From Stappia taiwanensis (GTDB lineage Bacteria; Pseudomonadota; Alphaproteobacteria; Rhizobiales; Stappiaceae), in NCBI RefSeq assembly GCF_014635285.1, contig NZ_BMCR01000001.1:62001-126000 (forward strand): 64,000 nt of DNA, written 5' to 3'. The position numbers were made by a program, and so were the translations under genes. Below, one piece after another: positions 1-64,000 of this stretch. How positions within the stretch are numbered: position 1 is the first letter of the stretch; every line of letters starts with the position of its first letter. The notes under the pieces are model-generated. The model made no database searches. It saw nothing but the letters and a program-made list of their open reading frames with translations, and was not told the DNA's origin.

Positions 1-43
1 CGGCGCCGCCCGCCGCGCGGATTGTGCAGCGAGACAACTCGGC

Positions 44-1489
44 ATGAGGGTGCCCGTGATCATTCCCTGTATTCTGTCCGGCGGCGCCGGATCCCGCCTT
101 TGGCCCCTGTCGCGGTCTTTGCGTCCGAAACAGTTCCTGCCGATTTTCGATGGCGAAAGCCTGTTCCAGAAGACCTTGCGGCGGTTTCCCGCCGGAGAGT
201 TCGCCGCGCCGATCGTCATAGCCAATGCCAATCATCGGTTCCTCGTCGGCGAGCAGATGGGCGAGGTGTCCGCCGCTAACGGGGAAGGAGCCATCGTGCT
301 TGAACCCGTCGGGCGCAACACGGCTGCCCCGGTGGCCATTGCCGCCTTGCGTGCGGCCGAAGCGGATCCGGATGCGCTGGTGCTGATCGCCCCGTCCGAT
401 CACCTGGTGCGCGATGGGGACCGGTTCCGCGAGGCGGTCCGCGCGGCCAAGCCTGCGGCGCAGGCTGGAAAGATCGTCACCTTCGGCATTCAGCCGTCGG
501 AACCGCACACCGGCTATGGCTATATCCGGCTGGCTGGGGCAGCGGGCGGAGTGCGGCCGGTCGAGGCCTTTGTCGAGAAGCCGGATCTTGCCCGTGCGGA
601 AGCCTTCCTCAAGGACGGCAACTATGTCTGGAATGCCGGGATCTTCCTGTTCAGTGCCCGCACCATGATCGCCGAATTCGAGCAGCACAGCCCGGAGATC
701 CTTGCCAGCGTGCGCCGTGCCCTTGACGCGGCAACCAACGATCTCGATTTCCTGCGGCTCGATGCCGATCTCTTCCGCGCCGTGCCGGATATTTCCATCG
801 ACTACGCCATCATGGAAAAGACCGATCGGGTTGCTTGCGTGCCGATGGATCCGGGCTGGAACGACCTGGGGTCCTGGTCCGCGGTCTGGGAGACTTTTGA
901 CAAGAGCGCGGAAGGAAACGGTTCCCTTGGTGAGGCGATCTACATCGAAAGCCGTGACAATCTGGTGGTCAGCGATGCCGCGTTGGTGTCGGTGGTCGGC
1001 CTGGATAACGTAATGGTGGTGGCCACCAAGGATGCGGTGCTGGTCGCCGCCAAGGACCGGGCGCAGGACGTCAAGGAAGTGGTGGAGCGCCTGAAGGTGA
1101 ACGACCGGCGCGAGGTGCGCGAGCACCGGCGGGTCTACCGGCCCTGGGGTTGGCGCGAGGAGATCGCCACCGGCGACCGGTTCCACGTGCAGGAGATCGA
1201 GATCCAGCCCGGCGGCGCCATGTCGGAACAAAGTCATGTCAACCGCGCCGAGCATTGGGTCGTGGTGTCCGGCACGCTGGAGATCACCCTTGACGGTGAG
1301 GCGCGCCTGATGACGGAAAATCAGTCGGCCTATGCGCCGGTCGGAACCCGGCACCGGCTGGCAAATCCGGGGCGCGTGCCCGCCCGCGTCATTGAAATAC
1401 AATCCGGCGCCTATATCGGAGACGATGATATCGTTCGCTACAGCGATGCGGACGTGCTTGGCGCCGAGGGCGACTGCGGGTGGGACTGA
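44..1489 (+). CDS. manC: Mannose-1-phosphate guanylyltransferase / mannose-6-phosphate isomerase (type II PMI-GMP)
   Basis: Predicted to make GDP-mannose from mannose-1-phosphate and GTP in the cytoplasm, feeding polysaccharide synthesis. The 481 residues match the usual length of the bifunctional family. The nucleotidyltransferase domain (about 1-340) shows the signature GGAGSRLWPLSR at 13-24 and FVEKP at 176-180. A C-terminal cupin (about 363-470) carries the isomerase domain. Its metal motif reads QSHVNRAEHW at 396-405, whereas the family usually has QMHHHRAEHW, so one expected His ligand is Asn400. The isomerase half may therefore be weak, and the AGE-family gene two places downstream could supply that activity (inference). 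ATG at 44 is chosen because the signature follows directly. The gene is followed by phosphomannomutase on the same strand. Confidence 0.93.
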   Translation: MRVPVIIPCILSGGAGSRLWPLSRSLRPKQFLPIFDGESLFQKTLRRFPAGEFAAPIVIANANHRFLVGEQMGEVSAANGEGAIVLEPVGRNTAAPVAIAALRAAEADPDALVLIAPSDHLVRDGDRFREAVRAAKPAAQAGKIVTFGIQPSEPHTGYGYIRLAGAAGGVRPVEAFVEKPDLARAEAFLKDGNYVWNAGIFLFSARTMIAEFEQHSPEILASVRRALDAATNDLDFLRLDADLFRAVPDISIDYAIMEKTDRVACVPMDPGWNDLGSWSAVWETFDKSAEGNGSLGEAIYIESRDNLVVSDAALVSVVGLDNVMVVATKDAVLVAAKDRAQDVKEVVERLKVNDRREVREHRRVYRPWGWREEIATGDRFHVQEIEIQPGGAMSEQSHVNRAEHWVVVSGTLEITLDGEARLMTENQSAYAPVGTRHRLANPGRVPARVIEIQSGAYIGDDDIVRYSDADVLGAEGDCGWD

Positions 1490-1608
1490 CGCCGCCGCCC
1501 GGCTCCGGGTCGACGTACACAAGAGATATCCGTTTCCGCCAGTCGGGAGCGAACCAGAACCATTGCGCAAGCAGCCGTGGCTGCACACAGAACACTTGAG
1601 GGGTTTTC

Positions 1609-3108
1609 ATGTTTCCGCTGCCCGTCGCCCAGCTTCTCCCCAACACGCCCGAATTTGAATCGCACCCGATGGTCAAGCCGACCGGCTTCCGCGAATATGA
1701 CGCCAGATGGTTGTTCGAGAAGGAAATCAACCTGATGGGCATTCAGGCCCTCGGGATGGGTGTCGCCACCTTGATGCACGAGCGCGGAACCCGGCCGGAT
1801 ATCGTCGTCGGTCATGATTTCCGCAGCTATTCCGCCTCGATCAAGATGGCGCTGATCACCGGGCTGATGGCTGGTGGCGTGCGCGTGCATGACATTGGCC
1901 TGGCCCTGTCGCCGATGGCCTATTTCGCCCAGTTCGCGCTCGATGTTCCGGCGGTTGCCATGGTCACCGCCTCGCATAACGACAACGGCTGGACCGGCGT
2001 CAAGATGGGCATCGATCGGCCGCTGACCTTCGGGCCGGATGAAATGACGCGGCTGAAGGAGTTGGTGCTGACCGCCACCTTCAAGCCTGCCGAAGGAGGG
2101 GCCTACCGGTTCGTGGAGAATTTCGCGGATGTCTATATCAGGGACCTGACCGATCGGGCGAAGCTGTCGCGGCCGATCAAAGTGGTCGCGGCCTGCGGCA
2201 ATGGCACGGCAGGTGCCTTCGCGCCGAAGGTGCTGGAGGCGCTGGGCGCGGAGGTGGTGCCGCTCGACTGTGAGCTGGACCACAGCTTCCCGCGCTACAA
2301 TCCGAACCCTGAAGACATGAAGATGCTGCACGCCCTGCGTGACAAGGTGCTGGAGGTGGGCGCGGAAGTCGGCCTCGGCTTCGATGGCGATGGTGACCGC
2401 TGCGGCGTGGTCGACAACGAGGGCGAGGAGATCTTCGCTGACAAGGTTGGGGTGATGCTGGCGCGCGATCTGTCGGCGCTGCACCCCGAAAGCCGCTTTG
2501 TGGTCGATGTGAAATCCACCGGCCTGTTCGCCACCGATCCGGTGTTGCAGGCCAATGGCGCGGTGACCGAGTACTGGAAGACCGGCCATTCCTACATGAA
2601 GCGCCGGGTGAATGAGCTGGGCGCGCTGGTCGGGTTCGAGAAGTCCGGCCACTACTTCTTCAACGGGCCGATCGGCCGGGGCTACGACGACGGGCTGGTG
2701 TCGGCGATTGCCGTCCTCGACATGCTCGACCGCAACCCGGATCGCAGCATGGCGGACCTCCGCCGTGCCCTGCCGAAGACCTGGGGCTCGCCGACCATGT
2801 CGCCCCATTGCGACGACGAGATCAAATACCAGGTGGTGGACCGGGTGATTGCCCGCTTCCAGGAGATGCAGGCCAGGGGCGAGCGGCTTGCCGGTCAGGC
2901 GATCAGCGATCTGGTGACCGTCAATGGCGTACGGGTCGTCAGCGAGGATGGTACGTGGGGCCTCGTGCGGGCCTCCTCCAACAAGCCGGAGCTGGTGGTC
3001 GTGGTGGAAAGCCCGGCCTCCGAAGCGCGGCTGAAGGAGATGTTTCACGCGGTCGACGCGGTGCTTCGGGAGAACCCGGAAGTCGGTGCCTACAACCAGA
3101 CCATCTGA
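1609..3108 (+). CDS. manB: Phosphomannomutase / phosphoglucomutase
   Basis: Interconverts mannose-6-phosphate and mannose-1-phosphate, the substrate of the upstream guanylyltransferase. The 499-residue protein has the alpha-D-phosphohexomutase layout: the phosphoserine loop TASHN at 120-124 (Ser122 takes the phosphate), the metal loop DGDGDR near 259-264, and a sugar-binding loop FEKSGHYFF near 342-350 where many relatives have GEMSGH. The C-terminal phosphate-binding segment RASSNKPELVV is present. It lies 119 bp after manC. The closest match in style is to bacterial ManB/CpsG, but dual use on glucose phosphates cannot be excluded from sequence alone. Confidence 0.92.
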   Translation: MFPLPVAQLLPNTPEFESHPMVKPTGFREYDARWLFEKEINLMGIQALGMGVATLMHERGTRPDIVVGHDFRSYSASIKMALITGLMAGGVRVHDIGLALSPMAYFAQFALDVPAVAMVTASHNDNGWTGVKMGIDRPLTFGPDEMTRLKELVLTATFKPAEGGAYRFVENFADVYIRDLTDRAKLSRPIKVVAACGNGTAGAFAPKVLEALGAEVVPLDCELDHSFPRYNPNPEDMKMLHALRDKVLEVGAEVGLGFDGDGDRCGVVDNEGEEIFADKVGVMLARDLSALHPESRFVVDVKSTGLFATDPVLQANGAVTEYWKTGHSYMKRRVNELGALVGFEKSGHYFFNGPIGRGYDDGLVSAIAVLDMLDRNPDRSMADLRRALPKTWGSPTMSPHCDDEIKYQVVDRVIARFQEMQARGERLAGQAISDLVTVNGVRVVSEDGTWGLVRASSNKPELVVVVESPASEARLKEMFHAVDAVLRENPEVGAYNQTI

Positions 3109-3116
3109 CGGTTTGG

Positions 3117-3136
3117 TTCCCGGATTTTTCCGGGAA
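3117..3136 (+). other. Small intercistronic hairpin before the AGE isomerase gene
   Basis: A 7-bp perfect stem (TTCCCGG at 3117-3123 with CCGGGAA at 3130-3136) and a loop ATTTTT sit in the 44-bp gap between manB and the next gene. The stem ends where a purine-rich ribosome-binding stretch (about 3136-3147) begins, so it may influence initiation of the downstream gene or mRNA processing. Function is inference. Confidence 0.35.
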
Positions 3137-3152
3137 GAGGGGGAGACAGACC

Positions 3153-4340
3153 ATGAGCGCACAGAATGCGATGGCACTCGCAACATCCCGGGACCGGCTG
3201 CTGACCTGGCTGCGGGAGGCGGCCCTGCCGGTCTGGGCGGTGGCGGGGTTCGACCCGCAAACCGGGCGCTTCGCTGAAAAGCTAGACCTGGCCACCGCGA
3301 CCGATACCGGCGCCGTGTCCCGTCCGCGTGTGCCGCCGCGCCAGATCTTTGCCTTCCTGGTCGGTCGCGATCTGGGGTGGAGCGGCCCGGCGGGCGAGAT
3401 CGCCTGCAAGGGGCTTATCGGCTTCCTGCGCGATTTCGAAGCGCCGGATGGGACGATCCGCCTTCGAACTGCATCCGGGGGCGACGGAGAGGGGAGCTTC
3501 GATCTCTACGACCAGAGCTTCGCCCTTCTGGCCTATGCCCACCTCGCGGCAGCCCTGCCCGAATTGCGGGACGAGATGGAACAGCGCGCCGGCTGGCTGG
3601 CGGCTAGGCTCTGCGAGCACTATGCCCATGCGGAGGCCGGTTTCGAGGAGGATGTACCGCGCCGTCTGCCGTTGCGGGCCAACCCGCATATGCATCTGTT
3701 CGAGGCGGCCCGCGCCTGGGAAGCGGTCAGCGACAATCCGGCCTGGGAGGAGATGGCCGATGAAATCGCGGAGCTGGCGCTTTCTCGGTTCATCTCCCCG
3801 GTGACCGGGGCCTTGCGCGAATTCTTCGATGGCGACTGGCAACCGATGCCCGGCGCCGAGGGACGGGTGGTGGAGCCCGGCCACCAGTTCGAATGGGCGT
3901 GGCTCCTGACCGGCTGGGCGCGGGCGCGCGGGCGGACGGACGCGCTCGCGGCGGCGCGGGCGCTTTATGTGATTGGCCGCGATCATGGCATCTGCCCGCA
4001 GCGGCAGGTCGCGTTTTTCTCATTGACCAACGATCTTCAGCCGCTGGAAACCCATGCCCGCCTGTGGTCGCAGACCGAGTGGTTGAAGGCGGCGCTGATC
4101 CAGGCCGAGGAAGCCGCTTCAGGGCCGGAGCGGTCGGCCTGTCTCACCGACGCGCAGCGCGCCATCGCCGCGTTGGAACGGTTTCTCGCCGTTAAGACGG
4201 AGGGGCTCTGGTTCGACCGTATCTCGCCCGACGGCAAGATCGTCGCCGAACCGGCACCGGCGTCCTCGCTCTATCACATCGTCGGTGCCATCGCTGAGCT
4301 GGACAGGGTGGTACAGGTACTCGACCAGGCGAACGGCTGA
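3153..4340 (+). CDS. AGE-family epimerase/isomerase, probable mannose-6-phosphate isomerase
   Basis: A 395-residue member of the N-acylglucosamine 2-epimerase (AGE) superfamily, an (alpha/alpha)6 barrel of cytoplasmic aldose-ketose isomerases. Recognisable family pieces are ANPHMHLFEA (about 178-187), EPGHQFEWAW (about 244-253), RLWSQTEWLKA and SSLYHIVGAI near the C-terminus, holding the His residues that serve as general acid/base in this fold. Several rhizobial proteins of this family are annotated as mannose-6-phosphate isomerases, and placement after manC and manB fits that role. A free-sugar mannose isomerase or N-acylhexosamine 2-epimerase is the alternative. ATG 3153 is preferred because GAGGGGGAGA lies just upstream. 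The longer open frame to the left overlaps manB and is not believed. Confidence 0.85.
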   Translation: MSAQNAMALATSRDRLLTWLREAALPVWAVAGFDPQTGRFAEKLDLATATDTGAVSRPRVPPRQIFAFLVGRDLGWSGPAGEIACKGLIGFLRDFEAPDGTIRLRTASGGDGEGSFDLYDQSFALLAYAHLAAALPELRDEMEQRAGWLAARLCEHYAHAEAGFEEDVPRRLPLRANPHMHLFEAARAWEAVSDNPAWEEMADEIAELALSRFISPVTGALREFFDGDWQPMPGAEGRVVEPGHQFEWAWLLTGWARARGRTDALAAARALYVIGRDHGICPQRQVAFFSLTNDLQPLETHARLWSQTEWLKAALIQAEEAASGPERSACLTDAQRAIAALERFLAVKTEGLWFDRISPDGKIVAEPAPASSLYHIVGAIAELDRVVQVLDQANG

Positions 4341-4532
4341 CCGACGTGTCGGCAAGCGCTGGCGCGAACCGGTGAAAAATACCGCCAGGAGCGGATCGAA
4401 CCCGTGCGCTCCCTTGCCCCGGCCGTGCCGGCGTGCCAAACGAGTGGCCTCAGCACGTTGACGGTGCCGCCGGTGATGCGCAGGTCGATCCCCTCCCTGC
4501 ACCGGGGCCTGGGAATTTTGACGGAACACGAC

Positions 4533-5858
4533 ATGAATGCGGACATGACAGGAAACGCCGCGCTTGCCGGTCTGACGGCGCGCATGGCAGACCGGACCGC
4601 GCGGATCGGCATCATCGGCCTTGGCTATGTCGGTCTGCCACTGGCGCTGCGCTTCAGCGAGATCGGCTATTCGGTCGTCGGCTTCGACGTCGATCCGGGC
4701 AAGGTGACCGATCTCAACGCCCGGCAGGGCTACACCCGCTATGTCGGAAATCGCACCGAGGAGGTGCGCTTCGCCAGCCCCTTCGTCGCCACCGACGATT
4801 TCGCGCTTTCCGCCGAGTGCGATGCGCTGGTCCTCTGTGTGCCGACGCCGCTCGGCAAATACCACGACCCGGACATCGGCTATATTCTCGACGCAGCCCG
4901 CAGCATTCGGCCGCATCTGCGTTCCGGGCAGGTGGTGGCGCTGGAAAGCACCACTTATCCCGGCACCACCGAGGAAGACATGCTGCCGGAGCTGATGCGC
5001 CCGGATCTGGAAGTGGGCCGGGATGTGTTCGTCGTCTACTCGCCGGAGCGCGAGGACCCGGGCAACGCTCAGTTCGACATTCGCCGCATCCCGAAGGTGG
5101 TGAGCGGCGTCACGCCCGCCTGTCTGGCGGCGGCTCAGGCGCTCTACGGGCCGGCGGTCGATACGCTGGTGCCGGTGGCCTCCACCCGGGTGGCGGAGAT
5201 GACCAAGCTCTTGGAGAACATCCACCGGGCGGTCAACATCGGCCTTGTCAACGAGATGAAGACCCTGGCCGACCGCATGGGCATCGACATTTTCGATGTC
5301 ATCCGCGCGGCGGCGACCAAGCCCTTCGGCTTTACCGCCTTCTACCCCGGGCCAGGGGTTGGCGGGCACTGCATTCCGGTCGATCCGTTCTACCTGACCT
5401 GGAAGGCGCGCGAGTACGGGCTGCACACCCGCTTCATCGAACTGGCGGGAGAGATCAACCGCTACATGCCCGATTTCATCGTCGAGAAGCTGATGGATGC
5501 GCTGAACGGCGCACGCAAGCCCCTGAACGGGGCGCGGGTGCTGGTGCTCGGTGCCTCCTTCAAGAAGAACATCGACGATGTGCGGGAATCGCCCAGCCTG
5601 CTGGTGATCGAGCGCATCCTGGCCAAGGGGGGCGAGGTGATCCTCGCCGACCCTTATGTTTCCGAACTGACGCTGGAGGATGGCCGGGTGCTGACGCCGG
5701 TCGCCGCCGATGCGGCCACCGTTGCCGGCTGCGATGCGGTGGTGATCGCCACCGACCACGATGCCTTCGACTACGAGATGATCGGCCGCGAAGCGGCGCT
5801 GATCGTCGATACGCGCGGCCGGTTCCCGGCCAGCGATCCGAAGGTGACACGCGCCTGA
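4533..5858 (+). CDS. UDP-N-acetyl-hexosamine 6-dehydrogenase (WbpA/WbpO/TviB type)
   Basis: NAD-dependent oxidation of a UDP-N-acetylhexosamine to the uronic acid, for surface polysaccharide. The 441 residues contain the N-terminal Rossmann motif GLGYVG at 29-34 and the catalytic loop GVGGHCIPVDPFYL with Cys280. The GGHCIPVDP form is that of UDP-GlcNAc/GalNAc dehydrogenases. UDP-glucose and GDP-mannose dehydrogenases (Ugd, AlgD) have a different Cys loop, so this is not the alginate enzyme despite the GDP-mannose neighbours. ATG 4533 starts about 25 codons before the Rossmann fold. The frame stays open further 5', but that part looks non-coding. There is a 192-bp gap to the gene before it. 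Confidence 0.88.
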   Translation: MNADMTGNAALAGLTARMADRTARIGIIGLGYVGLPLALRFSEIGYSVVGFDVDPGKVTDLNARQGYTRYVGNRTEEVRFASPFVATDDFALSAECDALVLCVPTPLGKYHDPDIGYILDAARSIRPHLRSGQVVALESTTYPGTTEEDMLPELMRPDLEVGRDVFVVYSPEREDPGNAQFDIRRIPKVVSGVTPACLAAAQALYGPAVDTLVPVASTRVAEMTKLLENIHRAVNIGLVNEMKTLADRMGIDIFDVIRAAATKPFGFTAFYPGPGVGGHCIPVDPFYLTWKAREYGLHTRFIELAGEINRYMPDFIVEKLMDALNGARKPLNGARVLVLGASFKKNIDDVRESPSLLVIERILAKGGEVILADPYVSELTLEDGRVLTPVAADAATVAGCDAVVIATDHDAFDYEMIGREAALIVDTRGRFPASDPKVTRA

Positions 5859-5861
5859 TGC

Positions 5862-5887
5862 CTGCCGGCTATTCCAGCGGCGGTTTT
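5862..5887 (+). terminator. Possible Rho-independent terminator after the dehydrogenase gene
   Basis: CTGCCG (5862-5867) can pair with CGGCGG (5878-5883), including one G-T pair, around a 10-nt loop, followed by TTTT. It is a short stem three bases after the stop codon. A second T-run lies at about 5904-5910 in the leader of ileS. Confidence 0.4.
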
Positions 5888-5998
5888 GACAGGTGACGAT
5901 TGTTTTTTTGCCGCCGGTCGGCTAACCCACCGGTTCGGCCGTTTGCGGTCGAAATCGGCGCCCCGGCGGGGGGCGAACAACAAGACGGGACGTTCCTG

Positions 5999-8900
5999 AT
6001 GTACGAGGCCATCGATCCAACCCCCAATTTTCCGAAGCTGGAGGAAGACATCCTCAAGTTCTGGGAAGAAAACCGGATTTTCGAGGCTTCGGTGGAGCAG
6101 CGGCGCAAAGAGGGCGCCGGCGAGTACATCTTCTACGATGGACCTCCCTTCGCCAACGGCCTGCCGCACTACGGGCATCTGGCCACCGGCTTCGTCAAGG
6201 ATCTGGTCCCGCGCTATCGGACCATGCGCGGCGATTGCGTCGAGCGCCGCTTCGGCTGGGACTGCCACGGCCTGCCGGCGGAGCTGACCTCGGAAAAGGA
6301 ACTGGGCATCTCGGGCCGCAACGAGATCCTTGAATACGGCATCGGCAAATTCAACGCCCATTGCTCCGTCTCGGTGATGCGCTTCACCAACGAGTGGGAA
6401 TATTACGTCAACCGGCAGGGGCGCTGGGTCGACTTCGAGAACGATTACAAGACGATGAACCTTTCCTTCATGGAAAGCGTCATCTGGGGCTTCAAGCAGC
6501 TCTGGGACAAGGGGCTCGTTTATCGCGGCTATCGCGTGGTGCCCTATTCCTGGGCGGTGCAGACGCCGCTGTCGAATTTCGAGACCCGGCTCGACAATGC
6601 CTATCGCGAGCGCCAGGATCCGGCGCTGACTGTCGGTTTCCTCTTGACCGATGAGCGTTTCGCCGAGGTCCCGACCCGGATCCTCGCCTGGACGACGACA
6701 CCGTGGACCCTGCCGTCGAACCTGGCGCTGGCGGTGTCGCCCGACCTTGCCTATGCGGTGATGGAATCGGATGGCGAGCGGGTGATCCTTGCCGAGGCCG
6801 CGCTGGAGCGTTACGAGCGCGAGTTCGCCGAGTGGACCCGCGTTGGCACCTTTACCGGTGCCGAACTGGCCGGTGCGCCCTACGAGCCGCTGTTCCCGTA
6901 TTTCGCCGGCACGGAAAACGCCTTCCAGGTTTTGGCCGCCGAGTTTGTCGAGGCGGGCGACGGCACGGGCTGCGTGCATATCGCGCCGGGCTTCGGTGAG
7001 GATGACTTCGAACTGGCCCGGGACCGGAACATTCCGCTGGTGGTGCCGGTGGACGAGGCCGGCAAGTTCACCGCCGAGGTGAAGGATTACGTCGGTCAGA
7101 ACGTGATCGAGGCCAACAAGGACATCATTCGCGACCTGAAGGCGCGTAAGGTGGTCTACCGGCACGAGACCTACCTGCACGATTATCCGCATTGCTGGCG
7201 GACCGATACGCCGCTGATCTACAAGGCGATCGATGCCTGGTATGTGGCGGTCTCCACCTTCAAAGACCGTATGGTCGAGCTCAACCGCGAGATCGACTGG
7301 GTGCCGGAGCATGTGCGCGACGGCCAGTTCGGCAAGTGGCTGGAGAACGCCCGCGACTGGAACATCTCCCGCAATCGCTTCTGGGGCTGCCCGATCCCTG
7401 TCTGGGTCAGCGACAATCCCGATTTCCCGCGCATGGATGTCTACGGCTCACTGGATGAGATCGAGGCGGACTTCGGCGTGCGTCCCGACGACCTGCACCG
7501 GCCGATGATCGATGAACTGGTGCGGCCGAACCCGGATGACCCGAGCGGCAAGACGATGATGCGCCGGGTGCCGGAAGTGCTCGATGTGTGGTTCGATTCC
7601 GGCTCCATGCCCTTCGCCCAGGTGCATTACCCGTTCGAGAACAAGGAGCGGTTCGAGCAGAACTTCCCGGCCGACTTCATCGTCGAATACGTCGCCCAGA
7701 CCCGTGGCTGGTTCTACACGCTGATGGTGCTGTCCACGGCGATCTTCGATCAGGCGCCGTTCCGCAATGCGGTCTGCCATGGCGTTGTTCTGGACGAGGA
7801 CAAGCAGAAGCTTTCCAAGCGGCTGCAGAACTATCCGGACCCGGTCGGGGTGTTCAACACCTACGGCGCCGACGCGCTGCGCTGGTACATGCTGTCCTCG
7901 CCGCTGCTGGTCGGCGGTGACCTTGCCGTTGCCAAGGACGGGCGCGGCATTGCCCAGTCCCTGCGCCAGGCGATCATCCCGATCTGGAGCGCCTATTACT
8001 TCTTCACGCTCTACGCCAATGCCGATGGCTACAAGGCCGAGATTCGCTTCGACCAGAAGGGGCTGCTCGACCGCTACATTCTCGCCAAGACGCGGGAGCT
8101 GATCGAGAAGATCGAGGGCGCACTCGACGCCTATGACATTCCGGCCGCCTATGCGGTGGTGCCGGGCTACATCGACGCGCTCAACAACTGGTACATCCGG
8201 CGCAGTCGTTCCCGGTTCTGGACCGAGACGACGGATGAGGACAAGCGCGACGCGCTCGACACGCTCTACACGGTCTTGACCCATCTGACGCGCACCCTGG
8301 CGCCGATGATGCCCTTCGTCAGCGAGCGGATCTACAAGGGGCTGACCGGCGAGCTTTCCGTGCATCTGGCCGACTGGCCGGAGGCCGAAGCGCTGCCGCA
8401 TGATCCGGTGCTCGTGCGCCGCATGGACCTGATCCGCGAGATCTGCGCCAGCGTCATGTCTCTGCGCGAGGCCAAGCGTCTGCGCGCCCGGTTGCCGCTG
8501 AAGACCCTGACCATCGCCCATGCGGAGATCGAGGAGCTGCGGCCCTACGCCTCGCTGATCGCCGATGAGGTCAACGTCAAGGAAGTGGTGCTGAAAAGCG
8601 ATCCGCTTTCGGTCGGCGAACATAGCCTTGTGGTCAAGCCGCAGATCGGCAAGCGCCTCGGCAAGAAGATGAAGGAGGTGATGATCGCCTCCAAGTCCGG
8701 CAACTGGACCCTGCGGCCCGACGGCATCGTCGAGCTTGCCGGCATCGAGCTGCCGCCGGAGGACTACACCATGCGGGTAATGGCGACCGAAGGGGCGGAT
8801 ACCGGCCTGTTCGACGCCAGCCGCGGTGTGGTGGTGATGGACACACGCCTTTATCCGGAGCTGGAGCGTGAGGGGCTTGCCCGCGATCTGGTGCGCCTGA

Positions 8901-9136
8901 TCCAGCAGACCCGCAAGGATGGCGACTTCAACGTCACCGACCGCATTCGGCTCAATCTCACCGTGCCGGACAGCCTGGTGCAGGCGGTCGAGGAGCATCG
9001 GGAGCGGATCGCCGGCGACACGCTGGCGCTGGAGCTGACCGTTGGCGAGCCCTTCGAGGGCGGCTACCGGGCGAACCACGCTCTGTCTGGCGCTGATGTG
9101 GTCATCGAAATGGCGCGGATTGACGGCGCGAACTGA
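5999..9136 (+). CDS. ileS: Isoleucyl-tRNA synthetase, type 2 (eukaryote-like)
   Basis: Charges tRNA-Ile with isoleucine. It is a class I synthetase of 1045 residues, about 100 longer than the usual bacterial type 1 enzyme. The HIGH motif is HYGH at 57-60 inside GPPFANGLPHYGH, followed by FGWDCHGLPAE. The KMSKS motif is KLSKR at 604-608 in KLSKRLQNYPDP. These variants and the length are those of type 2 IleRS (eukaryotic cytosol, Mycobacterium, Chlamydia, Rickettsia), a form commonly less sensitive to mupirocin. The C-terminal zinc finger of type 1 enzymes is not seen. ATG 5999 fits the family start (MYEAIDPTPNFPKLEE). No lspA follows, unlike many type 1 loci. Whether this is the only ileS of the genome cannot be told here. 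Confidence 0.95.
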   Translation: MYEAIDPTPNFPKLEEDILKFWEENRIFEASVEQRRKEGAGEYIFYDGPPFANGLPHYGHLATGFVKDLVPRYRTMRGDCVERRFGWDCHGLPAELTSEKELGISGRNEILEYGIGKFNAHCSVSVMRFTNEWEYYVNRQGRWVDFENDYKTMNLSFMESVIWGFKQLWDKGLVYRGYRVVPYSWAVQTPLSNFETRLDNAYRERQDPALTVGFLLTDERFAEVPTRILAWTTTPWTLPSNLALAVSPDLAYAVMESDGERVILAEAALERYEREFAEWTRVGTFTGAELAGAPYEPLFPYFAGTENAFQVLAAEFVEAGDGTGCVHIAPGFGEDDFELARDRNIPLVVPVDEAGKFTAEVKDYVGQNVIEANKDIIRDLKARKVVYRHETYLHDYPHCWRTDTPLIYKAIDAWYVAVSTFKDRMVELNREIDWVPEHVRDGQFGKWLENARDWNISRNRFWGCPIPVWVSDNPDFPRMDVYGSLDEIEADFGVRPDDLHRPMIDELVRPNPDDPSGKTMMRRVPEVLDVWFDSGSMPFAQVHYPFENKERFEQNFPADFIVEYVAQTRGWFYTLMVLSTAIFDQAPFRNAVCHGVVLDEDKQKLSKRLQNYPDPVGVFNTYGADALRWYMLSSPLLVGGDLAVAKDGRGIAQSLRQAIIPIWSAYYFFTLYANADGYKAEIRFDQKGLLDRYILAKTRELIEKIEGALDAYDIPAAYAVVPGYIDALNNWYIRRSRSRFWTETTDEDKRDALDTLYTVLTHLTRTLAPMMPFVSERIYKGLTGELSVHLADWPEAEALPHDPVLVRRMDLIREICASVMSLREAKRLRARLPLKTLTIAHAEIEELRPYASLIADEVNVKEVVLKSDPLSVGEHSLVVKPQIGKRLGKKMKEVMIASKSGNWTLRPDGIVELAGIELPPEDYTMRVMATEGADTGLFDASRGVVVMDTRLYPELEREGLARDLVRLIQQTRKDGDFNVTDRIRLNLTVPDSLVQAVEEHRERIAGDTLALELTVGEPFEGGYRANHALSGADVVIEMARIDGAN

Positions 9137-9142
9137 CGAAAA

Positions 9143-9168
9143 CGCCCCGGTCCGATAGGGTCGGGGCG
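9143..9168 (+). terminator. Stem-loop after ileS
   Basis: CGCCCCG (9143-9149) pairs with CGGGGCG (9162-9168) around a 12-nt loop, six bases after the ileS stop. There is no real T-run after the stem. It ends immediately before the -35 element of the copper promoter, so it may insulate that promoter from read-through. Confidence 0.5.
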
Positions 9169-9169
9169 C

Positions 9170-9200
9170 TTGACCTTCCTGTAGCTGGATGGTTCACCTT
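9170..9200 (+). promoter_or_regulatory. CueR/HmrR-type metal promoter with 19-bp spacer
   Basis: TTGACC (9170-9175) is followed by 19 bp and then CACCTT (9195-9200). The over-long spacer holds an imperfect dyad, ACCTTCC (9174-9180 region) and GGATGGT (9187-9193), with one mismatch from the perfect ACCTTCC/GGAAGGT. This is the architecture of MerR-family copper promoters such as E. coli copA. It lies 29 bp upstream of the cueR start, implying autoregulation and copper-inducible expression of the two genes that follow. Confidence 0.75.
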
Positions 9201-9229
9201 GACCTCGAAGCAACGCGACGAGGCGGACC

Positions 9230-9628
9230 ATGAACATCGGTGCTGCGGCGGAACGGTCGAACCTTCCCGCAAAAACCATTCGCTACTACGAAGAGATCGC
9301 GCTGGTCACCCCGACCCGCGCGGCCAATGGCTATCGCGACTACAGCGATAAGGACGTGCACCGGCTGCGGTTCCTGCAGCGGTCCCGCAGCCTTGGCTTC
9401 ACCATCGACGAATGCCGGGCGCTGTTGTCGCTCTACGACAACGAGCAGCGCGCGAGCGCCGATGTGAAGGCGGTGGCGATGGAAAAGATCGGCGAAGTCG
9501 AACGCAAGATCGCCGAATTGCAAGCCATGAAGAAGGTGCTGACGCGGCTCGCCGAAAGCTGCCACGGCGATGCGCGGCCCGATTGCCCGATCCTCGACGA
9601 TCTGGCCGGCGCGGATCCGCTGGCATGA
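9230..9628 (+). CDS. cueR: MerR-family Cu(I)-responsive regulator (CueR/HmrR)
   Basis: Copper-sensing transcription factor of 132 residues. It has the N-terminal winged helix (about 1-70, starting MNIGAAAERSNLPAKTIRYYEE), a dimerisation helix (about 80-108), and a C-terminal metal loop with Cys111 and Cys119 separated by seven residues. This is the spacing of the two Cu(I)-binding cysteines in CueR, and it separates the protein from MerR (mercury) and SoxR. It sits directly behind a CueR-type promoter and ten bases before a cytochrome c gene, so both are probably copper-induced. No copper ATPase or multicopper oxidase is visible in the window, so its main targets are likely elsewhere. Confidence 0.9.
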   Translation: MNIGAAAERSNLPAKTIRYYEEIALVTPTRAANGYRDYSDKDVHRLRFLQRSRSLGFTIDECRALLSLYDNEQRASADVKAVAMEKIGEVERKIAELQAMKKVLTRLAESCHGDARPDCPILDDLAGADPLA

Positions 9629-9638
9629 CGGGGGCGAG

Positions 9639-10073
9639 ATGACCGGAAAAGGCAAGGTCCTGGCGCTGCTCGCGGTGCTTGCCGTTGGCATTGCCGGTGT
9701 TCTGCTCTTTCGCGGCGGCGAGGCTCCGCCGTCCGCGCCCGGCGCTGGTGGTGCGGCGCTTGCGAGTGTGAAGGTGCCAACCCGTCTGTCCGACGTGGAG
9801 CGGGCCGGGGAGGGGCTGTTTGCGGCCAATTGCGCCACCTGCCACGGGGTGAACGCTGCCGGGCGAGACGGGCAGGGGCCGCCGTTGGTGCACAAGATCT
9901 ACGAGCCGAGCCACCATGCCGATGGCGCGTTCTTCCTCGCCGCCACGCGCGGCGTGCGCCAGCATCACTGGACCTTTGGCGACATGGCCCCGGTGCCGGG
10001 CGTAAGCCAGACCGATGTGGCGGCGATTGTCGCCTATGTCCGCGCCTTGCAGCGGGAAAACGGCATCTTCTGA
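9639..10073 (+). CDS. Membrane-anchored c-type cytochrome
   Basis: A 144-residue class I cytochrome c. Residues 5-24 form a hydrophobic signal anchor (VLALLAVLAVGIAGVLLF), then comes a Pro/Ala-rich linker, then the haem motif CATCH at 65-69. A likely distal Met116 is in FGDMAPVPG. A His-rich stretch (SHHADG, RQHHWTFGDM, about 91-116) follows the haem and could also touch metal. The protein probably faces the periplasm. ATG 9639 follows GGGGGCGAG. The open frame runs further upstream but overlaps cueR. Cotranscription with cueR suggests a role in copper stress or in electron transfer to a copper enzyme. The partner is unknown. Confidence 0.85.
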   Translation: MTGKGKVLALLAVLAVGIAGVLLFRGGEAPPSAPGAGGAALASVKVPTRLSDVERAGEGLFAANCATCHGVNAAGRDGQGPPLVHKIYEPSHHADGAFFLAATRGVRQHHWTFGDMAPVPGVSQTDVAAIVAYVRALQRENGIF

Positions 10074-10106
10074 AGGCTTTGAGGATGACCACAAGGCGGG
10101 CAAATG

Positions 10107-10137
10107 AAAACGCCGGCGCGAGGGGCGCCGGCGTTTT
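10107..10137. terminator. Strong bidirectional terminator
   Basis: A perfect 13-bp stem (10107-10119 with 10125-10137) and a 5-nt loop are flanked by AAAA on one side and TTTT on the other. It lies between the convergent cytochrome c and DEAD-box helicase genes, so it can stop transcription from both sides. Confidence 0.88.
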
Positions 10138-10173
10138 CGTGTCGGTATTGGCCCAAAAGGCCGATCCAGGCCG

Positions 10174-11502
10174 TCAGCCGGTATGCGCCGAATCGAACCG
10201 GCGCTGCCGGCCGCGATAGCCGCCTTCGGACCCGGAGGGGCGATCCTCGCGCTTCGGGCGCTTGGGGCCCTGCGGCTTGCCGCGGTAACCGCGCGGCTTG
10301 CCATTGGCGCCGGCATCACCCTCGGCCCGGGGCTTGAACGGCCGCCGGGAGGGCTTGCGCCCCTTGGAGGGCATCGGGCCATCGTCTTCGCGCTCGACCA
10401 GCGTCTTGCCGATCAGCTTTTCGATGTCGCGCAGGAACGGCCGCTCGCTGCGGTCGCAGAAGGAGACGGCAAAGCCGCTCTTGCCCGCGCGCGCCGTCCG
10501 GCCAATGCGGTGGACGTAGGATTCCGGCACATTCGGCAGTTCGAAATTCACCACATGCGACACGCCGTCCACGTCGATGCCGCGCGCGGCGATATCGGTG
10601 GCGACGAGCACCGGGGTGCGGCCGGAGCGGAAGGCATCGAGCGCGCGCTGGCGCTGACCCTGGCTCTTGTTGCCGTGGATTGCGGCGGAGGAGAAGCCGG
10701 CCCGCTCAAGATGCTGGGCCACCTTGTCGGCGCCATGCTTGGTGCGGGTGAAGACGATCGCCCGTTCCATGTCTTCGGTCTTGAGCACGTCGACCAGCGC
10801 CTGGCGCTTGGCGTCACGCTCGATCAGCAGAACCTTCTGCTCGATCCGATCGATCGGCTTGGAGGCCGGGGCGACGGCAATTTCCTGCGGATTGCGCAGG
10901 AAGTCGTCGGCCAGCGCGCGGATCGGCCTGGGCATGGTCGCGGACAGCAGCACGGTCTGGCGCTCTGCCGGCAGGGCGGCGAGGATCTTGCGGATCGCCG
11001 GCAGGAAGCCGAGATCCAGCATGTGGTCGGCCTCGTCGAGGACGATGGTCGTGGTCTGGTCGAGCCGCACCGCGCCGGTCGACATGTGGTCGAGCAGGCG
11101 GCCCGGGGTGGCGACGACGATGTCGATGCCACGGGCAAGATTGCGGATCTGCGGCATCGGCCGGGCGCCGCCAACGACGACGGTCGACGAATGGCGCACC
11201 TTCTGGCCATAGGCGCGGATGCTGTCGGCGATCTGCGCTGCCAGTTCGCGGGTCGGCGCGAGAATCAGCGAGCTGCAGGTCTTGGGCTGCGGACGGCCCT
11301 TCTGCTGGCACACGCGATGAAGCAGCGGCAGCACGAAAGAAGCGGTCTTGCCGGTGCCGGTCTGGGCAAGGCCCAGAACGTCGCTGCCGGACAGGATCGC
11401 GGGAATGCCCTGTGCCTGGATCGGCGTCGGCGAAGTATAGCCTTCGGCCGCAACGGCTTTCAGGATCGGCTCGGCGAGGCCGAGATCAGAAAAAGTGGTC
11501 AA
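10174..11502 (-). CDS. rhlE: DEAD-box ATP-dependent RNA helicase (RhlE-like)
   Basis: Cytoplasmic RNA helicase of 442 residues. In order it shows the Q-motif (FSDLGL...YTSPTPIQ), the Walker A motif AQTGTGKT at 46-53, PTREL near 83-87, DEAD at 156-159, SAT, and the C-terminal RecA domain with TDIAARGID and HRIGRTAR. The last about 60 residues form a basic Arg/Lys/Gly/Pro-rich tail of the kind that binds RNA non-specifically. Such helicases act in ribosome assembly and mRNA decay and are often cold-induced. The gene is monocistronic and faces the iol operon across a 778-bp gap. RhlE is the closest named type I can recall. CsdA and SrmB are alternatives. Confidence 0.9.
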   Translation of the reverse strand: MTTFSDLGLAEPILKAVAAEGYTSPTPIQAQGIPAILSGSDVLGLAQTGTGKTASFVLPLLHRVCQQKGRPQPKTCSSLILAPTRELAAQIADSIRAYGQKVRHSSTVVVGGARPMPQIRNLARGIDIVVATPGRLLDHMSTGAVRLDQTTTIVLDEADHMLDLGFLPAIRKILAALPAERQTVLLSATMPRPIRALADDFLRNPQEIAVAPASKPIDRIEQKVLLIERDAKRQALVDVLKTEDMERAIVFTRTKHGADKVAQHLERAGFSSAAIHGNKSQGQRQRALDAFRSGRTPVLVATDIAARGIDVDGVSHVVNFELPNVPESYVHRIGRTARAGKSGFAVSFCDRSERPFLRDIEKLIGKTLVEREDDGPMPSKGRKPSRRPFKPRAEGDAGANGKPRGYRGKPQGPKRPKREDRPSGSEGGYRGRQRRFDSAHTG

Positions 11503-11843
11503 GTCGAATCCTTGCTATGTCGCCGCGCGCCAGGCGAATGCCGGCGCAGGGCGAGTGCGAGCGTTGTCGATAAAGGGAGCTTGCGCAGATCAGCTGCCTT
11601 GGTCATGCGCTTCCCGGAGGAGGCGGCTTTCTCGGGCAACGATCGGATCAGGAAAGTTGCTGGGCCTGAAGGCGCCGTGAACGGTCGGACCGTCTCTCCA
11701 CGCAGCGCTGGCACAAGCCGTAGACCACATAAAGGTGTGCGGTGCAACGAAAATCGTGTGCGCCGCATATCAGCCCCGCCCTGGCCGGGGGACTGCCGGA
11801 GATTGGCGGATGGCGTAGATACGGGGAGCGTCTACGTTATGAA

Positions 11844-11859
11844 TGGAATGAATATTCCA
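11844..11859. promoter_or_regulatory. Putative IolR operator 1
   Basis: The palindrome TGGAATGAATATTCCA contains GGAA-N6-TTCC. That is the motif I recall for the RpiR-type repressor IolR in Sinorhizobium meliloti inositol genes. It lies about 420 bp upstream of iolC. Confidence 0.6.
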
Positions 11860-12156
11860 AAACGTGGCGGCGATGACAGGTCCGGAGCCTGGGCGCTGGC
11901 GGGGCGGGCGGTGTGGCGGTTTGCGAGGCTGCCTGTCGCCGACCGGCGCTCTCTGCTATGTCTTCGTTTTGCAAAGAAAAAATCACATATTTGAGCTTTG
12001 TTCAGTCTATTCCAGCGGGAGCACGGCCGTGCTCTTACCTGACCTTCGTGGGCAAATGGAAGGGGGTGCCGAGCAGTCTCCGAGGCGGAGACTTGCGGCG
12101 GAATCCCATTGGTGGGCCGGAAGAAAGGCGAAAATCCGGTTGCGAGCAGTTGAAAT

Positions 12157-12170
12157 GGAATTTATGTTCC
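12157..12170. promoter_or_regulatory. Putative IolR operator 2
   Basis: GGAATTTATGTTCC is a second GGAA-N6-TTCC site, about 110 bp upstream of the iolC start. This is a natural position for repression of the iol promoter. A second copy in the same leader strengthens both calls. Confidence 0.65.
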
Positions 12171-12280
12171 GTTTTGAGCGTGCCTGATGGCCGTGGCGGA
12201 TTGGCGGGTGCTGTCAGGCGGTGCGGGTCGGTCTCGTGAATGGATGTGACAGGGAGTCGGAATGTCATGGTGGGAAACTC

Positions 12281-14212
12281 GTGAAGACGCTGGATGTGAT
12301 CACCATCGGCCGCGCCTCCGTTGATCTTTACGGGGCGCAGGTGGGCGGCCGGCTGGAGGACATGCGCTCCTTCGGCAAGTATATCGGCGGCTCGCCGACC
12401 AACATGGCGGCCGGTACCGCGCGGCTCGGCCTGAAATCGGCGCTGATCACCCGGGTTGGTGATGAGCACATGGGCCGGTTCATCCGCGAGCAGTTGCAGC
12501 GCGAAGGGGTCGATGTCACCGGCGTCGTCACCGATCCGGAGCGGCTGACCGCGCTGGTGCTGCTCGGCATTCGCGACCAGGAGCAGTTTCCGCTGATCTT
12601 CTATCGCGACAATTGCGCCGACATGGCCCTGTGCGAAGATGACATCGACGCGGCCTTCATCGCTTCGGCCCGCGCGGTGGTCGCCACCGGCACCCATCTG
12701 TCCCATCCCCGGACGGAAGCGGCGGTGCTGAAGGCGCTGCGTCTGGCCCGCGACAGCGGCGCGCGCACGGCACTAGACATCGATTACCGACCGAATCTCT
12801 GGGGGCTTGCCGGCCATGATGCCGGGGAAAGCCGGTTCATCGCTTCGCCCGAGGTCACCGCCAAACTGCAATCGACCCTGCCGCTGTTCGACCTGATCGT
12901 CGGCACGGAGGAGGAATTCCACATTGCCGGCGGCAGCACCGACACGCTGGCGGCGCTGCGCGCGGTGCGCGCCGTGACGGCGGCGACACTGGTGTGCAAG
13001 CGCGGGCCCATGGGGGCGGTGGCCTTCACCGGTGCGATTCCCGACGATCTCGATGCGGGCACAACCGGTCCGGGCTTTCCCATTGAGGTGTTCAACGTGC
13101 TCGGCGCCGGCGATGGCTTCATGTCCGGCCTGCTCAAGGGCTGGCTCGGCGACGAGGATTGGGAGACCGCGCTCACCTATGCCAATGCCTGCGGCGCGCT
13201 GGCCGTGTCGCGCCATGGCTGCGCGCCGTCCTATCCGAGCTGGGAGGAGTTGCGGTTCTTCCTGGAGCGCGGGGGGCGCGTGCCCGCGCTGCGTCACGAC
13301 GCGGCGCTGGAGCAGGTGCACTGGTCGACCAACCGGCGTGGCGATTGGCCCGAGATGCGGGTGTTTGCCTTCGATCACCGCAAGCAGCTTGAGGATCTGG
13401 CCGAGGAAGTCGGCGCGGATCCCAAGCGGATTGCTGCCTTCAAGCGGCTGTGTCTGGCCGCAGCGCTGGCGGTGAAGGGCGACCGGGACGGGTACGGCAT
13501 TCTTTGCGATGGCCGGCTCGGGCCGCAGGCGCTTTATGATGCCGCCGGCACCGGTCTGTGGATCGGCCGGCCGGTGGAGCGGCCCGGCTCGCGCCCGCTG
13601 GAGTTGGAAATCGGCCCGGACTATGGCTCGGATCTTGCCGAATGGCCGGCGGAGCATGTGGTCAAGGTGCTGTGCTTCTATCATCCGGACGATACGCTGG
13701 AGATGAAGCACCAGCAGGAAGAGCGTGTCGTCCGGCTCGCCCGGGCCGCACGCGCCAATGGGCTGGAGCTGTTGCTTGAGGTGATTCCCTCCAAGGTCGG
13801 GCCGGTCGGAGACGACACCACCGCAACCGTCATCCAGCGGTTCTATGATCTCGGCGTTTATCCGGACTGGTGGAAGCTTGAGCCGATGACGAGCGCCGCC
13901 GGCTGGGAAAAAACCTGCGCCGCGATCTCGCGCAACGATCCGCATGTGCGCGGCATTGTCGTTCTGGGGCTCGATGCGCCGGCAGATCGCCTGCGGGCCG
14001 GCTTCGAGGTTGCAGCCGGGTTCGATCTGGTGAAGGGCTTTGCCGTCGGTCGTACGATCTTCGGGCCGAGCGCGCGCAAGTGGCTCGCTGGCGAGATTGA
14101 CGACGCAGCCGCGGTGCGGGACATGAGCGAAGCCTTCGCCGGGTTGTGCGCGGCCTGGGATGGCGCACGCGCGGCCGCCACGGAGACAGAGACGATGGGA
14201 GCCAAGGCATGA
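12281..14212 (+). CDS. iolC: 5-dehydro-2-deoxygluconokinase fused to DUF2090
   Basis: Phosphorylates 2-deoxy-5-keto-gluconate in myo-inositol breakdown. The first about 330 residues are a PfkB-family sugar kinase, beginning MKTLDVITIGRASVDLYG, with the anion-hole and catalytic loop GAGDGF at 275-280 (Asp278). The rest (about 335-643) is the DUF2090 domain, an aldolase-like barrel fused to IolC in many Alphaproteobacteria and possibly acting on a later intermediate. The total of 643 residues is normal for the fused form. GTG 12281 is chosen because the translation then begins like known IolC proteins. An upstream ATG at 12221 would add 20 unlike residues. The stop overlaps iolD by four bases (ATGA), so translation is coupled. 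Confidence 0.94.
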   Translation: MKTLDVITIGRASVDLYGAQVGGRLEDMRSFGKYIGGSPTNMAAGTARLGLKSALITRVGDEHMGRFIREQLQREGVDVTGVVTDPERLTALVLLGIRDQEQFPLIFYRDNCADMALCEDDIDAAFIASARAVVATGTHLSHPRTEAAVLKALRLARDSGARTALDIDYRPNLWGLAGHDAGESRFIASPEVTAKLQSTLPLFDLIVGTEEEFHIAGGSTDTLAALRAVRAVTAATLVCKRGPMGAVAFTGAIPDDLDAGTTGPGFPIEVFNVLGAGDGFMSGLLKGWLGDEDWETALTYANACGALAVSRHGCAPSYPSWEELRFFLERGGRVPALRHDAALEQVHWSTNRRGDWPEMRVFAFDHRKQLEDLAEEVGADPKRIAAFKRLCLAAALAVKGDRDGYGILCDGRLGPQALYDAAGTGLWIGRPVERPGSRPLELEIGPDYGSDLAEWPAEHVVKVLCFYHPDDTLEMKHQQEERVVRLARAARANGLELLLEVIPSKVGPVGDDTTATVIQRFYDLGVYPDWWKLEPMTSAAGWEKTCAAISRNDPHVRGIVVLGLDAPADRLRAGFEVAAGFDLVKGFAVGRTIFGPSARKWLAGEIDDAAAVRDMSEAFAGLCAAWDGARAAATETETMGAKA

Positions 14213-16038
14213 CGACGATCCGGCTGACCGCCGCGCAGGCGATGGTGCGCTATCTCATCGCCCAGAAGAACGAGGAGGGCGAGCCGCTGATCCCCGGCTG
14301 CTGGGCGATCTTCGGTCATGGTAATGTGGCCGGCCTCGGCGAGGCGTTGCAGGCGGCGGGCGAGGCGTTTCCCACCTGGCGTGGCCACAACGAGCAGGGC
14401 ATGGCCCATGCGGCGATTGCCTATGCCAAGGCGCGCAACCGGCGTCAGGCCATGGCGGTGACCACCTCCATCGGCCCCGGCGCGGCCAACATGGTGACGG
14501 CGGCTGCCCTTGCCCATGTCAACCGCCTGCCGGTGCTGCTGGTGCCGGGGGATGTGTTCGCCAACCGCGCGCCGGACCCGGTGTTGCAGCAGGTGGAGGA
14601 CTTCGAGGACGGCACCGTTTCGGTCAATGACTGTTTTCGCCCGGTCAGCCGTTATTTCGACCGGATCACCCGGCCCGAACAGCTCCTGACGGCGCTGCCC
14701 CGCGCCATGGCGACCCTGACCGATCCGGTTGCCTGCGGGCCGGTGACCCTGGCCTTCTGCCAGGATGTGCAGGCCGAGGCCTTCGACTGGCCGGAGAGCT
14801 TCTTCGCCCAAAAAACCTGGCGCCGCCGCCGTCCGCGTGCGGATTGGGCGGAGGTGCAGGCGGCCGCCGAGGCGATCCTGGCGGCGAAAGCCCCGCTGAT
14901 CATCGCCGGGGGCGGGGTGCATTACTCCGGCGCCTGTGCCAGCCTCGCTGCCTTCGCCGAGACCCACGGCATTCCGGTGGCCGAGACCCAGGCGGGCAAA
15001 TCGGCGCTGCCGGCGGACCATCCCTTGAACCTTGGCGCCATCGGCGTCACCGGGTCGTCCGCCGCCAATGCGGTCGCAGCGGAAGCAGATCTGGTGATCG
15101 GCGTCGGCACCCGCTTTCAGGACTTCACCACCGGCTCCTGGGCGCTGTTCCGCAATCCGGACCGGCGCATCCTGTCGATCAATGTCGCCGCCTATGACGC
15201 GATGAAGCACGACGCCCTGTCGTTGGTCGCCGATGCTGATGGCGCGCTGAATGAGCTGTCCGCGCTTCTCGGCGATCATGCGGCAACCCCGCCGGCGCCC
15301 GCCTTGCGCGCCGAGTGGCTCGACGCCGTGGCGAAGGTGACCGCGCCGCCCGCCGGCAATGCCCTGCCGAGCGATGCCCAGGTGATCGGCGCGGTGCAGC
15401 GCGCCAGTGACGAGAACGCCATCGTTCTGGGGGCTGCCGGCGGCCTGCCGGGCGAGCTGCACAAGCTGTGGCAGGCGGGGCGGCCGAACGGCTACCACAT
15501 GGAATACGGCTTTTCCTGCATGGGCTACGAGATCGCCGGCGGTGTCGGCGCGAAGATGGCCCATCCGGATCGGGACGTGATCGTCATGGTCGGCGACGGC
15601 TCCTACATGATGATGAATTCGGAGCTGGCCACCTCGGTGATGCTCGGGGTCAAGCTGATCGTCGTCCTGCTCGACAATCGCGGGTTTGGCTGCATCGACC
15701 GTCTGCAGCGGGCGACCGGCGGGGAGAGCTTCAACAACCTGCTCGACACGGCCCGCCATGTGCAGCCGAGCGCCATCGACTTCGCGGCCCATGCCGCGTC
15801 GATGAACGCGATCGCGGAAAAGGTCGATGACATCGCCGGGCTGGAGGCGGCGCTGCAACGGGCGCGCGCCTCCGACCGCAGTCATGTGATCGTCATCGAC
15901 ACCGACCCGCGCATCTCCACCGATGCGGGTGGTCACTGGTGGGACGTGGCCGTGCCGGAAGTCTCCGGCCGGACCGAGGTGCGCGCGGCGCGCCAGTCCT
16001 ACGAACAGGCTCTCACACATCAACGGCCGGCCAACTGA
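14209..16038 (+). CDS. iolD: 3D-(3,5/4)-trihydroxycyclohexane-1,2-dione hydrolase
   Basis: Thiamine-diphosphate enzyme that opens the inositol-derived ring to 5-deoxy-glucuronate. The 609 residues follow the acetolactate-synthase-like three-domain plan: an N-terminal Pyr domain with the activating Glu62 ([15 protein letters not shown]), a central domain, and a C-terminal PP domain with GDGS near 462-465 and MMNSEL. It starts inside the iolC stop and is followed by iolE after 25 bp. The order C-D-E-B is a common arrangement in rhizobia. Confidence 0.95.
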
Positions 16039-16063
16039 CGGCGGCGAGCGGAAAGCGACTGCG

Positions 16064-16981
16064 ATGATCCTTTATGGCACCAACCCGATTGCCTGGTCGA
16101 ACGATGACGATCAGACCCTCGGCGCCCATATCCCGCTGGAAACCTGCCTGCGTCAGGCGGGCGAGATCGGCTTCGACGGCATCGAGAACGGCCACAAGTT
16201 CCCGGCCGACCCGGACGAGCTGCGCGCCGTGCTGGCACCTCATGGCCTGCGGTTCGTCTCCGCCTGGTATTCGCTCAACCTTCTGACCCGCTCGGTCGCG
16301 GAGGAGATCCGTGCGATCGAGCCGCATCTTGACCGGATGAAGGCGATGGGCTCGCCGGTCTGCATCGCCTGCGAAACCTCCAACGCGGTGCATGGCGCCG
16401 ATGACACGCCGGTCAACGACCGGCCCCGGCTCGATCCGCAGCAATTCGCCGCCTTCTGCAAGGATGTGGAGGCGGTCGCCGCCCATTGCGCGGCCGAGGG
16501 CGTGCCGCTGGTCTATCATCACCACATGGGCACGGTGGTGGAGAGCGAGGAGGAGATCGACCGGTTCATGGCCGAGACCGGCCCGGCGACCCGTCTTCTG
16601 CTCGACACCGGACATGCTTATTTCGGCGGCGGCGACCCGGAGGCGCTGGCCCGCCGGCACATGGGGCGGGTGAGCCACCTGCATGCCAAGAACGTACGGC
16701 CCGACATCATGGCCGAGGTGCGCGAACAGGGCCTGAGCTTCCTGGAAGGGGTGCGGCGCGGCGTCTTCACCGTGCCGGGCGATCCGGAAGGGGGCGTGGC
16801 CTTCGAACCGGTGCTGCGCATCGCCGCCGAGCATGGCTATTCCGGCTGGCTGGTGATCGAGGCGGAGCAGGACCCGGATCAGCGCGATCCGGTCCACTAT
16901 CAGTCGATGGGACTTCAGGCCCTGCGGCGCATGGCGCGGGACTGCGGGCTCGACAAGGCCCCGGCAAAGGAGATGAACTGA
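16064..16981 (+). CDS. iolE: Myo-inosose-2 dehydratase
   Basis: Removes water from scyllo-inosose to give the diketone substrate of IolD. The 305-residue TIM-barrel protein of the xylose-isomerase-like family begins [17 protein letters not shown], close to known IolE starts. Metal-site pieces are visible: [26 protein letters not shown] and [11 protein letters not shown]. The stop overlaps the iolB start by one base (TGATG), so the two are coupled. Reading of the family is firm, and the start at 16064 is supported by overall length. Confidence 0.95.
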
Positions 16982-17781
16982 TGGCGGATCTTCTGGTCAG
17001 GCCGAACGGCAAGAGCGGCAAGGTGCATGACATCACACCGGAAAGCGCCGGCTGGGGCTATGTAGGCTTCGGGCTCTACCACTTGGCACCGGGCGAGAGC
17101 GCGGCCGAGGCGACCGGCGACCGGGAGGCGATCCTGGTGCTGGTCGAGGGGCGGGCGAAGATCGACGCCGGCGGCCAGTCCTTCGGTGAGCTGGGCACCC
17201 GCATGAGCGTGTTCGAGCGCAAGGTGCCCGATTGCGTCTATGTGCCGAACGGCAGCAACTGGAGTGCCCGGGCGACCACCGCCTGCACCCTGGCGGTCTG
17301 CACCGCTCCGGGCAAGGGCAACCATCCGGTGCGCCGGATCGAGAATATCGGCTTTGAGGAGCGCGGGCGCGGCGCCAACACCCGCTACATCCATCCCATC
17401 GCCATGGAAGACAAGGACATCGCCGACAGCCTGTTGGTGACCGAGGTGTTCACCCCCCAGGGCAACTGGTCGTCCTATCCGCCGCACCGGCATGATGAGG
17501 ATGCCTTTCCGGACATGACCTATCTGGAGGAAACCTACTACCACCGGCTCAATCCGGCGCAGGGTTTCGGCTTCCAGCGGGTCTTTACCGAAGATGGCGC
17601 GCTGGACGAGACCATGGCGGTCTCCGATGGCGATGTGGTGCTGGTGCCCAAAGGGCATCACCCCTGCGGCGCGCCCTATGGTTATGAGATGTATTATCTC
17701 AACGTGATGGCCGGTCCCTTGCGCAAGTGGCGCTTCCAGAACCATCCGGATCACGACTGGATCACCCGGGCAGAACTTTAG
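16981..17781 (+). CDS. iolB: 5-deoxy-glucuronate isomerase
   Basis: Isomerises 5-deoxy-glucuronate to 2-deoxy-5-keto-gluconate, the substrate of IolC. The 266-residue double-cupin protein has YPPHRHDEDAFPDMTYLEETYYHR as its metal-binding core (quoted motif spans about 159-182; the key residues are two His and a Glu). It is the last gene of the iolCDEB run. The other inositol genes (iolG dehydrogenase, iolA, transporter, iolR) are not in the window. Confidence 0.94.
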   Translation: MADLLVRPNGKSGKVHDITPESAGWGYVGFGLYHLAPGESAAEATGDREAILVLVEGRAKIDAGGQSFGELGTRMSVFERKVPDCVYVPNGSNWSARATTACTLAVCTAPGKGNHPVRRIENIGFEERGRGANTRYIHPIAMEDKDIADSLLVTEVFTPQGNWSSYPPHRHDEDAFPDMTYLEETYYHRLNPAQGFGFQRVFTEDGALDETMAVSDGDVVLVPKGHHPCGAPYGYEMYYLNVMAGPLRKWRFQNHPDHDWITRAEL

Positions 17782-17800
17782 TCCGGGCAAGGAAAGGCCA

Positions 17801-17820
17801 CCGCGTCGGACAGGACGCGG
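17801..17820. terminator. Stem-loop between convergent iolB and adhP
   Basis: CCGCGTC (17801-17807) pairs with GACGCGG (17814-17820) around a 6-nt loop in the 55-bp gap between the two convergent genes. It lacks a T-run on either side, so it is only a possible terminator. Confidence 0.4.
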
Positions 17821-17836
17821 CGGCGTATTTCTCGCC

Positions 17837-18856
17837 TCAGATTTCCATCACGATCCGTCCATCGATCGTGCCGGCGCGCATCCGGTCGAAGATGGCGTTG
17901 ATGTTGTCGAGACGGTCGGTGGTGTAATGGGCGGCGACCTTGCCTTCGGCGGCGAATTGCATCGCCTCGGCCAGGTCGTTGCGCGTGCCGACGATGGAGC
18001 CGCGAATGGTCTTGCGGTTCAGCACCGTGTCGAAGATCGGCAGCGGGAAGTCGCCTGGCGGCAGGCCGACAAGGCTCATGGTGCCGCCGCGTGCCAGCAT
18101 GTGAAAGCCCTGGCTGAATGACTTCGGCGAAACGGCGGTGACAAGCACGCCTTCCGCCCCGCCGCCCTTCTGCACCTCTGCCGCGGGATCGGCTTCGAGC
18201 GCATTGATCGTCAGGTCGGCGCCGAGATCGCGCGCCAGCGCCAGCTTGTCCTCGGCGATATCGACGGCGATGACGTGAAAGCCCATCGCCTTGGCGTATT
18301 GCACCGCCATATGGCCAAGCCCGCCGATGCCGGTGATGACCACGGTCTGGCCGGGCCGGGCCTCGGTTTCCTTCAGGCCCTTGTAGACGGTGACCCCGGC
18401 GCACAACACCGGCGCAGCCGGGTTGAACTCCAGCCCGTCGGGCAGATGCCCCACGTAGTCCGGGTCGGCGAGAACGTAATCGGCAAAGCCGCCATTGACG
18501 CTGTAGCCGGTGTTCTGCTGGTCGCCGCACAGGGTTTCCCAGCCACCGACGCAGTGCTTGCAGTGGCCGCAGGCCGTGTGCAGCCACGGCACGCCGACCC
18601 GGTCGCCTTCCTTGACGGAAGTAACTCCGGCGCCGACGGCGGCCACATGGCCGACGCCCTCATGCCCGGGAATGAACGGCGGCTGCGGCTTGACCGGCCA
18701 GTCGCCCTCGGCGGCATGAAGGTCGGTGTGGCACACGCCGCTGGCGGCGATCTTGACAATGATCTTGCCGGGCGCGACCTCCGGCTTGGCGACTTCGGAA
18801 ATCTGGAGCGGGGCTCCGAATTCCCGGACAACGGCCGCTTTCATGGTGCTTGACAT
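17837..18856 (-). CDS. adhP: Zinc-dependent alcohol dehydrogenase (AdhP type)
   Basis: NAD-dependent medium-chain alcohol dehydrogenase of 339 residues, preferring primary alcohols in characterised relatives. Catalytic zinc ligands are in VCHTDLHAAEGD (about 41-52) and GHEGVG (about 65-70). Structural zinc cysteines are in CGHCKHCVGGWETLC (about 96-110). The NAD-binding motif GIGGLG is near residue 176. ATG 18856 has a good GGAGG site at the right distance, and an internal ATG four codons on is less likely. The gene is convergent with iolB and not obviously part of inositol metabolism. Confidence 0.92.
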   Translation of the reverse strand: MSSTMKAAVVREFGAPLQISEVAKPEVAPGKIIVKIAASGVCHTDLHAAEGDWPVKPQPPFIPGHEGVGHVAAVGAGVTSVKEGDRVGVPWLHTACGHCKHCVGGWETLCGDQQNTGYSVNGGFADYVLADPDYVGHLPDGLEFNPAAPVLCAGVTVYKGLKETEARPGQTVVITGIGGLGHMAVQYAKAMGFHVIAVDIAEDKLALARDLGADLTINALEADPAAEVQKGGGAEGVLVTAVSPKSFSQGFHMLARGGTMSLVGLPPGDFPLPIFDTVLNRKTIRGSIVGTRNDLAEAMQFAAEGKVAAHYTTDRLDNINAIFDRMRAGTIDGRIVMEI

Positions 18857-18994
18857 GCTGCCTCCTTCCCACGGTCAGCGATGGACGAGAGAGACCGGGC
18901 AGGCCGCATCGGCCCGTCCGGCTGGAAACAGCATAGTCCAGGATCGGTTACCGCGCGTTGCGGAAGATCAACCGCAGGTGCCGAAAGGCGCGGT

Positions 18995-19606
18995 TCAGGC
19001 CCAGATCAGAGCGGCGCCGGCCAGCGCGGTCAGGCCGCCAAGTACCCGGGTGACGGCAAGGCCGGACAGGCCGGACCGTCCGAACAGCACGCCGGCGCCA
19101 TAGCCGATGGCAAGGCCAGCGCCATGCAGCAGTGCGGTTGCCAGGGCAAAGCCCGCCCCATAGGCAATCTGCGTTGCCGCGCCGATTTCCCCGCCATGGG
19201 CATGGCCATGGAACAGGGCGAAGGCGGCCACGATCACCGCGCAAGGTCCGACCGGCAGACGGACGGCGAGGGCGGCGAGCAGGCCGATGGCGACCACCGA
19301 AGCGAGAATCGCCGGCTCAACGAACGGGAGCGGCACGCCGGCGATGGCGAGCACGAAGCCAGCGAGCATTGCGCCGACAAAGGCGGCCGGAACGCCGAGC
19401 AGCGCCTTGCCGCCGATCTGCCAGGCCCAGAGGCCGACAGCGACCATGGCCAGGATGTGATCGGCACCGAACATCGGATGGGAGAAGCCGGCGGCGAAGG
19501 AGCCGTGCTCGCCGGGGTTGAGATGGGCGAGCGCCGGGGTGGCGCCGGTGGCAAGCGCCGCGCTCGCGGCGGTCAGGGCAAGCGCGGGGCGCAGATATCT
19601 GGTCAT
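18995..19606 (-). CDS. HupE/UreJ-family permease
   Basis: A 203-residue membrane protein with a cleavable-looking signal (about 1-27, ending TPALA) and roughly six hydrophobic segments. The family motif HPMFGADHILAM at 43-54 and a HGHAHGGEIG stretch near the middle give the His/Asp residues thought to bind nickel or cobalt. Family members accompany hydrogenase or urease genes. Neither is present here, so the substrate is open and a role in metal supply is inference. It is divergent from the V-ATPase operon. Confidence 0.85.
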   Translation of the reverse strand: MTRYLRPALALTAASAALATGATPALAHLNPGEHGSFAAGFSHPMFGADHILAMVAVGLWAWQIGGKALLGVPAAFVGAMLAGFVLAIAGVPLPFVEPAILASVVAIGLLAALAVRLPVGPCAVIVAAFALFHGHAHGGEIGAATQIAYGAGFALATALLHGAGLAIGYGAGVLFGRSGLSGLAVTRVLGGLTALAGAALIWA

Positions 19607-19961
19607 TCGGTGATCCTTGTCTATCAGTCGATCGAGCGCCCCGGAGTGGGTCGCGCCTTGAATTGCCGGCTCCCTCCGCTGGGGCGAAGGGCACGGGTCC
19701 GGCGGCCGCGATGCTATGATTGGCGACCGCGTGCCGACAAGCTCAAATATTGATCTTTACCGATCTTTCGGTGCGCTTTCGCCGTGCTGCACGCCGGGCT
19801 TGTGATCTTGCCGGTGATCCCTTGCACTGGGGAGATCGTCATGCGCTTGATATTTTTTGCGTTGCACAATGAAAGGGCGGCGGCAATACTCGGCACACGT
19901 GCTGCGGTCATCGCCCGGGGGCGCATACCCTGGGGTCGGCAACGAGAACGAGGGATAAATC
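19607..19961. other. Divergent intergenic region between hupE-like gene and V-ATPase operon
   Basis: This 355-bp stretch has no gene. It must hold the promoters of both flanking units. A weak sigma-70-like pair, TTGCAC (about 19862) and AATACT (about 19885) with a 17-bp spacer, points toward the ATPase operon. No cobalamin riboswitch (B12 box) was recognised upstream of the permease gene. Confidence 0.4.
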
Positions 19962-21332
19962 ATGCTGGTGTCCCATACACGCATTGTCGATATCGTTGGC
20001 GACATCATCCGAATTCGCGCTGGCGCCGGCGCTGGAAAGGGCGAGGGGCAACCCTGTCTCGGCGATCTTGCCCGGGTGACCAGCGACAATGGCTTTGCCT
20101 CGCTGGCGCAGGTCATCGGCATCGATGGCGAAATGGTTTCCCTTCAGGTCAATTCGGGCACCAAGGGACTGCCCAACAACGCCGAGGTGCGTTTCCTCGG
20201 CGAAGCGATGCAGGTTACCTTCTCCGGCAGCATTCTCGGTCGGGTGTTCGACGGCGCGGGCGTGCCGATCGACCGGGGGCCGGATCTGTCGCATGACCCG
20301 GCCATTCCCATCGGCGGTCCCTCGGCCAATCCGATGAAGCGGGTGCTGGCCTCGCGCATGATCCGCACCGACGTGCCGATGATCGACGTGTTCAACTGCC
20401 TCGTGGAAAGCCAGAAGATCCCGATCTTTTCCGTCTCCGGCGAGCCGTACAACCCGTTTCTGGCGCGCATCGGCATCCAGGCGGATGCGGATGTTGTGGT
20501 GTTCGGCGGGCTTGGGCTGATCTTCGACGATTACGCCTTCTTCCGGAAACAGTTCGAGGATGCCGGCGTCTTCCCGCGCACGGTGATGTTCGTCAATCAG
20601 GCCTCCGATCCGGTGGTGGAGCGGCTGCTGGTGCCGGACATGGCGCTGGCGGTGGCGGAGAAATTCGCCGTCGAGGAAGGCAAGCGCGTTCTGGTGCTCC
20701 TGACCGACATGACCGCCTTCGCCGATGCGCTGAAGGAAGTGTCGATTGCCATGGAGCGGGTGCCGGCAAACCGGGGCTATCCGGGCGATCTTTATTCGCA
20801 ACTGGCGCGGCGCTACGAAAAAGCCTGTGATTTCCGCGGCTCCGGCTCGGTGACCATCCTGTCGGTGACGACGATGCCCGGCAATGACGTCACCCATCCG
20901 GTGCCGGACAACACCGGCTACATCACCGAGGGCCAGTTCTATCTGCACAGCGGTGTGCTCGACCCGTTCGGCTCCCTGTCGCGGCTGAAGCAGCATGTGA
21001 TCGGCAAGGTCACGCGCGAGGATCACGGCCAGATCATGAACACCATGATCCGGTTCTATTCCGGTGCGCGCGAGGCGGAGCAGAAACAGTCGATGGCCTT
21101 TGAGCTCTCCGACTATGACCTGCAGCTCCTGCGCTTCGGCACGCTGTTCCGCGAGCGGTTCATGAACATCGAGGTGTCCATGCCGCTGGAGACCGCACTG
21201 GATCTGTGCTGGCAGACCTTGGCGGAATGCTTCCAGCCCGAGCAGCTCTTGATGAAGCAGGATCTTATCGACCGGTACTTCCCGCATCAGAACGGCGAGG
21301 CCAATCAGGCGAAGGTCGAGGCGGTGGGATGA
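19962..21332 (+). CDS. ntpB: V-type ATPase subunit B
   Basis: Non-catalytic nucleotide-binding-fold subunit of the V1 hexamer, 456 residues, first gene of the operon. It begins with the V-type B N-terminus (RIVDIVGDIIRI) and contains GRVFDGAGVPID, NPMKR, PIFSVSGEPYNPFLARI and DMTAFADALKEVS. It lacks a Walker A motif, as expected of B subunits. The C-terminus ends near LIDRYFPHQ. It overlaps the next gene by four bases (ATGA). In other V-ATPase operons B follows A directly. Here A is six genes away at the 3' end. Confidence 0.94.
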   Translation: MLVSHTRIVDIVGDIIRIRAGAGAGKGEGQPCLGDLARVTSDNGFASLAQVIGIDGEMVSLQVNSGTKGLPNNAEVRFLGEAMQVTFSGSILGRVFDGAGVPIDRGPDLSHDPAIPIGGPSANPMKRVLASRMIRTDVPMIDVFNCLVESQKIPIFSVSGEPYNPFLARIGIQADADVVVFGGLGLIFDDYAFFRKQFEDAGVFPRTVMFVNQASDPVVERLLVPDMALAVAEKFAVEEGKRVLVLLTDMTAFADALKEVSIAMERVPANRGYPGDLYSQLARRYEKACDFRGSGSVTILSVTTMPGNDVTHPVPDNTGYITEGQFYLHSGVLDPFGSLSRLKQHVIGKVTREDHGQIMNTMIRFYSGAREAEQKQSMAFELSDYDLQLLRFGTLFRERFMNIEVSMPLETALDLCWQTLAECFQPEQLLMKQDLIDRYFPHQNGEANQAKVEAVG

Positions 21333-21952
21333 GCCGGGTCGCGCTCAACAAGTCCTCGCTGGCCCGCGAAATAGGGCATCTTGCCGAATACCGGCGCTTT
21401 TTGCCCTCGCTGGAGTTGAAGCGGCTGCAGATCGTCTCCGAGCGGGCGCGGGCGAAGACCGAGGCGGCCCGTCTCGACGAGGACGTGAAGACGCTGGTGG
21501 CGAAGACCGGCGCCGCCTTGCCGATGCTGGCCAATGAAGACGTTCCGCTCGATGGGCTTGTGACCCTGGAGCATGTGGAGGTGAGCGCGCGCAACCTCTC
21601 CGGAACCTTGCTGCCTGTGTTGGGCGAAGTCAGGATTTCGGTGCGCGACTATCCGCGTCTCGGGCGACCGCATTGGGTCGACGCGGTTGTCACCGCCTTG
21701 CGCGAGCTGATCCGCCTGCAGCTGGAACGGGATATCGCTCATGCGCGGCTGGAAACGCTGATCGAGGCGGAGCGGGTGATTTCCCGCCGGGTCAATCTGT
21801 TCGAGAAGGTGCTGATCCCCCGTGCCGAAGACAACATCCGCCGGATCTGCATGGCGCTTGCCGATGCGGATCGGGAAGCGGTGATCCGCGCCAAGCTGGC
21901 AAAGCGCAAGACCGCCGCGCGGGCGGCGGGCGCGAGGATGGCCGAGCTATGA
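21329..21952 (+). CDS. ntpD: V-type ATPase subunit D (central stalk)
   Basis: The 207-residue rotor-shaft subunit that turns inside the V1 hexamer. It is mostly helical: an N-terminal coiled coil (about 5-60, LARE...LKRLQIVSERARAKTEAARLDEDVK), a variable middle, and a C-terminal coiled coil ending in RRVNLFEKVLIPRAEDNIRRI, which is the conserved subunit D signature. The start codon sits in the ATGA overlap with subunit B, and the stop overlaps subunit I in the same way, so all three are translationally coupled. Confidence 0.9.
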   Translation: MSRVALNKSSLAREIGHLAEYRRFLPSLELKRLQIVSERARAKTEAARLDEDVKTLVAKTGAALPMLANEDVPLDGLVTLEHVEVSARNLSGTLLPVLGEVRISVRDYPRLGRPHWVDAVVTALRELIRLQLERDIAHARLETLIEAERVISRRVNLFEKVLIPRAEDNIRRICMALADADREAVIRAKLAKRKTAARAAGARMAEL

Positions 21953-23745
21953 CCATCGTCCCCCTGCGCAAGGTCAGCCTGCTGGGCATGCTGGAAGACA
22001 AGGAGGCGGTGCTTGACGCGGCGCAGGCCTTCGGCGGCTTGCATCTGATCCCCATGCGCAATGCGCAAAAGGAGCTGGAAGCGGTGCCCAGCGGCACCGG
22101 GCGCGAGGCGATGAACGCCCTGCGCTGGCTGATGGACTGCCCGGCGCCGCGCCGGGTGATCACCCGCGACGAGGGTTTCGACGTGCAGGCGGTGATCACC
22201 GCCGCAGGCGAGAACCGGCGCGCCCTGCGCCAGGCGGAGGACGAGAAGGCGGCGCTGCTCAAGCGCATTGCCGATGTCGGCCGCTGGGGCGAGTTCGCTT
22301 TTCCCGATGTGGCGGAGCTCGGCGGCTATCGCCTCTGGTTTTATGAGGTGCCGCTTGGTCAGGAAAAGCGGCTGAAGCCGGCCGGCCTGACCGTCGAGAC
22401 GGTCTATCGCGACCGTCGGACAGCCTTCATGGTCGTGCTGTCGCCGGACGAACCACCGGCCTCGGCCATGCCGGTGCCGCGTGTGCATATCGGCGCCCAT
22501 GCGCTGTCGGCGCTGGAGACCCAGCTTGAGGCGGTGGAGGTCCGGCTCGACGATCTGTGGATGCAGCGCCGCGACCTGAGCAAGTGGCGGATGCTGCTTG
22601 CCGGCAATCTCGCCCGTGCCCGGGACAGCGCGGCGCGGCGGCGGGCGGCGCTGGAGACAGCCGAGGTCGGACGTATCTTCGTCATGCAGGCCTGGGCGCG
22701 GGCCGATCAGGTCGAGGAAATCGAGCGGTTGGCCGCCCGCCTCGGCATCGCCGCCCACGTGGAAAAGCCGGGCGGAGATGACGCGCCGCCGACCCTTCTG
22801 GAAAACGCGCCCGGGCTGGCCGCTGGCGAGAATCTGGTCGAGTTCTACCAGACCCCGGGGTATCGCGGCTGGGATCCGTCGGCCATCGTCTACGTGTCCT
22901 TCATCGTCTTCTTCGGCATGATCATGACCGATGCGGGCTACGGCCTGTTGCTGCTGGCGCTGCTGTTCGCCTTCCGTGGCCGGTTTTCCGGCTCGGCGAC
23001 CAGCCGGCGGATGCTGGTGATGGGATACTGGCTGGCGCTGTCCACAACGGTATTTGGCGTGCTGACCGGCAGTTATTTCGGCGTCGAGCCAAAGGCGGGC
23101 ACCGTCTTCGCCCGCCTCAATCTGGTGGATCTTGCCAATGTGGACGCGATGATGAAGGTCACCGTCGGCATCGGCGTTCTGCATCTCGTCATCGCCAATC
23201 TGGTCAGCGCCTGGCACGGGCGGGGGACCGTCGGCCGGCTTCCGCCGCTTGGCTGGTGTCTGGTGGCGCTGGGTGGGCTCACCGCCTATCTCGCCGGTGG
23301 AACTGGCGTGATCGCGGATCTCGGCATCGCCGGCATCGCTCTTGGGCTTTGCGTTGTGGCCGTCTTCGCCAGCGACCGTCCGGTTTCCTCCCTGCGCGGC
23401 CTTGGCGCGCGGGTGGCCGCCGGGCTCATGGGGCTGGCCCGGGTGGTGAATATCTTCAGCGATGTGCTCAGCTACATGCGCCTGTTCGCCCTCGGTCTCG
23501 CGGCCGCGTCGCTGGCGGCAACCATCAACGCCCAGGCCGGGCAACTGGTGCATGCGGTGCCTGGCGTCGGCGTGCTGCTGGCGCTGGTGGTGCTGGTGGC
23601 CGGGCATGCCATCAACATGGGGTTGGGGCTGATCGCCGGCACCGTTCACGGGCTGCGGCTCAACGTCATCGAATTCTTCAATTGGGGCATGTCGGAAGAG
23701 GGGCGTCCATTCCGCCCGTTCCGCAAAGAGGAGACACGCTTGTGA
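21949..23745 (+). CDS. ntpI: V-type ATPase subunit I (membrane stator, a-like)
   Basis: A 598-residue stator subunit. The N-terminal half (about 1-310) is cytoplasmic with coiled coils. From about 315 onward there are seven or eight hydrophobic segments, beginning near IVYVSFIVFFGMIMTDAGYGLLLLALLF. The last quarter has FSDVLSYMRLFALGLAAASLA, which holds the conserved Arg needed for ion transfer against the K ring, and GHAINMGLGLIAGTVHGLRLNVIEFF. Start at 21949 is set by the ATGA overlap with subunit D. The stop overlaps the K start. Confidence 0.92.
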   Translation: MTIVPLRKVSLLGMLEDKEAVLDAAQAFGGLHLIPMRNAQKELEAVPSGTGREAMNALRWLMDCPAPRRVITRDEGFDVQAVITAAGENRRALRQAEDEKAALLKRIADVGRWGEFAFPDVAELGGYRLWFYEVPLGQEKRLKPAGLTVETVYRDRRTAFMVVLSPDEPPASAMPVPRVHIGAHALSALETQLEAVEVRLDDLWMQRRDLSKWRMLLAGNLARARDSAARRRAALETAEVGRIFVMQAWARADQVEEIERLAARLGIAAHVEKPGGDDAPPTLLENAPGLAAGENLVEFYQTPGYRGWDPSAIVYVSFIVFFGMIMTDAGYGLLLLALLFAFRGRFSGSATSRRMLVMGYWLALSTTVFGVLTGSYFGVEPKAGTVFARLNLVDLANVDAMMKVTVGIGVLHLVIANLVSAWHGRGTVGRLPPLGWCLVALGGLTAYLAGGTGVIADLGIAGIALGLCVVAVFASDRPVSSLRGLGARVAAGLMGLARVVNIFSDVLSYMRLFALGLAAASLAATINAQAGQLVHAVPGVGVLLALVVLVAGHAINMGLGLIAGTVHGLRLNVIEFFNWGMSEEGRPFRPFRKEETRL

Positions 23746-24191
23746 CTGAACTCCTTCTCGTTCTTGGGTGGGTCGGTCTCTTCGCGCCGGTGGCGCTTGG
23801 GGCCATCGGCAGCAGCATTGGCTGTGCCCGCGCGGGCAGCGCGGCGATTGGCGCGATGCTCGACACCGAGTCCGGCTATGGCCGGTTCATCGGCGTGTCG
23901 CTGATGCCGTCCTCCCAGGTGATCTACGGCATCGTCATCATGTTTTCGCTGCAGCGCGATCCCATGACCGCCGAGGCCGCGACCGCGATCTTCGGCATCG
24001 GCCTGCTGGCGGGCATTGCCCTGCTTTACATTGGCCTGCGCCAGGGGGACGTCCTTGCCTCGGCCATCAGTGCCTCCAAGGCCAAGCCGGAAATCTTCGG
24101 CATCTCGCTGGCACCGGCGGCGGTGCTGGAAGGCTTCGCGGTGTTCGCGCTGGTGTTCGCGCTGGTGCTGAGCGGTACCATTCCGGGGTAA
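23742..24191 (+). CDS. ntpK: V-type ATPase subunit K (proteolipid rotor)
   Basis: The 149-residue c-ring subunit with four transmembrane helices (two hairpins). The ion carboxylate is Glu130 in helix 4 (AAVLEGFAVF). Residues corresponding to the Na+ ligands of Enterococcus NtpK are Met55 for Leu61, Ser58 for Thr64, Gln59 for Gln65, Gln101 for Gln110 and Glu130 for Glu139, so a sodium pump is plausible. Start is GTG 23742, overlapping the subunit I stop (GTGA). The open frame continues upstream inside subunit I but is not coding there. Confidence 0.88.
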   Translation: MTELLLVLGWVGLFAPVALGAIGSSIGCARAGSAAIGAMLDTESGYGRFIGVSLMPSSQVIYGIVIMFSLQRDPMTAEAATAIFGIGLLAGIALLYIGLRQGDVLASAISASKAKPEIFGISLAPAAVLEGFAVFALVFALVLSGTIPG

Positions 24192-24219
24192 CCACGCCGC
24201 AACGAACGGGAACAGGATC

Positions 24220-24921
24220 ATGGCAAAGACGGGCGACAACAATACCGTTCCAAGCGCGGCGGGCGAGGGCGTTCAGGCGCTGATCGACCGGCTGCGCGGC
24301 GAGGGGATCGCCGCCGGACAAGAGCAGGCCGAGGCCCTGCTGGCCTCCGCCCGTGCCAAGGCGGAGGCGATCATCGCCGAGGCGGAGGCCCAGGCGGCGC
24401 ATCTGCGCGAGGCGGCACACAAGGATGCGGAAGCGGAAAAGGCGGCAACGGCGGATGCCCTGAAGATCGCCGCCCGCGATGTGGTGCTCAGCCTGCGCAA
24501 CGAGATTGCCGCCCGCATTGGCGAGGAAACCTCGCGTCTTTTGCGCGAATCCTTCGCCGACGAAGCTTTCCTGCAAAAGCTGATCCTGGCGATGGCCGGG
24601 CGGGCGCGGCAGGATGCGGACATGGATGGCGCCGATCAGGTGGAGATCGAGTTGCCGGAGCGGGTCGTCACCTTCGAGGAATTGCGCCGCTCGCCCGAAG
24701 AGGCGCGCGAGGGCACCCTCAGCCATTTCGTCGTGTCGCTGGCCGCCAATGTGCTGCGCGAGGGGGTGACCTTCAGCGCCGGGCCGGGGTTCGAGGGCAT
24801 TCGCATCCGCATTGTCGACAAGGACCTGACGGTCAACGTCACCGAGGAGGCGATTGCGCCGCTGCTCATGAAGCACCTTCAGCCGCGCTTTCATGCGGTG
24901 ATGGATGGCGTGGTGCGTTGA
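24220..24921 (+). CDS. ntpE: V-type ATPase subunit E (peripheral stalk)
   Basis: A 233-residue stalk subunit. The N-terminal half is a long Ala/Glu-rich coiled coil (about 15-105, with AEALLASARAKAEAIIAEAEAQ) and the C-terminal half a globular domain that binds the top of V1. It ends LLMKHLQPRFHAVM. It begins 28 bp after subunit K, the widest gap in the operon. A separate subunit G/H partner, which pairs with E in Enterococcus and Thermus, is not encoded nearby. Confidence 0.88.
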   Translation: MAKTGDNNTVPSAAGEGVQALIDRLRGEGIAAGQEQAEALLASARAKAEAIIAEAEAQAAHLREAAHKDAEAEKAATADALKIAARDVVLSLRNEIAARIGEETSRLLRESFADEAFLQKLILAMAGRARQDADMDGADQVEIELPERVVTFEELRRSPEEAREGTLSHFVVSLAANVLREGVTFSAGPGFEGIRIRIVDKDLTVNVTEEAIAPLLMKHLQPRFHAVMDGVVR

Positions 24922-24925
24922 TCTC

Positions 24926-25648
24926 ATGCCCGGCCGCTACGAGTATGTCACCCTTGCCGCCAGTCTTCCCTATCTGGGCCGGCTTTTCACCGAGGCGCAT
25001 CTGCCGATCTCCCGGTTTCGGCTGGAAGCCCGGCTGGACCAGCTTAGCGCGGAGCATCGGACACTGCTTGACGAGATCGTCGCGGCGATTGCCTGGGACC
25101 GGGTGGCGCAACTGGACAGCGATGCGCAAATCATCGACCGCTGCCGGCAGGTGATGGAGCGGCTTGAGGCCTATCCCGCGTTGCAGGAGATCCTGCGGGC
25201 CCGGCTGGAAATGCGCACCATCGTCGCGGCCTTGCGGCGGCGGCACGATGGCGCGGTGGATGCGGGCGAAATTGCCGACTGGGGCTATGGCCGCTGGCTT
25301 GGCACCATGCGCGCCAACTGGTCCGATCCGGCCTTCGGTCTCGGTCATTTCATGCCCTGGGTCGGCGAGGCGCAGGCGAAGCTGATGCAGGATGACCGGA
25401 TCGGCCTGGAGCGGGTGATCCTGTCGGAGGGCTTCCGGCAGATGGACCGGCTGGCCGAGGGCCACGAGTTCGATTTCGAGGCGGTGGTGATCTACGTGCT
25501 GCGCTGGCGGCTGGTGGAGCGCTGGCGCCAGTATGACGCGGAGCGGGCTACGGCGCGGCTCGGCGGTTTGCTTGACGCGGCCATGGATGCCGCGCCCTCC
25601 GACGGCATTGCCGCCGGTGTGTTCACCCATCGGGAGATCGCTTCATGA
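24926..25648 (+). CDS. DUF2764 family protein, V-ATPase-associated
   Basis: A 240-residue soluble, helical, Arg/Glu-rich protein starting MPGRYEYVTLAASLPYLG. Its position between E and A and its general look match the DUF2764 protein found between the same two genes in Bacteroidetes and Chlamydia V-ATPase operons. It may stand in for subunit C, which links rotor and ring, because no ordinary C gene is present (inference). ATG 24926 lies four bases after the E stop, and the 3' end overlaps the A start (ATGA). Family assignment is from memory of N-terminal pattern and context. Confidence 0.7.
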   Translation: MPGRYEYVTLAASLPYLGRLFTEAHLPISRFRLEARLDQLSAEHRTLLDEIVAAIAWDRVAQLDSDAQIIDRCRQVMERLEAYPALQEILRARLEMRTIVAALRRRHDGAVDAGEIADWGYGRWLGTMRANWSDPAFGLGHFMPWVGEAQAKLMQDDRIGLERVILSEGFRQMDRLAEGHEFDFEAVVIYVLRWRLVERWRQYDAERATARLGGLLDAAMDAAPSDGIAAGVFTHREIAS

Positions 25649-27489
25649 CCCGGGATGCTGCCCTGCCCGAACCGACCGCCGAGGTCATCGCCGTTCAGGA
25701 CGACCTGGTGTCCATTGCTCCGTTGGGCGATGCGCCGCTGGTCAAGAACGAGGTGATCTACATCATTCCGCACGGCCCGGAGCGGCTGGGCCGCCCCCGC
25801 GAATATCTGAAGGCGGAGGTCCTGCGCGTGCGCGGCACATCCGCCGAGGCGCAGGTGTTCGAAAGCACCCAAGGGGTACGGATCGGCGACAAGGTGATCC
25901 AGAGCGGCGAGATGCTGTCGGCGATGCTCGGGCCGGGCCTGCTCAGCGGTGTGTTCGACGGGATGCAGACGCCGCTTGCCGATGTCGCGGCCAGCCATGG
26001 CTTCTTCCTGCCGCGCGGCGTGCTGGTGCCGGCCCTCGACACCCGGCGCAAATGGGCCTTCACCCCGACGGTGGCCTCCGGCGATGTGGTCCGCGCCGGC
26101 GACACCCTGGGCACGGTGCCCGAGGGGCGTTTCGCCCACCGGATCATGGTGCCCTTCGGCTTTCGCGGCAGCTTCACCGTGGAGCGGGTGCGGGAAGGGG
26201 CCTTCACCATCGAAGAGGTGGTGGCGACCTTGCGCGATGCGCGCGGCGAGCGTCACGATCTGACCTTGATGCAGCGCTGGCCGGTGCGCCGTTCGATCCC
26301 CGAGGCGCTGACCCGCGCCGGCCAGAGCGAGCGGCTTTATCCGTCCGAACCGCTGATCACCACCATTCGCCTGATCGACACCTTCTTCCCCATCGCCCGT
26401 GGCGGGACGGGCTGCATTCCCGGGCCGTTCGGCGCTGGCAAGACGGTGCTGCAATCGCTGATCTCGCGGTTTTCCGCCGTCGATATCGTCATCGTCGTGG
26501 CCTGCGGCGAGCGCGCCGGCGAGGTGGTGGAGACGATCACCGAGTTTCCCAGCCAGCCGGACCCGTCCGGCGATGGCACGCTGATGGACCGCACCGTTCT
26601 GGTCTGTAACACCTCCTCCATGCCGGTGGCGGCGCGCGAGGCCTCGATCTACACCGGCATCACGCTCGGCGAGTATTACCGGCAGATGGGCTTCGATGTG
26701 TTGCTGATCGCCGATTCCACCTCCCGCTGGGCCCAGGCCATGCGTGAGACCTCCGGGCGGCTGGAGGAAATCCCCGGCGAGGAGGCGTTTCCCGCCTATC
26801 TGGACTCGGCCATCAAGGGCATCTACGAGCGCGCCGGCGTGTTCCGCACCGCCCATGGCGATACCGGCAGCCTGACGGTGATGGGCACGGTGTCGCCGGC
26901 CGGCGGCAATTTCGAGGAGCCGGTGACCCAGTCGACCCTCGGCACGGTCAAGACCTTCCTTGGTCTGTCCTATGACCGCGCCTACAAGCGGTTTTATCCG
27001 GCCGTCGATCCGCTGCTGTCCTGGTCGCGCTACCGCCCGCAACTCGCCGATTGGTACACCCGCGAGGCCGGAGCGGATTGGGGCGAGCGGGTCGATGAGA
27101 TGGTGGAGCTGCTCCGGCGCGGCGACGAGATTGCCCGCATGATGCAGGTGACCGGCGAGGACGGGGTGACCACCGAGGATTTCGTCACGCAGCAGAAGGC
27201 GCTGTTCCTCGATATGGTCTATCTGCAGCAGGACGCCTTTGACGATGTGGACGCCTCCGCGCCGTTGCCGCGCCAGAAGGAGACCTTCGATCTGGTCTAT
27301 CAGGTGGCGGCGCAGGAGTTCGAATTTGCGGACAAAGCTGCCGTGCGGGCGTTCTTCACCCGGCTGACCGGCCAGTTCCGCAATCTCAACTACGCGGCCG
27401 ATGGCAGCACGGGACGGGCGGAGCAGATCGCCAGTATCCGGCAGACGCTTGCCAGCGCGCCGACGGCCTACAGGGACGCGGCACAATGA
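25645..27489 (+). CDS. ntpA: V-type ATPase subunit A (catalytic)
   Basis: Catalytic subunit of V1, 614 residues. It has the A-type N-terminal barrel, the bulge domain (about 110-200), and the Walker A motif GPFGAGKT at 260-267. VVACGERAGEVVE and LIADSTSRWAQAMRE follow, as in all A subunits. It is the last ATPase gene and overlaps the following phosphatase by four bases. Being at the end while B is first is the odd feature of the operon. Confidence 0.95.
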   Translation: MTRDAALPEPTAEVIAVQDDLVSIAPLGDAPLVKNEVIYIIPHGPERLGRPREYLKAEVLRVRGTSAEAQVFESTQGVRIGDKVIQSGEMLSAMLGPGLLSGVFDGMQTPLADVAASHGFFLPRGVLVPALDTRRKWAFTPTVASGDVVRAGDTLGTVPEGRFAHRIMVPFGFRGSFTVERVREGAFTIEEVVATLRDARGERHDLTLMQRWPVRRSIPEALTRAGQSERLYPSEPLITTIRLIDTFFPIARGGTGCIPGPFGAGKTVLQSLISRFSAVDIVIVVACGERAGEVVETITEFPSQPDPSGDGTLMDRTVLVCNTSSMPVAAREASIYTGITLGEYYRQMGFDVLLIADSTSRWAQAMRETSGRLEEIPGEEAFPAYLDSAIKGIYERAGVFRTAHGDTGSLTVMGTVSPAGGNFEEPVTQSTLGTVKTFLGLSYDRAYKRFYPAVDPLLSWSRYRPQLADWYTREAGADWGERVDEMVELLRRGDEIARMMQVTGEDGVTTEDFVTQQKALFLDMVYLQQDAFDDVDASAPLPRQKETFDLVYQVAAQEFEFADKAAVRAFFTRLTGQFRNLNYAADGSTGRAEQIASIRQTLASAPTAYRDAAQ

Positions 27490-28193
27490 CCGGGACGAAC
27501 CAACCGATGAGCGCGGAAGCCCAGCCTCGGGCGATCCTGTTCGATCTCGATGGGACGCTGATTGATTCCGTGCCGGATCTGACCACATCGGTGAATATCT
27601 TGCTGGAAATGCGCGGCGAGCCGCCGCTGTCCACCGGAGAGGTGCGGGCGATGGTCGGCAACGGCATCGCCAAGCTGGTGGAGCGGGCGTTTGCCGCGCG
27701 GGGACAGGCACTTGCCGGCGAAAGGCTTGAGGTGGAAGTCGCCGCGATGATGGAGATCTACGGTCGCCATCTCGTCGACAAGACGACACTGCTGCCCGGC
27801 GCGGCGGACATCCTTGCGTTTTGCGCGGAACACGGCATCGCGGCGGCGGTGGTGACCAACAAGCCCGAGGCCCTGTCCCGCAGGATCGTCAGCCAATTCG
27901 GTCTGGATGCGTACGTTACGCTGATCCTTGGCGGCGACAGCGGACCGGCGCGCAAGCCGGCACCGGACATGCTGCTTCATACGGCCTCGGCGCTCGGCCT
28001 TCCGGTCTCCGGCTGCGTGATGGTCGGCGACAGCCCCGCCGATATCGACGCGGCGAAGGCGGCAGTCATGGCTTCCGTTGTCGTGCGCGGCGGCTACACC
28101 ACCATCCCGGTGGAGGAGCTTGGCGCCGATTTGGTGATTGACGCTCTTCCGGACCTGCCCCAGGCACTCACCCGCCTGGGCGTCCCGGCCTGA
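27486..28193 (+). CDS. gph: Phosphoglycolate phosphatase, HAD family
   Basis: Dephosphorylates 2-phosphoglycolate, a by-product of DNA repair and of oxygenation by RuBisCO. The 235-residue HAD-IA protein has motif I FDLDGT near 19-24 (nucleophile Asp20), motif II VTNKPE, the conserved Lys before PAPDML, and motif IV GDSPADIDAAKAA. The length and the early MVGNGI...LVERAF cap match Gph. It is translationally coupled to subunit A (ATGA), so it is coexpressed with the V-ATPase. An internal ATG at 27507 is an alternative start. Confidence 0.85.
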   Translation: MTGTNQPMSAEAQPRAILFDLDGTLIDSVPDLTTSVNILLEMRGEPPLSTGEVRAMVGNGIAKLVERAFAARGQALAGERLEVEVAAMMEIYGRHLVDKTTLLPGAADILAFCAEHGIAAAVVTNKPEALSRRIVSQFGLDAYVTLILGGDSGPARKPAPDMLLHTASALGLPVSGCVMVGDSPADIDAAKAAVMASVVVRGGYTTIPVEELGADLVIDALPDLPQALTRLGVPA

Positions 28194-28228
28194 CGTGGGT
28201 GTGAGGCGGGCACGGCCCGAGTGATGCG

Positions 28229-28266
28229 CTCCGGCGCCGGTGGACGATCCGCCGGCGCCGGAGTTT
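28229..28266. terminator. Terminator between convergent gph and adh genes
   Basis: A perfect 12-bp stem, CTCCGGCGCCGG (28229-28240) with CCGGCGCCGGAG (28252-28263), has an 11-nt loop and is followed by TTT on the plus strand. It lies in the 79-bp gap between the phosphatase and the convergent oxidoreductase. Confidence 0.75.
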
Positions 28267-28272
28267 ATCGGA

Positions 28273-29292
28273 TCAGGCTGCGTCGAAACCGCTGATCGCG
28301 ATCTTGCCCTTGGCGGTTCCGCGCTCGATACGCCGGTGCGCCTCGCGCAGGTTCGCCGCGTTGATCGGCGACAACTCCGTATCGAGGGTGGTGCGCAGAA
28401 AACCCCGGTCGATCTGATCGGCAATAAAGCACAAGAGCCGGTGCTGCTCGATCATGTCCGGCGTCTGGAACATGGCGCGGGTGAACATCAGTTCCCAATG
28501 CAGGCTGGCGGCCTTGGTCTTCATCAGCTCCATGGGCATCGGCAGGTCGGTGTCGTCGATGGAGACGATACCGCCCTGCGGCCGGATCAGTTCGACCGCC
28601 TCCGCCCAATGACGCATGTCGTTGAAGATGGCGATGTGATCCACGTGCTCAATGCCAAGCGCCCGGACCTGTTCGACCATCGGTTCGCGGTGGTTGATCA
28701 CATGATCCGCCCCAAGCTCCTTCACCCAGGCGATGGTTTCCGGCCGTGAGGCGGTGGCAAGCACCGTCAGCCCGGCGCGCTTGGCGAGCTGGATGCCGAT
28801 GGACCCAACGCCGCCGGCACCGCCAATGATCAGGAGTGTCTGGCCAGCATCGGCGCCATCCCGGTCGATGCCGAGCCGATGGAAGAAGGCTTCATAGGCG
28901 GTGATCGAGGTCAGCGGCAGGGCGGCCGCCTCCGCGTGGCTGAGGCTCTTCGGCTTGTGCCCGACAATCCGTTCATCCACGAGCTGGAATTGCTGGTTGC
29001 TGCCGGGGCGGGTCAGGTCTCCTGCGTAGAAGACCGCATCGCCTGGCTGGAACAGGGTGACATCCGGGCCGACCGCCTCGACGACGCCGCTGGCGTCCCA
29101 GCCCAGAACACGCGGGGCCTCCTCGACCGCATCCTTGGGCGCGCGAATCTTCGTGTCGACCGGATTGACTGCGACCGCCTTGACCGCGACGAGAAGGTCG
29201 CGGCCTTGCGGCTGCGGTCGGGGCAGGTCGACGTCCAGGAGCGCTTCCGGATCATCGATCGGCAGATAGCGGGTGAGGGCAATGGCTTTCAT
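28273..29292 (-). CDS. Zinc-binding-type alcohol dehydrogenase family protein (quinone-oxidoreductase-like)
   Basis: A 339-residue medium-chain reductase of the NADPH-dependent, zinc-free quinone reductase branch. It starts MKAIALTRYLPIDDPEALLDVDLP, a pattern I recall from the TIGR02817 family. The cofactor site reads IIGGAGGVGSIGIQLAKRAG (about 154-173). The zinc cysteines of true alcohol dehydrogenases are absent. Its substrate is unknown and a role in reducing reactive carbonyls or quinones is only inference. ATG 29292 is chosen because the family N-terminus begins there. Upstream codons in frame do not resemble it. Confidence 0.83.
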   Translation of the reverse strand: MKAIALTRYLPIDDPEALLDVDLPRPQPQGRDLLVAVKAVAVNPVDTKIRAPKDAVEEAPRVLGWDASGVVEAVGPDVTLFQPGDAVFYAGDLTRPGSNQQFQLVDERIVGHKPKSLSHAEAAALPLTSITAYEAFFHRLGIDRDGADAGQTLLIIGGAGGVGSIGIQLAKRAGLTVLATASRPETIAWVKELGADHVINHREPMVEQVRALGIEHVDHIAIFNDMRHWAEAVELIRPQGGIVSIDDTDLPMPMELMKTKAASLHWELMFTRAMFQTPDMIEQHRLLCFIADQIDRGFLRTTLDTELSPINAANLREAHRRIERGTAKGKIAISGFDAA

Positions 29293-29553
29293 GGCAGGCT
29301 CCGTGCGAGAGAAAGGCGCGCGCCGGACCGCCCGGAAAGAGCTCCGGTCCGATTGGAGCCTTGTCGGTTTTGGGCCCGCGCCATTTGTGTGACCGGAGCC
29401 TAGCCTCGTTGGTGAAGTACGGAGAATTGCCGGAATCACGGAAACCGTATTCGGAACAGCCGAATGCTGGAGCCGCGAAGCGTGATGCCACTGTGTCTGA
29501 GCGGCGAGCTGTCCCGTAGACCGTGGAGCAGGCGAAGGGGGCATGTCGGAAGC

Positions 29554-29578
29554 CGTCCGGCCTCTTTCGGGCCGGACG
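29554..29578 (-). terminator. Probable terminator after the methyltransferase gene
   Basis: A 9-bp perfect stem, CGTCCGGCC (29554-29562) with GGCCGGACG (29570-29578), and a 7-nt loop lie just after the stop of the leftward methyltransferase gene. The T content after it is low. The gap to the next gene on the left is 291 bp, and I see nothing else in it. Confidence 0.5.
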
Positions 29579-29583
29579 CTGGA

Positions 29584-30204
29584 TCAACGGTCTCTGCGGA
29601 AGAGACTGAACTGGAAAGACTGTGGCTTTCCCCATGGGGTCTGGTGCAGATGATGCCGGTGCGCGACGAGCGCGAAGCGCTCTCCAAGAACCTCGGCAAG
29701 GCCTTCCGGGCTGTACCGGGCAACCGGGAGGCCACTGCAGGTCTCGGGTCCGTCTGGTGCGAAGGTCGCGATCATCGCATGCCCACCAACGACCAATCCT
29801 TTTGCGAGACTGTTCAGATAGGCCGCGCGGTCCTTGGCATCGACCAGGAAATGGAAGACGGCCCTGTCATGCCAAAAATCGTAGTGGCGGTCGGGGCTCC
29901 AGGCTGTGATGTCGGCGGCAATCCAGCTCACGGCGTCGCCGGCTTGTCCCAGTCGCTGCCGCGCCGCATCGAGAGCGACTTGGGAAAGGTCGAGGACCGT
30001 GACGTCCCGGAGCCCCAGATCCAGCAGCGTTCCAGCAAATCGGGATGTGCCGCCTCCGATGTCGATGGCGGAGGAGGTTGCTGAAATGCCTGCCAGTTTG
30101 GCCAGTTCCAGCGAGAGCTGCGCCTCCTCCTGATGCCAGCTCAGTTGCGTCTCGGACTTCTGGTCATAAACCGTGTCCCAGTGCTCTCTTTTCTTGTCGG
30201 TCAT
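29584..30204 (-). CDS. Class I SAM-dependent methyltransferase
   Basis: A 206-residue soluble methyltransferase. Motif I is AIDIGGGTSRFAGTLL (about 43-58), followed by VTVLDLS and a helix. The later DFWHDRAVFHFLVDAKDRAAYL segment is characteristic of the small UbiE/thiopurine-methyltransferase-like group. The protein starts MTDKKREHWDTVYDQKSETQLSWHQ. This N-terminus is widespread in proteins annotated only as methyltransferases, and the substrate is unknown. ATG 30204 follows a GGAGAC site. An upstream in-frame ATG at 30300 would add 32 residues of unlike composition. Confidence 0.82.
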   Translation of the reverse strand: MTDKKREHWDTVYDQKSETQLSWHQEEAQLSLELAKLAGISATSSAIDIGGGTSRFAGTLLDLGLRDVTVLDLSQVALDAARQRLGQAGDAVSWIAADITAWSPDRHYDFWHDRAVFHFLVDAKDRAAYLNSLAKGLVVGGHAMIATFAPDGPETCSGLPVARYSPEGLAEVLGERFALVAHRHHLHQTPWGKPQSFQFSLFRRDR

Positions 30205-30841
30205 GGTGTCTCCGTCACCGCTTGTGCCGCACAGGCGAGGCCCAAGCGGATAGCACCCCGACCAGGGCGACTCCAGAGCTTTGCAATGCGCGGATGTCAT
30301 CGCGGCGCGCGAGGATCACGATAAGCTGGAAGGAACCGGTGTGCTGCGGAAGGTGCGATCAGGCCGACCTGTCCGGCGCGATCTGACGTGCGGGATAAGG
30401 GTCGATCTGGGTTCGCGGCCTCTGGTGGAATGGTGGCTACTTCGAGAATTGCACGTAAAAAGAGTATTAAAAAAATAAAGCAACCAATTATATCGATATG
30501 ACTATTTTTCTGGTCCAATTCCGAGTCGGAGCCCCCTTGGAGGAAGAGTAACATATTGAAATAAAAGCGACTCCAAAAATCGATAGCAAGTTCGGTTGCG
30601 CCTGCGCGTTTTGGTTGTATTATGCATACGTACTACCGGAATTGAGGTTCCAGCTTTTCGAGAGAGGAATATGTTTACCGGCCGAATAGGTCTGGCAGCG
30701 ACTGACGGGGTGGGGTCGATCCCGTCGGTTTGTCGTTCCGGTCGAAGCCCTGAGGTGTGGCAGGCGCGCGCGGTCGCCTGCTTGCGTTGACGAAGACGTA
30801 TCTCGACCCGCTCCCCAAAACCGAACATGAGAAGGCATTCG
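30205..30841. other. Divergent, AT-rich intergenic region before the LysR gene
   Basis: This 637-bp stretch contains no supported gene. About 30455-30660 is clearly AT-richer than the surroundings (runs such as TTAAAAAAATAAAG) and probably carries the LysR promoter. A 39-codon open frame at 30671-30790 has a purine-rich site (GAGAGGAAT) before its ATG. No family resemblance or codon evidence backs it. Confidence 0.5.
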
Positions 30842-31819
30842 ATGAATCTCAGGAGGTTACGGTTTTTCGTCACCGTCGCGGAAGAGTTGCATTTCGGACG
30901 CGCTGCCGAGCGGTTGTGCATGACACAGCCCCCTTTGAGCCAGGCCATTCTTGCCCTGGAACAGGAACTGTCGGTCACCTTGTTCGAGCGGACGAAGCGC
31001 CATGTGGCGCTGACGCCCGTCGGCAAAAAATTGTTGCCTCATGTCACCAGGCTGCTGGAGGAGGTGGAGGAGTTGCCCGGTCTTGCTCGCGAGTTGGCGC
31101 GCGGAGAGGTGGGAGCTCTGAATCTGGGGTTCGTGACCACTGCGGATTACAGCTTGCTGCCCACGCTGATCGGCCGCTATCGGCAGAACTATCCCAAGGT
31201 GAAGATTTCCTTACGGGAGATGAGCAGCGATCTTCAGGTCGAGGCTCTGCTGCAGGGAGAGATCGATGCCGGATTGATGACCCCGCTGCATACGACCTTG
31301 CACGCCTCGTTGTCCTATCTGCCGCTGTATCATGAGCAGTTGGTGGCAGCCGTGCCGGAAGCATGGGTCGCGAGCGGGCGTCTCACGCCGGTCGAGGGGC
31401 GGCTGCCACTGGCTGAGGTGGCGCGCGAGCCTCTGGTGCTCTTCCCCCGGCGCAGCGCTCCGGTCTTTCACGATATCATCACCAACTATTTCGAAGTCAA
31501 CGGCACCCGACCGGTCATCGGCCAGGAGGCGATCCAGATGCAGACGATCATCAGTCTGGTTTCCGCCGGGATCGGGGTGGCACTGGTGCCTGGCTCGCTA
31601 TGTCAGCTTGCCCGCCCCGGCGTGCGCTACCTGTCGCTTGCCGAGAAGCCTCCAACCATCGAGACCGGCCTCGCCTGGCGCCGGGACGATCCCTCGCCAA
31701 CGGTGAACCGGCTCGTTGAGGCCGCCGAGGCGCAAGGGGACGTGGGGGAGATGCCCACGCTGGCGCCCGCCTTGATGGTCGCAACGAGAGAGCGGCACCG
31801 TCAGAACGGGGCGATCTAG
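30842..31819 (+). CDS. LysR-family transcriptional regulator
   Basis: A 325-residue regulator. The N-terminal winged helix-turn-helix is MNLRRLRFFVTVAEELHFGRAAERL (quoted start; domain about 1-60). It is followed by a linker helix and a periplasmic-binding-protein-like effector domain from about 90. The HTH style (LHFGRAAERLCMTQPPLSQAI) resembles the CatM/BenM/CbnR group that responds to aromatic or carboxylic acids. The effector is unknown. The next same-strand gene is the SDR at 32257, 437 bp on, a possible but unproven target. ATG 30842 matches the family start. ATG 30827 is an alternative. Confidence 0.85.
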   Translation: MNLRRLRFFVTVAEELHFGRAAERLCMTQPPLSQAILALEQELSVTLFERTKRHVALTPVGKKLLPHVTRLLEEVEELPGLARELARGEVGALNLGFVTTADYSLLPTLIGRYRQNYPKVKISLREMSSDLQVEALLQGEIDAGLMTPLHTTLHASLSYLPLYHEQLVAAVPEAWVASGRLTPVEGRLPLAEVAREPLVLFPRRSAPVFHDIITNYFEVNGTRPVIGQEAIQMQTIISLVSAGIGVALVPGSLCQLARPGVRYLSLAEKPPTIETGLAWRRDDPSPTVNRLVEAAEAQGDVGEMPTLAPALMVATRERHRQNGAI

Positions 31820-32256
31820 GTTTTCGGGACTTCAATTGGCTGCGATCTGCGCATGTTCCCCCGGTTCAATGGGGCGGAAACTCGCATCCTGCCTCTTTCC
31901 GGGCCGCCCCTTCCGCTGCGTCCTGATCTGGCACAAGGCTCACCCCTTCGCAGGACATAAAAGGGCTGTCAGCTTCTCTTTGTCTGCGTGCGATGGCAAA
32001 CCAGTCAATAAAAACAAATGCGCGATAGATCTGAAGACGCTACCATCTGGGCGGGATTGGGAGAAAAGGGAAGGCAGAGGGGAGACGACTTCCGGAATTA
32101 AAGGGCGTCTGGATAAGGGGGAGACGATGGCGTGCCCTAACACTGTCCTCTTGCTTTCCCGTATCAACAGATCTTTGCATGCCTTCGCGGCAGGTTTCCC
32201 ATGACGACGGCCAATAGCGAGGATACGGCCCGAGAGGGGCGATGGAGGAAAGGCGG
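31820..32256. other. Intergenic region between LysR and SDR genes
   Basis: A 437-bp stretch with no gene I can support. It includes a moderately AT-rich segment near 31975-32030. The promoter of the SDR gene must lie here. I see no clear operator palindrome or terminator. Confidence 0.4.
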
Positions 32257-33030
32257 ATGGGGCGGGATCTGACGGGGCGTTGTTACGTGGTCACTGGCGG
32301 GGCTTCCGGGATCGGCCTTGCCACCGCGCGCCGGTTGCTGGCGGATGGGGCGCGGGTCGCACTCCTCGATCTGGATGAAGACCGGCTCGCCGAGGCGCAA
32401 CGGTTGTTGTTGCAGGAGGCGCCTGACCCGGCAGATGAAAGGGTCGCCACGGAGCTGGTGGACATTTGCGACGAGGACAGCGTGTTTGCCGCCTTCGCGG
32501 CAGTGCGAGGGCACTTCATGGCTTCGCTCTCCGGCCTCGTCAACTCCGCCGGAATCGCCCGGAATGTGCCATTTGTCGACACCTCGGCGGCGATGATGCG
32601 TCAGGTGCTCGATGTCAATGTGGTCGGCACGTTTCTGTGTGCCCGCGCGTTTGTCGACAGCGGCCCTGAGGACGGGGCGGCGATCGTCAACATTACCTCG
32701 GTCTCTGGCATGACCGGCAACACCGGCCGTTCCGCCTATGGCGCGTCCAAGGGCGCGGTGATTGCCCTGACCCGGGTGATGGCGACCGAACTTGCCGAAT
32801 TTGGTATTCGCGTCAACGCGGTGGCGCCGGGGCCGGTGCGCACGCCGATGGTCGCCGCGCTCCATGCGGAAGGGGGCGCGGATCAATGGACCGGGCGTAT
32901 TCCGCTGCGCCGCTATGGAGAACCGGAAGAGCTGGCCGAGGCAATTGGCTTTCTGGTGTCCCCATCCGCCAGTTTCGTCACCGGAGAAGTCATGGTCGTG
33001 GATGGTGGATTTCTGGTGGCGGGCGTCTAG
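32257..33030 (+). CDS. Short-chain dehydrogenase/reductase (SDR)
   Basis: A 257-residue NAD(P)-dependent oxidoreductase of the classical SDR family. The cofactor motif TGGASGIG is at 13-20, followed by LDLDEDR with an acidic residue that suggests NAD preference. The NAG-like NSAG is near 96-99. The catalytic triad is Ser148, Tyr161 and Lys165. Gene neighbours give no substrate. ATG 32257 is preferred because GGAGGAAAGG precedes it at the right distance. ATG 32242 is an alternative that adds five residues. Confidence 0.87.
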   Translation: MGRDLTGRCYVVTGGASGIGLATARRLLADGARVALLDLDEDRLAEAQRLLLQEAPDPADERVATELVDICDEDSVFAAFAAVRGHFMASLSGLVNSAGIARNVPFVDTSAAMMRQVLDVNVVGTFLCARAFVDSGPEDGAAIVNITSVSGMTGNTGRSAYGASKGAVIALTRVMATELAEFGIRVNAVAPGPVRTPMVAALHAEGGADQWTGRIPLRRYGEPEELAEAIGFLVSPSASFVTGEVMVVDGGFLVAGV

Positions 33031-33068
33031 GGCATATCCGCAGCGCTGCCGGTCATCGGATCGTTGGA

Positions 33069-34466
33069 TCAGATATGCAGCGCCTTGCCGAGGGCGGCGA
33101 GGCAGGCTTCCTGCACGGCTTCGCTCTGGGTCGGATGGGCGTGGATCACCGCGCCGATGTCATCGAGCCGCGCGCCCATCTCGATGGCGGTGGAAAACGC
33201 GGCGCTGAGTTCCGAGGCGCCCGCGCCGACCGCTTGCAAGCCGAGGAGGACATTATTGTCCTCGCGGGCGACGGCGCGCACGAAGCCGGTCTCCGCCTGC
33301 ATGGTCATCGCGCGGCCATTGGCGGCGAAGGGGAACTGGCCGGTGCGGATGGCGATCCCTTGCGCCTTTGCCTCCTCCGGCGATAGCCCGCAGCTGACGA
33401 TCTCCGGATCGGTGAAACAGACGGCGGGAATGCAGCGCGCATCCCACCGGCGACGGTGACCGGCGACGATCTCGGCCACCATTTCCCCTTGCGCCATTGC
33501 CCGGTGGGCCAGCATCGGCTCGCCGGTGACATCGCCAATGGCGAAGACGCCGCGCATGGAGGTGCGGCAGGTCGCGTCGATGCGGATGAAGCCGCCGTCC
33601 ATCGTAAGGCCGAGCTCGGAAATGCCGGCACCGTCCGACCGGGGCCGCCGACCAACGGTGATGAGGATCCGGTCCGCTGGAAGGTCGCAGGGTTCCGCGT
33701 AGTCTTCACCTTGCGCGACCTGAAGGCCAGCATCCGACAGGCCGAGCGCGCGGGTCTCGGTCATCACCGTGACCCCCAGCGCCTTGAGGGACGCGAGCAC
33801 GGGTTTCGTCAACGCGGTGTCGTATTGCGGCAGGATGCGGTTTGTGGCCTCGACCACGGTGACCTGCGCGCCGAGCTTGGCGAAGGCCGTGCCGATCTCA
33901 AGCCCGATGTAGCCGCCGCCGACCACGACCAGCCGTTCCGGCACCGCATCAAGGGCAAGCGCTTCGGTGGAGCCGATCACCTTGCCGTCAAAGGGCAGGA
34001 AGGGCAGCTCCACCGGCGCGGAACCGGTGGCGATCACCACCGCTTCGGCGTGGATCTCGCACACCCCTTCCGGCCCTCGTACCCGTACGGTCTTGCCATC
34101 GACGAACTCCGCCCGCCCGGCGAGAACGCGGGTTCCGGCTTTTTTCAAGAGCCCGGCAACGCCCTTGGTCAGGCGCTCGACGATGCCATCCTTCCAGGAG
34201 ACGGTGGCGGCAAGGTCGATGGCCGGGGCCTTCGCCGAGATGCCAAGGGGGGAGGTGCCGCCGGCAAAGCCGCGCAGCTTGTGAAACTCCTCCGCTGCGT
34301 GGATCAGCGCCTTGGAGGGAATGCAGCCGACCGTGAGACAGGTGCCGCCCGGGGTGTCTTCCTCCACTAGGATGGTGTCGAGCCCGAGCTGGCCGGCGCG
34401 GATGCCGCAGACATAGCCGCCCGGGCCGCCGCCGATGATCAGAAGCTTGCAGGTCTCTTCGCGCAT
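33069..34466 (-). CDS. lpdV: Dihydrolipoyl dehydrogenase (E3)
   Basis: Reoxidises dihydrolipoamide of the E2 subunit with NAD+. The 465-residue flavoprotein has the FAD motif GGGPGG at 12-17, the redox disulphide GGTCLTVGCIPSK with Cys43 and Cys48, the NAD motif GGGYIG in the middle, and the active-site His444-Glu449 pair in AHPTQSE near the C-terminus. It is the last gene of a four-gene leftward operon encoding a branched-chain 2-oxoacid dehydrogenase, so it is probably the dedicated E3, separate from that of pyruvate dehydrogenase. Confidence 0.93.
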   Translation of the reverse strand: MREETCKLLIIGGGPGGYVCGIRAGQLGLDTILVEEDTPGGTCLTVGCIPSKALIHAAEEFHKLRGFAGGTSPLGISAKAPAIDLAATVSWKDGIVERLTKGVAGLLKKAGTRVLAGRAEFVDGKTVRVRGPEGVCEIHAEAVVIATGSAPVELPFLPFDGKVIGSTEALALDAVPERLVVVGGGYIGLEIGTAFAKLGAQVTVVEATNRILPQYDTALTKPVLASLKALGVTVMTETRALGLSDAGLQVAQGEDYAEPCDLPADRILITVGRRPRSDGAGISELGLTMDGGFIRIDATCRTSMRGVFAIGDVTGEPMLAHRAMAQGEMVAEIVAGHRRRWDARCIPAVCFTDPEIVSCGLSPEEAKAQGIAIRTGQFPFAANGRAMTMQAETGFVRAVAREDNNVLLGLQAVGAGASELSAAFSTAIEMGARLDDIGAVIHAHPTQSEAVQEACLAALGKALHI

Positions 34467-34470
34467 CGGC

Positions 34471-35817
34471 TCACTCCTCGATGAACATCAGGGCCGGGGT
34501 CTCCAGCAGCTTCTTCAGCGCCTGCACGAACACCGCCGCGTCCCAGCCGTCGATCACTCGATGATCGAAGGCGCAGGAGATGTTCATCATCTTGCGCGGC
34601 TGGAAGGCCTGTCCGTCCCAGAGCGGCCGAACCGCCATCTTGTTGATGCCGACGATGGCCACCTCCGGGTGGTTGATGATCGGCGTGGTGGCGATGGCCC
34701 CGAGCGGGCCGAGCGAGGTGATGGTGATGGTCGAGCCGGACAGCTCCTCGCGGGTCGCCGCGCCGCTGCGCGCCGCTTCCGCAAGCCGGGTCAGCTCTCC
34801 GGCGCTATCCCAGAGCCCGTGGGTTTCCACATGCCGGGCGACCGGCACGGTCAAGCCGGCGCCGGTCTGGGTGGCGATGCCGATATGCACCCCGTCGAAC
34901 TGCCGCACCACCCCGGCCTCGTCGTCGTAGTGGGCGTTTATCTCCGGTTGATCGCGGACGGCGGTCACGATGGCGCGCATGACGAAGGGCAGCAGCGTCA
35001 ACTTGCCGCGCGCGGCGCCATGCCGGGCGTTGAGGCTGGCCCGCAGGTCTTCCAGCGCGGTGACATCCACCTCCTCGACGATGGTGATATGCGGGATGCG
35101 CGCCTTGGCCAGCGCCATCTTCTCGGCGATCTTGCGGCGCATGCCGACCACCTTGATCTCGCGCGTGCCCGTCGCCGGTGGGCGGGCAATACGCCGTGGC
35201 GCGGTGCCCGCCGAGCCTGAGGACTGCTCCGCCCAGGCGTCGAGATCCTCATGCAGGATGCGCCCCTCCGGTCCGCTGCCGGTGAGAAGGCGCAAATCAA
35301 TGCCGCGTTCCTGCGCCCGGCGACGCACCGAAGGCGCGGCCAGCGGCTTCTCGCCAATGGCAAGCGGCCGGCTGCGTGGCGCGGCGGCAGGGGCGCCGGT
35401 TTGCGCTGGTGGTGGGGCCGTCTCGGTGGGTTTCGCTTCCACGGGAACTGAGGAGGTCGGTTCCGGTGGCGCTTCGGTTACGGGGGGCGCCTCCGCCTCT
35501 GGGGGCTGCGATGCAGGTGCTGGCGCTTCGGCTTTTGCCGCCGGCGCAGCCGCGACCTTGTCGGCATTGCCCGGCCCCTCGACCTCGATCTGGATGAACT
35601 TGCCGCCGATGGGAATGAAATCGCCCGGCTCGCCGCACAGCCAGGCCACCGTGCCGGAGACGGTGGAGGGCACCTCCACCGCCGCCTTGTCGGTCATCAC
35701 CGTGCCGAGAACATCGTCCTCTTCCACATGATCGCCGATGGCCACGTTCCATTCGGTCAGTTCCGCTTCGGCGATGCCCTCGCCGACGTCGGGCAGGGTG
35801 ATCGTGTAAATGCCCAT
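34471..35817 (-). CDS. bkdB: Branched-chain 2-oxoacid dehydrogenase E2, lipoamide acyltransferase
   Basis: Core of the complex; transfers the branched acyl group to CoA. The 448 residues hold one lipoyl domain (1-80, lipoylated Lys44 in TDKAAVEV), a long Ala/Pro/Glu linker (about 88-158), a peripheral-subunit-binding domain (160-195) and a catalytic domain ending in FDHRVIDG, with His419 and Asp423. The flexible linker and single lipoyl domain are typical of BCKDH E2. Four bases separate it from E3 and three from E1-beta, so the operon is compact. Confidence 0.93.
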   Translation of the reverse strand: MGIYTITLPDVGEGIAEAELTEWNVAIGDHVEEDDVLGTVMTDKAAVEVPSTVSGTVAWLCGEPGDFIPIGGKFIQIEVEGPGNADKVAAAPAAKAEAPAPASQPPEAEAPPVTEAPPEPTSSVPVEAKPTETAPPPAQTGAPAAAPRSRPLAIGEKPLAAPSVRRRAQERGIDLRLLTGSGPEGRILHEDLDAWAEQSSGSAGTAPRRIARPPATGTREIKVVGMRRKIAEKMALAKARIPHITIVEEVDVTALEDLRASLNARHGAARGKLTLLPFVMRAIVTAVRDQPEINAHYDDEAGVVRQFDGVHIGIATQTGAGLTVPVARHVETHGLWDSAGELTRLAEAARSGAATREELSGSTITITSLGPLGAIATTPIINHPEVAIVGINKMAVRPLWDGQAFQPRKMMNISCAFDHRVIDGWDAAVFVQALKKLLETPALMFIEE

Positions 35818-35820
35818 GCC

Positions 35821-36834
35821 TCAGCCCTCCAGAACCGCTTTGAAGGCCCGGCGGATCCGGTCCGGGCCGGGGAAATAGGCCCACTCCTGCGCATGCGGAT
35901 AGGGGGTGTCCCAGCCGGTCACCCGCACCACCGGTGCCTCCAGATGATAGAAGCAGGTCTCCTGCACCAAGGCGCTCAGCTCCGCGCCGAACCCGGAGGT
36001 GCGGGTCGCCTCATGCACGATGACGCAGCGACCGGTCTTCTTCACCGAGGCGGCGATGGTCTCAAGGTCGTAGGGAATGAGGGTGCGCAGATCGATCACC
36101 TCCGCATCGACGCTCGCGTCCTCCGCCGCCGCCTCGGCCACATGCACCATGGTGCCATAGGCCAGCACTGTGAGGGCCGACCCGGCACGCCGGATCGCCG
36201 CCTTGCCGAGCGGAACGGTGTAGGGTCCGTCCTCCACCTCGCCGAGCGGATGGTTTTTCCACGGCACTACCGGTCGGTCGTGATGACCGTCGAACGGGCC
36301 GTTGTAGAGCCGTTTAGGCTCCAGGAAGATCACCGGATCCGGATCCTCGATGGCGGCAAGCAGCAGGCCCTTGGCATCTTGCGGGTTCGATGGCACCACC
36401 ACCTTCAGTCCGGAAACATGGGTGAACAGCGCTTCCGGGCTCTGGCTGTGGGTCTGGCCGCCGAAGATGCCGCCGCCGGTCGGCATGCGGATCACCATCT
36501 GGCAGGTGAACTGGCCGGCGGAGCGGTGGCGTATCCGTGCCGCCTCGCTGACGATCTGGTCATAGGCGGGGTACATGTAATCGGCGAACTGGATCTCCAC
36601 CACCGGCTTCAGCCCGTAGGCGGCCATGCCGATGCCGGCGCCGACGATGCCGCTTTCGTTGATCGGCGCATCGAAACAGCGGCTGCTGCCGTATTTCTCC
36701 TGCAAACCGGCGGTGCAGCGGAAGACGCCGCCGAAGTACCCCACATCCTCGCCGAAGACGACGACCCGCTCGTCCCGCTCCATGGCAAGGTCATGGGCGC
36801 TGCGGATCGCCTCGATCATGGTCATGCGTGCCAT
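35821..36834 (-). CDS. bkdA2: Branched-chain 2-oxoacid dehydrogenase E1 beta subunit
   Basis: The 337-residue beta half of the thiamine-diphosphate decarboxylase. It starts MARMTMIEAIRSAHDLAMERDERVVVFGEDVG. It continues with GIVGAGIGMAAYGLKPVVEIQFADY and ends with the transketolase C-domain (VIDLRTLIPYDLETI). These features place it in the E1-beta family. ATG 36834 lies one base after the E1-alpha stop, and an upstream in-frame ATG inside E1-alpha is not needed. The neighbours and the separate alpha/beta genes fit a BCKDH rather than an E. coli-type pyruvate dehydrogenase. Confidence 0.93.
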   Translation of the reverse strand: MARMTMIEAIRSAHDLAMERDERVVVFGEDVGYFGGVFRCTAGLQEKYGSSRCFDAPINESGIVGAGIGMAAYGLKPVVEIQFADYMYPAYDQIVSEAARIRHRSAGQFTCQMVIRMPTGGGIFGGQTHSQSPEALFTHVSGLKVVVPSNPQDAKGLLLAAIEDPDPVIFLEPKRLYNGPFDGHHDRPVVPWKNHPLGEVEDGPYTVPLGKAAIRRAGSALTVLAYGTMVHVAEAAAEDASVDAEVIDLRTLIPYDLETIAASVKKTGRCVIVHEATRTSGFGAELSALVQETCFYHLEAPVVRVTGWDTPYPHAQEWAYFPGPDRIRRAFKAVLEG

Positions 36835-36835
36835 G

Positions 36836-38128
<1,293 letters not shown>

Positions 38129-38242
38129 TCAGTGCCGGGAGGCGTGATCCGGACGATGTAGCGTTGCCGCGATTTTACTCTCTCCGCGGCCGAAATATCC
38201 TGCCAGAAGCCCTTATTCTTGGGCGGAATGCGAAATAATCTA

Positions 38243-38258
38243 CTTCGTATTTCCGAAG
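38243..38258. promoter_or_regulatory. Palindrome upstream of the bkd operon
   Basis: CTTCG (38243-38247) and CGAAG (38254-38258) form a 5-bp dyad around six bases inside a wider imperfect inverted repeat (about 38225-38254) in an AT-rich patch, 155 bp upstream of bkdA1. It is a candidate operator for the operon. The regulator is unknown. Nothing else stands out in 38087-38340. Confidence 0.3.
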
Positions 38259-38340
38259 GGAAGAAGGATCTCTTCTTCGAGGTGGTGAGGGGCGGTCCCT
38301 CAGGTCGCGGCGGTCTCTGTCGCCGAAAGAGCGGAAAGCT

Positions 38341-38610
38341 TAGGGTCCAGACCCATAAATGAGGCTGACATGGCATGGGAAATGGCAAAGCCTCGCGAGG
38401 AAGGGCGTGCGCAGCGGGCTTGTTGCCCGGTCAAACGCGCTGACGACGCAGGGTGAAGCCATTTCCATGTCCTGAAGGATTTGACCGGATTGTGCCTGCT
38501 CATGCGTCGCGAAAGGCTTGAAAATGAGCCGCATTTCCTGCGCTTCCGCTCCTTGATCAGAAGCAATCCGTCTCAAACCATTTCGAGCTCATTTATGAGT
38601 CTGGGCCCTA
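38341..38610. mobile_element. MITE-like element, 270 bp, with 23-bp terminal inverted repeats
   Basis: The left end (38341-38363, TAGGGTCCAGACCCATAAAT followed by GAG) and the reverse complement of the right end (38588-38610, TAGGGCCCAGACTCATAAAT followed by GAG) match at 21 of 23 positions. The ends begin in TA within CTTAG and CCTAG, which suits a TA or YTAR target as used by IS630-like or IS5-like transposases. No transposase is encoded inside, so it is non-autonomous. The right end lies at the 3' end of a kinase remnant. The parent family is not identified. Confidence 0.75.
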
Positions 38611-38776
38611 GCGAAACTCTCCGTCAGGGCCGGATAAAGACCAGAATAGGCGGAGTAGAGCTCCCGGTAGCGCGCACCGTCGCACCGCCGGCGAGCCGGA
38701 TCAGTTCCTCCGCCGACAGGGCCAGGACCTTGCAGGCGGAGGTGCCGATGTCGATCCCGAGAAACGCTTCGCCCAT
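38589..38776 (-). pseudogene. Remnant of an FGGY-family kinase (xylulokinase-like)
   Basis: ATG 38776 has a very good GGAGGAT ribosome-binding site and encodes MGEAFLGIDIGTSACKVLAL, the N-terminal phosphate-loop start of FGGY sugar kinases. After about 30 codons the reading frame shifts. The other frame then gives RYRELYSAYSGLYPALTESF, a typical xylulokinase C-terminus. About 420 residues are missing between. The last codons (ARAQTHK and the stop) are supplied by the MITE end. The intact open frame is only 50 codons (38624-38776). It is the last gene of the ABC-transporter operon, so the lost kinase probably acted on the imported sugar. Confidence 0.75.
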
Positions 38777-38866
38777 GTCGCATCCTCCCCCATAGAAAAG
38801 CCCAAGAGCCGCAACAGGTAACGGCGTCCTGCCGAAGGATGCAAGGCAAGGCCCGCGAGGGCTGTG

Positions 38867-39673
38867 TCAGGCGTTGTCGGGGGAGGCGGCCGTCAGCCGC
38901 TTGATTTCCTGCGCCAACAATTCGCAGATGAAGATCTTGGCAATCGCCGGGCTGGTCTCGCCTCGTTCAGGCAACGGCGAAAGCGGGGTGGCCAGCAGGA
39001 TGGCGTCGCAAAGGGCGCCGAGCTGCGGCATGCGCCGGCCGGAAACAGCGATGGTGTATGCGCCGCACTTTCGCGCCAGCCGCAGAAGTCCTTCGTTGTG
39101 GCGGGTCAGCCCGGTTTCGGAAATCACCATGAAGACCGAACGTCCGCCCGGCTTGTTGGCGACCTCGGCGGCCGCGACCCCGTCCTGAAAGGCGCGGGCG
39201 ACAAGCCCCAGCCGGGAAAAGCGATAGGCAAACAACTCGGCGACGATGCCGGACACACCGGAGCCGAACAGGTTGATGCAGCGCGCTTCGACCAGCATCC
39301 GCGCGACCTGGGTGATCTCGTCATTCGACAGAGCGGCGGAGGTTGCCAGAACGGCGGCATTGACCCGGGCCACCGCCTCCGGCACCGCGCGCGGCTGGGC
39401 GCGCTGCTGGTAGGCGATGTCGGAGGCTAGGGCGATCTTGAAATCGCGGAAGCCCTTGTAGCCGAGAAAGCGGCAGAAACGGACGATGCTGGCTTCACCG
39501 CTGCCGCACAGCTCCGCCAGCTCCGCCATTGAGGCGCGGGCGGAGCGTTCGGGTTCGCGGGTGATGTAGCTGGCAATGCGCGACAGCGCCTTGGGACAGG
39601 TGTCGATGGTGGCTTCGATACGGGCGATGGTGCCTTGTCCGAAGCCGTTTTTCCCATTCCACTCCGCTGCCAT
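38867..39673 (-). CDS. RpiR/MurR-family transcriptional regulator (HTH-SIS)
   Basis: A 268-residue sugar-phosphate-responsive regulator. The N-terminal helix-turn-helix (about 15-90) contains MAELAELCGSGEASIVRFCRFLGYKGFRDFK. The C-terminal SIS domain (about 115-255) contains NLFGSGVSGIVAELFAYRFSRLG and SETGLTRHNEGLLRLARK, which binds phosphosugars in the family. ATG 39673 follows GGAGG. The open frame runs further upstream without family resemblance. Position in the transporter operon, between the PHP gene and the kinase remnant, indicates local regulation of that operon. It is unlikely to be the inositol regulator IolR, whose predicted operators lie 26 kb away. Confidence 0.87.
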   Translation of the reverse strand: MAAEWNGKNGFGQGTIARIEATIDTCPKALSRIASYITREPERSARASMAELAELCGSGEASIVRFCRFLGYKGFRDFKIALASDIAYQQRAQPRAVPEAVARVNAAVLATSAALSNDEITQVARMLVEARCINLFGSGVSGIVAELFAYRFSRLGLVARAFQDGVAAAEVANKPGGRSVFMVISETGLTRHNEGLLRLARKCGAYTIAVSGRRMPQLGALCDAILLATPLSPLPERGETSPAIAKIFICELLAQEIKRLTAASPDNA

Positions 39674-39776
39674 CTCCGCGTCGTCCTCCGCGATGCCGTG
39701 TGTGACGTTGTTGCCTTGCGCCCATGGGCGCAAGGCGTCGGTCCTCAGGGGGACGATCTGCCGATGGCGGCGCCGG

Positions 39777-40679
39777 TCAGAACCAGTGCGGGTTCGTCCA
39801 GGCGCGTTTGCCCGCCGCATCGGTGACGATCAGGCGCATCCAGGGGCTGCCCTTCAGGCCGTCGAGCGGCAGGACCACCCGGCTGAGGCACTGGCCGAAC
39901 TGGAAGCTGTACTGGTAGCCCTGACCGATGGCGACGATGCCGGCTGCCGGGCTGCATTCCACCACGATGCCCTCGTCGGTGAGCGCGACCATGTTGATCT
40001 GCGGCCCTTGGGTGGAATAGTAGCTGCCGCCCTTCAGCGCTTCGAGGATGGCTTCGGGGGAGCGGTCGGCGGCGCGCAGGTGGATCCAGCCGCCACCGAA
40101 GTCCGGCGACTTGAAATGGGCGTCGTCGCAGGCGTAGGTGAGCATGCGGTGGCCCTTGTCGGCCAGCCCGTCGAGCATGTAGGCGCCGTCGCCCTTGTCA
40201 TGCATCAGGTGGCAGCCGTGATTGTAGATCTCGACCGCATGACAGTGTTCGACCAGCGTTTCCGCATCATCGAGGGACAACTCGTACCAGGCCGGATGCG
40301 CCATGCCGACGAAGGCACCGGCCTCATAGGCGCGGCGGGCAAGAGCGGGGCCATCCTCGTCGGACCGGGTCGGCGCGAAATCACGCGGCAGACCGACGGC
40401 GACCAGGTGCCACAGATCGCTCATCTCCGTGCGCGGCGCGTGCAGTTCCGCACCGTGAAGCGGGGTGAAGCTGCTATCGGCGAAGGTCGAGATATCCGTC
40501 AGCGGAAAGTCGAACTGCGCCAGGAAGTGATCGGTCATGCACAGGAAGTCATAGCCGCCGGCCTTGTAGCGGCGCACCACTTCCTCCGGCGGCAGGGCGC
40601 CGTCGGACCGGGTGGAGTGGGTGTGGATGTTGCCCTTGAGAAGCGGGCCGGTGCGGTCGAAGGGAGGAAGCGGGGTCAT
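39777..40679 (-). CDS. PHP-domain metal-dependent phosphoesterase
   Basis: A 300-residue protein. The PHP fold starts with NIHTHSTRSDG (His19 and His21) and continues with a second metal-site piece, FLCMTDHF, and GMAHPAWYELS and CDDAH further on. Such domains hydrolyse phosphate esters with two or three metals. The gene lies 10 bp after a HAD phosphatase and in a transporter operon, so a sugar or polyol phosphate is a reasonable but unproven substrate. ATG 40679 is chosen because GGAGG precedes it. The upstream part of the open frame overlaps the HAD gene in another frame. Confidence 0.82.
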   Translation of the reverse strand: MTPLPPFDRTGPLLKGNIHTHSTRSDGALPPEEVVRRYKAGGYDFLCMTDHFLAQFDFPLTDISTFADSSFTPLHGAELHAPRTEMSDLWHLVAVGLPRDFAPTRSDEDGPALARRAYEAGAFVGMAHPAWYELSLDDAETLVEHCHAVEIYNHGCHLMHDKGDGAYMLDGLADKGHRMLTYACDDAHFKSPDFGGGWIHLRAADRSPEAILEALKGGSYYSTQGPQINMVALTDEGIVVECSPAAGIVAIGQGYQYSFQFGQCLSRVVLPLDGLKGSPWMRLIVTDAAGKRAWTNPHWF

Positions 40680-40689
40680 CTCGTCAGTC

Positions 40690-41358
40690 TCATCGGTTGG
40701 GGGCGGCCGAGTGCAGGTAGTCTTGCAACTCGGCCATGGAATGAAGGCAGATTTCGGCGCCGGCGGCCAGCAGTTGCGCGGGCGTGCCGTCGGTGATGTG
40801 GCTTCCGCCGCAAAAGCCGATGGCCCGGGCACCCGCCGCCCGCGCGCCGGCGATGCCGGAGACGCTGTCGTCGATGGTGATGCAGCGTGCGGGGTCGACG
40901 CCAAAGGCCGCGGCGGCGTGCCGGAAAAGGTCCGGCGCCGGCTTGGGCGCGGCCACATCCTCGGCGCTGAAGACGTTGCGTCCGAAGTAGCGCAGGAGGC
41001 CCGTCGTCTGCAGCGTCAGGGCAAGGCGTGACCGGGTGCTGTTGGAGGTCACGCAGACCGGCGCCGTGCAGGCCTCCAGCACCTGGCGGATGCCGGCGAT
41101 CTCGCGCAGCTCCTCCGTGAAACGGCGTAGAAGTGCCGCTTCGTGACGGGCGGCATAGTCCTCCGGCAACGTCACGTCGTACCGTTCGGCAACCAGCCTG
41201 GCTGCATCGCCAATGGTCTTGCCGGTGAAGATGCGGATGGAGTCCTGAACGCTGAGGGTGATGCCCTGTTCGGCAAGGATCTCGCTGGTGGTCGCGGCGG
41301 AGAGCACTTCGCTGTCAACCAGCACTCCGTCGCAATCGAAAAAGAAAAGCTCTTTCAA
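40690..41358 (-). CDS. HAD-IA family phosphatase (beta-phosphoglucomutase-like)
   Basis: About 222 residues. Motif I FDCDGVLVDSE with Asp8 and Asp10 begins directly after the start. The cap includes LPEDYAARHEAALLRRF, then VTSNSTRS (motif II), KPAPDLF (motif III) and DDSVSGIAGARAAG (motif IV). The start is uncertain. TTG at 41358 gives a protein beginning right before motif I, and no ATG fits better. The open frame extends upstream through a repeat-rich spacer that is not coding. The substrate is unknown. Position suggests a phosphorylated sugar or polyol. Confidence 0.82.
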   Translation of the reverse strand: MKELFFFDCDGVLVDSEVLSAATTSEILAEQGITLSVQDSIRIFTGKTIGDAARLVAERYDVTLPEDYAARHEAALLRRFTEELREIAGIRQVLEACTAPVCVTSNSTRSRLALTLQTTGLLRYFGRNVFSAEDVAAPKPAPDLFRHAAAAFGVDPARCITIDDSVSGIAGARAAGARAIGFCGGSHITDGTPAQLLAAGAEICLHSMAELQDYLHSAAPNR

Positions 41359-41431
41359 GTCTTGCTCGTTTCTCTGAAGAAGGGCGCCGCCGGGGGCGGG
41401 GCGCTCCGGCTGCGTGCGGGGCGGGGCCGGG

Positions 41432-41481
41432 AACCGGCCCGCCAGAACCGGCCCGCCAGAAGCGACGTTGAGGCGGGCCGG
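41432..41481 (-). repeat. Tandem 14-bp repeat forming an intercistronic stem-loop
   Basis: AACCGGCCCGCCAG occurs twice in tandem (41432-41445 and 41446-41459). CCGGCCCGCC of the second copy (41448-41457) can pair with GGCGGGCCGG (41472-41481). The structure follows the stop of the abundant solute-binding protein gene on the minus strand. It could stabilise that part of the message or reduce read-through into the hydrolase genes. Confidence 0.5.
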
Positions 41482-41492
41482 AAGGTGTCGGA

Positions 41493-42773
41493 TTACTTGC
41501 CGATCAGGGCGTTGGTCTCTTCGACCATTTCGGCCAGACCGTCCTCGACGGACAGGTCGCCGGCCATCACCGCGCTGACGATGTCGCGCTGGGTGCGCCA
41601 GATCTCGACCGCGTTGGTGCCCGGATAGCCGCCCCACGGAATCGCCCGCTCAAGCTGGTTCAGCGAGGTCTTCCAGTTGGGGTTCTTGGCGTAGAAGTCA
41701 CCAAGCAGTTCCGGCGCCATCGCCAGCTGGTTGGTGGGCATGTAGCCGGAGCCGAGCACGGCGAGCTTCTGGCCCTCGGGGCTCGCAGCGAACTTGATGT
41801 ACTCGAAGGCGGCCTTTTGCCGTTCGGCATCCTGGGTGGTGATGATGCCGCCGTTGCCGCCGGTCGGCACCTTGCCGTTCGCCTTGTCGGCAACCGGGTA
41901 GATGGTCGAGCCGACGGTGAACTTGCCCTTGGCCAGCTCCTCGAAGGAGCGTGCGGAGTTGACCGACTGGATGGTGAAGCCGGTGAGGCCAGCGGCGAAC
42001 TGCTGACGGCTCTGCGAGAACTCCATCTGCTTCATGCCGGCGTCCTTGACGAAGCGCACGGCCAGTTCCAGGGCCTTCTTGCCGCTGTCGCCATCCCAGG
42101 CAACGGCGGTGCCGTCCTCGTTCATGAACGGGGCGCCCTGCTGCGAGATCAGCGCACGCCACAGCCAGTCGTCCGGCCAGGCGTCGACCGCGTAGGACAT
42201 GCCGGTGATGTCATCGCCGAGCGCGTCGATCTTGCCGGCCAGCTCGATCCAGCCGTCCCAGTCGTCAGGCATGTTTTCCAGATCGCCGCCGGCCTTCTTG
42301 ACCAGGTCGGCGTTGTAGAAAACGATCGGCGTGGAGGCGTTGAACGGCAGGCCGTAGATCTCACCCTTCACGGTGGTCAGGTTGATCATTGCCGGGTTGT
42401 AGTTCTTCTCCAGCCACTCCGCGCCGCCGGCGGCCTCGATGAACGGAGCAAGCGGCACATCCAGCTCGCGCGCCTGAAGCTGCTCGATCAGCTCGGGAAG
42501 CAGGTGGTAGCCGGAGAAGACGATGTCCGGGAGATTGCCGGTCAGCGCATCGCGGATGATCGCCTGGTGAGCCTGGTCATAGCTCTCGGCCGGGGCGAGG
42601 AAGTTGATCTTGATGTCCGGGTTCTTCTCCATGAAGGCGTTGGCGACGTCTTCGTGGAAGTGGCGGTGGCCCGGCCATGCGTGCAGCACATTCAACGTGA
42701 CCTCGGCTTGTGCCGCGACCGTGCTTGCCAGTAGAGTTGCGCCAAGGGCGGCGGTGCAAAGCAACTGTTTCAT
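41493..42773 (-). CDS. ABC transporter extracellular solute-binding protein (family 1, UgpB/MalE-like)
   Basis: A 426-residue periplasmic binding protein. A Sec signal peptide covers residues 1-23 (cleavage after AQA). The mature part begins EVTLNVLHAWPGHRHFHEDVANAF and contains GEIYGLPFNASTPIVFYNADL, the hinge region typical of family 1. NGGIITTQDAERQKAAFEYIKF and a Trp-rich C-terminus follow. Family members bind sugars, polyols or glycerol-3-phosphate. The look is nearest UgpB, but the ligand is not determined. Hairpins on both sides suggest higher expression than its neighbours. Confidence 0.87.
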   Translation of the reverse strand: MKQLLCTAALGATLLASTVAAQAEVTLNVLHAWPGHRHFHEDVANAFMEKNPDIKINFLAPAESYDQAHQAIIRDALTGNLPDIVFSGYHLLPELIEQLQARELDVPLAPFIEAAGGAEWLEKNYNPAMINLTTVKGEIYGLPFNASTPIVFYNADLVKKAGGDLENMPDDWDGWIELAGKIDALGDDITGMSYAVDAWPDDWLWRALISQQGAPFMNEDGTAVAWDGDSGKKALELAVRFVKDAGMKQMEFSQSRQQFAAGLTGFTIQSVNSARSFEELAKGKFTVGSTIYPVADKANGKVPTGGNGGIITTQDAERQKAAFEYIKFAASPEGQKLAVLGSGYMPTNQLAMAPELLGDFYAKNPNWKTSLNQLERAIPWGGYPGTNAVEIWRTQRDIVSAVMAGDLSVEDGLAEMVEETNALIGK

Positions 42774-42790
42774 CGTTTTCCCTGTCGAAG

Positions 42791-42826
42791 GGGGAGTATC
42801 CCCGTTTGATGCGGCCCTTGGGCCGC
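42791..42826 (-). other. Pair of hairpins between permease and binding-protein genes
   Basis: GGGGA (42791-42795) with TCCCC (42799-42803), and GCGGCCC (42811-42817) with GGGCCGC (42820-42826), lie in the 170-bp gap upstream of the binding-protein start on the minus strand. They may protect the 5' end of a processed message for that gene. Confidence 0.4.
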
Positions 42827-42943
42827 GGGTTGCGCGGGGGTGGTGGCAGCCACCTTCCGCGTCTCGCGTCTGTCAACGCGATCTCGTCGGGGAGCGGGCC
42901 TTGGCCTCATGGCGGCCCGGCTCCCGATTTGTCAGCAAGGCGC

Positions 42944-43798
42944 CTATTTCACGCCGGTCATGGTGATGCCGCGGATGAACTGGCGCTGGGCGAAGAGGAA
43001 TGCCAGCATCAGGGGCGCGGTCAGGATGGTGGCGGTTGCCATCAGTGCGCCGTAGTTCTCGCCGCTCTCGGAATCGGCGAAATAGGCGAGGCCCAGCGGC
43101 GGCGTCATCAGCTCGTTGGAGCGGATCACGATCATCGGCCAGTAGAGATCGTTCCAGTGGCTGGTCAGCGAGAACACCGAGAAGGCGGCGATGGCGGGAA
43201 CCGATCCCGGCACGACGATGGTCCACAGGATCGCCCATTCCGACATGCCGTCGAGCCGCGCCGCGTGGATGATCTCATCCGGGTAGGACTTGAAGCTCTG
43301 GCGGAACAGGAAGATCGCGAACACCGAGAGGAAGAACGGCATCATCGCGGCGAAGTAGGTGTCGAGCGCGCCAATCGCGTTGAGCCCGAGGAAGAGCGGC
43401 AGTGCCGGCACCTGGATCGGCACCGTCAAGGCGAAGATGACGATGGCGAACAGCAACTCGCGGCCGCGAAACTCGAACTTGGCCAGCGCATAGGCGCAAG
43501 GGATCGCTGTCAGCAGCTGCACCAGCAGAATGCCGAGGGAGATCACGACGCCGTTCTTCATGAAGGTCAGCACCGGCGTGGCGGTCAGCGACTCGATGTA
43601 ATAATGCGCGCCGGTAAAGGTTTGCGGCAGCCAGTTGAACTCTGGCGTGAACAGCTCCTGCGGCGCCCGGAACGAGGTCACCAGCATCACGTAGAACGGG
43701 AACATGAAGATGAACGCCAGCGCCAGCAGGAATGCATGGGAGGCGAACTGGCCGAGGGTGTAGCGCATGCCGGCGCCGGCCTGTCGGGTCTTTGACAT
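42944..43798 (-). CDS. ABC transporter permease (UgpE/MalG type)
   Basis: A 284-residue inner-membrane permease with six predicted membrane segments, starting near LALAFIFMFPFYVMLVTSF. The cytoplasmic EAA loop, which docks to the ATPase, reads DEIIHAARLDGMSEWAILWTIVVPGSVPAI. It is the MalG-like partner of the next gene. The stop of the upstream permease and the start of this gene share a base, so they are coupled. It works with the binding protein, the second permease and the ATPase as one importer. Confidence 0.9.
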   Translation of the reverse strand: MSKTRQAGAGMRYTLGQFASHAFLLALAFIFMFPFYVMLVTSFRAPQELFTPEFNWLPQTFTGAHYYIESLTATPVLTFMKNGVVISLGILLVQLLTAIPCAYALAKFEFRGRELLFAIVIFALTVPIQVPALPLFLGLNAIGALDTYFAAMMPFFLSVFAIFLFRQSFKSYPDEIIHAARLDGMSEWAILWTIVVPGSVPAIAAFSVFSLTSHWNDLYWPMIVIRSNELMTPPLGLAYFADSESGENYGALMATATILTAPLMLAFLFAQRQFIRGITMTGVK

Positions 43799-44739
43799 CA
43801 GTAGTGCACCTTCCGGTCCAGCACCCGCGCCTGAAGAAAGGCGAAGATCATGATGATGGCAAGGAAGACGACGGTCATCGCCGCCGCCGAACCCATGCGG
43901 AAGTAGGTGAAGCCTTCCAGATAGGTGGTGTAGAGCAGCACGTCCGAGGCTCCGCGACGCGGGCCGCCCCGGGTGATCACCGCCACCGTGTCGAACACCT
44001 TGAAGGCGGTGATGGTGGAGGTGATGATCACGAACATGGTGGTCGGACCGAGCAGCGGCAGCGTGACGGAAAAGAAGCGGTCGAGGGGGCTTTCCATGCC
44101 ATCGACCGATGCGGCGTCGTAAAGCTCCTCCGGGATGGCGGTCAGCCCGGCGATGAACAGCACCATGTTGAAGCCAGCAAGGCTCCAGATGTTGATCAGG
44201 GCCAGGCCGCCCAGCACCAGGTCCGGATCGCTGAAGAAGTCGATGGCTGGCAGGCCCCAGGATTTCAGCAGCAGATTGAACGGGCCGATGGTGCCGTGCA
44301 GCAGATATTTCCAGACCGTGGCCATGGCGACGAGCGTGGCCGTGACCGGCAGGAAGAAGATGAGCTGATAGATCTTGCGGCCCCGGGTGAGGCCGTTGAT
44401 CAGCACCGCCAGCAAGAGCCCGAGAAAGACGCTGGCCGGCACCACCATCGCCACATAGGTGAAGGTGTTGCCGAGCGCCCGCCAGAAAGCGCGGTCGGTG
44501 TTCAGGTCCGCGTAGTTGTCGAAACCGACGAAGGACACCTCCAGCGCGCCGAAGCGGTAATCGGTGAAGCTGAGCAGGATGATCGCCGCGATCGGCAGCA
44601 GCATCAACAGAACCAGCAGGACGACGGACGGGCCGGCGAGCGACCAGCTGACCCAGCCGGGGATCTGTGCGCCATGCCGGCGGCGCGGCGACGCGGCGAC
44701 GGGGGCAGGGCCGGGGAAGGCGGCGATATCAGCTGGCAT
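43798..44739 (-). CDS. ABC transporter permease (UgpA/MalF type)
   Basis: A 313-residue permease. The cytoplasmic N-terminus (about 1-25, Ala/Pro-rich) is followed by a first membrane segment (SLAGPSVVLLVLLMLLPIAAIILL) and five more. The EAA loop is EELYDAASVDGMESPLDRFFSVTLPLLGP. It is the MalF-like half of the channel. The start overlaps the end of the ATPase gene by 11 bp, showing tight coupling. Confidence 0.9.
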   Translation of the reverse strand: MPADIAAFPGPAPVAASPRRRHGAQIPGWVSWSLAGPSVVLLVLLMLLPIAAIILLSFTDYRFGALEVSFVGFDNYADLNTDRAFWRALGNTFTYVAMVVPASVFLGLLLAVLINGLTRGRKIYQLIFFLPVTATLVAMATVWKYLLHGTIGPFNLLLKSWGLPAIDFFSDPDLVLGGLALINIWSLAGFNMVLFIAGLTAIPEELYDAASVDGMESPLDRFFSVTLPLLGPTTMFVIITSTITAFKVFDTVAVITRGGPRRGASDVLLYTTYLEGFTYFRMGSAAAMTVVFLAIIMIFAFLQARVLDRKVHY

Positions 44740-45880
44740 GGGACAGCATCCTGTCCGCCGGCATCATGCCGTCGGGTGAAAAGGGCAGGGGCGCACGCTT
44801 GCCCGACGGGGCGAACGCCAGCAGCGCTTCCGGCCGCAGGGTGAAGGCGATCCGGCCATCGGCGACGGCAAGGCCACTCCACTGCGCGGCGGGAATACGC
44901 CCGGTGATCTCGGTGCCCTGATCGGTCTGCAGGAACACCAGCACGTCATGGCCCAGGAGTTCATGGCGCAGAAGCCGGGCGTCGACGCCGATGCCCGCCG
45001 ATTTGGGCGTGAAGTCGAGAGCCTCGGGACGGAAGGCGATATGAGCGATGCTGTCCGGCAGCGGCTGGCCGGTCCAGCGCGCGGTCTCCTCGGTCGACAC
45101 CACATTGATTTCCGGCGAGCCGATGAAGCGGGCGACGCGCAGGTCCTGCGGGTTGGTGTAAAGCTCCTGCGGGCTGGCGCATTGCACGATCTCGCCATCC
45201 ATCATCACCGCCACCCGGTCCGACATGGTCATCGCCTCGGTCTGGTCGTGGGTGACGTAGATGAAGGTGGCGCCGAGCCGCCGATGCAGGCTGGTGATCT
45301 CGCCGCGCATGGTGACCCGGAGCCGTGCGTCCAGATTGGACAGCGGCTCGTCCATCAGGAAAACCTTGGGGTTGCGAATGATGGCACGGGCAAGGGCGAC
45401 GCGCTGGCGCTGACCGCCGGAGAGGGCGGCGGGCTTGCGCGGCAGCAGGTGGCCGATCTCCACTTGGTCGGCGACCTCGCGCACGGCCTCCTGAATCTGG
45501 CGGCGGGCGGTGCGCTGGCCGGGCACCAGCCGGCCCAGCACCGGCAGGCGGGCGGCGGTGGGCAGCCGGCGGATCCGCAAGGGGGTGCCGATGTTCTGCT
45601 CCACGCTCATATGCGGGTAGAGCGCGTAGGACTGGAACACCATGGCGATGTCCCGCTCCCGGGGACGCAGATGGTCGACGCTTGTCCCGTCGATGCGGAT
45701 TTCACCGGCGCTTTGCGGCTGCAGGCCGGCCATGATGCGCAGCAAAGTGGACTTGCCGCAGCCGGAGGGGCCGACCAGGGTCATGAATTCCCCGGCCTCG
45801 ATGGTCAGGGAGGCGGAGCGCAGGGTTTGCGTCGCGCCGTAGGATTTCTCGATATTTTCCAGTTCAACCTTCGCGGACAC
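44729..45880 (-). CDS. ABC transporter ATP-binding protein (UgpC/MalK type)
   Basis: A 383-residue ATPase powering the importer. Walker A GPSGCGKST is at 37-45, the signature LSGGQRQRVALARA is in the middle, Walker B VFLMDEPLSNLD follows, and a C-terminal regulatory OB-type domain ends the chain. Between the Q-loop and the signature there is an extra stretch of about 20 residues (RLPTAARLPVLGRLVPGQRT) that ordinary MalK/UgpC proteins lack. GTG 45880 is chosen because the translation then reads VSAKVELENIEKSYG, a standard start. The longer open frame upstream is basic and unlike the family. It is the first gene of the operon. Confidence 0.9.
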   Translation of the reverse strand: MSAKVELENIEKSYGATQTLRSASLTIEAGEFMTLVGPSGCGKSTLLRIMAGLQPQSAGEIRIDGTSVDHLRPRERDIAMVFQSYALYPHMSVEQNIGTPLRIRRLPTAARLPVLGRLVPGQRTARRQIQEAVREVADQVEIGHLLPRKPAALSGGQRQRVALARAIIRNPKVFLMDEPLSNLDARLRVTMRGEITSLHRRLGATFIYVTHDQTEAMTMSDRVAVMMDGEIVQCASPQELYTNPQDLRVARFIGSPEINVVSTEETARWTGQPLPDSIAHIAFRPEALDFTPKSAGIGVDARLLRHELLGHDVLVFLQTDQGTEITGRIPAAQWSGLAVADGRIAFTLRPEALLAFAPSGKRAPLPFSPDGMMPADRMLSHAS

Positions 45881-46725
45881 GGATGGTTCCCCAGTGTGTT
45901 TGGTCAGCCGTCCGACCAGGCGGCGTGCAAGGCACACGCCGGCCCATCCCGGCCGCGCTGGACGCTGCCGGGTCTGTCGTTTCGTCTGGATCATTTGAGT
46001 GGCTCGCCGGTTGTGCGCGTGCACGGATCTGATCGCGCGGCACCTGCCGGAAGGCCTATGGCGGGAACCCTATTGGAGTTTTGCTTCAGTTTTGTGATGC
46101 CCTGAAACTTTCCTCCGTTCCTGTTCAAGGTATTGAATTATATGAAATAAGATCTGTTTTTTGCGGACGTGGTCAGGGGAAAATACAACCCTTGATCTTA
46201 TGCCGCTTTCCGGAGGGGCAGACGCCCGTCTTCGGCATCCTCCGGTGGAGGCGTTGTTCTCGACCCCGGCCCGCGGAGGGCGGAATCGGCAGACCAAGGC
46301 GCGCGTTGCAATGGGCAATTGACACCCCGTGTCGCCGTGCCTATCTGTTTGGGTATGTTGGTCCACGCAGATCATTTTCGATTTCTTCTGCTGACCCGCC
46401 CCTTCCCCCGGGCGGCCTAGGCGTATTTGCGCCTGTCTTACCCCCGGGGCTTCCTTCCATTTTCGAGCTGAACGGGTGACTGGCCGGTCACCGGGAACAT
46501 GTCATCTGCGGGCCGGCGAAGGACGTTCGGCTTTCCCCTGATATCCCTGATTCCGCTCTTCGACCGGTCGTTCCGCCGGAAACTCTGATTGAAGTCCGGC
46601 TGCTGTCGCAGATGGCGGCCATGGACCCGCAAATGCACTTCATTGCACGCCGGCTGCGCCGCCGCCGATCTGATCCACTCGTTCCGTTCCTGTCCCTGGC
46701 CACTGGCCTTCCAAGGAGACTTCGC
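45881..46725. other. Divergent intergenic region between the ABC operon and the Rnk-like gene
   Basis: An 845-bp stretch without a supported gene. Short open frames on both strands (for example around 46070-46480) show no family resemblance. A minus-strand TATAAT at 46137-46142, in an AT-rich patch, is a candidate -10 for the transporter operon. The plus-strand promoter is listed separately. A small stem (AGGCG/CGCCT near 46420-46435) follows that promoter by about 80 bases. I cannot say whether a small RNA ends there. Confidence 0.45.
46319..46347 (+). promoter_or_regulatory. Candidate sigma-70 promoter upstream of the Rnk-like gene
   Basis: TTGACA (46319-46324), a 17-bp spacer and TATCTG (46342-46347). 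The -35 is perfect and the spacing ideal. It lies about 380 bp before the Rnk-like start, so either the leader is long or another transcript begins here. Confidence 0.45.
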
Positions 46726-47160
46726 ATGACCACTGCAGCCAAGCCGCGTCGCCCGTCCGGGCGCCGCCCGAAAATCACCCTCGGCGAGGAGACGCTGGAG
46801 CGCCTCGAAGCACTTGCCGAGGCGGCCATGGCGCGCAACCCGTCATTGGCCGAACGCCTTCTTGAAGAGATCGACCGCGCCCGGGTGGTGCCGCAAAAGC
46901 GCCTGCCGGCCAAGGTGGTGGCGATCGGCAACAAGGTGACCTACCACGACGAGACGACCGACCAGGAGCGCACTGTCACACTGGTGTTCCCGGATGATGC
47001 GGATATCGACCGGCAGCGGATTTCGGTGATGACCCCGATCGGCGTCGCGCTCATGGGCCTGACCGAGGGCGCCTCGTTCCACTGGGATACGCTGGATGAT
47101 CACCGGCGGCGGCTGACGGTTGTCCGGGTCGAACCGGGCGACACGGATGCGAAGGACTGA
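46726..47160 (+). CDS. rnk: Rnk-like regulator with GreA/GreB C-terminal domain
   Basis: A 144-residue protein. The N-terminal helical part (about 1-60) has basic residues (KPRRPSGRRPKITL) and the hydrophobic-acidic pattern EETLERLEALAEAAMARNPSLAERLLEEIDRARVV. The C-terminal half (about 65-140) is the FKBP-like GreA/GreB domain: VVAIGNKVTYHDETTDQERTVTLVFPDDAD...SVMTPIGVALMGLTEG. This is the plan of Rnk, which binds RNA polymerase and affects nucleoside diphosphate kinase levels. It lacks the long coiled coil of GreA. ATG 46726 follows AAGGAGA. Some bacteria have several paralogues. Confidence 0.85.
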   Translation: MTTAAKPRRPSGRRPKITLGEETLERLEALAEAAMARNPSLAERLLEEIDRARVVPQKRLPAKVVAIGNKVTYHDETTDQERTVTLVFPDDADIDRQRISVMTPIGVALMGLTEGASFHWDTLDDHRRRLTVVRVEPGDTDAKD

Positions 47161-47296
47161 CCCATGATCCGGACGACAGGAGCCCGTGCGGCTGCACTTT
47201 CTTCGCCCGGAGTTGGCTGCCCCTGATGTGACAGGCGTCGGGGTGCCTGCTCCGGGATCGGCGAACCCGTTTGTGTCCAGTCCTCAGGAGCCCCCG

Positions 47297-47491
47297 ATGA
47301 GCTCGTTGTTTTCCCGTTCGGTCTGTGTTCAGTGCGATGCGGTGTTGCCGCGCGCCGCGTTGTTACGCTGCCCCTTGTGCAGCCATCCCGTCAACCGGGC
47401 CGCCGCGCCCATCCGCACATTTTGCAGCCAGTGCGATCGACCGCTGCCGCGCGCCCATGCGGGGCATTGCCCGGCCTGTAGTGCTGGTTGA
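47297..47491 (+). CDS. Small double zinc-ribbon protein
   Basis: A 64-residue protein with four CxxC pairs (CVQC, CPLC, CSQC, CPAC), arranged as two adjacent zinc ribbons. There is no recognisable name for it. The spacing of the pairs suggests two separate Zn sites or one shared pair. ATG 47297 follows a CAGGAG site. It lies 136 bp after the Rnk-like gene and ends in a strong terminator, so the two may be cotranscribed. Zinc-ribbon mini-proteins next to transcription factors often bind nucleic acid or RNA polymerase, but that is inference here. Confidence 0.65.
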   Translation: MSSLFSRSVCVQCDAVLPRAALLRCPLCSHPVNRAAAPIRTFCSQCDRPLPRAHAGHCPACSAG

Positions 47492-47514
47492 GGAAAGCGT
47501 CCGACCGAACGAGA

Positions 47515-47547
47515 AACGGGCCGCCAATCGGCGGCCCGTTTTGTTTT
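47515..47547 (+). terminator. Strong Rho-independent terminator
   Basis: An 11-bp perfect stem, AACGGGCCGCC (47515-47525) with GGCGGCCCGTT (47530-47540), a 4-nt loop and then TTGTTTTT. It ends the zinc-ribbon transcript and could also act on ttrA from the opposite side. Confidence 0.88.
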
Positions 47548-47586
47548 TCCATTTGCCGAAGGGGCAGGGCCCCCTGACCGGCAAGG

Positions 47587-50500
47587 TCACACGGCGCTGA
47601 TCCGCACCGGCAGGCCCTGACGGACGGAAGCGCCGGAGACCGGCTCCAGCCAGGTGCCGAGGGTCTTGCGCGTCGGGTCGGCAAAGCCGAGATCGTTGAT
47701 GTTCACACCAGCGGCGATCCACGGGTTGCCGGGCACCGTCTCGCCGTCGATGACATGATCCCGCGCGCCCAGTTCGGTATGGCCGAAGCTGTGCTCGATG
47801 CCGATGGCCCCGGGCATCACGCCCTTGGTGACGATCGCCAGACCGCGCAACCGGCCACCCGGGCTTTCGACCAGGATTTCCGCGCCATGGGCAATGCCAA
47901 GCCGTTCCGCGTCGTCGTGATTGACCAGGATCGGGTTGTACGGCTTGATCATCCGCAGCCGCTCAAGCCCGACCGAATAGCTGTTCATCACGTTCGACTT
48001 GTAGGAGAACGCCAGCATTGGCCAATCGGCCTCGCCGAAATGGTCGCGCATGGCGGAGCCATCGGCCATGGCCGGACGCAGGAAGCGGGCGGTGCCGAAC
48101 AGCCGCTTGCCGGTCATGCTGTCGATGCAGGTGCCGACCTTCTCGTTCCAGACGCAAAGCGTCCGCTTCCACGGGTTGCCGAGCGCTTCGCCATCGCGGG
48201 CCTTGTCGAAGGTCTGGTAGCGGCCGCCACGGGAGTAAAGATGCGCGACGGGACCGCGTTCCTCCGCCGGAAGCGTTGCCTCGATCTCCGGCAGCAGCCG
48301 TTCCAGACCGGAAAAGCGGATGTCATCCTCGCTCGCGTCCGGCAGCGGCTTGCCCATGAAGGCGATGTTGGCCGCCGCACGCAGGTAGAAGTCCTCCGCC
48401 CGGTTCAGCGGATGGGTTCCGCCCTCAGCATCGGTGATGGCATTGTCGCCGAAGCCGTCGAGGCCGAGCCGCTTGGCCAGCTTGATGAAGAAGCTCTCCA
48501 TGCTGACCGGCTGGCCATCGGCGGTCTTCGCCTGGCGCGGCTCGACGATCGGCCAGCAGGCGGTCGTCATCTTGGTCAGGTTGCCGGACCAGGCGCCGGT
48601 GAAGCCCCACACCTCATACATCACCGAATCCGGCACGATGTAATCGGCATAGGTGTTGGTCTCGTTGATGAAACCATCCACGGCGACATAGAGCGGCAGG
48701 ACCTTCGGGTCGCGCAGCTTGTCGGCGATCAGCGTCTTCAGCCCGGCCTGACCGTAGATCGGATTGCACATCACGCCGATCATCGCCTTGATCGGATAGG
48801 GATACCCGTCAATGGCCGCCGTGATGTGATCGGTCAGAACCGGCGGGGCCAGCCGGCGCCAGGGCGCGCGGGCGGGGTAGGGGCTCTTGCCTTCCGCCTT
48901 CAGCCGCTTGAACTCGCTGGTCTTCTCATAGGGAAACCGCGAGCGGGACAGGAACACGCCCTTGGGCTTGCGGGCGCCCTTGAAGCCGGCCAGGTTGTAG
49001 CGCGGCCCCTTGCCGGCGCCATTGAACTTGCCGCCGCCATGGGCGCTGCCGCCGGTGTGGTTGACGTTGCCGACCAGCACGTTGAGCAATTGCAGGGCGT
49101 AGGCGGAATAAAAGCCCGCGCCCGACATCATGCCGCCGTGGCAGTCCACCGCCGCCGTGCGGCCATGCTCCTTCAGCTTGCCGGCCATGTGCTGGAGCTG
49201 CTCCACCGACACGCCGCATTCGCCCGCCATCTCCTCAAGCGGATGGGACAGCGCTTCGTCGCGCAGGAGGCGCAGCGAGCTGCGCACATCGACGCTGTTG
49301 CCATCGGCCAGCGTGACCTTGGCATCAGTGAAAAGCTCCGCGCGCTCCACCGTGTTCGCCGGCACGATCGCGCCGGTGGCATCCATGACCATCGGCGCGT
49401 CGTCTTCCGCATCCGCCGGCTTCAGGCCGAGATCGGATTCGCGCAAGAAAGCCCCGGCGCGCGGATGATCGTCGCTGGTAATCACCAGATGCACGGCGTT
49501 GCTGTGCGAGGGCTCACCCGCCGCCTTGGCCGCAGCGGCGTTCGGGATCGCCAGATACTCCGCCGCATAGCCTTCGGTTTCGAACAACAGGCGCATCAAC
49601 GCCATGCCGAGCGCGGTGTCGCTGCCCGGACGGATCGGTACCCAGTTGGCGCGCGGACCGGCGGCACGGGCGACGGAGGCGTTCAGCGCCGGATCGACAA
49701 CGATATACTCCAGCGTCTCGTCAACACGGGCCTTCGACAACAGCCGACCCTGACGCTTGAACGGGTTGCCCGCCTGGGACGGTGCCGTGCCGATGAACAG
49801 GCCGAAGGTGGCCTTCTCGAAGTCCGGCTTCAGATGCGCGTTCTTGGCCAGGTCGTTCATCATCGCGCCGGCGCCCATGCGGAAGGCAAGGCCGCAGTAG
49901 GAGCCGTGGTGACCGTAGTTGCGGGTGCCGAATGCCTTGTCGGAGAAGCGGCGCAGCACGGCCGAGCGGCCGTAGTCGGTTGCTTCCATGACCAGCAGCT
50001 GGTTGGTCTTCGGCCCGTATTCGGGGTTTTCCGGGTCGAGCGGCGTGTCGTAGTCGTTGATGGCCGCCAGGCCGTCCACATGGCCTTCGCCGAACAGGTC
50101 GCCGCCCTCGACGATTTCCTCGATCAACTGTTCGAAGCTGATCGTCTCCCACTTGCCTTCGCCGCGCTTGCCGGCGCGCTTCAGGCACTGGGTGATGCGG
50201 TGCGGGCTGGTGATCTGGGCGATCATCGCATTGCCGCGCGCACAGGTGGTCGAGCGCGCCGCCCAGCCCTGATCCTGAAACGCGGTGGTGCGCAGCAACG
50301 CGTCCTTGACCGGCAGGGTCTCATCCGCGTGCTCATCCGCCGACAGCGGGTTGAACGGATTGCCGACCGAGCGCAGCACGGTCTCGGAGCGATTGTCGAT
50401 CCGCACCCGCACGCCGCATTTGGTCGTGCAGCCATAGCAGACGGTGAAGGCGACGCGCTGGTCCGGGTTCGGCGTGACGTCGCCGGTCTCCAGATCCACC

Positions 50501-50673
50501 CGGTATTCCGGATCGAGCGCATTGCCATAGACCGGATGCTTGGGCTTCTCGCCCGAACTGCCCGTCAGGCCCTTGGCCATGCGGGTCAGGGGTTCGGAAT
50601 AGCCGGCGGCAAAGGTGGCCGCACCGGCAGCGATAGCGCCGCCCTTCAAGAGATTGCGACGTGTCTTATCCAT
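47587..50673 (-). CDS. ttrA: Tetrathionate reductase subunit A (molybdopterin catalytic subunit)
   Basis: Catalytic Mo-bis-MGD subunit that reduces tetrathionate to thiosulphate in the periplasm, as terminal acceptor in anaerobic respiration. The 1028 residues match TtrA (about 1020). A twin-arginine signal is present (TRRNLLKGG, residues 4-12). The [4Fe-4S] cluster ligands are CYGCTTKCGVR (about 79-89) and CARGN near 144. A likely Mo ligand Cys is in GSYCGLAFRMG. The order B-C-A on the minus strand is the order in Salmonella. The 5' end overlaps ttrC by eight bases. Related molybdenum reductases acting on other sulphur compounds are the alternative. Confidence 0.87.
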   Translation of the reverse strand: MDKTRRNLLKGGAIAAGAATFAAGYSEPLTRMAKGLTGSSGEKPKHPVYGNALDPEYRVDLETGDVTPNPDQRVAFTVCYGCTTKCGVRVRIDNRSETVLRSVGNPFNPLSADEHADETLPVKDALLRTTAFQDQGWAARSTTCARGNAMIAQITSPHRITQCLKRAGKRGEGKWETISFEQLIEEIVEGGDLFGEGHVDGLAAINDYDTPLDPENPEYGPKTNQLLVMEATDYGRSAVLRRFSDKAFGTRNYGHHGSYCGLAFRMGAGAMMNDLAKNAHLKPDFEKATFGLFIGTAPSQAGNPFKRQGRLLSKARVDETLEYIVVDPALNASVARAAGPRANWVPIRPGSDTALGMALMRLLFETEGYAAEYLAIPNAAAAKAAGEPSHSNAVHLVITSDDHPRAGAFLRESDLGLKPADAEDDAPMVMDATGAIVPANTVERAELFTDAKVTLADGNSVDVRSSLRLLRDEALSHPLEEMAGECGVSVEQLQHMAGKLKEHGRTAAVDCHGGMMSGAGFYSAYALQLLNVLVGNVNHTGGSAHGGGKFNGAGKGPRYNLAGFKGARKPKGVFLSRSRFPYEKTSEFKRLKAEGKSPYPARAPWRRLAPPVLTDHITAAIDGYPYPIKAMIGVMCNPIYGQAGLKTLIADKLRDPKVLPLYVAVDGFINETNTYADYIVPDSVMYEVWGFTGAWSGNLTKMTTACWPIVEPRQAKTADGQPVSMESFFIKLAKRLGLDGFGDNAITDAEGGTHPLNRAEDFYLRAAANIAFMGKPLPDASEDDIRFSGLERLLPEIEATLPAEERGPVAHLYSRGGRYQTFDKARDGEALGNPWKRTLCVWNEKVGTCIDSMTGKRLFGTARFLRPAMADGSAMRDHFGEADWPMLAFSYKSNVMNSYSVGLERLRMIKPYNPILVNHDDAERLGIAHGAEILVESPGGRLRGLAIVTKGVMPGAIGIEHSFGHTELGARDHVIDGETVPGNPWIAAGVNINDLGFADPTRKTLGTWLEPVSGASVRQGLPVRISAV

Positions 50674-51826
50674 GGCTCGCGGCTCCTTTCGCCGAGTAGT
50701 CTGGGGTCGTGTCCGGTGCGTCCGCGGCGGTGCCGCCGAGGGCCCCGCGCCAGGGCACGAGCATGTCGATGACGAGGATCAGCGCGATCCACAGGCCGAA
50801 GGTGCCGACCACGCCGAGCCAGCCGCTGGAGCCCCAGCCGACGGTGTATTCCAGATAGCCGGCGGTCTGCTTCTGCACGGTCTGCACGTCCATCAGCACG
50901 ACCCAGCGGGCCATCCACGCAAGGTGCAGGGCGACAAGACCGACAATCCAGCTCCAGCCGCGCTGCGGCTTGCGCCACAACAGGAGAAGGCAACCGAGGG
51001 TGAGGGCGGTGCCGACGCCCAGGCCCCAGGCGGAGGTGGAGCGCCATTCGGCACTGTGTCGGACCGAGCGCAGCGCGGCGGCGACCGAGCTGTTCTCCAT
51101 GTAAAGACCTTCCAGCACCCACATCAGGGCAACGCCGGCGGTGGCCACGGCGGCGGCGGAGACCACCCAGAGCATGTTGCGGGCGGTGTCGGGATCGCGC
51201 GGGCCGGCGATGCGCGAAAGCAGCAGCACCAGACCGCCGGCGCCGATGAGCCCGGTGGTGGCGAAGAACGGCAGCAGCCACACGGTGTTCCACAGCGGTC
51301 GTCCCTTGACGATGGCGACCTCGCTGCCGGTGTAGACGGCGATGCCGAGCGACAGCGCGGTGGTCGCCAGCGCCAGGGTGACGACGAGAAGGCGCGGGGT
51401 CTGCCAGCTTCCCAGCGTCACCAGCCGGGCGATCATGCCGAAGAGATCGCCGCGTTGACGCCAGACCAGCATCGGCTCGCGCCAGACCAGCCAGGCCAGG
51501 GCGATGATGGCGAAGACGAAGGGCGGCAGCATCAGACTGCCGATCGACATCCAGGACCAGGGGGTGAAATAGGCATAGAAGTGCCAGAATCGCAGCGGCT
51601 GGTGCAGGTCGGCCAGCAGTGCGATCGGCGCGACGATTGCCGTCGTCATGGCGCCCAGCATGGCAAAGCGCGCGGTTGCCTTCCAGCGGGCCGCGCCCAG
51701 AAGACCGGGCAGGGCAAGCCACAGCGACGCATAGGCCAGCGCGATCATGAAGAAATACTGCACGGCCCAGGGGTACCAGGCGATCTGGTAGCGCGGGGCA
51801 AGGATCTCAATGACCGCTGAATTCAT
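50666..51826 (-). CDS. ttrC: Tetrathionate reductase subunit C (NrfD-like membrane anchor)
   Basis: A 386-residue integral membrane quinol-oxidising subunit with about nine hydrophobic segments. It begins IAWYPWAVQYFFMIALAYAS, then IALLADLHQPLRFWHFYAYF, a conserved piece of the NrfD/TtrC family that contributes to the quinol site. The C-terminal tail (about 350-386) is soluble and Ala-rich. It overlaps ttrB by 20 bases and ttrA by eight, so all three are coupled. It passes electrons from quinol to the Fe-S subunit TtrB. Confidence 0.88.
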   Translation of the reverse strand: MNSAVIEILAPRYQIAWYPWAVQYFFMIALAYASLWLALPGLLGAARWKATARFAMLGAMTTAIVAPIALLADLHQPLRFWHFYAYFTPWSWMSIGSLMLPPFVFAIIALAWLVWREPMLVWRQRGDLFGMIARLVTLGSWQTPRLLVVTLALATTALSLGIAVYTGSEVAIVKGRPLWNTVWLLPFFATTGLIGAGGLVLLLSRIAGPRDPDTARNMLWVVSAAAVATAGVALMWVLEGLYMENSSVAAALRSVRHSAEWRSTSAWGLGVGTALTLGCLLLLWRKPQRGWSWIVGLVALHLAWMARWVVLMDVQTVQKQTAGYLEYTVGWGSSGWLGVVGTFGLWIALILVIDMLVPWRGALGGTAADAPDTTPDYSAKGAASHG

Positions 51827-52586
51827 AGTGCAGCTCCTCGTTGTCCTTGCCGTGGATGTCCCAGATCGAGGCGAAGGCCTCGGGCCGGTCGATGAACCGT
51901 TCGTCCATCCCCAGATAGAAGACGTGCGGGCTGGTGCCCTTTTCCGGTTGCAGCACTTTCAGCTCGCCGTGATGCTCGGCGACCATCTTGGAGATCGTGC
52001 TTTCCGGGTCGTTGAGGTCGCCGATGATGCGGGCGCCGCCGACGCAGCTTTCCACGCAGGCCGGCAAAAGCCCCGCCTCCAGCCGGTGGGTGCAGAAGGT
52101 GCACTTGTCCGCCGTCTGGGTCTTGTCGTTGATGAAACGCGCGTCATAGGGACAGGCCTGAACGCAATAGGCGCAGCCGACGCAGCGCTCGGCATCGACC
52201 ACGACGATGCCATCTTCCTGCTGGTAGGTGGCCTGCACCGGACAGACCGGCACGCAAGGCGGATTGTCGCAATGGTTGCACAGGCGCGGCAGGAAGAAGG
52301 TCGACATGTCGCCCGTCTCCGGATCATCGACCTCGTATTGCGAGACGATGGTGCGGAACTTGCCGAGCGGCGCGTCGTTTTCCAGATGGCACGACACCGT
52401 GCAGGCCTGACAGCCGATGCAGCGGCGCAGGTCGATCAGCATGGCATAGCGTTTGGCGGGGTCGCCGCCGCGGCGCGGTGGCTGTTCGTTGATGGCGGCC
52501 TCCGCAACGGTGGCCAGCGGCACAAGGCTCGCTCCGGCGGTAAACCGCGCGAGCTGTCCCATGAACATCCGTCTTGCAAGATCCAT
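51807..52586 (-). CDS. ttrB: Tetrathionate reductase subunit B (ferredoxin-like)
   Basis: A 259-residue periplasmic four-cluster iron-sulphur subunit. A Tat-type N-terminus (RRMFMGQL) is followed by TAGASLVPL. The cluster motifs are RRCIGCQACTVSCHLEN, LCNHCDNPPCVPVCPVQAT, ERCVGCAYCVQACPYDAR and CTFCTHRLEAGLLPACVESC (key Cys quoted in context, about 55-175). The wording of these segments is very close to Salmonella TtrB as I remember it, including GGARIIGDLNDP and GTSPHVFYLG. This makes it the best evidence that the operon is ttr rather than another DMSO-reductase-like system. First gene of ttrBCA. Confidence 0.92.
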   Translation of the reverse strand: MDLARRMFMGQLARFTAGASLVPLATVAEAAINEQPPRRGGDPAKRYAMLIDLRRCIGCQACTVSCHLENDAPLGKFRTIVSQYEVDDPETGDMSTFFLPRLCNHCDNPPCVPVCPVQATYQQEDGIVVVDAERCVGCAYCVQACPYDARFINDKTQTADKCTFCTHRLEAGLLPACVESCVGGARIIGDLNDPESTISKMVAEHHGELKVLQPEKGTSPHVFYLGMDERFIDRPEAFASIWDIHGKDNEELHYEFSGH

Positions 52587-53154
52587 GTGACCTCCAGAGT
52601 GACTGGCATGCCGGCCCGTGCCGTCCGGAATCGAAACGGTCGTCGCGCCAGCGCAAATTTCGCTGCGCTGAAACTAGGCAGCGGCGCTGTGGTGCGATTT
52701 GATCGAGGTCAAAAACCTAAAATAATCAGTTGGTTATGAATTTTGCGCATGGGAGGGTATCTCGAAATGCAGGGCTTGGGCCCTTCTGTCGCAAGGGAAG
52801 AATTCACGATGGTCCGCCTCCTGAAGGAATTTCTGTATGAATGCTGTGGAGGCGGTCTTTGCCGATGGAATATCGCTCTTTCCGCTTCGGTGCTTCGACA
52901 GGTTTCAAATGGACCAAGCGACGCATATTGGCGGAGGGACTTGCACGAGGGGGAGGGAGTTCGTTTCAGGATCTTTGGCGAGGAGATCTACAACTTCTTT
53001 AAGTGCGGGGCGGGAAAACGCGGCGCTCAGCCTCCCGTATCGCGTATTCCCTTTTTTAGGGTTCAACTTCAGGGCGGTGGCGCTGCTGGCCGATCTGGTG
53101 TCGCTGGGGCTTGTCCGTCTGTCCTGGCCGGGAAATTTGGGATAAGCCTCGCCG
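52587..53154. other. Divergent intergenic region between ttrB and the dual-HTH LysR gene
   Basis: A 568-bp stretch without a supported gene. It contains the FNR-type promoter of ttrBCA (listed separately) and an AT-rich stretch (about 52710-52745). Short open frames across 52743-53154 have no good start or family resemblance. The LysR gene begins 13 bases after a TAAG stretch, with no clear ribosome-binding site. Confidence 0.5.
52671..52712 (-). promoter_or_regulatory. FNR/Anr-type anaerobic promoter of ttrBCA
   Basis: TTGAT-CGAG-GTCAA at 52699-52712 matches the FNR consensus TTGAT-N4-ATCAA at nine of ten defined positions. On the minus strand TAGTTT (52671-52676) is a -10 element whose centre lies 32 bp from the site centre, the spacing expected for a class II FNR promoter (site at about -41.5). 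The predicted start is near 52664, some 78 bases before ttrB. FNR dependence of ttr is known in Salmonella. Confidence 0.72.
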
Positions 53155-54318
53155 ATGCGTCTCCTGACAATCATTCTGGGCGATCTTGTGCTTCGCGAAA
53201 ACGGGGTTCGGGCCGCGGCGCGGATCAGCGGAGCGCCGGTGTCGACCGTTGCGTCGGCGTTGGCGCGGCTGGAGGCGGAGCTTTCCCTCCAGTTGGTGCG
53301 CCGGGGTGGGGGCGATCTGGCGCTCTCGGTCCAGGGCGAACAGCTGCGCGGCAGCCTGGAACGTATCAGCACCCTGTGCCGCCGGGTCTACCGGCTGTCG
53401 CCCGACGATTCTCTCGCGGCGGTTCTTACAACGCCCGTCACCCTCGAGGCTCTGTTTCGCCTGGCCGGCGTTCTGCGCGCCGGCAGCATCCGCAAGGCGG
53501 CGTTGGAGATGCAGCTCGGTCAGCCGCAACTGACCCGGACGATCACCCAGATCGAACAGCGGCTGGGGCGCGTGCTGATGGAGCGCGGCAGTCACGGTGT
53601 CACGCCCACGGCGGAGGGGCTTGCCCTGATCGAGGTCATCGACGAGCTGCAGGACCGCTGGTCGTATCTCAGCCGCACTTCGGACAACCGGTTCGAACGC
53701 GGGGTGCGCGGCCGGTCGCTCGGTTCGGTCATCCCTTCCGGCAGCCAGAGCGAGATCGCGGAGGTTTTGGCCCGCATTTCCATCCGCTGGCTCCAGCGCT
53801 TCCCCGTGCCGCTGTTCATTGCTTCGGCGACGGCGGAGGAATTGATGACCGGTCTCGATGAAGGGCGCTACGATGCCGTGCTTCTGGACAGCGGAACGGT
53901 GGAGAACCGCTACCGCTGCGTGCCGATGCTGGCCGGACGGCTTGCGCTTTATGGACAGGATTTGCCCGACACACTGGCCTGTCCCGAATTGATGGAGGCG
54001 CTGTCCCGCGCGCCTCTCGCCCTGCAGAGCCTGCGTAGTGGGTTGCGCCAGAAGACGACGCAATTCCTGGATGATTTTTGCGGCCCCGACTGGCGCTGGA
54101 AGATCCGCCTGATGGAGATAGATTCGGTGCCGGTGACCCTGAACGCCGTGCTCTATCAGGGGGCGATCTCGGTTCTGCCGGCCTCGCTGCGCCTGCCGGC
54201 GGGGGCGTGCGTCAAGCGTCTTCTGCTACCGCCCGACTATCTCCAGACCCTCTCGCTGATCTCCCGGCATGACGCGCGGAGTCAGCGTTTTGTCGAGCAA
54301 ATTCAAGAGCTTTTCTAA
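53155..54318 (+). CDS. LysR-type regulator with two tandem HTH domains
   Basis: A 387-residue regulator. The first winged helix-turn-helix is at about 1-64 (VRAAARISGAPVSTVASALARLEAEL). A second, classic LysR one is at about 94-155 (TLEALFRLAGVLRAGSIRKAALEMQLGQPQLTRTITQIEQRLG), followed by a LysR effector domain from about 165. Ordinary LysR proteins have one HTH and 290-330 residues. It is the gene directly before the hydantoinase operon, same strand, 120 bp away, so it likely regulates it. The doubled domain could be an ancient duplication within the family. The N-terminal copy is more diverged. Confidence 0.8.
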   Translation: MRLLTIILGDLVLRENGVRAAARISGAPVSTVASALARLEAELSLQLVRRGGGDLALSVQGEQLRGSLERISTLCRRVYRLSPDDSLAAVLTTPVTLEALFRLAGVLRAGSIRKAALEMQLGQPQLTRTITQIEQRLGRVLMERGSHGVTPTAEGLALIEVIDELQDRWSYLSRTSDNRFERGVRGRSLGSVIPSGSQSEIAEVLARISIRWLQRFPVPLFIASATAEELMTGLDEGRYDAVLLDSGTVENRYRCVPMLAGRLALYGQDLPDTLACPELMEALSRAPLALQSLRSGLRQKTTQFLDDFCGPDWRWKIRLMEIDSVPVTLNAVLYQGAISVLPASLRLPAGACVKRLLLPPDYLQTLSLISRHDARSQRFVEQIQELF

Positions 54319-54438
54319 AGACACGCAGCGCTCTTCAGCGTGAGCGAAACAGCGCATCATCTGTCCATGTTTTGGGATATGCCCCTTTTGCGCATCCCTC
54401 GCTAGCGTTTTGTCACACAAGACGTGAGGGGGGACATC

Positions 54439-55821
54439 ATGTCCGATTTTGATCTGGTGCTGCGCGGCCGCGTCGTTCTGACGGACCGTGAGGTCGAGGG
54501 TGGTTTCGTTGCTGTACGCGACGGCAAGGTCGCCCTGGTGGGCGAAGGCAGCGCCCCGGCCGCGCGTGAGCGGCACAACCTCGGCGCGGCGCTGATCCTG
54601 CCCGGTGCGGTCGACGCCCAGGTGCATTCTCTGTCGCAGAAAGGCGCGGAAGGCTTCGCCGCCTCCACCGCCGCCGCCGCTGCCGGCGGTGTCACCACCA
54701 TCGTCGACATGCCCTATGACGAGGGCAATCTGGTCTGCTCCGCCGAAGCGGTGCGGCGCAAGGCGGATGAGGCGGAGGCCGAAGCCCGCGTCGATGTCGC
54801 GCTTTATGGCACGGTCGATCCGGCCGAGGGCCCGGCCCGCGTTGCCGAGCAGGCAGAGGCCGGCGTCGCCGCCTTCAAGTTTTCAACCTTCGGCACCCAC
54901 CCGACCCGGTTTCCCCGCATTCCGCCGGCGCTGCTGATGGCCTGTTTCGCGGAAGTGGCCAAGACCGGTCTGGCCGCCGGCGTGCACAATGAAGACGATG
55001 CCTTCGTGCGCGAGGCGGTTGCCGCCGTCGAGGCCGCCGGGATCACCGACTGGCGCGCCCATGGCCTGTCTCGCCCGCCGATGACCGAAATCCTCGCCAT
55101 GTTGCAGATTTACGAGACCGGGGCTGCAACCGGCTGCCCGGCGCATGTGGTGCATTGCTCGCTCGGGCGCGGCTATGAGATCGCCCGCCGCTATCGCGCG
55201 GAGGGCCATCACGCCACTGCCGAATGCTGCATCCACTATCTGACGCTCGATGAGGAAAATGACGTTGCGCGGCTTGGCGGCAAGGCCAAGATCAACCCGC
55301 CGATCCGTCCGCGTGCCGAAGTCGAGACCCTGTGGCGCCATGTGGCGACCGGCAACATCTCCATGGTTTCCACCGATCACGTGAGCTGGTCGGAAGACCG
55401 CAAGACCGATCCGGAGATGCTGAAGAACGCCTCCGGCGTGCCGGGGCTGGAAGTGATGGTTCCGCTTTTCGTCAAGGGCGCGCTGGAGCGGGGCATCTCG
55501 CTGACCTGGGCGGCCCGGTTGATGGCGGATAATCCTGCCCGCCATTTCCGCCTCGATCATGCCAAGGGTGGCATTGCCGTCGGGCGCGATGCCGACCTCA
55601 CGGTTCTGGAGCCGGTCGCCCGTGTCTATGACGCAGGCGCCAGCCGTCATTCGCTCGCCGGCTGGTCGCCCTATGATGGGATCGAACTGCCTTGGACGAC
55701 CGCCGCAACCTGGCTGCGCGGCCGGCAGGTCTTCGACGGCACCACGGTTTGTGCGGCGCCGGGCACCGGTAATTTCGTGCGGCCCGACTTGCCCCTTGGT
55801 CTGCGCAAGGCGGTGCACTGA
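54439..55821 (+). CDS. Hydantoinase/allantoinase-family amidohydrolase
   Basis: A 460-residue cyclic amidohydrolase (dihydroorotase, allantoinase, dihydropyrimidinase group) expected to open a five-membered cyclic amide. The motif HxH near the N-terminus reads DAQVHS, so Gln61 replaces the first His and only His63 remains. The other binuclear metal ligands are in place: Lys147 (carboxylated in relatives), His183, His239 and Asp313 (STDHVSW). This may mean a mononuclear or altered metal site. ATG 54439 follows GAGGGGGGAC. It is the first gene of the catabolic operon and overlaps the next (TGATG). A hydantoin-5-propionate hydrolase is the likely role (inference). Confidence 0.78.
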   Translation: MSDFDLVLRGRVVLTDREVEGGFVAVRDGKVALVGEGSAPAARERHNLGAALILPGAVDAQVHSLSQKGAEGFAASTAAAAAGGVTTIVDMPYDEGNLVCSAEAVRRKADEAEAEARVDVALYGTVDPAEGPARVAEQAEAGVAAFKFSTFGTHPTRFPRIPPALLMACFAEVAKTGLAAGVHNEDDAFVREAVAAVEAAGITDWRAHGLSRPPMTEILAMLQIYETGAATGCPAHVVHCSLGRGYEIARRYRAEGHHATAECCIHYLTLDEENDVARLGGKAKINPPIRPRAEVETLWRHVATGNISMVSTDHVSWSEDRKTDPEMLKNASGVPGLEVMVPLFVKGALERGISLTWAARLMADNPARHFRLDHAKGGIAVGRDADLTVLEPVARVYDAGASRHSLAGWSPYDGIELPWTTAATWLRGRQVFDGTTVCAAPGTGNFVRPDLPLGLRKAVH

Positions 55822-57047
55822 TGCGCAATCTCCGGGTCGACGCCAACCGTATTCAGTCCGATCTTGAGGCGCTTGCCGCGATCACCGATCCCGGCCGCCC
55901 CTGGACCCGTCGTGCCTTCTCGCCCCGTTTCGACGAGGGGCGGGGGTGGCTTGCCCGCCGCTTCGCGGAGGCTGGTCTCACCGTCTCGCACGATGCCGGT
56001 GGAAATCTGATTGGCCGGCGTGCCGGCAGCGCCGGCGGGCTGGGCACGATCCTGCTCGGCTCCCATTCCGACACCGTGCCCGATGGCGGGCGTTTCGATG
56101 GTGTCGCCGGCGTGGTGGTCGCCCTTGAAGTAGCGCGAACCCTGGCGGAACGCGGTCATGAGCTGCGTCACGATCTCGGTATTGTCGACTTTCTTGCGGA
56201 GGAAGTGTCCGTCTTTGGCGTGTCCTGCATCGGCTCGCGCGCCATGGCCGGGGTGCTGCCGGCGGACTGGATGGGCCTCACCCATGAGGGGCGGACGCTG
56301 GAAACGGCGATGCGCGACGTCGGCGGCGCGCCGGAGGACATCGCCGCGCGTGATGATATCCGCGCCTTTCTGGAACTGCACATCGAGCAGGGGCCCGTTC
56401 TGGAAGACAGCGGCTGCGATCTGGGCATCGTCACCGCCATCGCCGGTATCACCCGCGTGGAGATCGTGCTGACGGGCCGCCCGGATCATGCGGGCACCAC
56501 GCCGATGACTGGACGCGGCGACGCATTGGTCGCCGCCGCCGGTCTGGTCTCCGCCATTGAGGCGGAAGCCCGCGACCGCGCGGCGCAGGGCAGTCATTTC
56601 ACCGCCACGGTGGGTGAGTTCTCGATGGAGCCCAATGCCGCCAATGTCGTGCCGGGCCGGGTGCGGATGCTGATCGATGCCCGCGCCGCCGACCGGGCGC
56701 AAATGCTTGGTTTCCTCGACTGGATCGATGCGCGCTGCGCCGCATTGCCCGAAGCCATTGCGGTGGAGGTGAGGCGCCTGTCCGACAATCAGCCGACGCC
56801 GATGGATGGCGCTTTGATCGACCGGCTGGATGCCGCCGCCGACCGCTGCGGTGCGCGCCACCGCCGGATGGTCTCCGGCGCCGGTCACGATGCTGCCTTC
56901 ATGGCGCGGATCGCGCCGGCGGCCATGGTTTTCGTCCCCTGTCTCGGGGGGCGTTCGCACTGCCCGGAAGAATGGGCCGAAACCGCCGACATCGCGCTAG
57001 GCGCGGAAGTTCTGGCCGAAACCGTTATCGCCCTGGACCAGGGCTGA
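55821..57047 (+). CDS. M20-family N-carbamoyl-amino acid amidohydrolase (allantoate amidohydrolase-like)
   Basis: A 408-residue binuclear zinc hydrolase that releases ammonia and CO2 from N-carbamoyl amino acids or allantoate. Metal and catalytic residues are readable: His82 and Asp93 (GSHSDTVPDGGRFDG), Glu127-Glu128 (FLAEEVS), His187 (HIEQGPVLE), and a late His near GAGHDAAFMA. The HIEQG motif is typical of the hydantoin/allantoate branch rather than of peptidases. Following the cyclic amidase directly with a one-base overlap, it most likely opens the N-carbamoyl product of that step. Substrate by context would be N-carbamoyl-L-glutamate. Confidence 0.83.
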   Translation: MRNLRVDANRIQSDLEALAAITDPGRPWTRRAFSPRFDEGRGWLARRFAEAGLTVSHDAGGNLIGRRAGSAGGLGTILLGSHSDTVPDGGRFDGVAGVVVALEVARTLAERGHELRHDLGIVDFLAEEVSVFGVSCIGSRAMAGVLPADWMGLTHEGRTLETAMRDVGGAPEDIAARDDIRAFLELHIEQGPVLEDSGCDLGIVTAIAGITRVEIVLTGRPDHAGTTPMTGRGDALVAAAGLVSAIEAEARDRAAQGSHFTATVGEFSMEPNAANVVPGRVRMLIDARAADRAQMLGFLDWIDARCAALPEAIAVEVRRLSDNQPTPMDGALIDRLDAAADRCGARHRRMVSGAGHDAAFMARIAPAAMVFVPCLGGRSHCPEEWAETADIALGAEVLAETVIALDQG

Positions 57048-57068
57048 GATCTAACGAGAGGAGAGGAA

Positions 57069-58169
57069 ATGCGTCGTACCTTGACCGAAAAGGACGTCGA
57101 ACCCGCCGTACGCGGCGGCTCGGTCTATGCTGCCGGTGGCGGCGGCTGGGCGGATCATGGCCGCAAGCTTGGCTATGCCGCTGTCGGCGCCGGAGCGCCG
57201 GAGCTGGTGTCCATTGATGAGTTGAACGACGATGATTGGGTCGCCACCGCCGCCGCTATCGGCGCGCCGGCCAGCACCACCCCCTGGGAAATGCGCGGCG
57301 TCGACTACGTCAAGGCCGTGCGGATGCTCAACGAAGCACTCGGCACGCCGGTGTCTGGCCTGATCGTTGGCCAGAACGGCAAGTCCTCCACCCTCAATGG
57401 CTGGCTGCCGTCCGCGATCCTCGGCTGCAAGGTGATCGACGCGGTTGGTGACATCCGTGCGCATCCGACCGGCGACATGGGCTCGATCGGCATGGCCGGC
57501 TCGCAGGAACAGATGATCCAGACCGCCGTCGGCGGCAATCGCGAGCAGAACCGCTACATCGAACTGACCGTGCGCGGCGCCACCGCCAAGGTCTCGCCGA
57601 TCCTGCGTACCGCCTCGGACATGTCCGGCGGCTTCATCGCCAGCGCCCGCAATCCGTTGCGCGCGTCTTACGTGGCGCGCAATGCCGCGCTTGGCGGCAT
57701 CTCCATGGCGCTCGATCTGGGCCATGCGATCCTGGCGGCCGAGCCGAAGGGCACGGCGGCGGTGATCGACACCATCGTTGAGCAGACGCGCGGCGCGATC
57801 CTGATCGAGGACGTCGTCACGAAGAAGAACGTCGTCTACACGAACGAAGCCTTTGATGTCGGCACCGTCGTTGTCGGCTCGGGCGACAAGGCACTGACCC
57901 TCCATGTCATGAACGAATACATGGCCATCGACGATGCCGGCGGCAATCGCATCGCCAGCTTCCCCGATGTCATCACCACCTTGTCGACCGACGCCGAGCC
58001 GCTCTCCGTCGGACAGCTTGAGGAAGGCATGCGGGTGCACATCCTGCACGTTCCGAAATCGGTGATCCCGCTCGGCGCGGGCGTGCTCGATCCGGCCGTC
58101 TATCCGTCCGTCGAAAAAGCCATGGGTATTGAACTCGCGAAATACGCGCTGGAGCCGTCGAATGCCTAA
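57069..58169 (+). CDS. DUF917 family protein (S-methyl-thiohydantoin desulfurase-like)
   Basis: A 366-residue protein with the DUF917/S-Me-THD pattern: an N-terminus RRTLTEKDVEPAVRGGSVYAAGGGG, then PASTTPWEMRGVDYVKAVRMLN, DMGSIGMAGSQEQMIQTAVGG, and a C-terminal domain ending GVLDPAVYPSVEKAMG. The Pfam name refers to removal of sulphur from thiohydantoins. A desulfhydrase of 3-(5-oxo-2-thioxoimidazolidin-4-yl)propanoate is known in ergothioneine breakdown and is, as I recall, of this kind. I infer sulphur release from a thiohydantoin here. It starts 21 bases after the amidohydrolase stop and overlaps the next gene by eight. Confidence 0.75.
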   Translation: MRRTLTEKDVEPAVRGGSVYAAGGGGWADHGRKLGYAAVGAGAPELVSIDELNDDDWVATAAAIGAPASTTPWEMRGVDYVKAVRMLNEALGTPVSGLIVGQNGKSSTLNGWLPSAILGCKVIDAVGDIRAHPTGDMGSIGMAGSQEQMIQTAVGGNREQNRYIELTVRGATAKVSPILRTASDMSGGFIASARNPLRASYVARNAALGGISMALDLGHAILAAEPKGTAAVIDTIVEQTRGAILIEDVVTKKNVVYTNEAFDVGTVVVGSGDKALTLHVMNEYMAIDDAGGNRIASFPDVITTLSTDAEPLSVGQLEEGMRVHILHVPKSVIPLGAGVLDPAVYPSVEKAMGIELAKYALEPSNA

Positions 58170-59820
58170 GCCCAATCCCCGTCACCCCGACTTCCCGATC
58201 CCCGGCGGGCCCGAGCGCCGTGCCCGGACCTGGCGTGCGGAAGGCTTGCTGAGGCTGATGGAAAACGTCCTGGCCGTCGGCGAGGCGCCGGAAAAGCTGA
58301 TCGTCTATGCCGCGCTCGGACGCGCCGCGCGGACCTGGCCGGCCCATGACGCCATCGTCAAGGCGCTGCTTGAGATGGAAGAGGACCAGACGCTGGTGAT
58401 CCAGTCCGGCAAGCCGGTCGGTCTGCTGCGCACCCACAAGGATGCGCCCATGGTGATCATGGCCAACTGCAACCTGGTCGGCCAGTGGGCGAAGGCGGAT
58501 GTCTTCTACGATCTGGAGCGCAAGGGCCTGATCTGCTGGGGCGGGCTGACCGCCGGCGCTTGGCAGTATATCGGCTCGCAGGGCGTCATTCAGGGCACCT
58601 ACGAGATCTTCATGCGCATTGCCGAGCGCCGCTTCAAGGGCAAGCTGGAGGGCCGCTTCATCCTGACCGCCGGTCTCGGTGGCATGGGCGGTGCCCAGCC
58701 GCTGGCCGGGCGCATGGCCGGGGCTGCGATCCTGTGCGTCGACGTGGATGCGGAGCGAGCCGAAAAGCGCCGCGAAATCGGCTTCCTCGATGAAATTGCG
58801 ACGGATCTGGACGACGCGCTGGCGCGCATCGAAGCGGCGCGCGCGGAAGGCCGGGCGCTCTCCGTCGCTCTCGTTGGCAACGCCGCCGAGGTCTTCCCCG
58901 AGATCGCCGCGCGCGGCATCACCCCGGACATTGTCACCGACCAGACCAGCGCCCATGATCTGGTCTATGGGTATGTGCCCGCCGGCTATGACCTCGATCG
59001 TGTCCGCCGCCTGCGCGAGCAGAACCCGGAAGAGCTGATCGAGGCGGGGCGCGAGAGCATCACCCATCATGTCCGCGCCATGCTGACCTTCCAGGAGCGG
59101 GGCGCGGAGGTGTTCGACAACGGCAATCTCATCCGCACCCAGGCCAAGGAGGGTGGCGTGGAGAATGCGTTCTCGATTCCGATCTTTACCGAAGCCTATC
59201 TGCGTCCGCTGTTCGCCCGTGCCATTGGCCCGTTCCGCTGGATGGCGCTGTCGGGCGAGGAAAGCGACATTGCCCGGATCGACGATCTCCTTCTGGAGAT
59301 GTTCCCGGACAACAAGATCGTCACCAACTGGATCAGGCTTGCCCGCGAGAACGTTCCCTTCGAGGGATTGCCGGCGCGCATCGCCTGGCTCGGTCACGGC
59401 GAACGCACGGAGCTTGCCAAGGCGGTCAACCGTCTGGTCGCCTCCGGTGAACTGGCTGGCCCGATTGCCTTCTCGCGCGATCATCTCGATGCCGGCGGCA
59501 TGGCGCACCCCAACATCATGACCGAGGGGATGCGGGACGGATCGGACGCCATCGCCGACTGGCCGTTGCTCGATGCCATGGCGCTGTGCTCCTCCGGTGC
59601 GGATCTGGTCGCCATTCACTCCGGCGGCGGTGGATATGCCGGATACATGACCTCCGCCGGCGTGACCGTGGTTGCTGACGGGACGGAAGACGCCGATACC
59701 CGTATCGACCTGTCTTTGACCAACGACACGGCGCTCGGCGTCATCCGCTATGCCGATGCCGGCTATGCGGATGCGCTCGACGAAGCGCAAAAGAAGAGCG
59801 TCGGACACATCAGAACCTGA
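58162..59820 (+). CDS. Urocanase-family protein with Cys-to-Ala substitution
   Basis: A 552-residue homologue of urocanate hydratase (HutU, about 556). It is clear from YIGSQGVIQGTYE, the NAD+-binding TAGLGGMGGAQPLAGRMAG (about 170-188), DIVTDQTSAHD, IGPFRWMALSGE and DGSDAIADWPLLDA. The segment FEGLPARIAWLG holds Ala408 where classical urocanases have the active-site Cys (Cys410 in Pseudomonas putida). The protein also differs in GHG after that motif. Thiourocanate hydratase, which acts on the sulphur analogue, is the best guess given the DUF917 and hydantoinase neighbours. Plain urocanase activity looks doubtful. The start overlaps the DUF917 stop. Confidence 0.82.
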   Translation: MPKPNPRHPDFPIPGGPERRARTWRAEGLLRLMENVLAVGEAPEKLIVYAALGRAARTWPAHDAIVKALLEMEEDQTLVIQSGKPVGLLRTHKDAPMVIMANCNLVGQWAKADVFYDLERKGLICWGGLTAGAWQYIGSQGVIQGTYEIFMRIAERRFKGKLEGRFILTAGLGGMGGAQPLAGRMAGAAILCVDVDAERAEKRREIGFLDEIATDLDDALARIEAARAEGRALSVALVGNAAEVFPEIAARGITPDIVTDQTSAHDLVYGYVPAGYDLDRVRRLREQNPEELIEAGRESITHHVRAMLTFQERGAEVFDNGNLIRTQAKEGGVENAFSIPIFTEAYLRPLFARAIGPFRWMALSGEESDIARIDDLLLEMFPDNKIVTNWIRLARENVPFEGLPARIAWLGHGERTELAKAVNRLVASGELAGPIAFSRDHLDAGGMAHPNIMTEGMRDGSDAIADWPLLDAMALCSSGADLVAIHSGGGGYAGYMTSAGVTVVADGTEDADTRIDLSLTNDTALGVIRYADAGYADALDEAQKKSVGHIRT

Positions 59821-59829
59821 GTTCTGTCC

Positions 59830-59855
59830 GCTCCGGCCGGCTTTCTGGCCGGAGC
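59830..59855 (+). other. Intercistronic stem-loop before the TRAP binding-protein gene
   Basis: GCTCCGGCC (59830-59838) pairs perfectly with GGCCGGAGC (59847-59855) around an 8-nt loop. There is no T-run. It lies in the 69-bp gap between the enzyme genes and dctP, where processing often uncouples the levels of binding protein and enzymes. Confidence 0.5.
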
Positions 59856-59889
59856 ACCTTCCACCAATAAACAGCACAAGGGGAACACC

Positions 59890-60903
59890 ATGCTGGCACT
59901 GCGCAAACTGAAACTGGGAAGCCTCATCGCGGCCGCTGCACTCACTCTGGCCAGCCCGGCCATTGCCGAGGAGCAGGTGACGCTGAAATACTCCTCCTTC
60001 CTGCCGGCCACGACGGTCAACAATGCCCTGTCCGCCAAGGCATTGATCGACAAGGCTGCGGAACTGTCCGACGGCACCTTGAAGATCGAGCTTTATCCGG
60101 GCGGTTCGCTCGTCTCCGGCGGCGAGGTCCAGCTCAAGCTGGTGCAGGACGGGGTCGCCGATATCGCCGAAATTCCGCTGCCCTATACCCCGGGCCGCGT
60201 CACCGGCCTCGACGTGTTCGAACTGCCGGGCCTGACCTCAAGCAATTCCGACGGCGCACTCGCCAGCCTCGCCCTGATCGAGCAGGGGTTGATCGGCGGT
60301 ATGGACGGGCTGATCCCGCTCGGCATGTTGCAGTCCGGTCCGTACTTCATTCATCTCGCCGAACCGATTGAGAAGCTGTCCGATCTGCGCGGCAAGAAGC
60401 TGCGGATCTCCGGTCAGATGCAGGCGCAGATCGTCGCCCGTCTCGGTGCGGTGCCGGTCTCCAATATTCCCGCCACCGCCCTGGCCGAAAACGTCAGCCG
60501 CGGCCTGATCGACGGCGCGCTGGTCGACACCGGCAACCTCTACAACTTCGGCGTCGGCGATCTTCTGACCTATCACGTCACCAATCTGCCGCTTGGTGCG
60601 TTCGCCGTGCTGTTCGGACTGTCGGAAGACAGCTACGAGGCGCTGCCGCCGAAGGCCAAGGCCGCCATCGATCAGCTCAAGGGCGAGTGGTACACGACCG
60701 AGCTGGGCAAGAACATGGACGGCCAGACCGCCGATGTCATGGCGCGGCTGGAAGCCTCGGACGCCCATCACTTCATCGAACTGTCCGAGCGCGACCTGAC
60801 CAAGGCCAAGACCGTGCTGAAGCAGGTCGAGAAGCAGTGGCTCGCGCGGTCGGACAAGAACCCCGACATTCTTGCGGCGGCGCATGCCGCGCTCGGCAAG
60901 TGA
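59890..60903 (+). CDS. dctP: TRAP transporter solute-binding protein (DctP family)
   Basis: A 337-residue periplasmic binding protein of a tripartite ATP-independent transporter. The signal peptide is about 1-26 (ALTLASPAIA|EE). The mature part starts QVTLKYSSFLPATTVNN. It contains the conserved DctP segment DLRGKKLRISGQMQAQIVARLGAVPVSNIP, where the Arg in this segment normally binds a carboxylate. The ligand is then probably a carboxylic acid. The gene follows the enzymes and precedes the two membrane subunits, so the substrate of the pathway is a likely ligand. Confidence 0.88.
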   Translation: MLALRKLKLGSLIAAAALTLASPAIAEEQVTLKYSSFLPATTVNNALSAKALIDKAAELSDGTLKIELYPGGSLVSGGEVQLKLVQDGVADIAEIPLPYTPGRVTGLDVFELPGLTSSNSDGALASLALIEQGLIGGMDGLIPLGMLQSGPYFIHLAEPIEKLSDLRGKKLRISGQMQAQIVARLGAVPVSNIPATALAENVSRGLIDGALVDTGNLYNFGVGDLLTYHVTNLPLGAFAVLFGLSEDSYEALPPKAKAAIDQLKGEWYTTELGKNMDGQTADVMARLEASDAHHFIELSERDLTKAKTVLKQVEKQWLARSDKNPDILAAAHAALGK

Positions 60904-61475
60904 GAGGCGAACCACTCCTGGTGAGGCTGGCCAACGCGATCGCGGTGGTCGGCCTGACCGCCTTGCTGGCGGTGACGGCTCTGGTGCTGCTCGATGTGTT
61001 GCTGCGCTCGAGCGCCGTCCTCGCCTTGCGGGACAGCTGGCCGCCTCTGGACATGTGGTTGCTGGAACATGGGTTCGACGGGCTGTCCGACCTTTACGCA
61101 CCGTTGGGGATCGTCGCTGTCGCGGCCTGTTTCCCGGCGATGCTGGTCACCCGCTCGGCGATCACCGTGCGCTTCCTCACCCAGACCTTTCCCTGGCGTT
61201 TCCGGGAAGCCTTCGAGGCGGTCGGGGCCGCCATGCTGCTGGCGATGTTTGGCCTGATGGCCTGGTGGACGAGCGAATACGCGCTCGACCTCTGGCACTC
61301 CGGCGAGACGACCTGGCTCTTGGAAATCCCCCGCTGGCCGGCCTTTGCCATCACCTGTGTCTGCCTCTGGCTCGGCGTCGTCATTCAGACGGTCGTGGCC
61401 CTCCGGCAGGTGGCGGTGGTTTTCGCCAAGGTCGAACCGCCCACCCTTCCGCCAAGCGTTAGCGAGATCGAGTAG
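60900..61475 (+). CDS. dctQ: TRAP transporter small membrane subunit (DctQ)
   Basis: A 191-residue protein with four hydrophobic segments, beginning LANAIAVVGLTALLAVTALVLLDVLL and including PLGIVAVAACFPAMLV. These fit the DctQ layout. GTG 60900 overlaps the binding-protein stop by four bases (GTGA), so translation is coupled. A second GTG at 60921 is an alternative. It pairs with DctM, the next gene. Confidence 0.8.
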   Translation: MRGEPLLVRLANAIAVVGLTALLAVTALVLLDVLLRSSAVLALRDSWPPLDMWLLEHGFDGLSDLYAPLGIVAVAACFPAMLVTRSAITVRFLTQTFPWRFREAFEAVGAAMLLAMFGLMAWWTSEYALDLWHSGETTWLLEIPRWPAFAITCVCLWLGVVIQTVVALRQVAVVFAKVEPPTLPPSVSEIE

Positions 61476-61478
61476 CCC

Positions 61479-62771
61479 ATGTCTCCTGTCCTGATCGGCC
61501 TTCTGGGTTTGGCCGCGCTGCTTGCGGTCATCCTGCTCAATGTCCCCATCGCCGCCGCCATGGCCGCGGTCGGCGTCCTCGGAACCCTGTTTCTCGATGC
61601 TCAGGCCTCCGTCTTTTCCCTGTTCGGCACCGCCACCGTGCAGGCGCTTTCCTCGCAGGAACTGATTGTCATTCCGCTGTTCATCCTGATGGGCGGTTTC
61701 GCGATCATCGCCGGCCTGTCAAAGGAGATCTACCGCCTCTCCCATGCCTGGATCGGCCACTTTCGCGGCGGTCTCGCTCTGACCACCGTCGGCACCAGTG
61801 CGATCTTCGGCGCGATCTGCGGCTCGTCCGTCGCCACCACGGCAACGATGGTGCAGGTCGCCTTGCCGGAAATGCGCAAGCGTGGCTATTCCAATGCGCT
61901 GATTGCCGGCTCCATCGCCGGTGGCGGCACGCTCGGCTCGCTCATTCCGCCGTCCGTGATCATGGTCGTCTACGCCATTCTCACCCAGCAGAGCGTGCTT
62001 GACCTGTTCCGGGCGGCGATCATTCCCTCGATCATGGCCGTGCTTCTCTACTTCGTGGCGATCCGGCTGGTCCTCTTGCGCAATCCGCAGGATGGCGAGG
62101 CCCTGCCGCGCTCCACCTGGGGCGAGCGGGCGCGTGCCACCGGACAGGCCCGGCTGACGCTGATGGTCGCCGGCGTGATGCTCGGCGGCATCTATTCCGG
62201 CATCTTCACCGTCAACGAAGGAGCGGCCATCGGCGTTCTGATGGTGCTGGTGACCTGCCTGGTTCGCCGCCGGCTGACCCGTGAGAACTTCATCCAGACG
62301 CTGATCCGCGCGGCCTCCAACATCGGCATGATCTATCTGATCCTGATCGGGGCGGAGATCTACAAGAGCTTCCTCACGCTTTCCGGCCTGCCGGCCGCGA
62401 CGGTCGATTGGGTCGGCGGTCTTGACCTGCCGCCGCTGCTGATCGTGTCGGTGGTGATCCTGCTCTACATCCTGCTCGGCTGCCTGTTCGACGCCATGGC
62501 GGCAATGATCCTGACCATGCCCTTCGTCTTCCCGCTGGTGGTCGGCCAGCTCGGCTACGATCCGGTCTGGTGGGGCATCATGAACGTCATGATCATCGAG
62601 ATCGGCATGATCACACCGCCGGTGGGCATCAACATCTTCGTGCTGCATGGCATGCGGCCCGACCTGAAACTGAGGCAGATCTATGCCGGTCTGACGCCCT
62701 TCGTGCTCATCGACGTGCTGCGCATCGTGATCTTCCTGCTGTTCCCCGGCCTGATGCTGGCCCTCGTCTAA
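61479..62771 (+). CDS. dctM: TRAP transporter large membrane subunit (DctM)
   Basis: A 430-residue permease of the DctM/ion-transporter superfamily with about 12 hydrophobic segments. Family motifs include GGFAIIAGLSKEIYRL, TTVGTSAIFGAICGSSVATTATMVQVALPEM, GGGTLGSLIPPSVIMVVYAI and GMITPPVGINIFVLHG near the C-terminus. It starts three bases after DctQ. With DctP and DctQ it forms a complete Na+-driven importer. Confidence 0.9.
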   Translation: MSPVLIGLLGLAALLAVILLNVPIAAAMAAVGVLGTLFLDAQASVFSLFGTATVQALSSQELIVIPLFILMGGFAIIAGLSKEIYRLSHAWIGHFRGGLALTTVGTSAIFGAICGSSVATTATMVQVALPEMRKRGYSNALIAGSIAGGGTLGSLIPPSVIMVVYAILTQQSVLDLFRAAIIPSIMAVLLYFVAIRLVLLRNPQDGEALPRSTWGERARATGQARLTLMVAGVMLGGIYSGIFTVNEGAAIGVLMVLVTCLVRRRLTRENFIQTLIRAASNIGMIYLILIGAEIYKSFLTLSGLPAATVDWVGGLDLPPLLIVSVVILLYILLGCLFDAMAAMILTMPFVFPLVVGQLGYDPVWWGIMNVMIIEIGMITPPVGINIFVLHGMRPDLKLRQIYAGLTPFVLIDVLRIVIFLLFPGLMLALV

Positions 62772-62781
62772 GGAGACAGAC

Positions 62782-63954
62782 ATGTCGACCGCTTCCGGCC
62801 GTCCGCTGGACGGGGTGAGGATTCTCGACTTCACCCGCGTTCTGGCCGGCCCCTTCTGTACCGCGTTGCTTGCCGATATCGGTGCCGACGTCATCAAGAT
62901 CGAAAGCGCCACGGGCGACGATCAGCGGCATATGGGTGCCGTTCGCAATGGCCACTCGATCAATTTCGAGTTGATCAACCGCAACAAGAAAAGCCTGTGT
63001 CTCGACCTCAAGTCCGAGGCCGATCAGGAGACCGTGCGCCGGCTGCTGCCCTCCTGCGATGTGGTGGTGGAGAACTTCCGCCCCGGTGTCGCCGCGCGGT
63101 TGGGGCTCGATCACGAGACCCTGTCGGCGCAAAGGCCGGACCTGATCTACTGCTCGATTTCCGGCTTCGGCCAGGAGGGGCCGCTGGCGCGGGCGCCGAG
63201 CTACGACGTTGTCGCGCAGGCCATGAGCGGCTTCATGAGCGTGACTGGCGAGCCGGACGGGTCGCCCGTCTTTGCCGGGGATTCCATCGGCGACACGGTG
63301 CCGGGCATCTACGCCGCCTGGGCGATCTGTGCCGCGCTGTTCAAGCGTGAGCGGACAGGGCAGGGCGAGCGCATCGACGTGGCGATGTTCGACAGCCTGT
63401 TCTCGCTCCTGCCGACCGCGCTTTCGCAGCTTCAGTCGACGGGGGAGGCGCCGCAACGCTCCGGCGCGATCCATCCGCTGTCCGCCCCCTTCGGCGCCTA
63501 TCGCGCCGGCGACGGCTATTTCATCCTGGCCGTGGCCAATCGTCCTTTGTTCCAGCGCCTGGCGGAGTTGATCGGGCGCCCGGACCTTCCCGACGATCCG
63601 CGCTTCGACAGCGATCAGAACCGGCGTGCCAACGAACCGGCGCTGCGCGAGATCCTCGAAGGATGGGCAGGCGCCTTCTCCGCCACCGAGGTCATTGCCC
63701 GGCTGGAAGAGCACGGCATCCCCGCCGCGCCGATCTGGGATGTCGCGGAAGCGGCGGCCAGCCCGCAAGTTGCGGCGCGCAACCTTCTGACCCGTCAGGT
63801 CGCGACCGCCGCCGGTCCGCTCGACCTGCCCGAACAACCTGTCGTCTTTTCCGGCTCCCCGCGTGGGCAGCAGGCACCGGCGCCCGCCCTCGGCGGCGAC
63901 CGTGCGCATGTGGATGCGATCCTCGCCAAGAGCCGAGAACAGGAGAATACCTGA
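62782..63954 (+). CDS. Class III CoA-transferase (CaiB/BaiF family)
   Basis: A 390-residue CoA-transferase. The beginning LDGVRILDFTRVLAGPFCTALLADIGADVIKIE is the family N-terminus. VVVENFRPGVAARLG and SGFGQEGPLARAPSYDVVAQAMSG follow, the latter containing the catalytic Asp of the family, then GIYAAWAICAALFKRERTGQGERIDVAMFDSL. It starts 10 bases after DctM and overlaps the acyl-CoA dehydrogenase start, so it belongs to the same transcript. It probably activates the transported acid or a pathway intermediate to its CoA thioester. The CoA donor is unknown. Confidence 0.88.
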   Translation: MSTASGRPLDGVRILDFTRVLAGPFCTALLADIGADVIKIESATGDDQRHMGAVRNGHSINFELINRNKKSLCLDLKSEADQETVRRLLPSCDVVVENFRPGVAARLGLDHETLSAQRPDLIYCSISGFGQEGPLARAPSYDVVAQAMSGFMSVTGEPDGSPVFAGDSIGDTVPGIYAAWAICAALFKRERTGQGERIDVAMFDSLFSLLPTALSQLQSTGEAPQRSGAIHPLSAPFGAYRAGDGYFILAVANRPLFQRLAELIGRPDLPDDPRFDSDQNRRANEPALREILEGWAGAFSATEVIARLEEHGIPAAPIWDVAEAAASPQVAARNLLTRQVATAAGPLDLPEQPVVFSGSPRGQQAPAPALGGDRAHVDAILAKSREQENT

Positions 63955-64000
63955 TGGATTTGGCCTTTTCGCCCGAGGACCGGGCGTTTTTCGATCACGT
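63954..64000 (+). CDS. Acyl-CoA dehydrogenase, N-terminal fragment (window edge)
   Basis: Only 15 codons are in the window, MDLAFSPEDRAFFDH. They are characteristic of the start of acyl-CoA dehydrogenase family proteins (commonly MDLxFSPEDxAFRDEV). The ATG overlaps the CoA-transferase stop (TGATG). It would oxidise a CoA thioester made by the preceding enzyme. The call rests on a very short sequence. Confidence 0.6.
   Translation, partial: MDLAFSPEDRAFFDH

Follow-up and report, generated by a model that had tools for sequence, protein, structure and literature searches.

Bacteria are known to degrade ergothioneine by five steps, in which ergothionase is followed by the enzymes described by the NCBIfam models NF058530, NF058529, NF058538 and NF058540. 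Related chemistry is found in the carnitine CoA cycle, where CaiB, working with CaiA, recycles CoA; in the heteromeric acyl-CoA dehydrogenases (ACADs) of known structure, 4x28 and 6wy8/6wy9 (Tcur3483-Tcur3481), which presumably act on steroid side chains; and in histidine utilization by HutH, HutU and HutC. The locus described here, from a 64,000-nucleotide stretch of DNA of the marine bacterium Stappia taiwanensis (the window), resembles each of these in part: it shares four of the five ergothioneine steps, as judged by curated models above cut-off, a class III CoA transferase adjoining an ACAD, an unequal ACAD pair and a urocanase-family hydratase. It departs from the ergothioneine pathway in that PF00221 reveals no ergothionase, with a CoA transferase, two ACADs and a TRAP transporter present instead. 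We consider it moderately probable that this is a thio-imidazole catabolic operon in which a CoA-dependent side entrance would lead into the known core of ergothioneine degradation.

The core lies at positions 54439-59820 as four adjoining genes, all on the + strand, which were assigned by comparing scores with the cut-offs of NCBIfam equivalog models for ergothioneine catabolism. All four products pass: ErtD, a hydantoinase-like putative hydantoin-5-propionate amidohydrolase with a Pfam Amidohydro_1 domain (54439..55821, 460 aa; NF058538, 766.5 bits, cut-off 600); ErtE, an M20 carbamoyl hydrolase predicted to be the N-carbamoyl-glutamate amidohydrolase (55821..57047, 408 aa; NF058540, 587.1 bits, cut-off 520); the DUF917 protein, here called ErtC, a predicted thiohydantoin desulfurase (57069..58169, 366 aa; NF058529, 585.2 bits, cut-off 440); and the urocanase-like protein, here called ErtB, a predicted thiourocanate hydratase (58162..59820, 552 aa when read from its ATG at 58162; NF058530, 1028.2 bits, cut-off 930). 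The junctions are, in order, a 1-base overlap, a 21-base gap and an 8-base overlap. ErtE scores higher on the generic Zn-dependent hydrolase model NF009531 (616 bits, cut-off 486), and ErtB also passes the hutU model (694.6 bits, cut-off 375). The genome's own HutU, encoded elsewhere, reaches only 678.7 bits on NF058530, and a tree of 70 ErtB and 5 HutU rows separates the two families at 100/100 (row L002 repeats the window without carrying its label and L156 repeats L145, for which reason label counts were not used). Since this split is fully supported and the genome carries a separate HutU, the grouping of the urocanase-like protein with genuine HutU that the original prediction had set against its own reading did not occur. 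The four curated cut-offs passed, together with the recurrence of the block in many other genomes, including Rhizobium and Ensifer, argue against a chance assembly. At family level, the predicted reaction order from thiourocanate to glutamate is thus well supported, as is the role of the DUF917 gene product as the desulfurizing enzyme.

The coordinates, junctions and models bear out the close-set four-gene block originally described; its end point at 59820 does not hold, because TRAP, CoA transferase and two ACAD genes continue the run. The full order is lysR-ertDECB-TRAP-CoA transferase-ACAD1-ACAD2, beginning with a LysR-family regulator whose true start is not settled (53155..54318, + strand; HTH_1, 65.1 bits in two matched stretches; LysR_substrate, 34 bits). 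Downstream of ErtB, on the same strand, follow the TRAP substrate-binding protein DctP (59890..60903; PF03480, 83.5 bits), the small permease DctQ (60921..61475, start estimated; the longer ORF 60687-61475 scores 32.8 bits on PF04290) and the large permease DctM (61479..62771; PF06808, 277.5 bits). The CaiB-type class III CoA transferase (62782..63954, + strand) has a CoA_transf_3 domain (PF02515, 419.8 bits) and the conserved Asp; this residue, Asp171, which we take to be catalytic, aligns with the Asp of YfdE and is kept in all eight module copies. ACAD1, the predicted large subunit, begins at 63954 on the + strand and runs out of the window after 47 bases (63954..64000); in L002, where window positions equal L002 positions plus 53000, it spans 10954-12069 and ends at window-equivalent 65069. 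ACAD2 lies wholly past the window end, at window-equivalent 65080-66051 (L002:12080-13051).

The solved-structure matches of the CoA transferase include CaiB (1xk6). In contrast to the carnitine cycle, the operon proteins score far below the cut-offs of the CaiB and crotonobetainyl-CoA dehydrogenase models, and the Stappia ACAD is a pair of adjacent, unequal genes with a catalytic-type Glu in one. Among solved structures, each member of this pair best matches one partner of a heteromeric ACAD, chains B and A of 6wy8 and chains A and D of 4x28, although the similarity is modest (170 and 57 bits). Glu244 of ACAD1 aligns with Glu247 of 4x28_A and is kept in 8/8 module copies. ACAD1 and ACAD2 thus probably form a heteromeric acyl-CoA dehydrogenase.

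We propose that TRAP would import 3-(2-thioxoimidazol-4-yl)propionate, the saturated form of thiourocanate, and that the CoA transferase would place CoA on it with thiourocanyl-CoA as donor, in a way similar to CoA recycling by CaiB. ACAD1/ACAD2 would then desaturate the side chain of the CoA ester, and transfer of CoA to the next substrate molecule would set thiourocanate free; since CoA passes on as thiourocanate leaves, neither a CoA ligase nor a thioesterase would be needed. The remaining steps have family-level support: ErtB would hydrate thiourocanate to 3-(5-oxo-2-thioxoimidazolidin-4-yl)propionate, ErtC would take off the sulfur as sulfide, leaving hydantoin-5-propionate, ErtD would open the ring to N-carbamoyl-glutamate, and ErtE would convert this to glutamate. 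The original prediction left the source of thiourocanate open; genes for the CoA transferase and the ACADs, which lie beyond its coordinates, probably answer this. CoA-assisted loss of trimethylamine from ergothioneine was rejected on chemical grounds, because a dehydrogenase is no help to an alpha-elimination. The ert core has been described before; as far as the limited literature searched shows, the CoA entry appears to be new, and we found there no CoA esters of either urocanate or imidazole propionate, no joint treatment of ergothioneine with urocanate reductase or with thiourocanate and hydantoin, and only unrelated work on methyl thiourocanate with thiohydantoin or hydratase.

Ergothionase had been noted as absent from the window, and a PF00221 search of the 99.95% complete genome extends this: neither operon nor genome contains a MIO-less PF00221 lyase, since the single match is HutH. 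That protein, HutH by NCBIfam and encoded beside HutU on another contig, was rejected as the ergothionase. The same search of ert genomes without the module recovered an ert-type lyase in 8/8 tested (four linked, four unlinked). A linked lyase is present at 103 of the 123 other ErtB+ErtC loci, and one of the 103 adjoins the module; 16 of the 123 have neither. G265 and G375 each have a single PF00221 match genome-wide and no module was seen in either, the G375 contig being only 6 kb long. Lack of the lyase is thus no predictor of the module, and a strict mutual exclusion of the two was dropped because both occur in G313 and neither at 16 loci. Stappia indica also speaks against such exclusion, as it carries an unlinked MIO-less lyase with 28% identity to the nearest ert-linked one.

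CoA transferase, ACAD1 and ACAD2 stand in this order beside ert cores at five of the 123 other loci, in three arrangements, and are absent from 118; this recurrence led us to reject the view that they are stray neighbors. In G313 one strand carries, in order, the lyase and a glycine-betaine-type ABC transporter, TRAP-CoA transferase-ACAD1-ACAD2, a LysR gene and ertDECB, an order that suggests two entry sets for one core. In the reverse test, across 397 genomes of the order, the best ACAD1 match after its own was again in G313 (73%), ~6 kb from ErtC, and the next were at 56%. The best of eight plasmid matches, pAMI4 (57%), lies ~5 kb from its ErtC. ACAD1 was not found in the viral contigs searched, and a distant CoA transferase (34-36%) occurs within 20 kb in 4 of 13 other ACAD1 contexts.

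TRAP might instead import thiourocanate itself, straight to ErtB, with the CoA transferase and ACADs serving another acid and merely sharing the operon. The core does begin at thiourocanate, at L145 and L159 TRAP accompanies an ert core although both the module and a linked lyase are absent, and DctP Arg172, invariant across ten aligned DctPs, presumably suits carboxylates. Close DctPs (66-67%) at L042 and L145 also occur without the module, which means that the transporter is not necessarily specific for the saturated acid. We regard direct uptake as rather unlikely, because it leaves unexplained both the recurrence of CoA transferase-ACAD1-ACAD2 beside ert cores in three arrangements and the sister copies of the module linked to HutC.

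At these two loci, L183 and L184, the whole module with TRAP stands beside HutC (270.7 and 258.7 bits, cut-off 220). A single ACAD1 clade (100/99) unites the six ert-linked copies with the two HutC-linked relatives against 17 others, and with the HutC copies included, support for the ert clade alone is 93/68. Sites of the TTGTATATA type, that is, HutC-type sites, were found only at L183/L184; none was found in the window, the genome's own hut cluster, L186, L187 or the ert loci searched. Because HutC responds to urocanate, the HutC-linked relatives may handle imidazole propionate. These copies, and the presence of HutU and HutC in the Stappia genome, also suit a module that turns plain imidazole propionate into urocanate for the cell's own Hut pathway, within the ert operon but without a shared substrate, or one that accepts both acids. 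This appears improbable: at all six loci the ert copies have ert genes and a LysR gene as neighbors rather than HutC or hut genes, and Stappia's hut cluster is on a different contig from the ert operon. Degradation of an S-methylated thioimidazole with release of methanethiol is suggested by the current Pfam name of the DUF917 family, S-Me-THD, which we take to mean S-methyl thiohydantoin desulfurase-like, but is highly improbable, as ErtB (732.2 bits, cut-off 880) and ErtC (NF058532, 293.9 bits, cut-off 450) fall below the S-methyl cut-offs while passing the thio models, a pattern repeated by four more hydratases and two more desulfurases from loci with the module.

Returning to the CoA-dependent entry, its genes may belong to a previously unnamed module, TRAP plus a class III CoA transferase plus a heteromeric ACAD, that would convert imidazole-ring propionates to urocanates by a self-recycling CoA cycle; the ert-linked form would take the 2-thio-imidazole propionate and the HutC-linked form imidazole propionate. 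From genomic context, we judge the chances of this reading as a whole evenly balanced. The two forms predict their own substrates. PMC7676231 describes imidazole propionate as a metabolite of gut microbes that is linked to impaired glucose metabolism, and it would therefore be useful to have genes that break it down. If the proposal is true, the HutC-linked form would offer candidate genes for aerobic imidazole propionate breakdown, and the reverse of urocanate reduction would gain candidate genes. Bacterial metabolism would have a second way in for sulfur compounds derived from ergothioneine, without trimethylamine release, and the ert-linked form would let aerobic bacteria salvage the reduced product of ergothioneine cross-feeding.

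The four-gene block was confirmed at its predicted positions on the plus strand, as ertD (54439-55821), ertE (55821-57047), ertC (57069-58169) and ertB (58162-59820), and lies within a longer array of genes read from the same strand. A lysR gene (53155-54318) stands ahead of it, and after it come the TRAP transporter genes dctP (59890-60903), dctQ (start unsettled, end 61475) and dctM (61479-62771), a class III CoA transferase gene (62782-63954) and two acyl-CoA dehydrogenase genes, ACAD1 (63954 to window-equivalent 65069 in the genome, cut by the window end) and ACAD2 (window-equivalent 65080-66051, past the window end); we refer to the last three as the module. Gaps of 120 and 69 bases separate lysR from ertD and ertB from dctP; at every other settled junction the genes overlap or lie no more than 21 bases apart, and ertD and the genes after it therefore likely form one transcription unit. 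The same eleven genes occur in Stappia indica (locus L034) at 97-100% protein identity. The LysR proteins beside ert genes in the window (53155-54318) and in another locus (L155:3567-5573) each match HTH_1 over two separate stretches, which is uncommon among LysR regulators. On the minus strand at 47587-52586, three genes have the tetrathionate reductase models TtrA, TtrB and TtrC as their top matches, all under cut-off (1292/1750, 413.8/416 and 202.5/314 bits), and read as a sulfur-type molybdoenzyme adjoining the sulfide-releasing ert operon.

All four core products score above the cut-offs of NCBIfam ergothioneine-utilisation equivalogs, in agreement with the steps assigned in the original prediction: hydantoin-5-propionate amidohydrolase (ErtD, 766.5 bits, cut-off 600), N-carbamoyl-glutamate amidohydrolase (ErtE, 587.1, cut-off 520), thiohydantoin desulfurase (ErtC, DUF917, 585.2, cut-off 440) and thiourocanate hydratase (ErtB, 1028.2, cut-off 930), where the names ErtC and ErtB are our own labels. 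The S-methyl models gave 732.2 and 293.9 bits, under cut-offs of 880 and 450. As a negative control, the genome's own HutU scored 678.7 bits on the thiourocanate model versus 968.2 on hutU, and a tree of 75 rows split ErtB (70) from HutU (5) at 100/100, setting the urocanase-like gene apart from genuine HutU, in line with the original prediction. The best solved match of ErtB is 7ned (785 bits), deposited as urocanate hydratase; 1x87 gives 620. By family name, the core genes would encode ergothioneine-utilisation enzymes. This core pathway is already established: Seebeck's group reportedly reconstituted it in vitro, and Muramatsu and co-workers reportedly investigated it in Burkholderia.

The absence of ergothionase, first remarked for the window, extends to the genome, where a genome-wide PF00221 search returned HutH, adjoining HutU, as the sole match and no ergothionase. 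Ergothionase is described as free of the MIO cofactor (PMC13405746). The ASG triad, present in the genome's HutH, is missing from all 71 lyases (>400 aa, <50% identity to that HutH) from the loci of the relatives compared below; these lyases therefore look ergothionase-like. The same PF00221 search found an ert-type lyase in 8/8 ert genomes without the module; four had been chosen for a linked lyase, and in the four without one it lies elsewhere in the genome (48-75% identity to an ert lyase). In the module genomes covered, the search gave one match each in G000, G796 and G797, a HutH-like match plus a linked ergothionase-like lyase in G313, and a HutH-like match plus an unlinked MIO-less lyase, 28% identical to the nearest ert-linked one, in S. 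indica (G010/G795). G265 and G375 are pseudo-exceptions: both carry ert genes with just one PF00221 match, and the module was not seen in either. A second MIO-less lyase type, 25-29% identical to the common one and with GEA instead of its GCA or GCG, stands beside ert genes at L042:7900-9576, L093:12946-14787 and L158:14961-17900. The 2.7-Mb genome G499 (L146:7814-14000; contigs C1, C2, C3, C6, C7) yields 52 pieces of PF00221 matches, which points to a large expansion of its lyases; many of the pieces are interrupted at the MIO region, the pattern of MIO-less lyases. The ErtC and ErtB genes of G499 come after a lyase retaining the ASG triad.

Not counting the window, 123 loci that encode both ErtB and ErtC were compared. 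They came from the top 80 of 271 relatives (for the most part Rhizobiaceae), from 35 loci that the desulfurase model picked out in genomes (32/397 order and 5/385 class genomes, the window's genome in both) and from 10 plasmids, 125 in total, minus L140 and L166 (ErtC without ErtB). Duplicates (L133, L156) were removed and L155 was merged into L115; species repeats between collections are possible. Matches in a phylum sample (5/299) and in the family of G313 (3/20) were all already among the loci. The whole module was present in 5/123 loci, a linked PF00221-type lyase in 103 (one, L146, retaining the ASG triad), both in one, and neither in 16, some on short contigs; blastp at 1e-8 with the three module proteins found one stray ACAD only (L165, 28%) in the non-module loci. 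S. indica, Celeribacter persicus and a Rhodobacteraceae MAG share the order ertDECB-TRAP-CoA transferase-ACAD1-ACAD2, and on Paracoccus aminophilus pAMI4 the module genes are divergent from lysR-ertDECB. G313 has, on one strand, lyase, glycine-betaine-type ABC transporter, TRAP, CoA transferase, ACAD1, ACAD2, LysR and ertD, E, C and B, which amounts to two entry sets and a single core. In Martelella (L042) a lyase immediately follows TRAP, at the position the module would occupy. On Thalassospira marina pCSC3H3 (L159:9357-19256), a UbiD-family decarboxylase gene and then TRAP come after ertDECB; neither a lyase nor the CoA module is linked, and this may be a further entry variant.

In the reverse direction, ACAD1 at 1e-95 matched in 68/397 order genomes; the best match after its own copy was in G313 (73%), the others reaching at most 56%. 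None of 13 other ACAD1 places fetched held ert genes, and four had a distant CoA transferase (34-36%). Among plasmids, ACAD1 at 1e-80 gave eight records, the best being pAMI4 (57%), one of the 10 ErtC plasmids; pAMI4 likewise headed the matches to the CoA transferase (28 plasmid records) and to the ACAD1 of L183, a Celeribacter-family locus (77 plasmid records). In the 374 genomes of that family, ACAD1 at 1e-118 gave five matches, two ert-linked and three not.

Two of these three (L183:771-11789 and L184:8526-18204; ACAD1 60 and 59%) have the whole module, including TRAP, without ert genes and adjoining a HutC repressor (TIGR02018, 270.7 and 258.7 bits, cut-off 220); we regard them as candidate imidazole propionate utilisation loci. 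Their genomes have HutU and further HutC-model matches elsewhere. TTGTATATA-type sites, a kind that HutC binds, occur twice in each 20-kb locus, once ahead of the CoA transferase and once in the interval from the matched part of HutC to dctP, and were not found in the hut loci L003 (of the window's genome), L186 and L187. In P. putida, urocanate frees HutC from hut operators (PMC12772324); a paper cited there as reference 32 names imidazolepropionate, in its title, as a nonmetabolizable inducer of the histidine-degrading enzymes. In the third genome, G1317, an ACAD pair was seen and no CoA transferase, HutC or HutU was detected. Near the L183 and L184 modules lies a TPR protein gene, and in L183 an ornithine-cyclodeaminase-like gene; long ORFs directly after hutU at L003:1800-5254 look, on visual inspection, like TRAP transporter genes.

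In a tree of 25 ACAD1s, six ert and two HutC-linked copies group in a single clade (100/99) that excludes the 17 others; support for the ert copies by themselves is 93/68 in this tree, and 100/100 with the HutC copies left out (22 rows). The CoA transferase tree separates the same eight copies from four distant ones at 100/100. The best solved matches of ACAD1 (4x28_A and 6wy8_B) and ACAD2 (6wy8_A, with 4x28_D matching too) are different chains of the same entries. Glu244, aligned with Glu247 of 4x28_A, is kept in 8/8 module copies and also in four non-module ones, and CoA transferase Asp171 in 8/8 module copies. To supply ErtB, an ACAD would have to act on the saturated propionyl thioester, with the CoA handed back by the transferase; which compound is loaded, what donates its CoA and in which order the products leave are all inferred. 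Three non-module relatives (L162-L164, by annotation) stand beside an adenylate-forming enzyme and a thiolase, neither of which was seen in the ert operon.

In cross-feeding on thiourocanic acid, the product is reportedly the saturated acid. In the open-licence literature covered, no paper reported a CoA-dependent conversion of imidazole propionates into urocanates, which hints that it is new. Coote and Hassall reportedly did early imidazolylpropionate work in Pseudomonas testosteroni, and may already have observed a conversion of this kind, though not its genes. Thiourocanic acid supports Bacteroides xylanisolvens through cross-feeding, according to PMC13405746, which cites Zhou et al. 2025. 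The boldest reading, to which we give about even weight, is that the module turns imidazole-ring propionates into urocanates, the 2-thio form beside ert and the plain form beside HutC.
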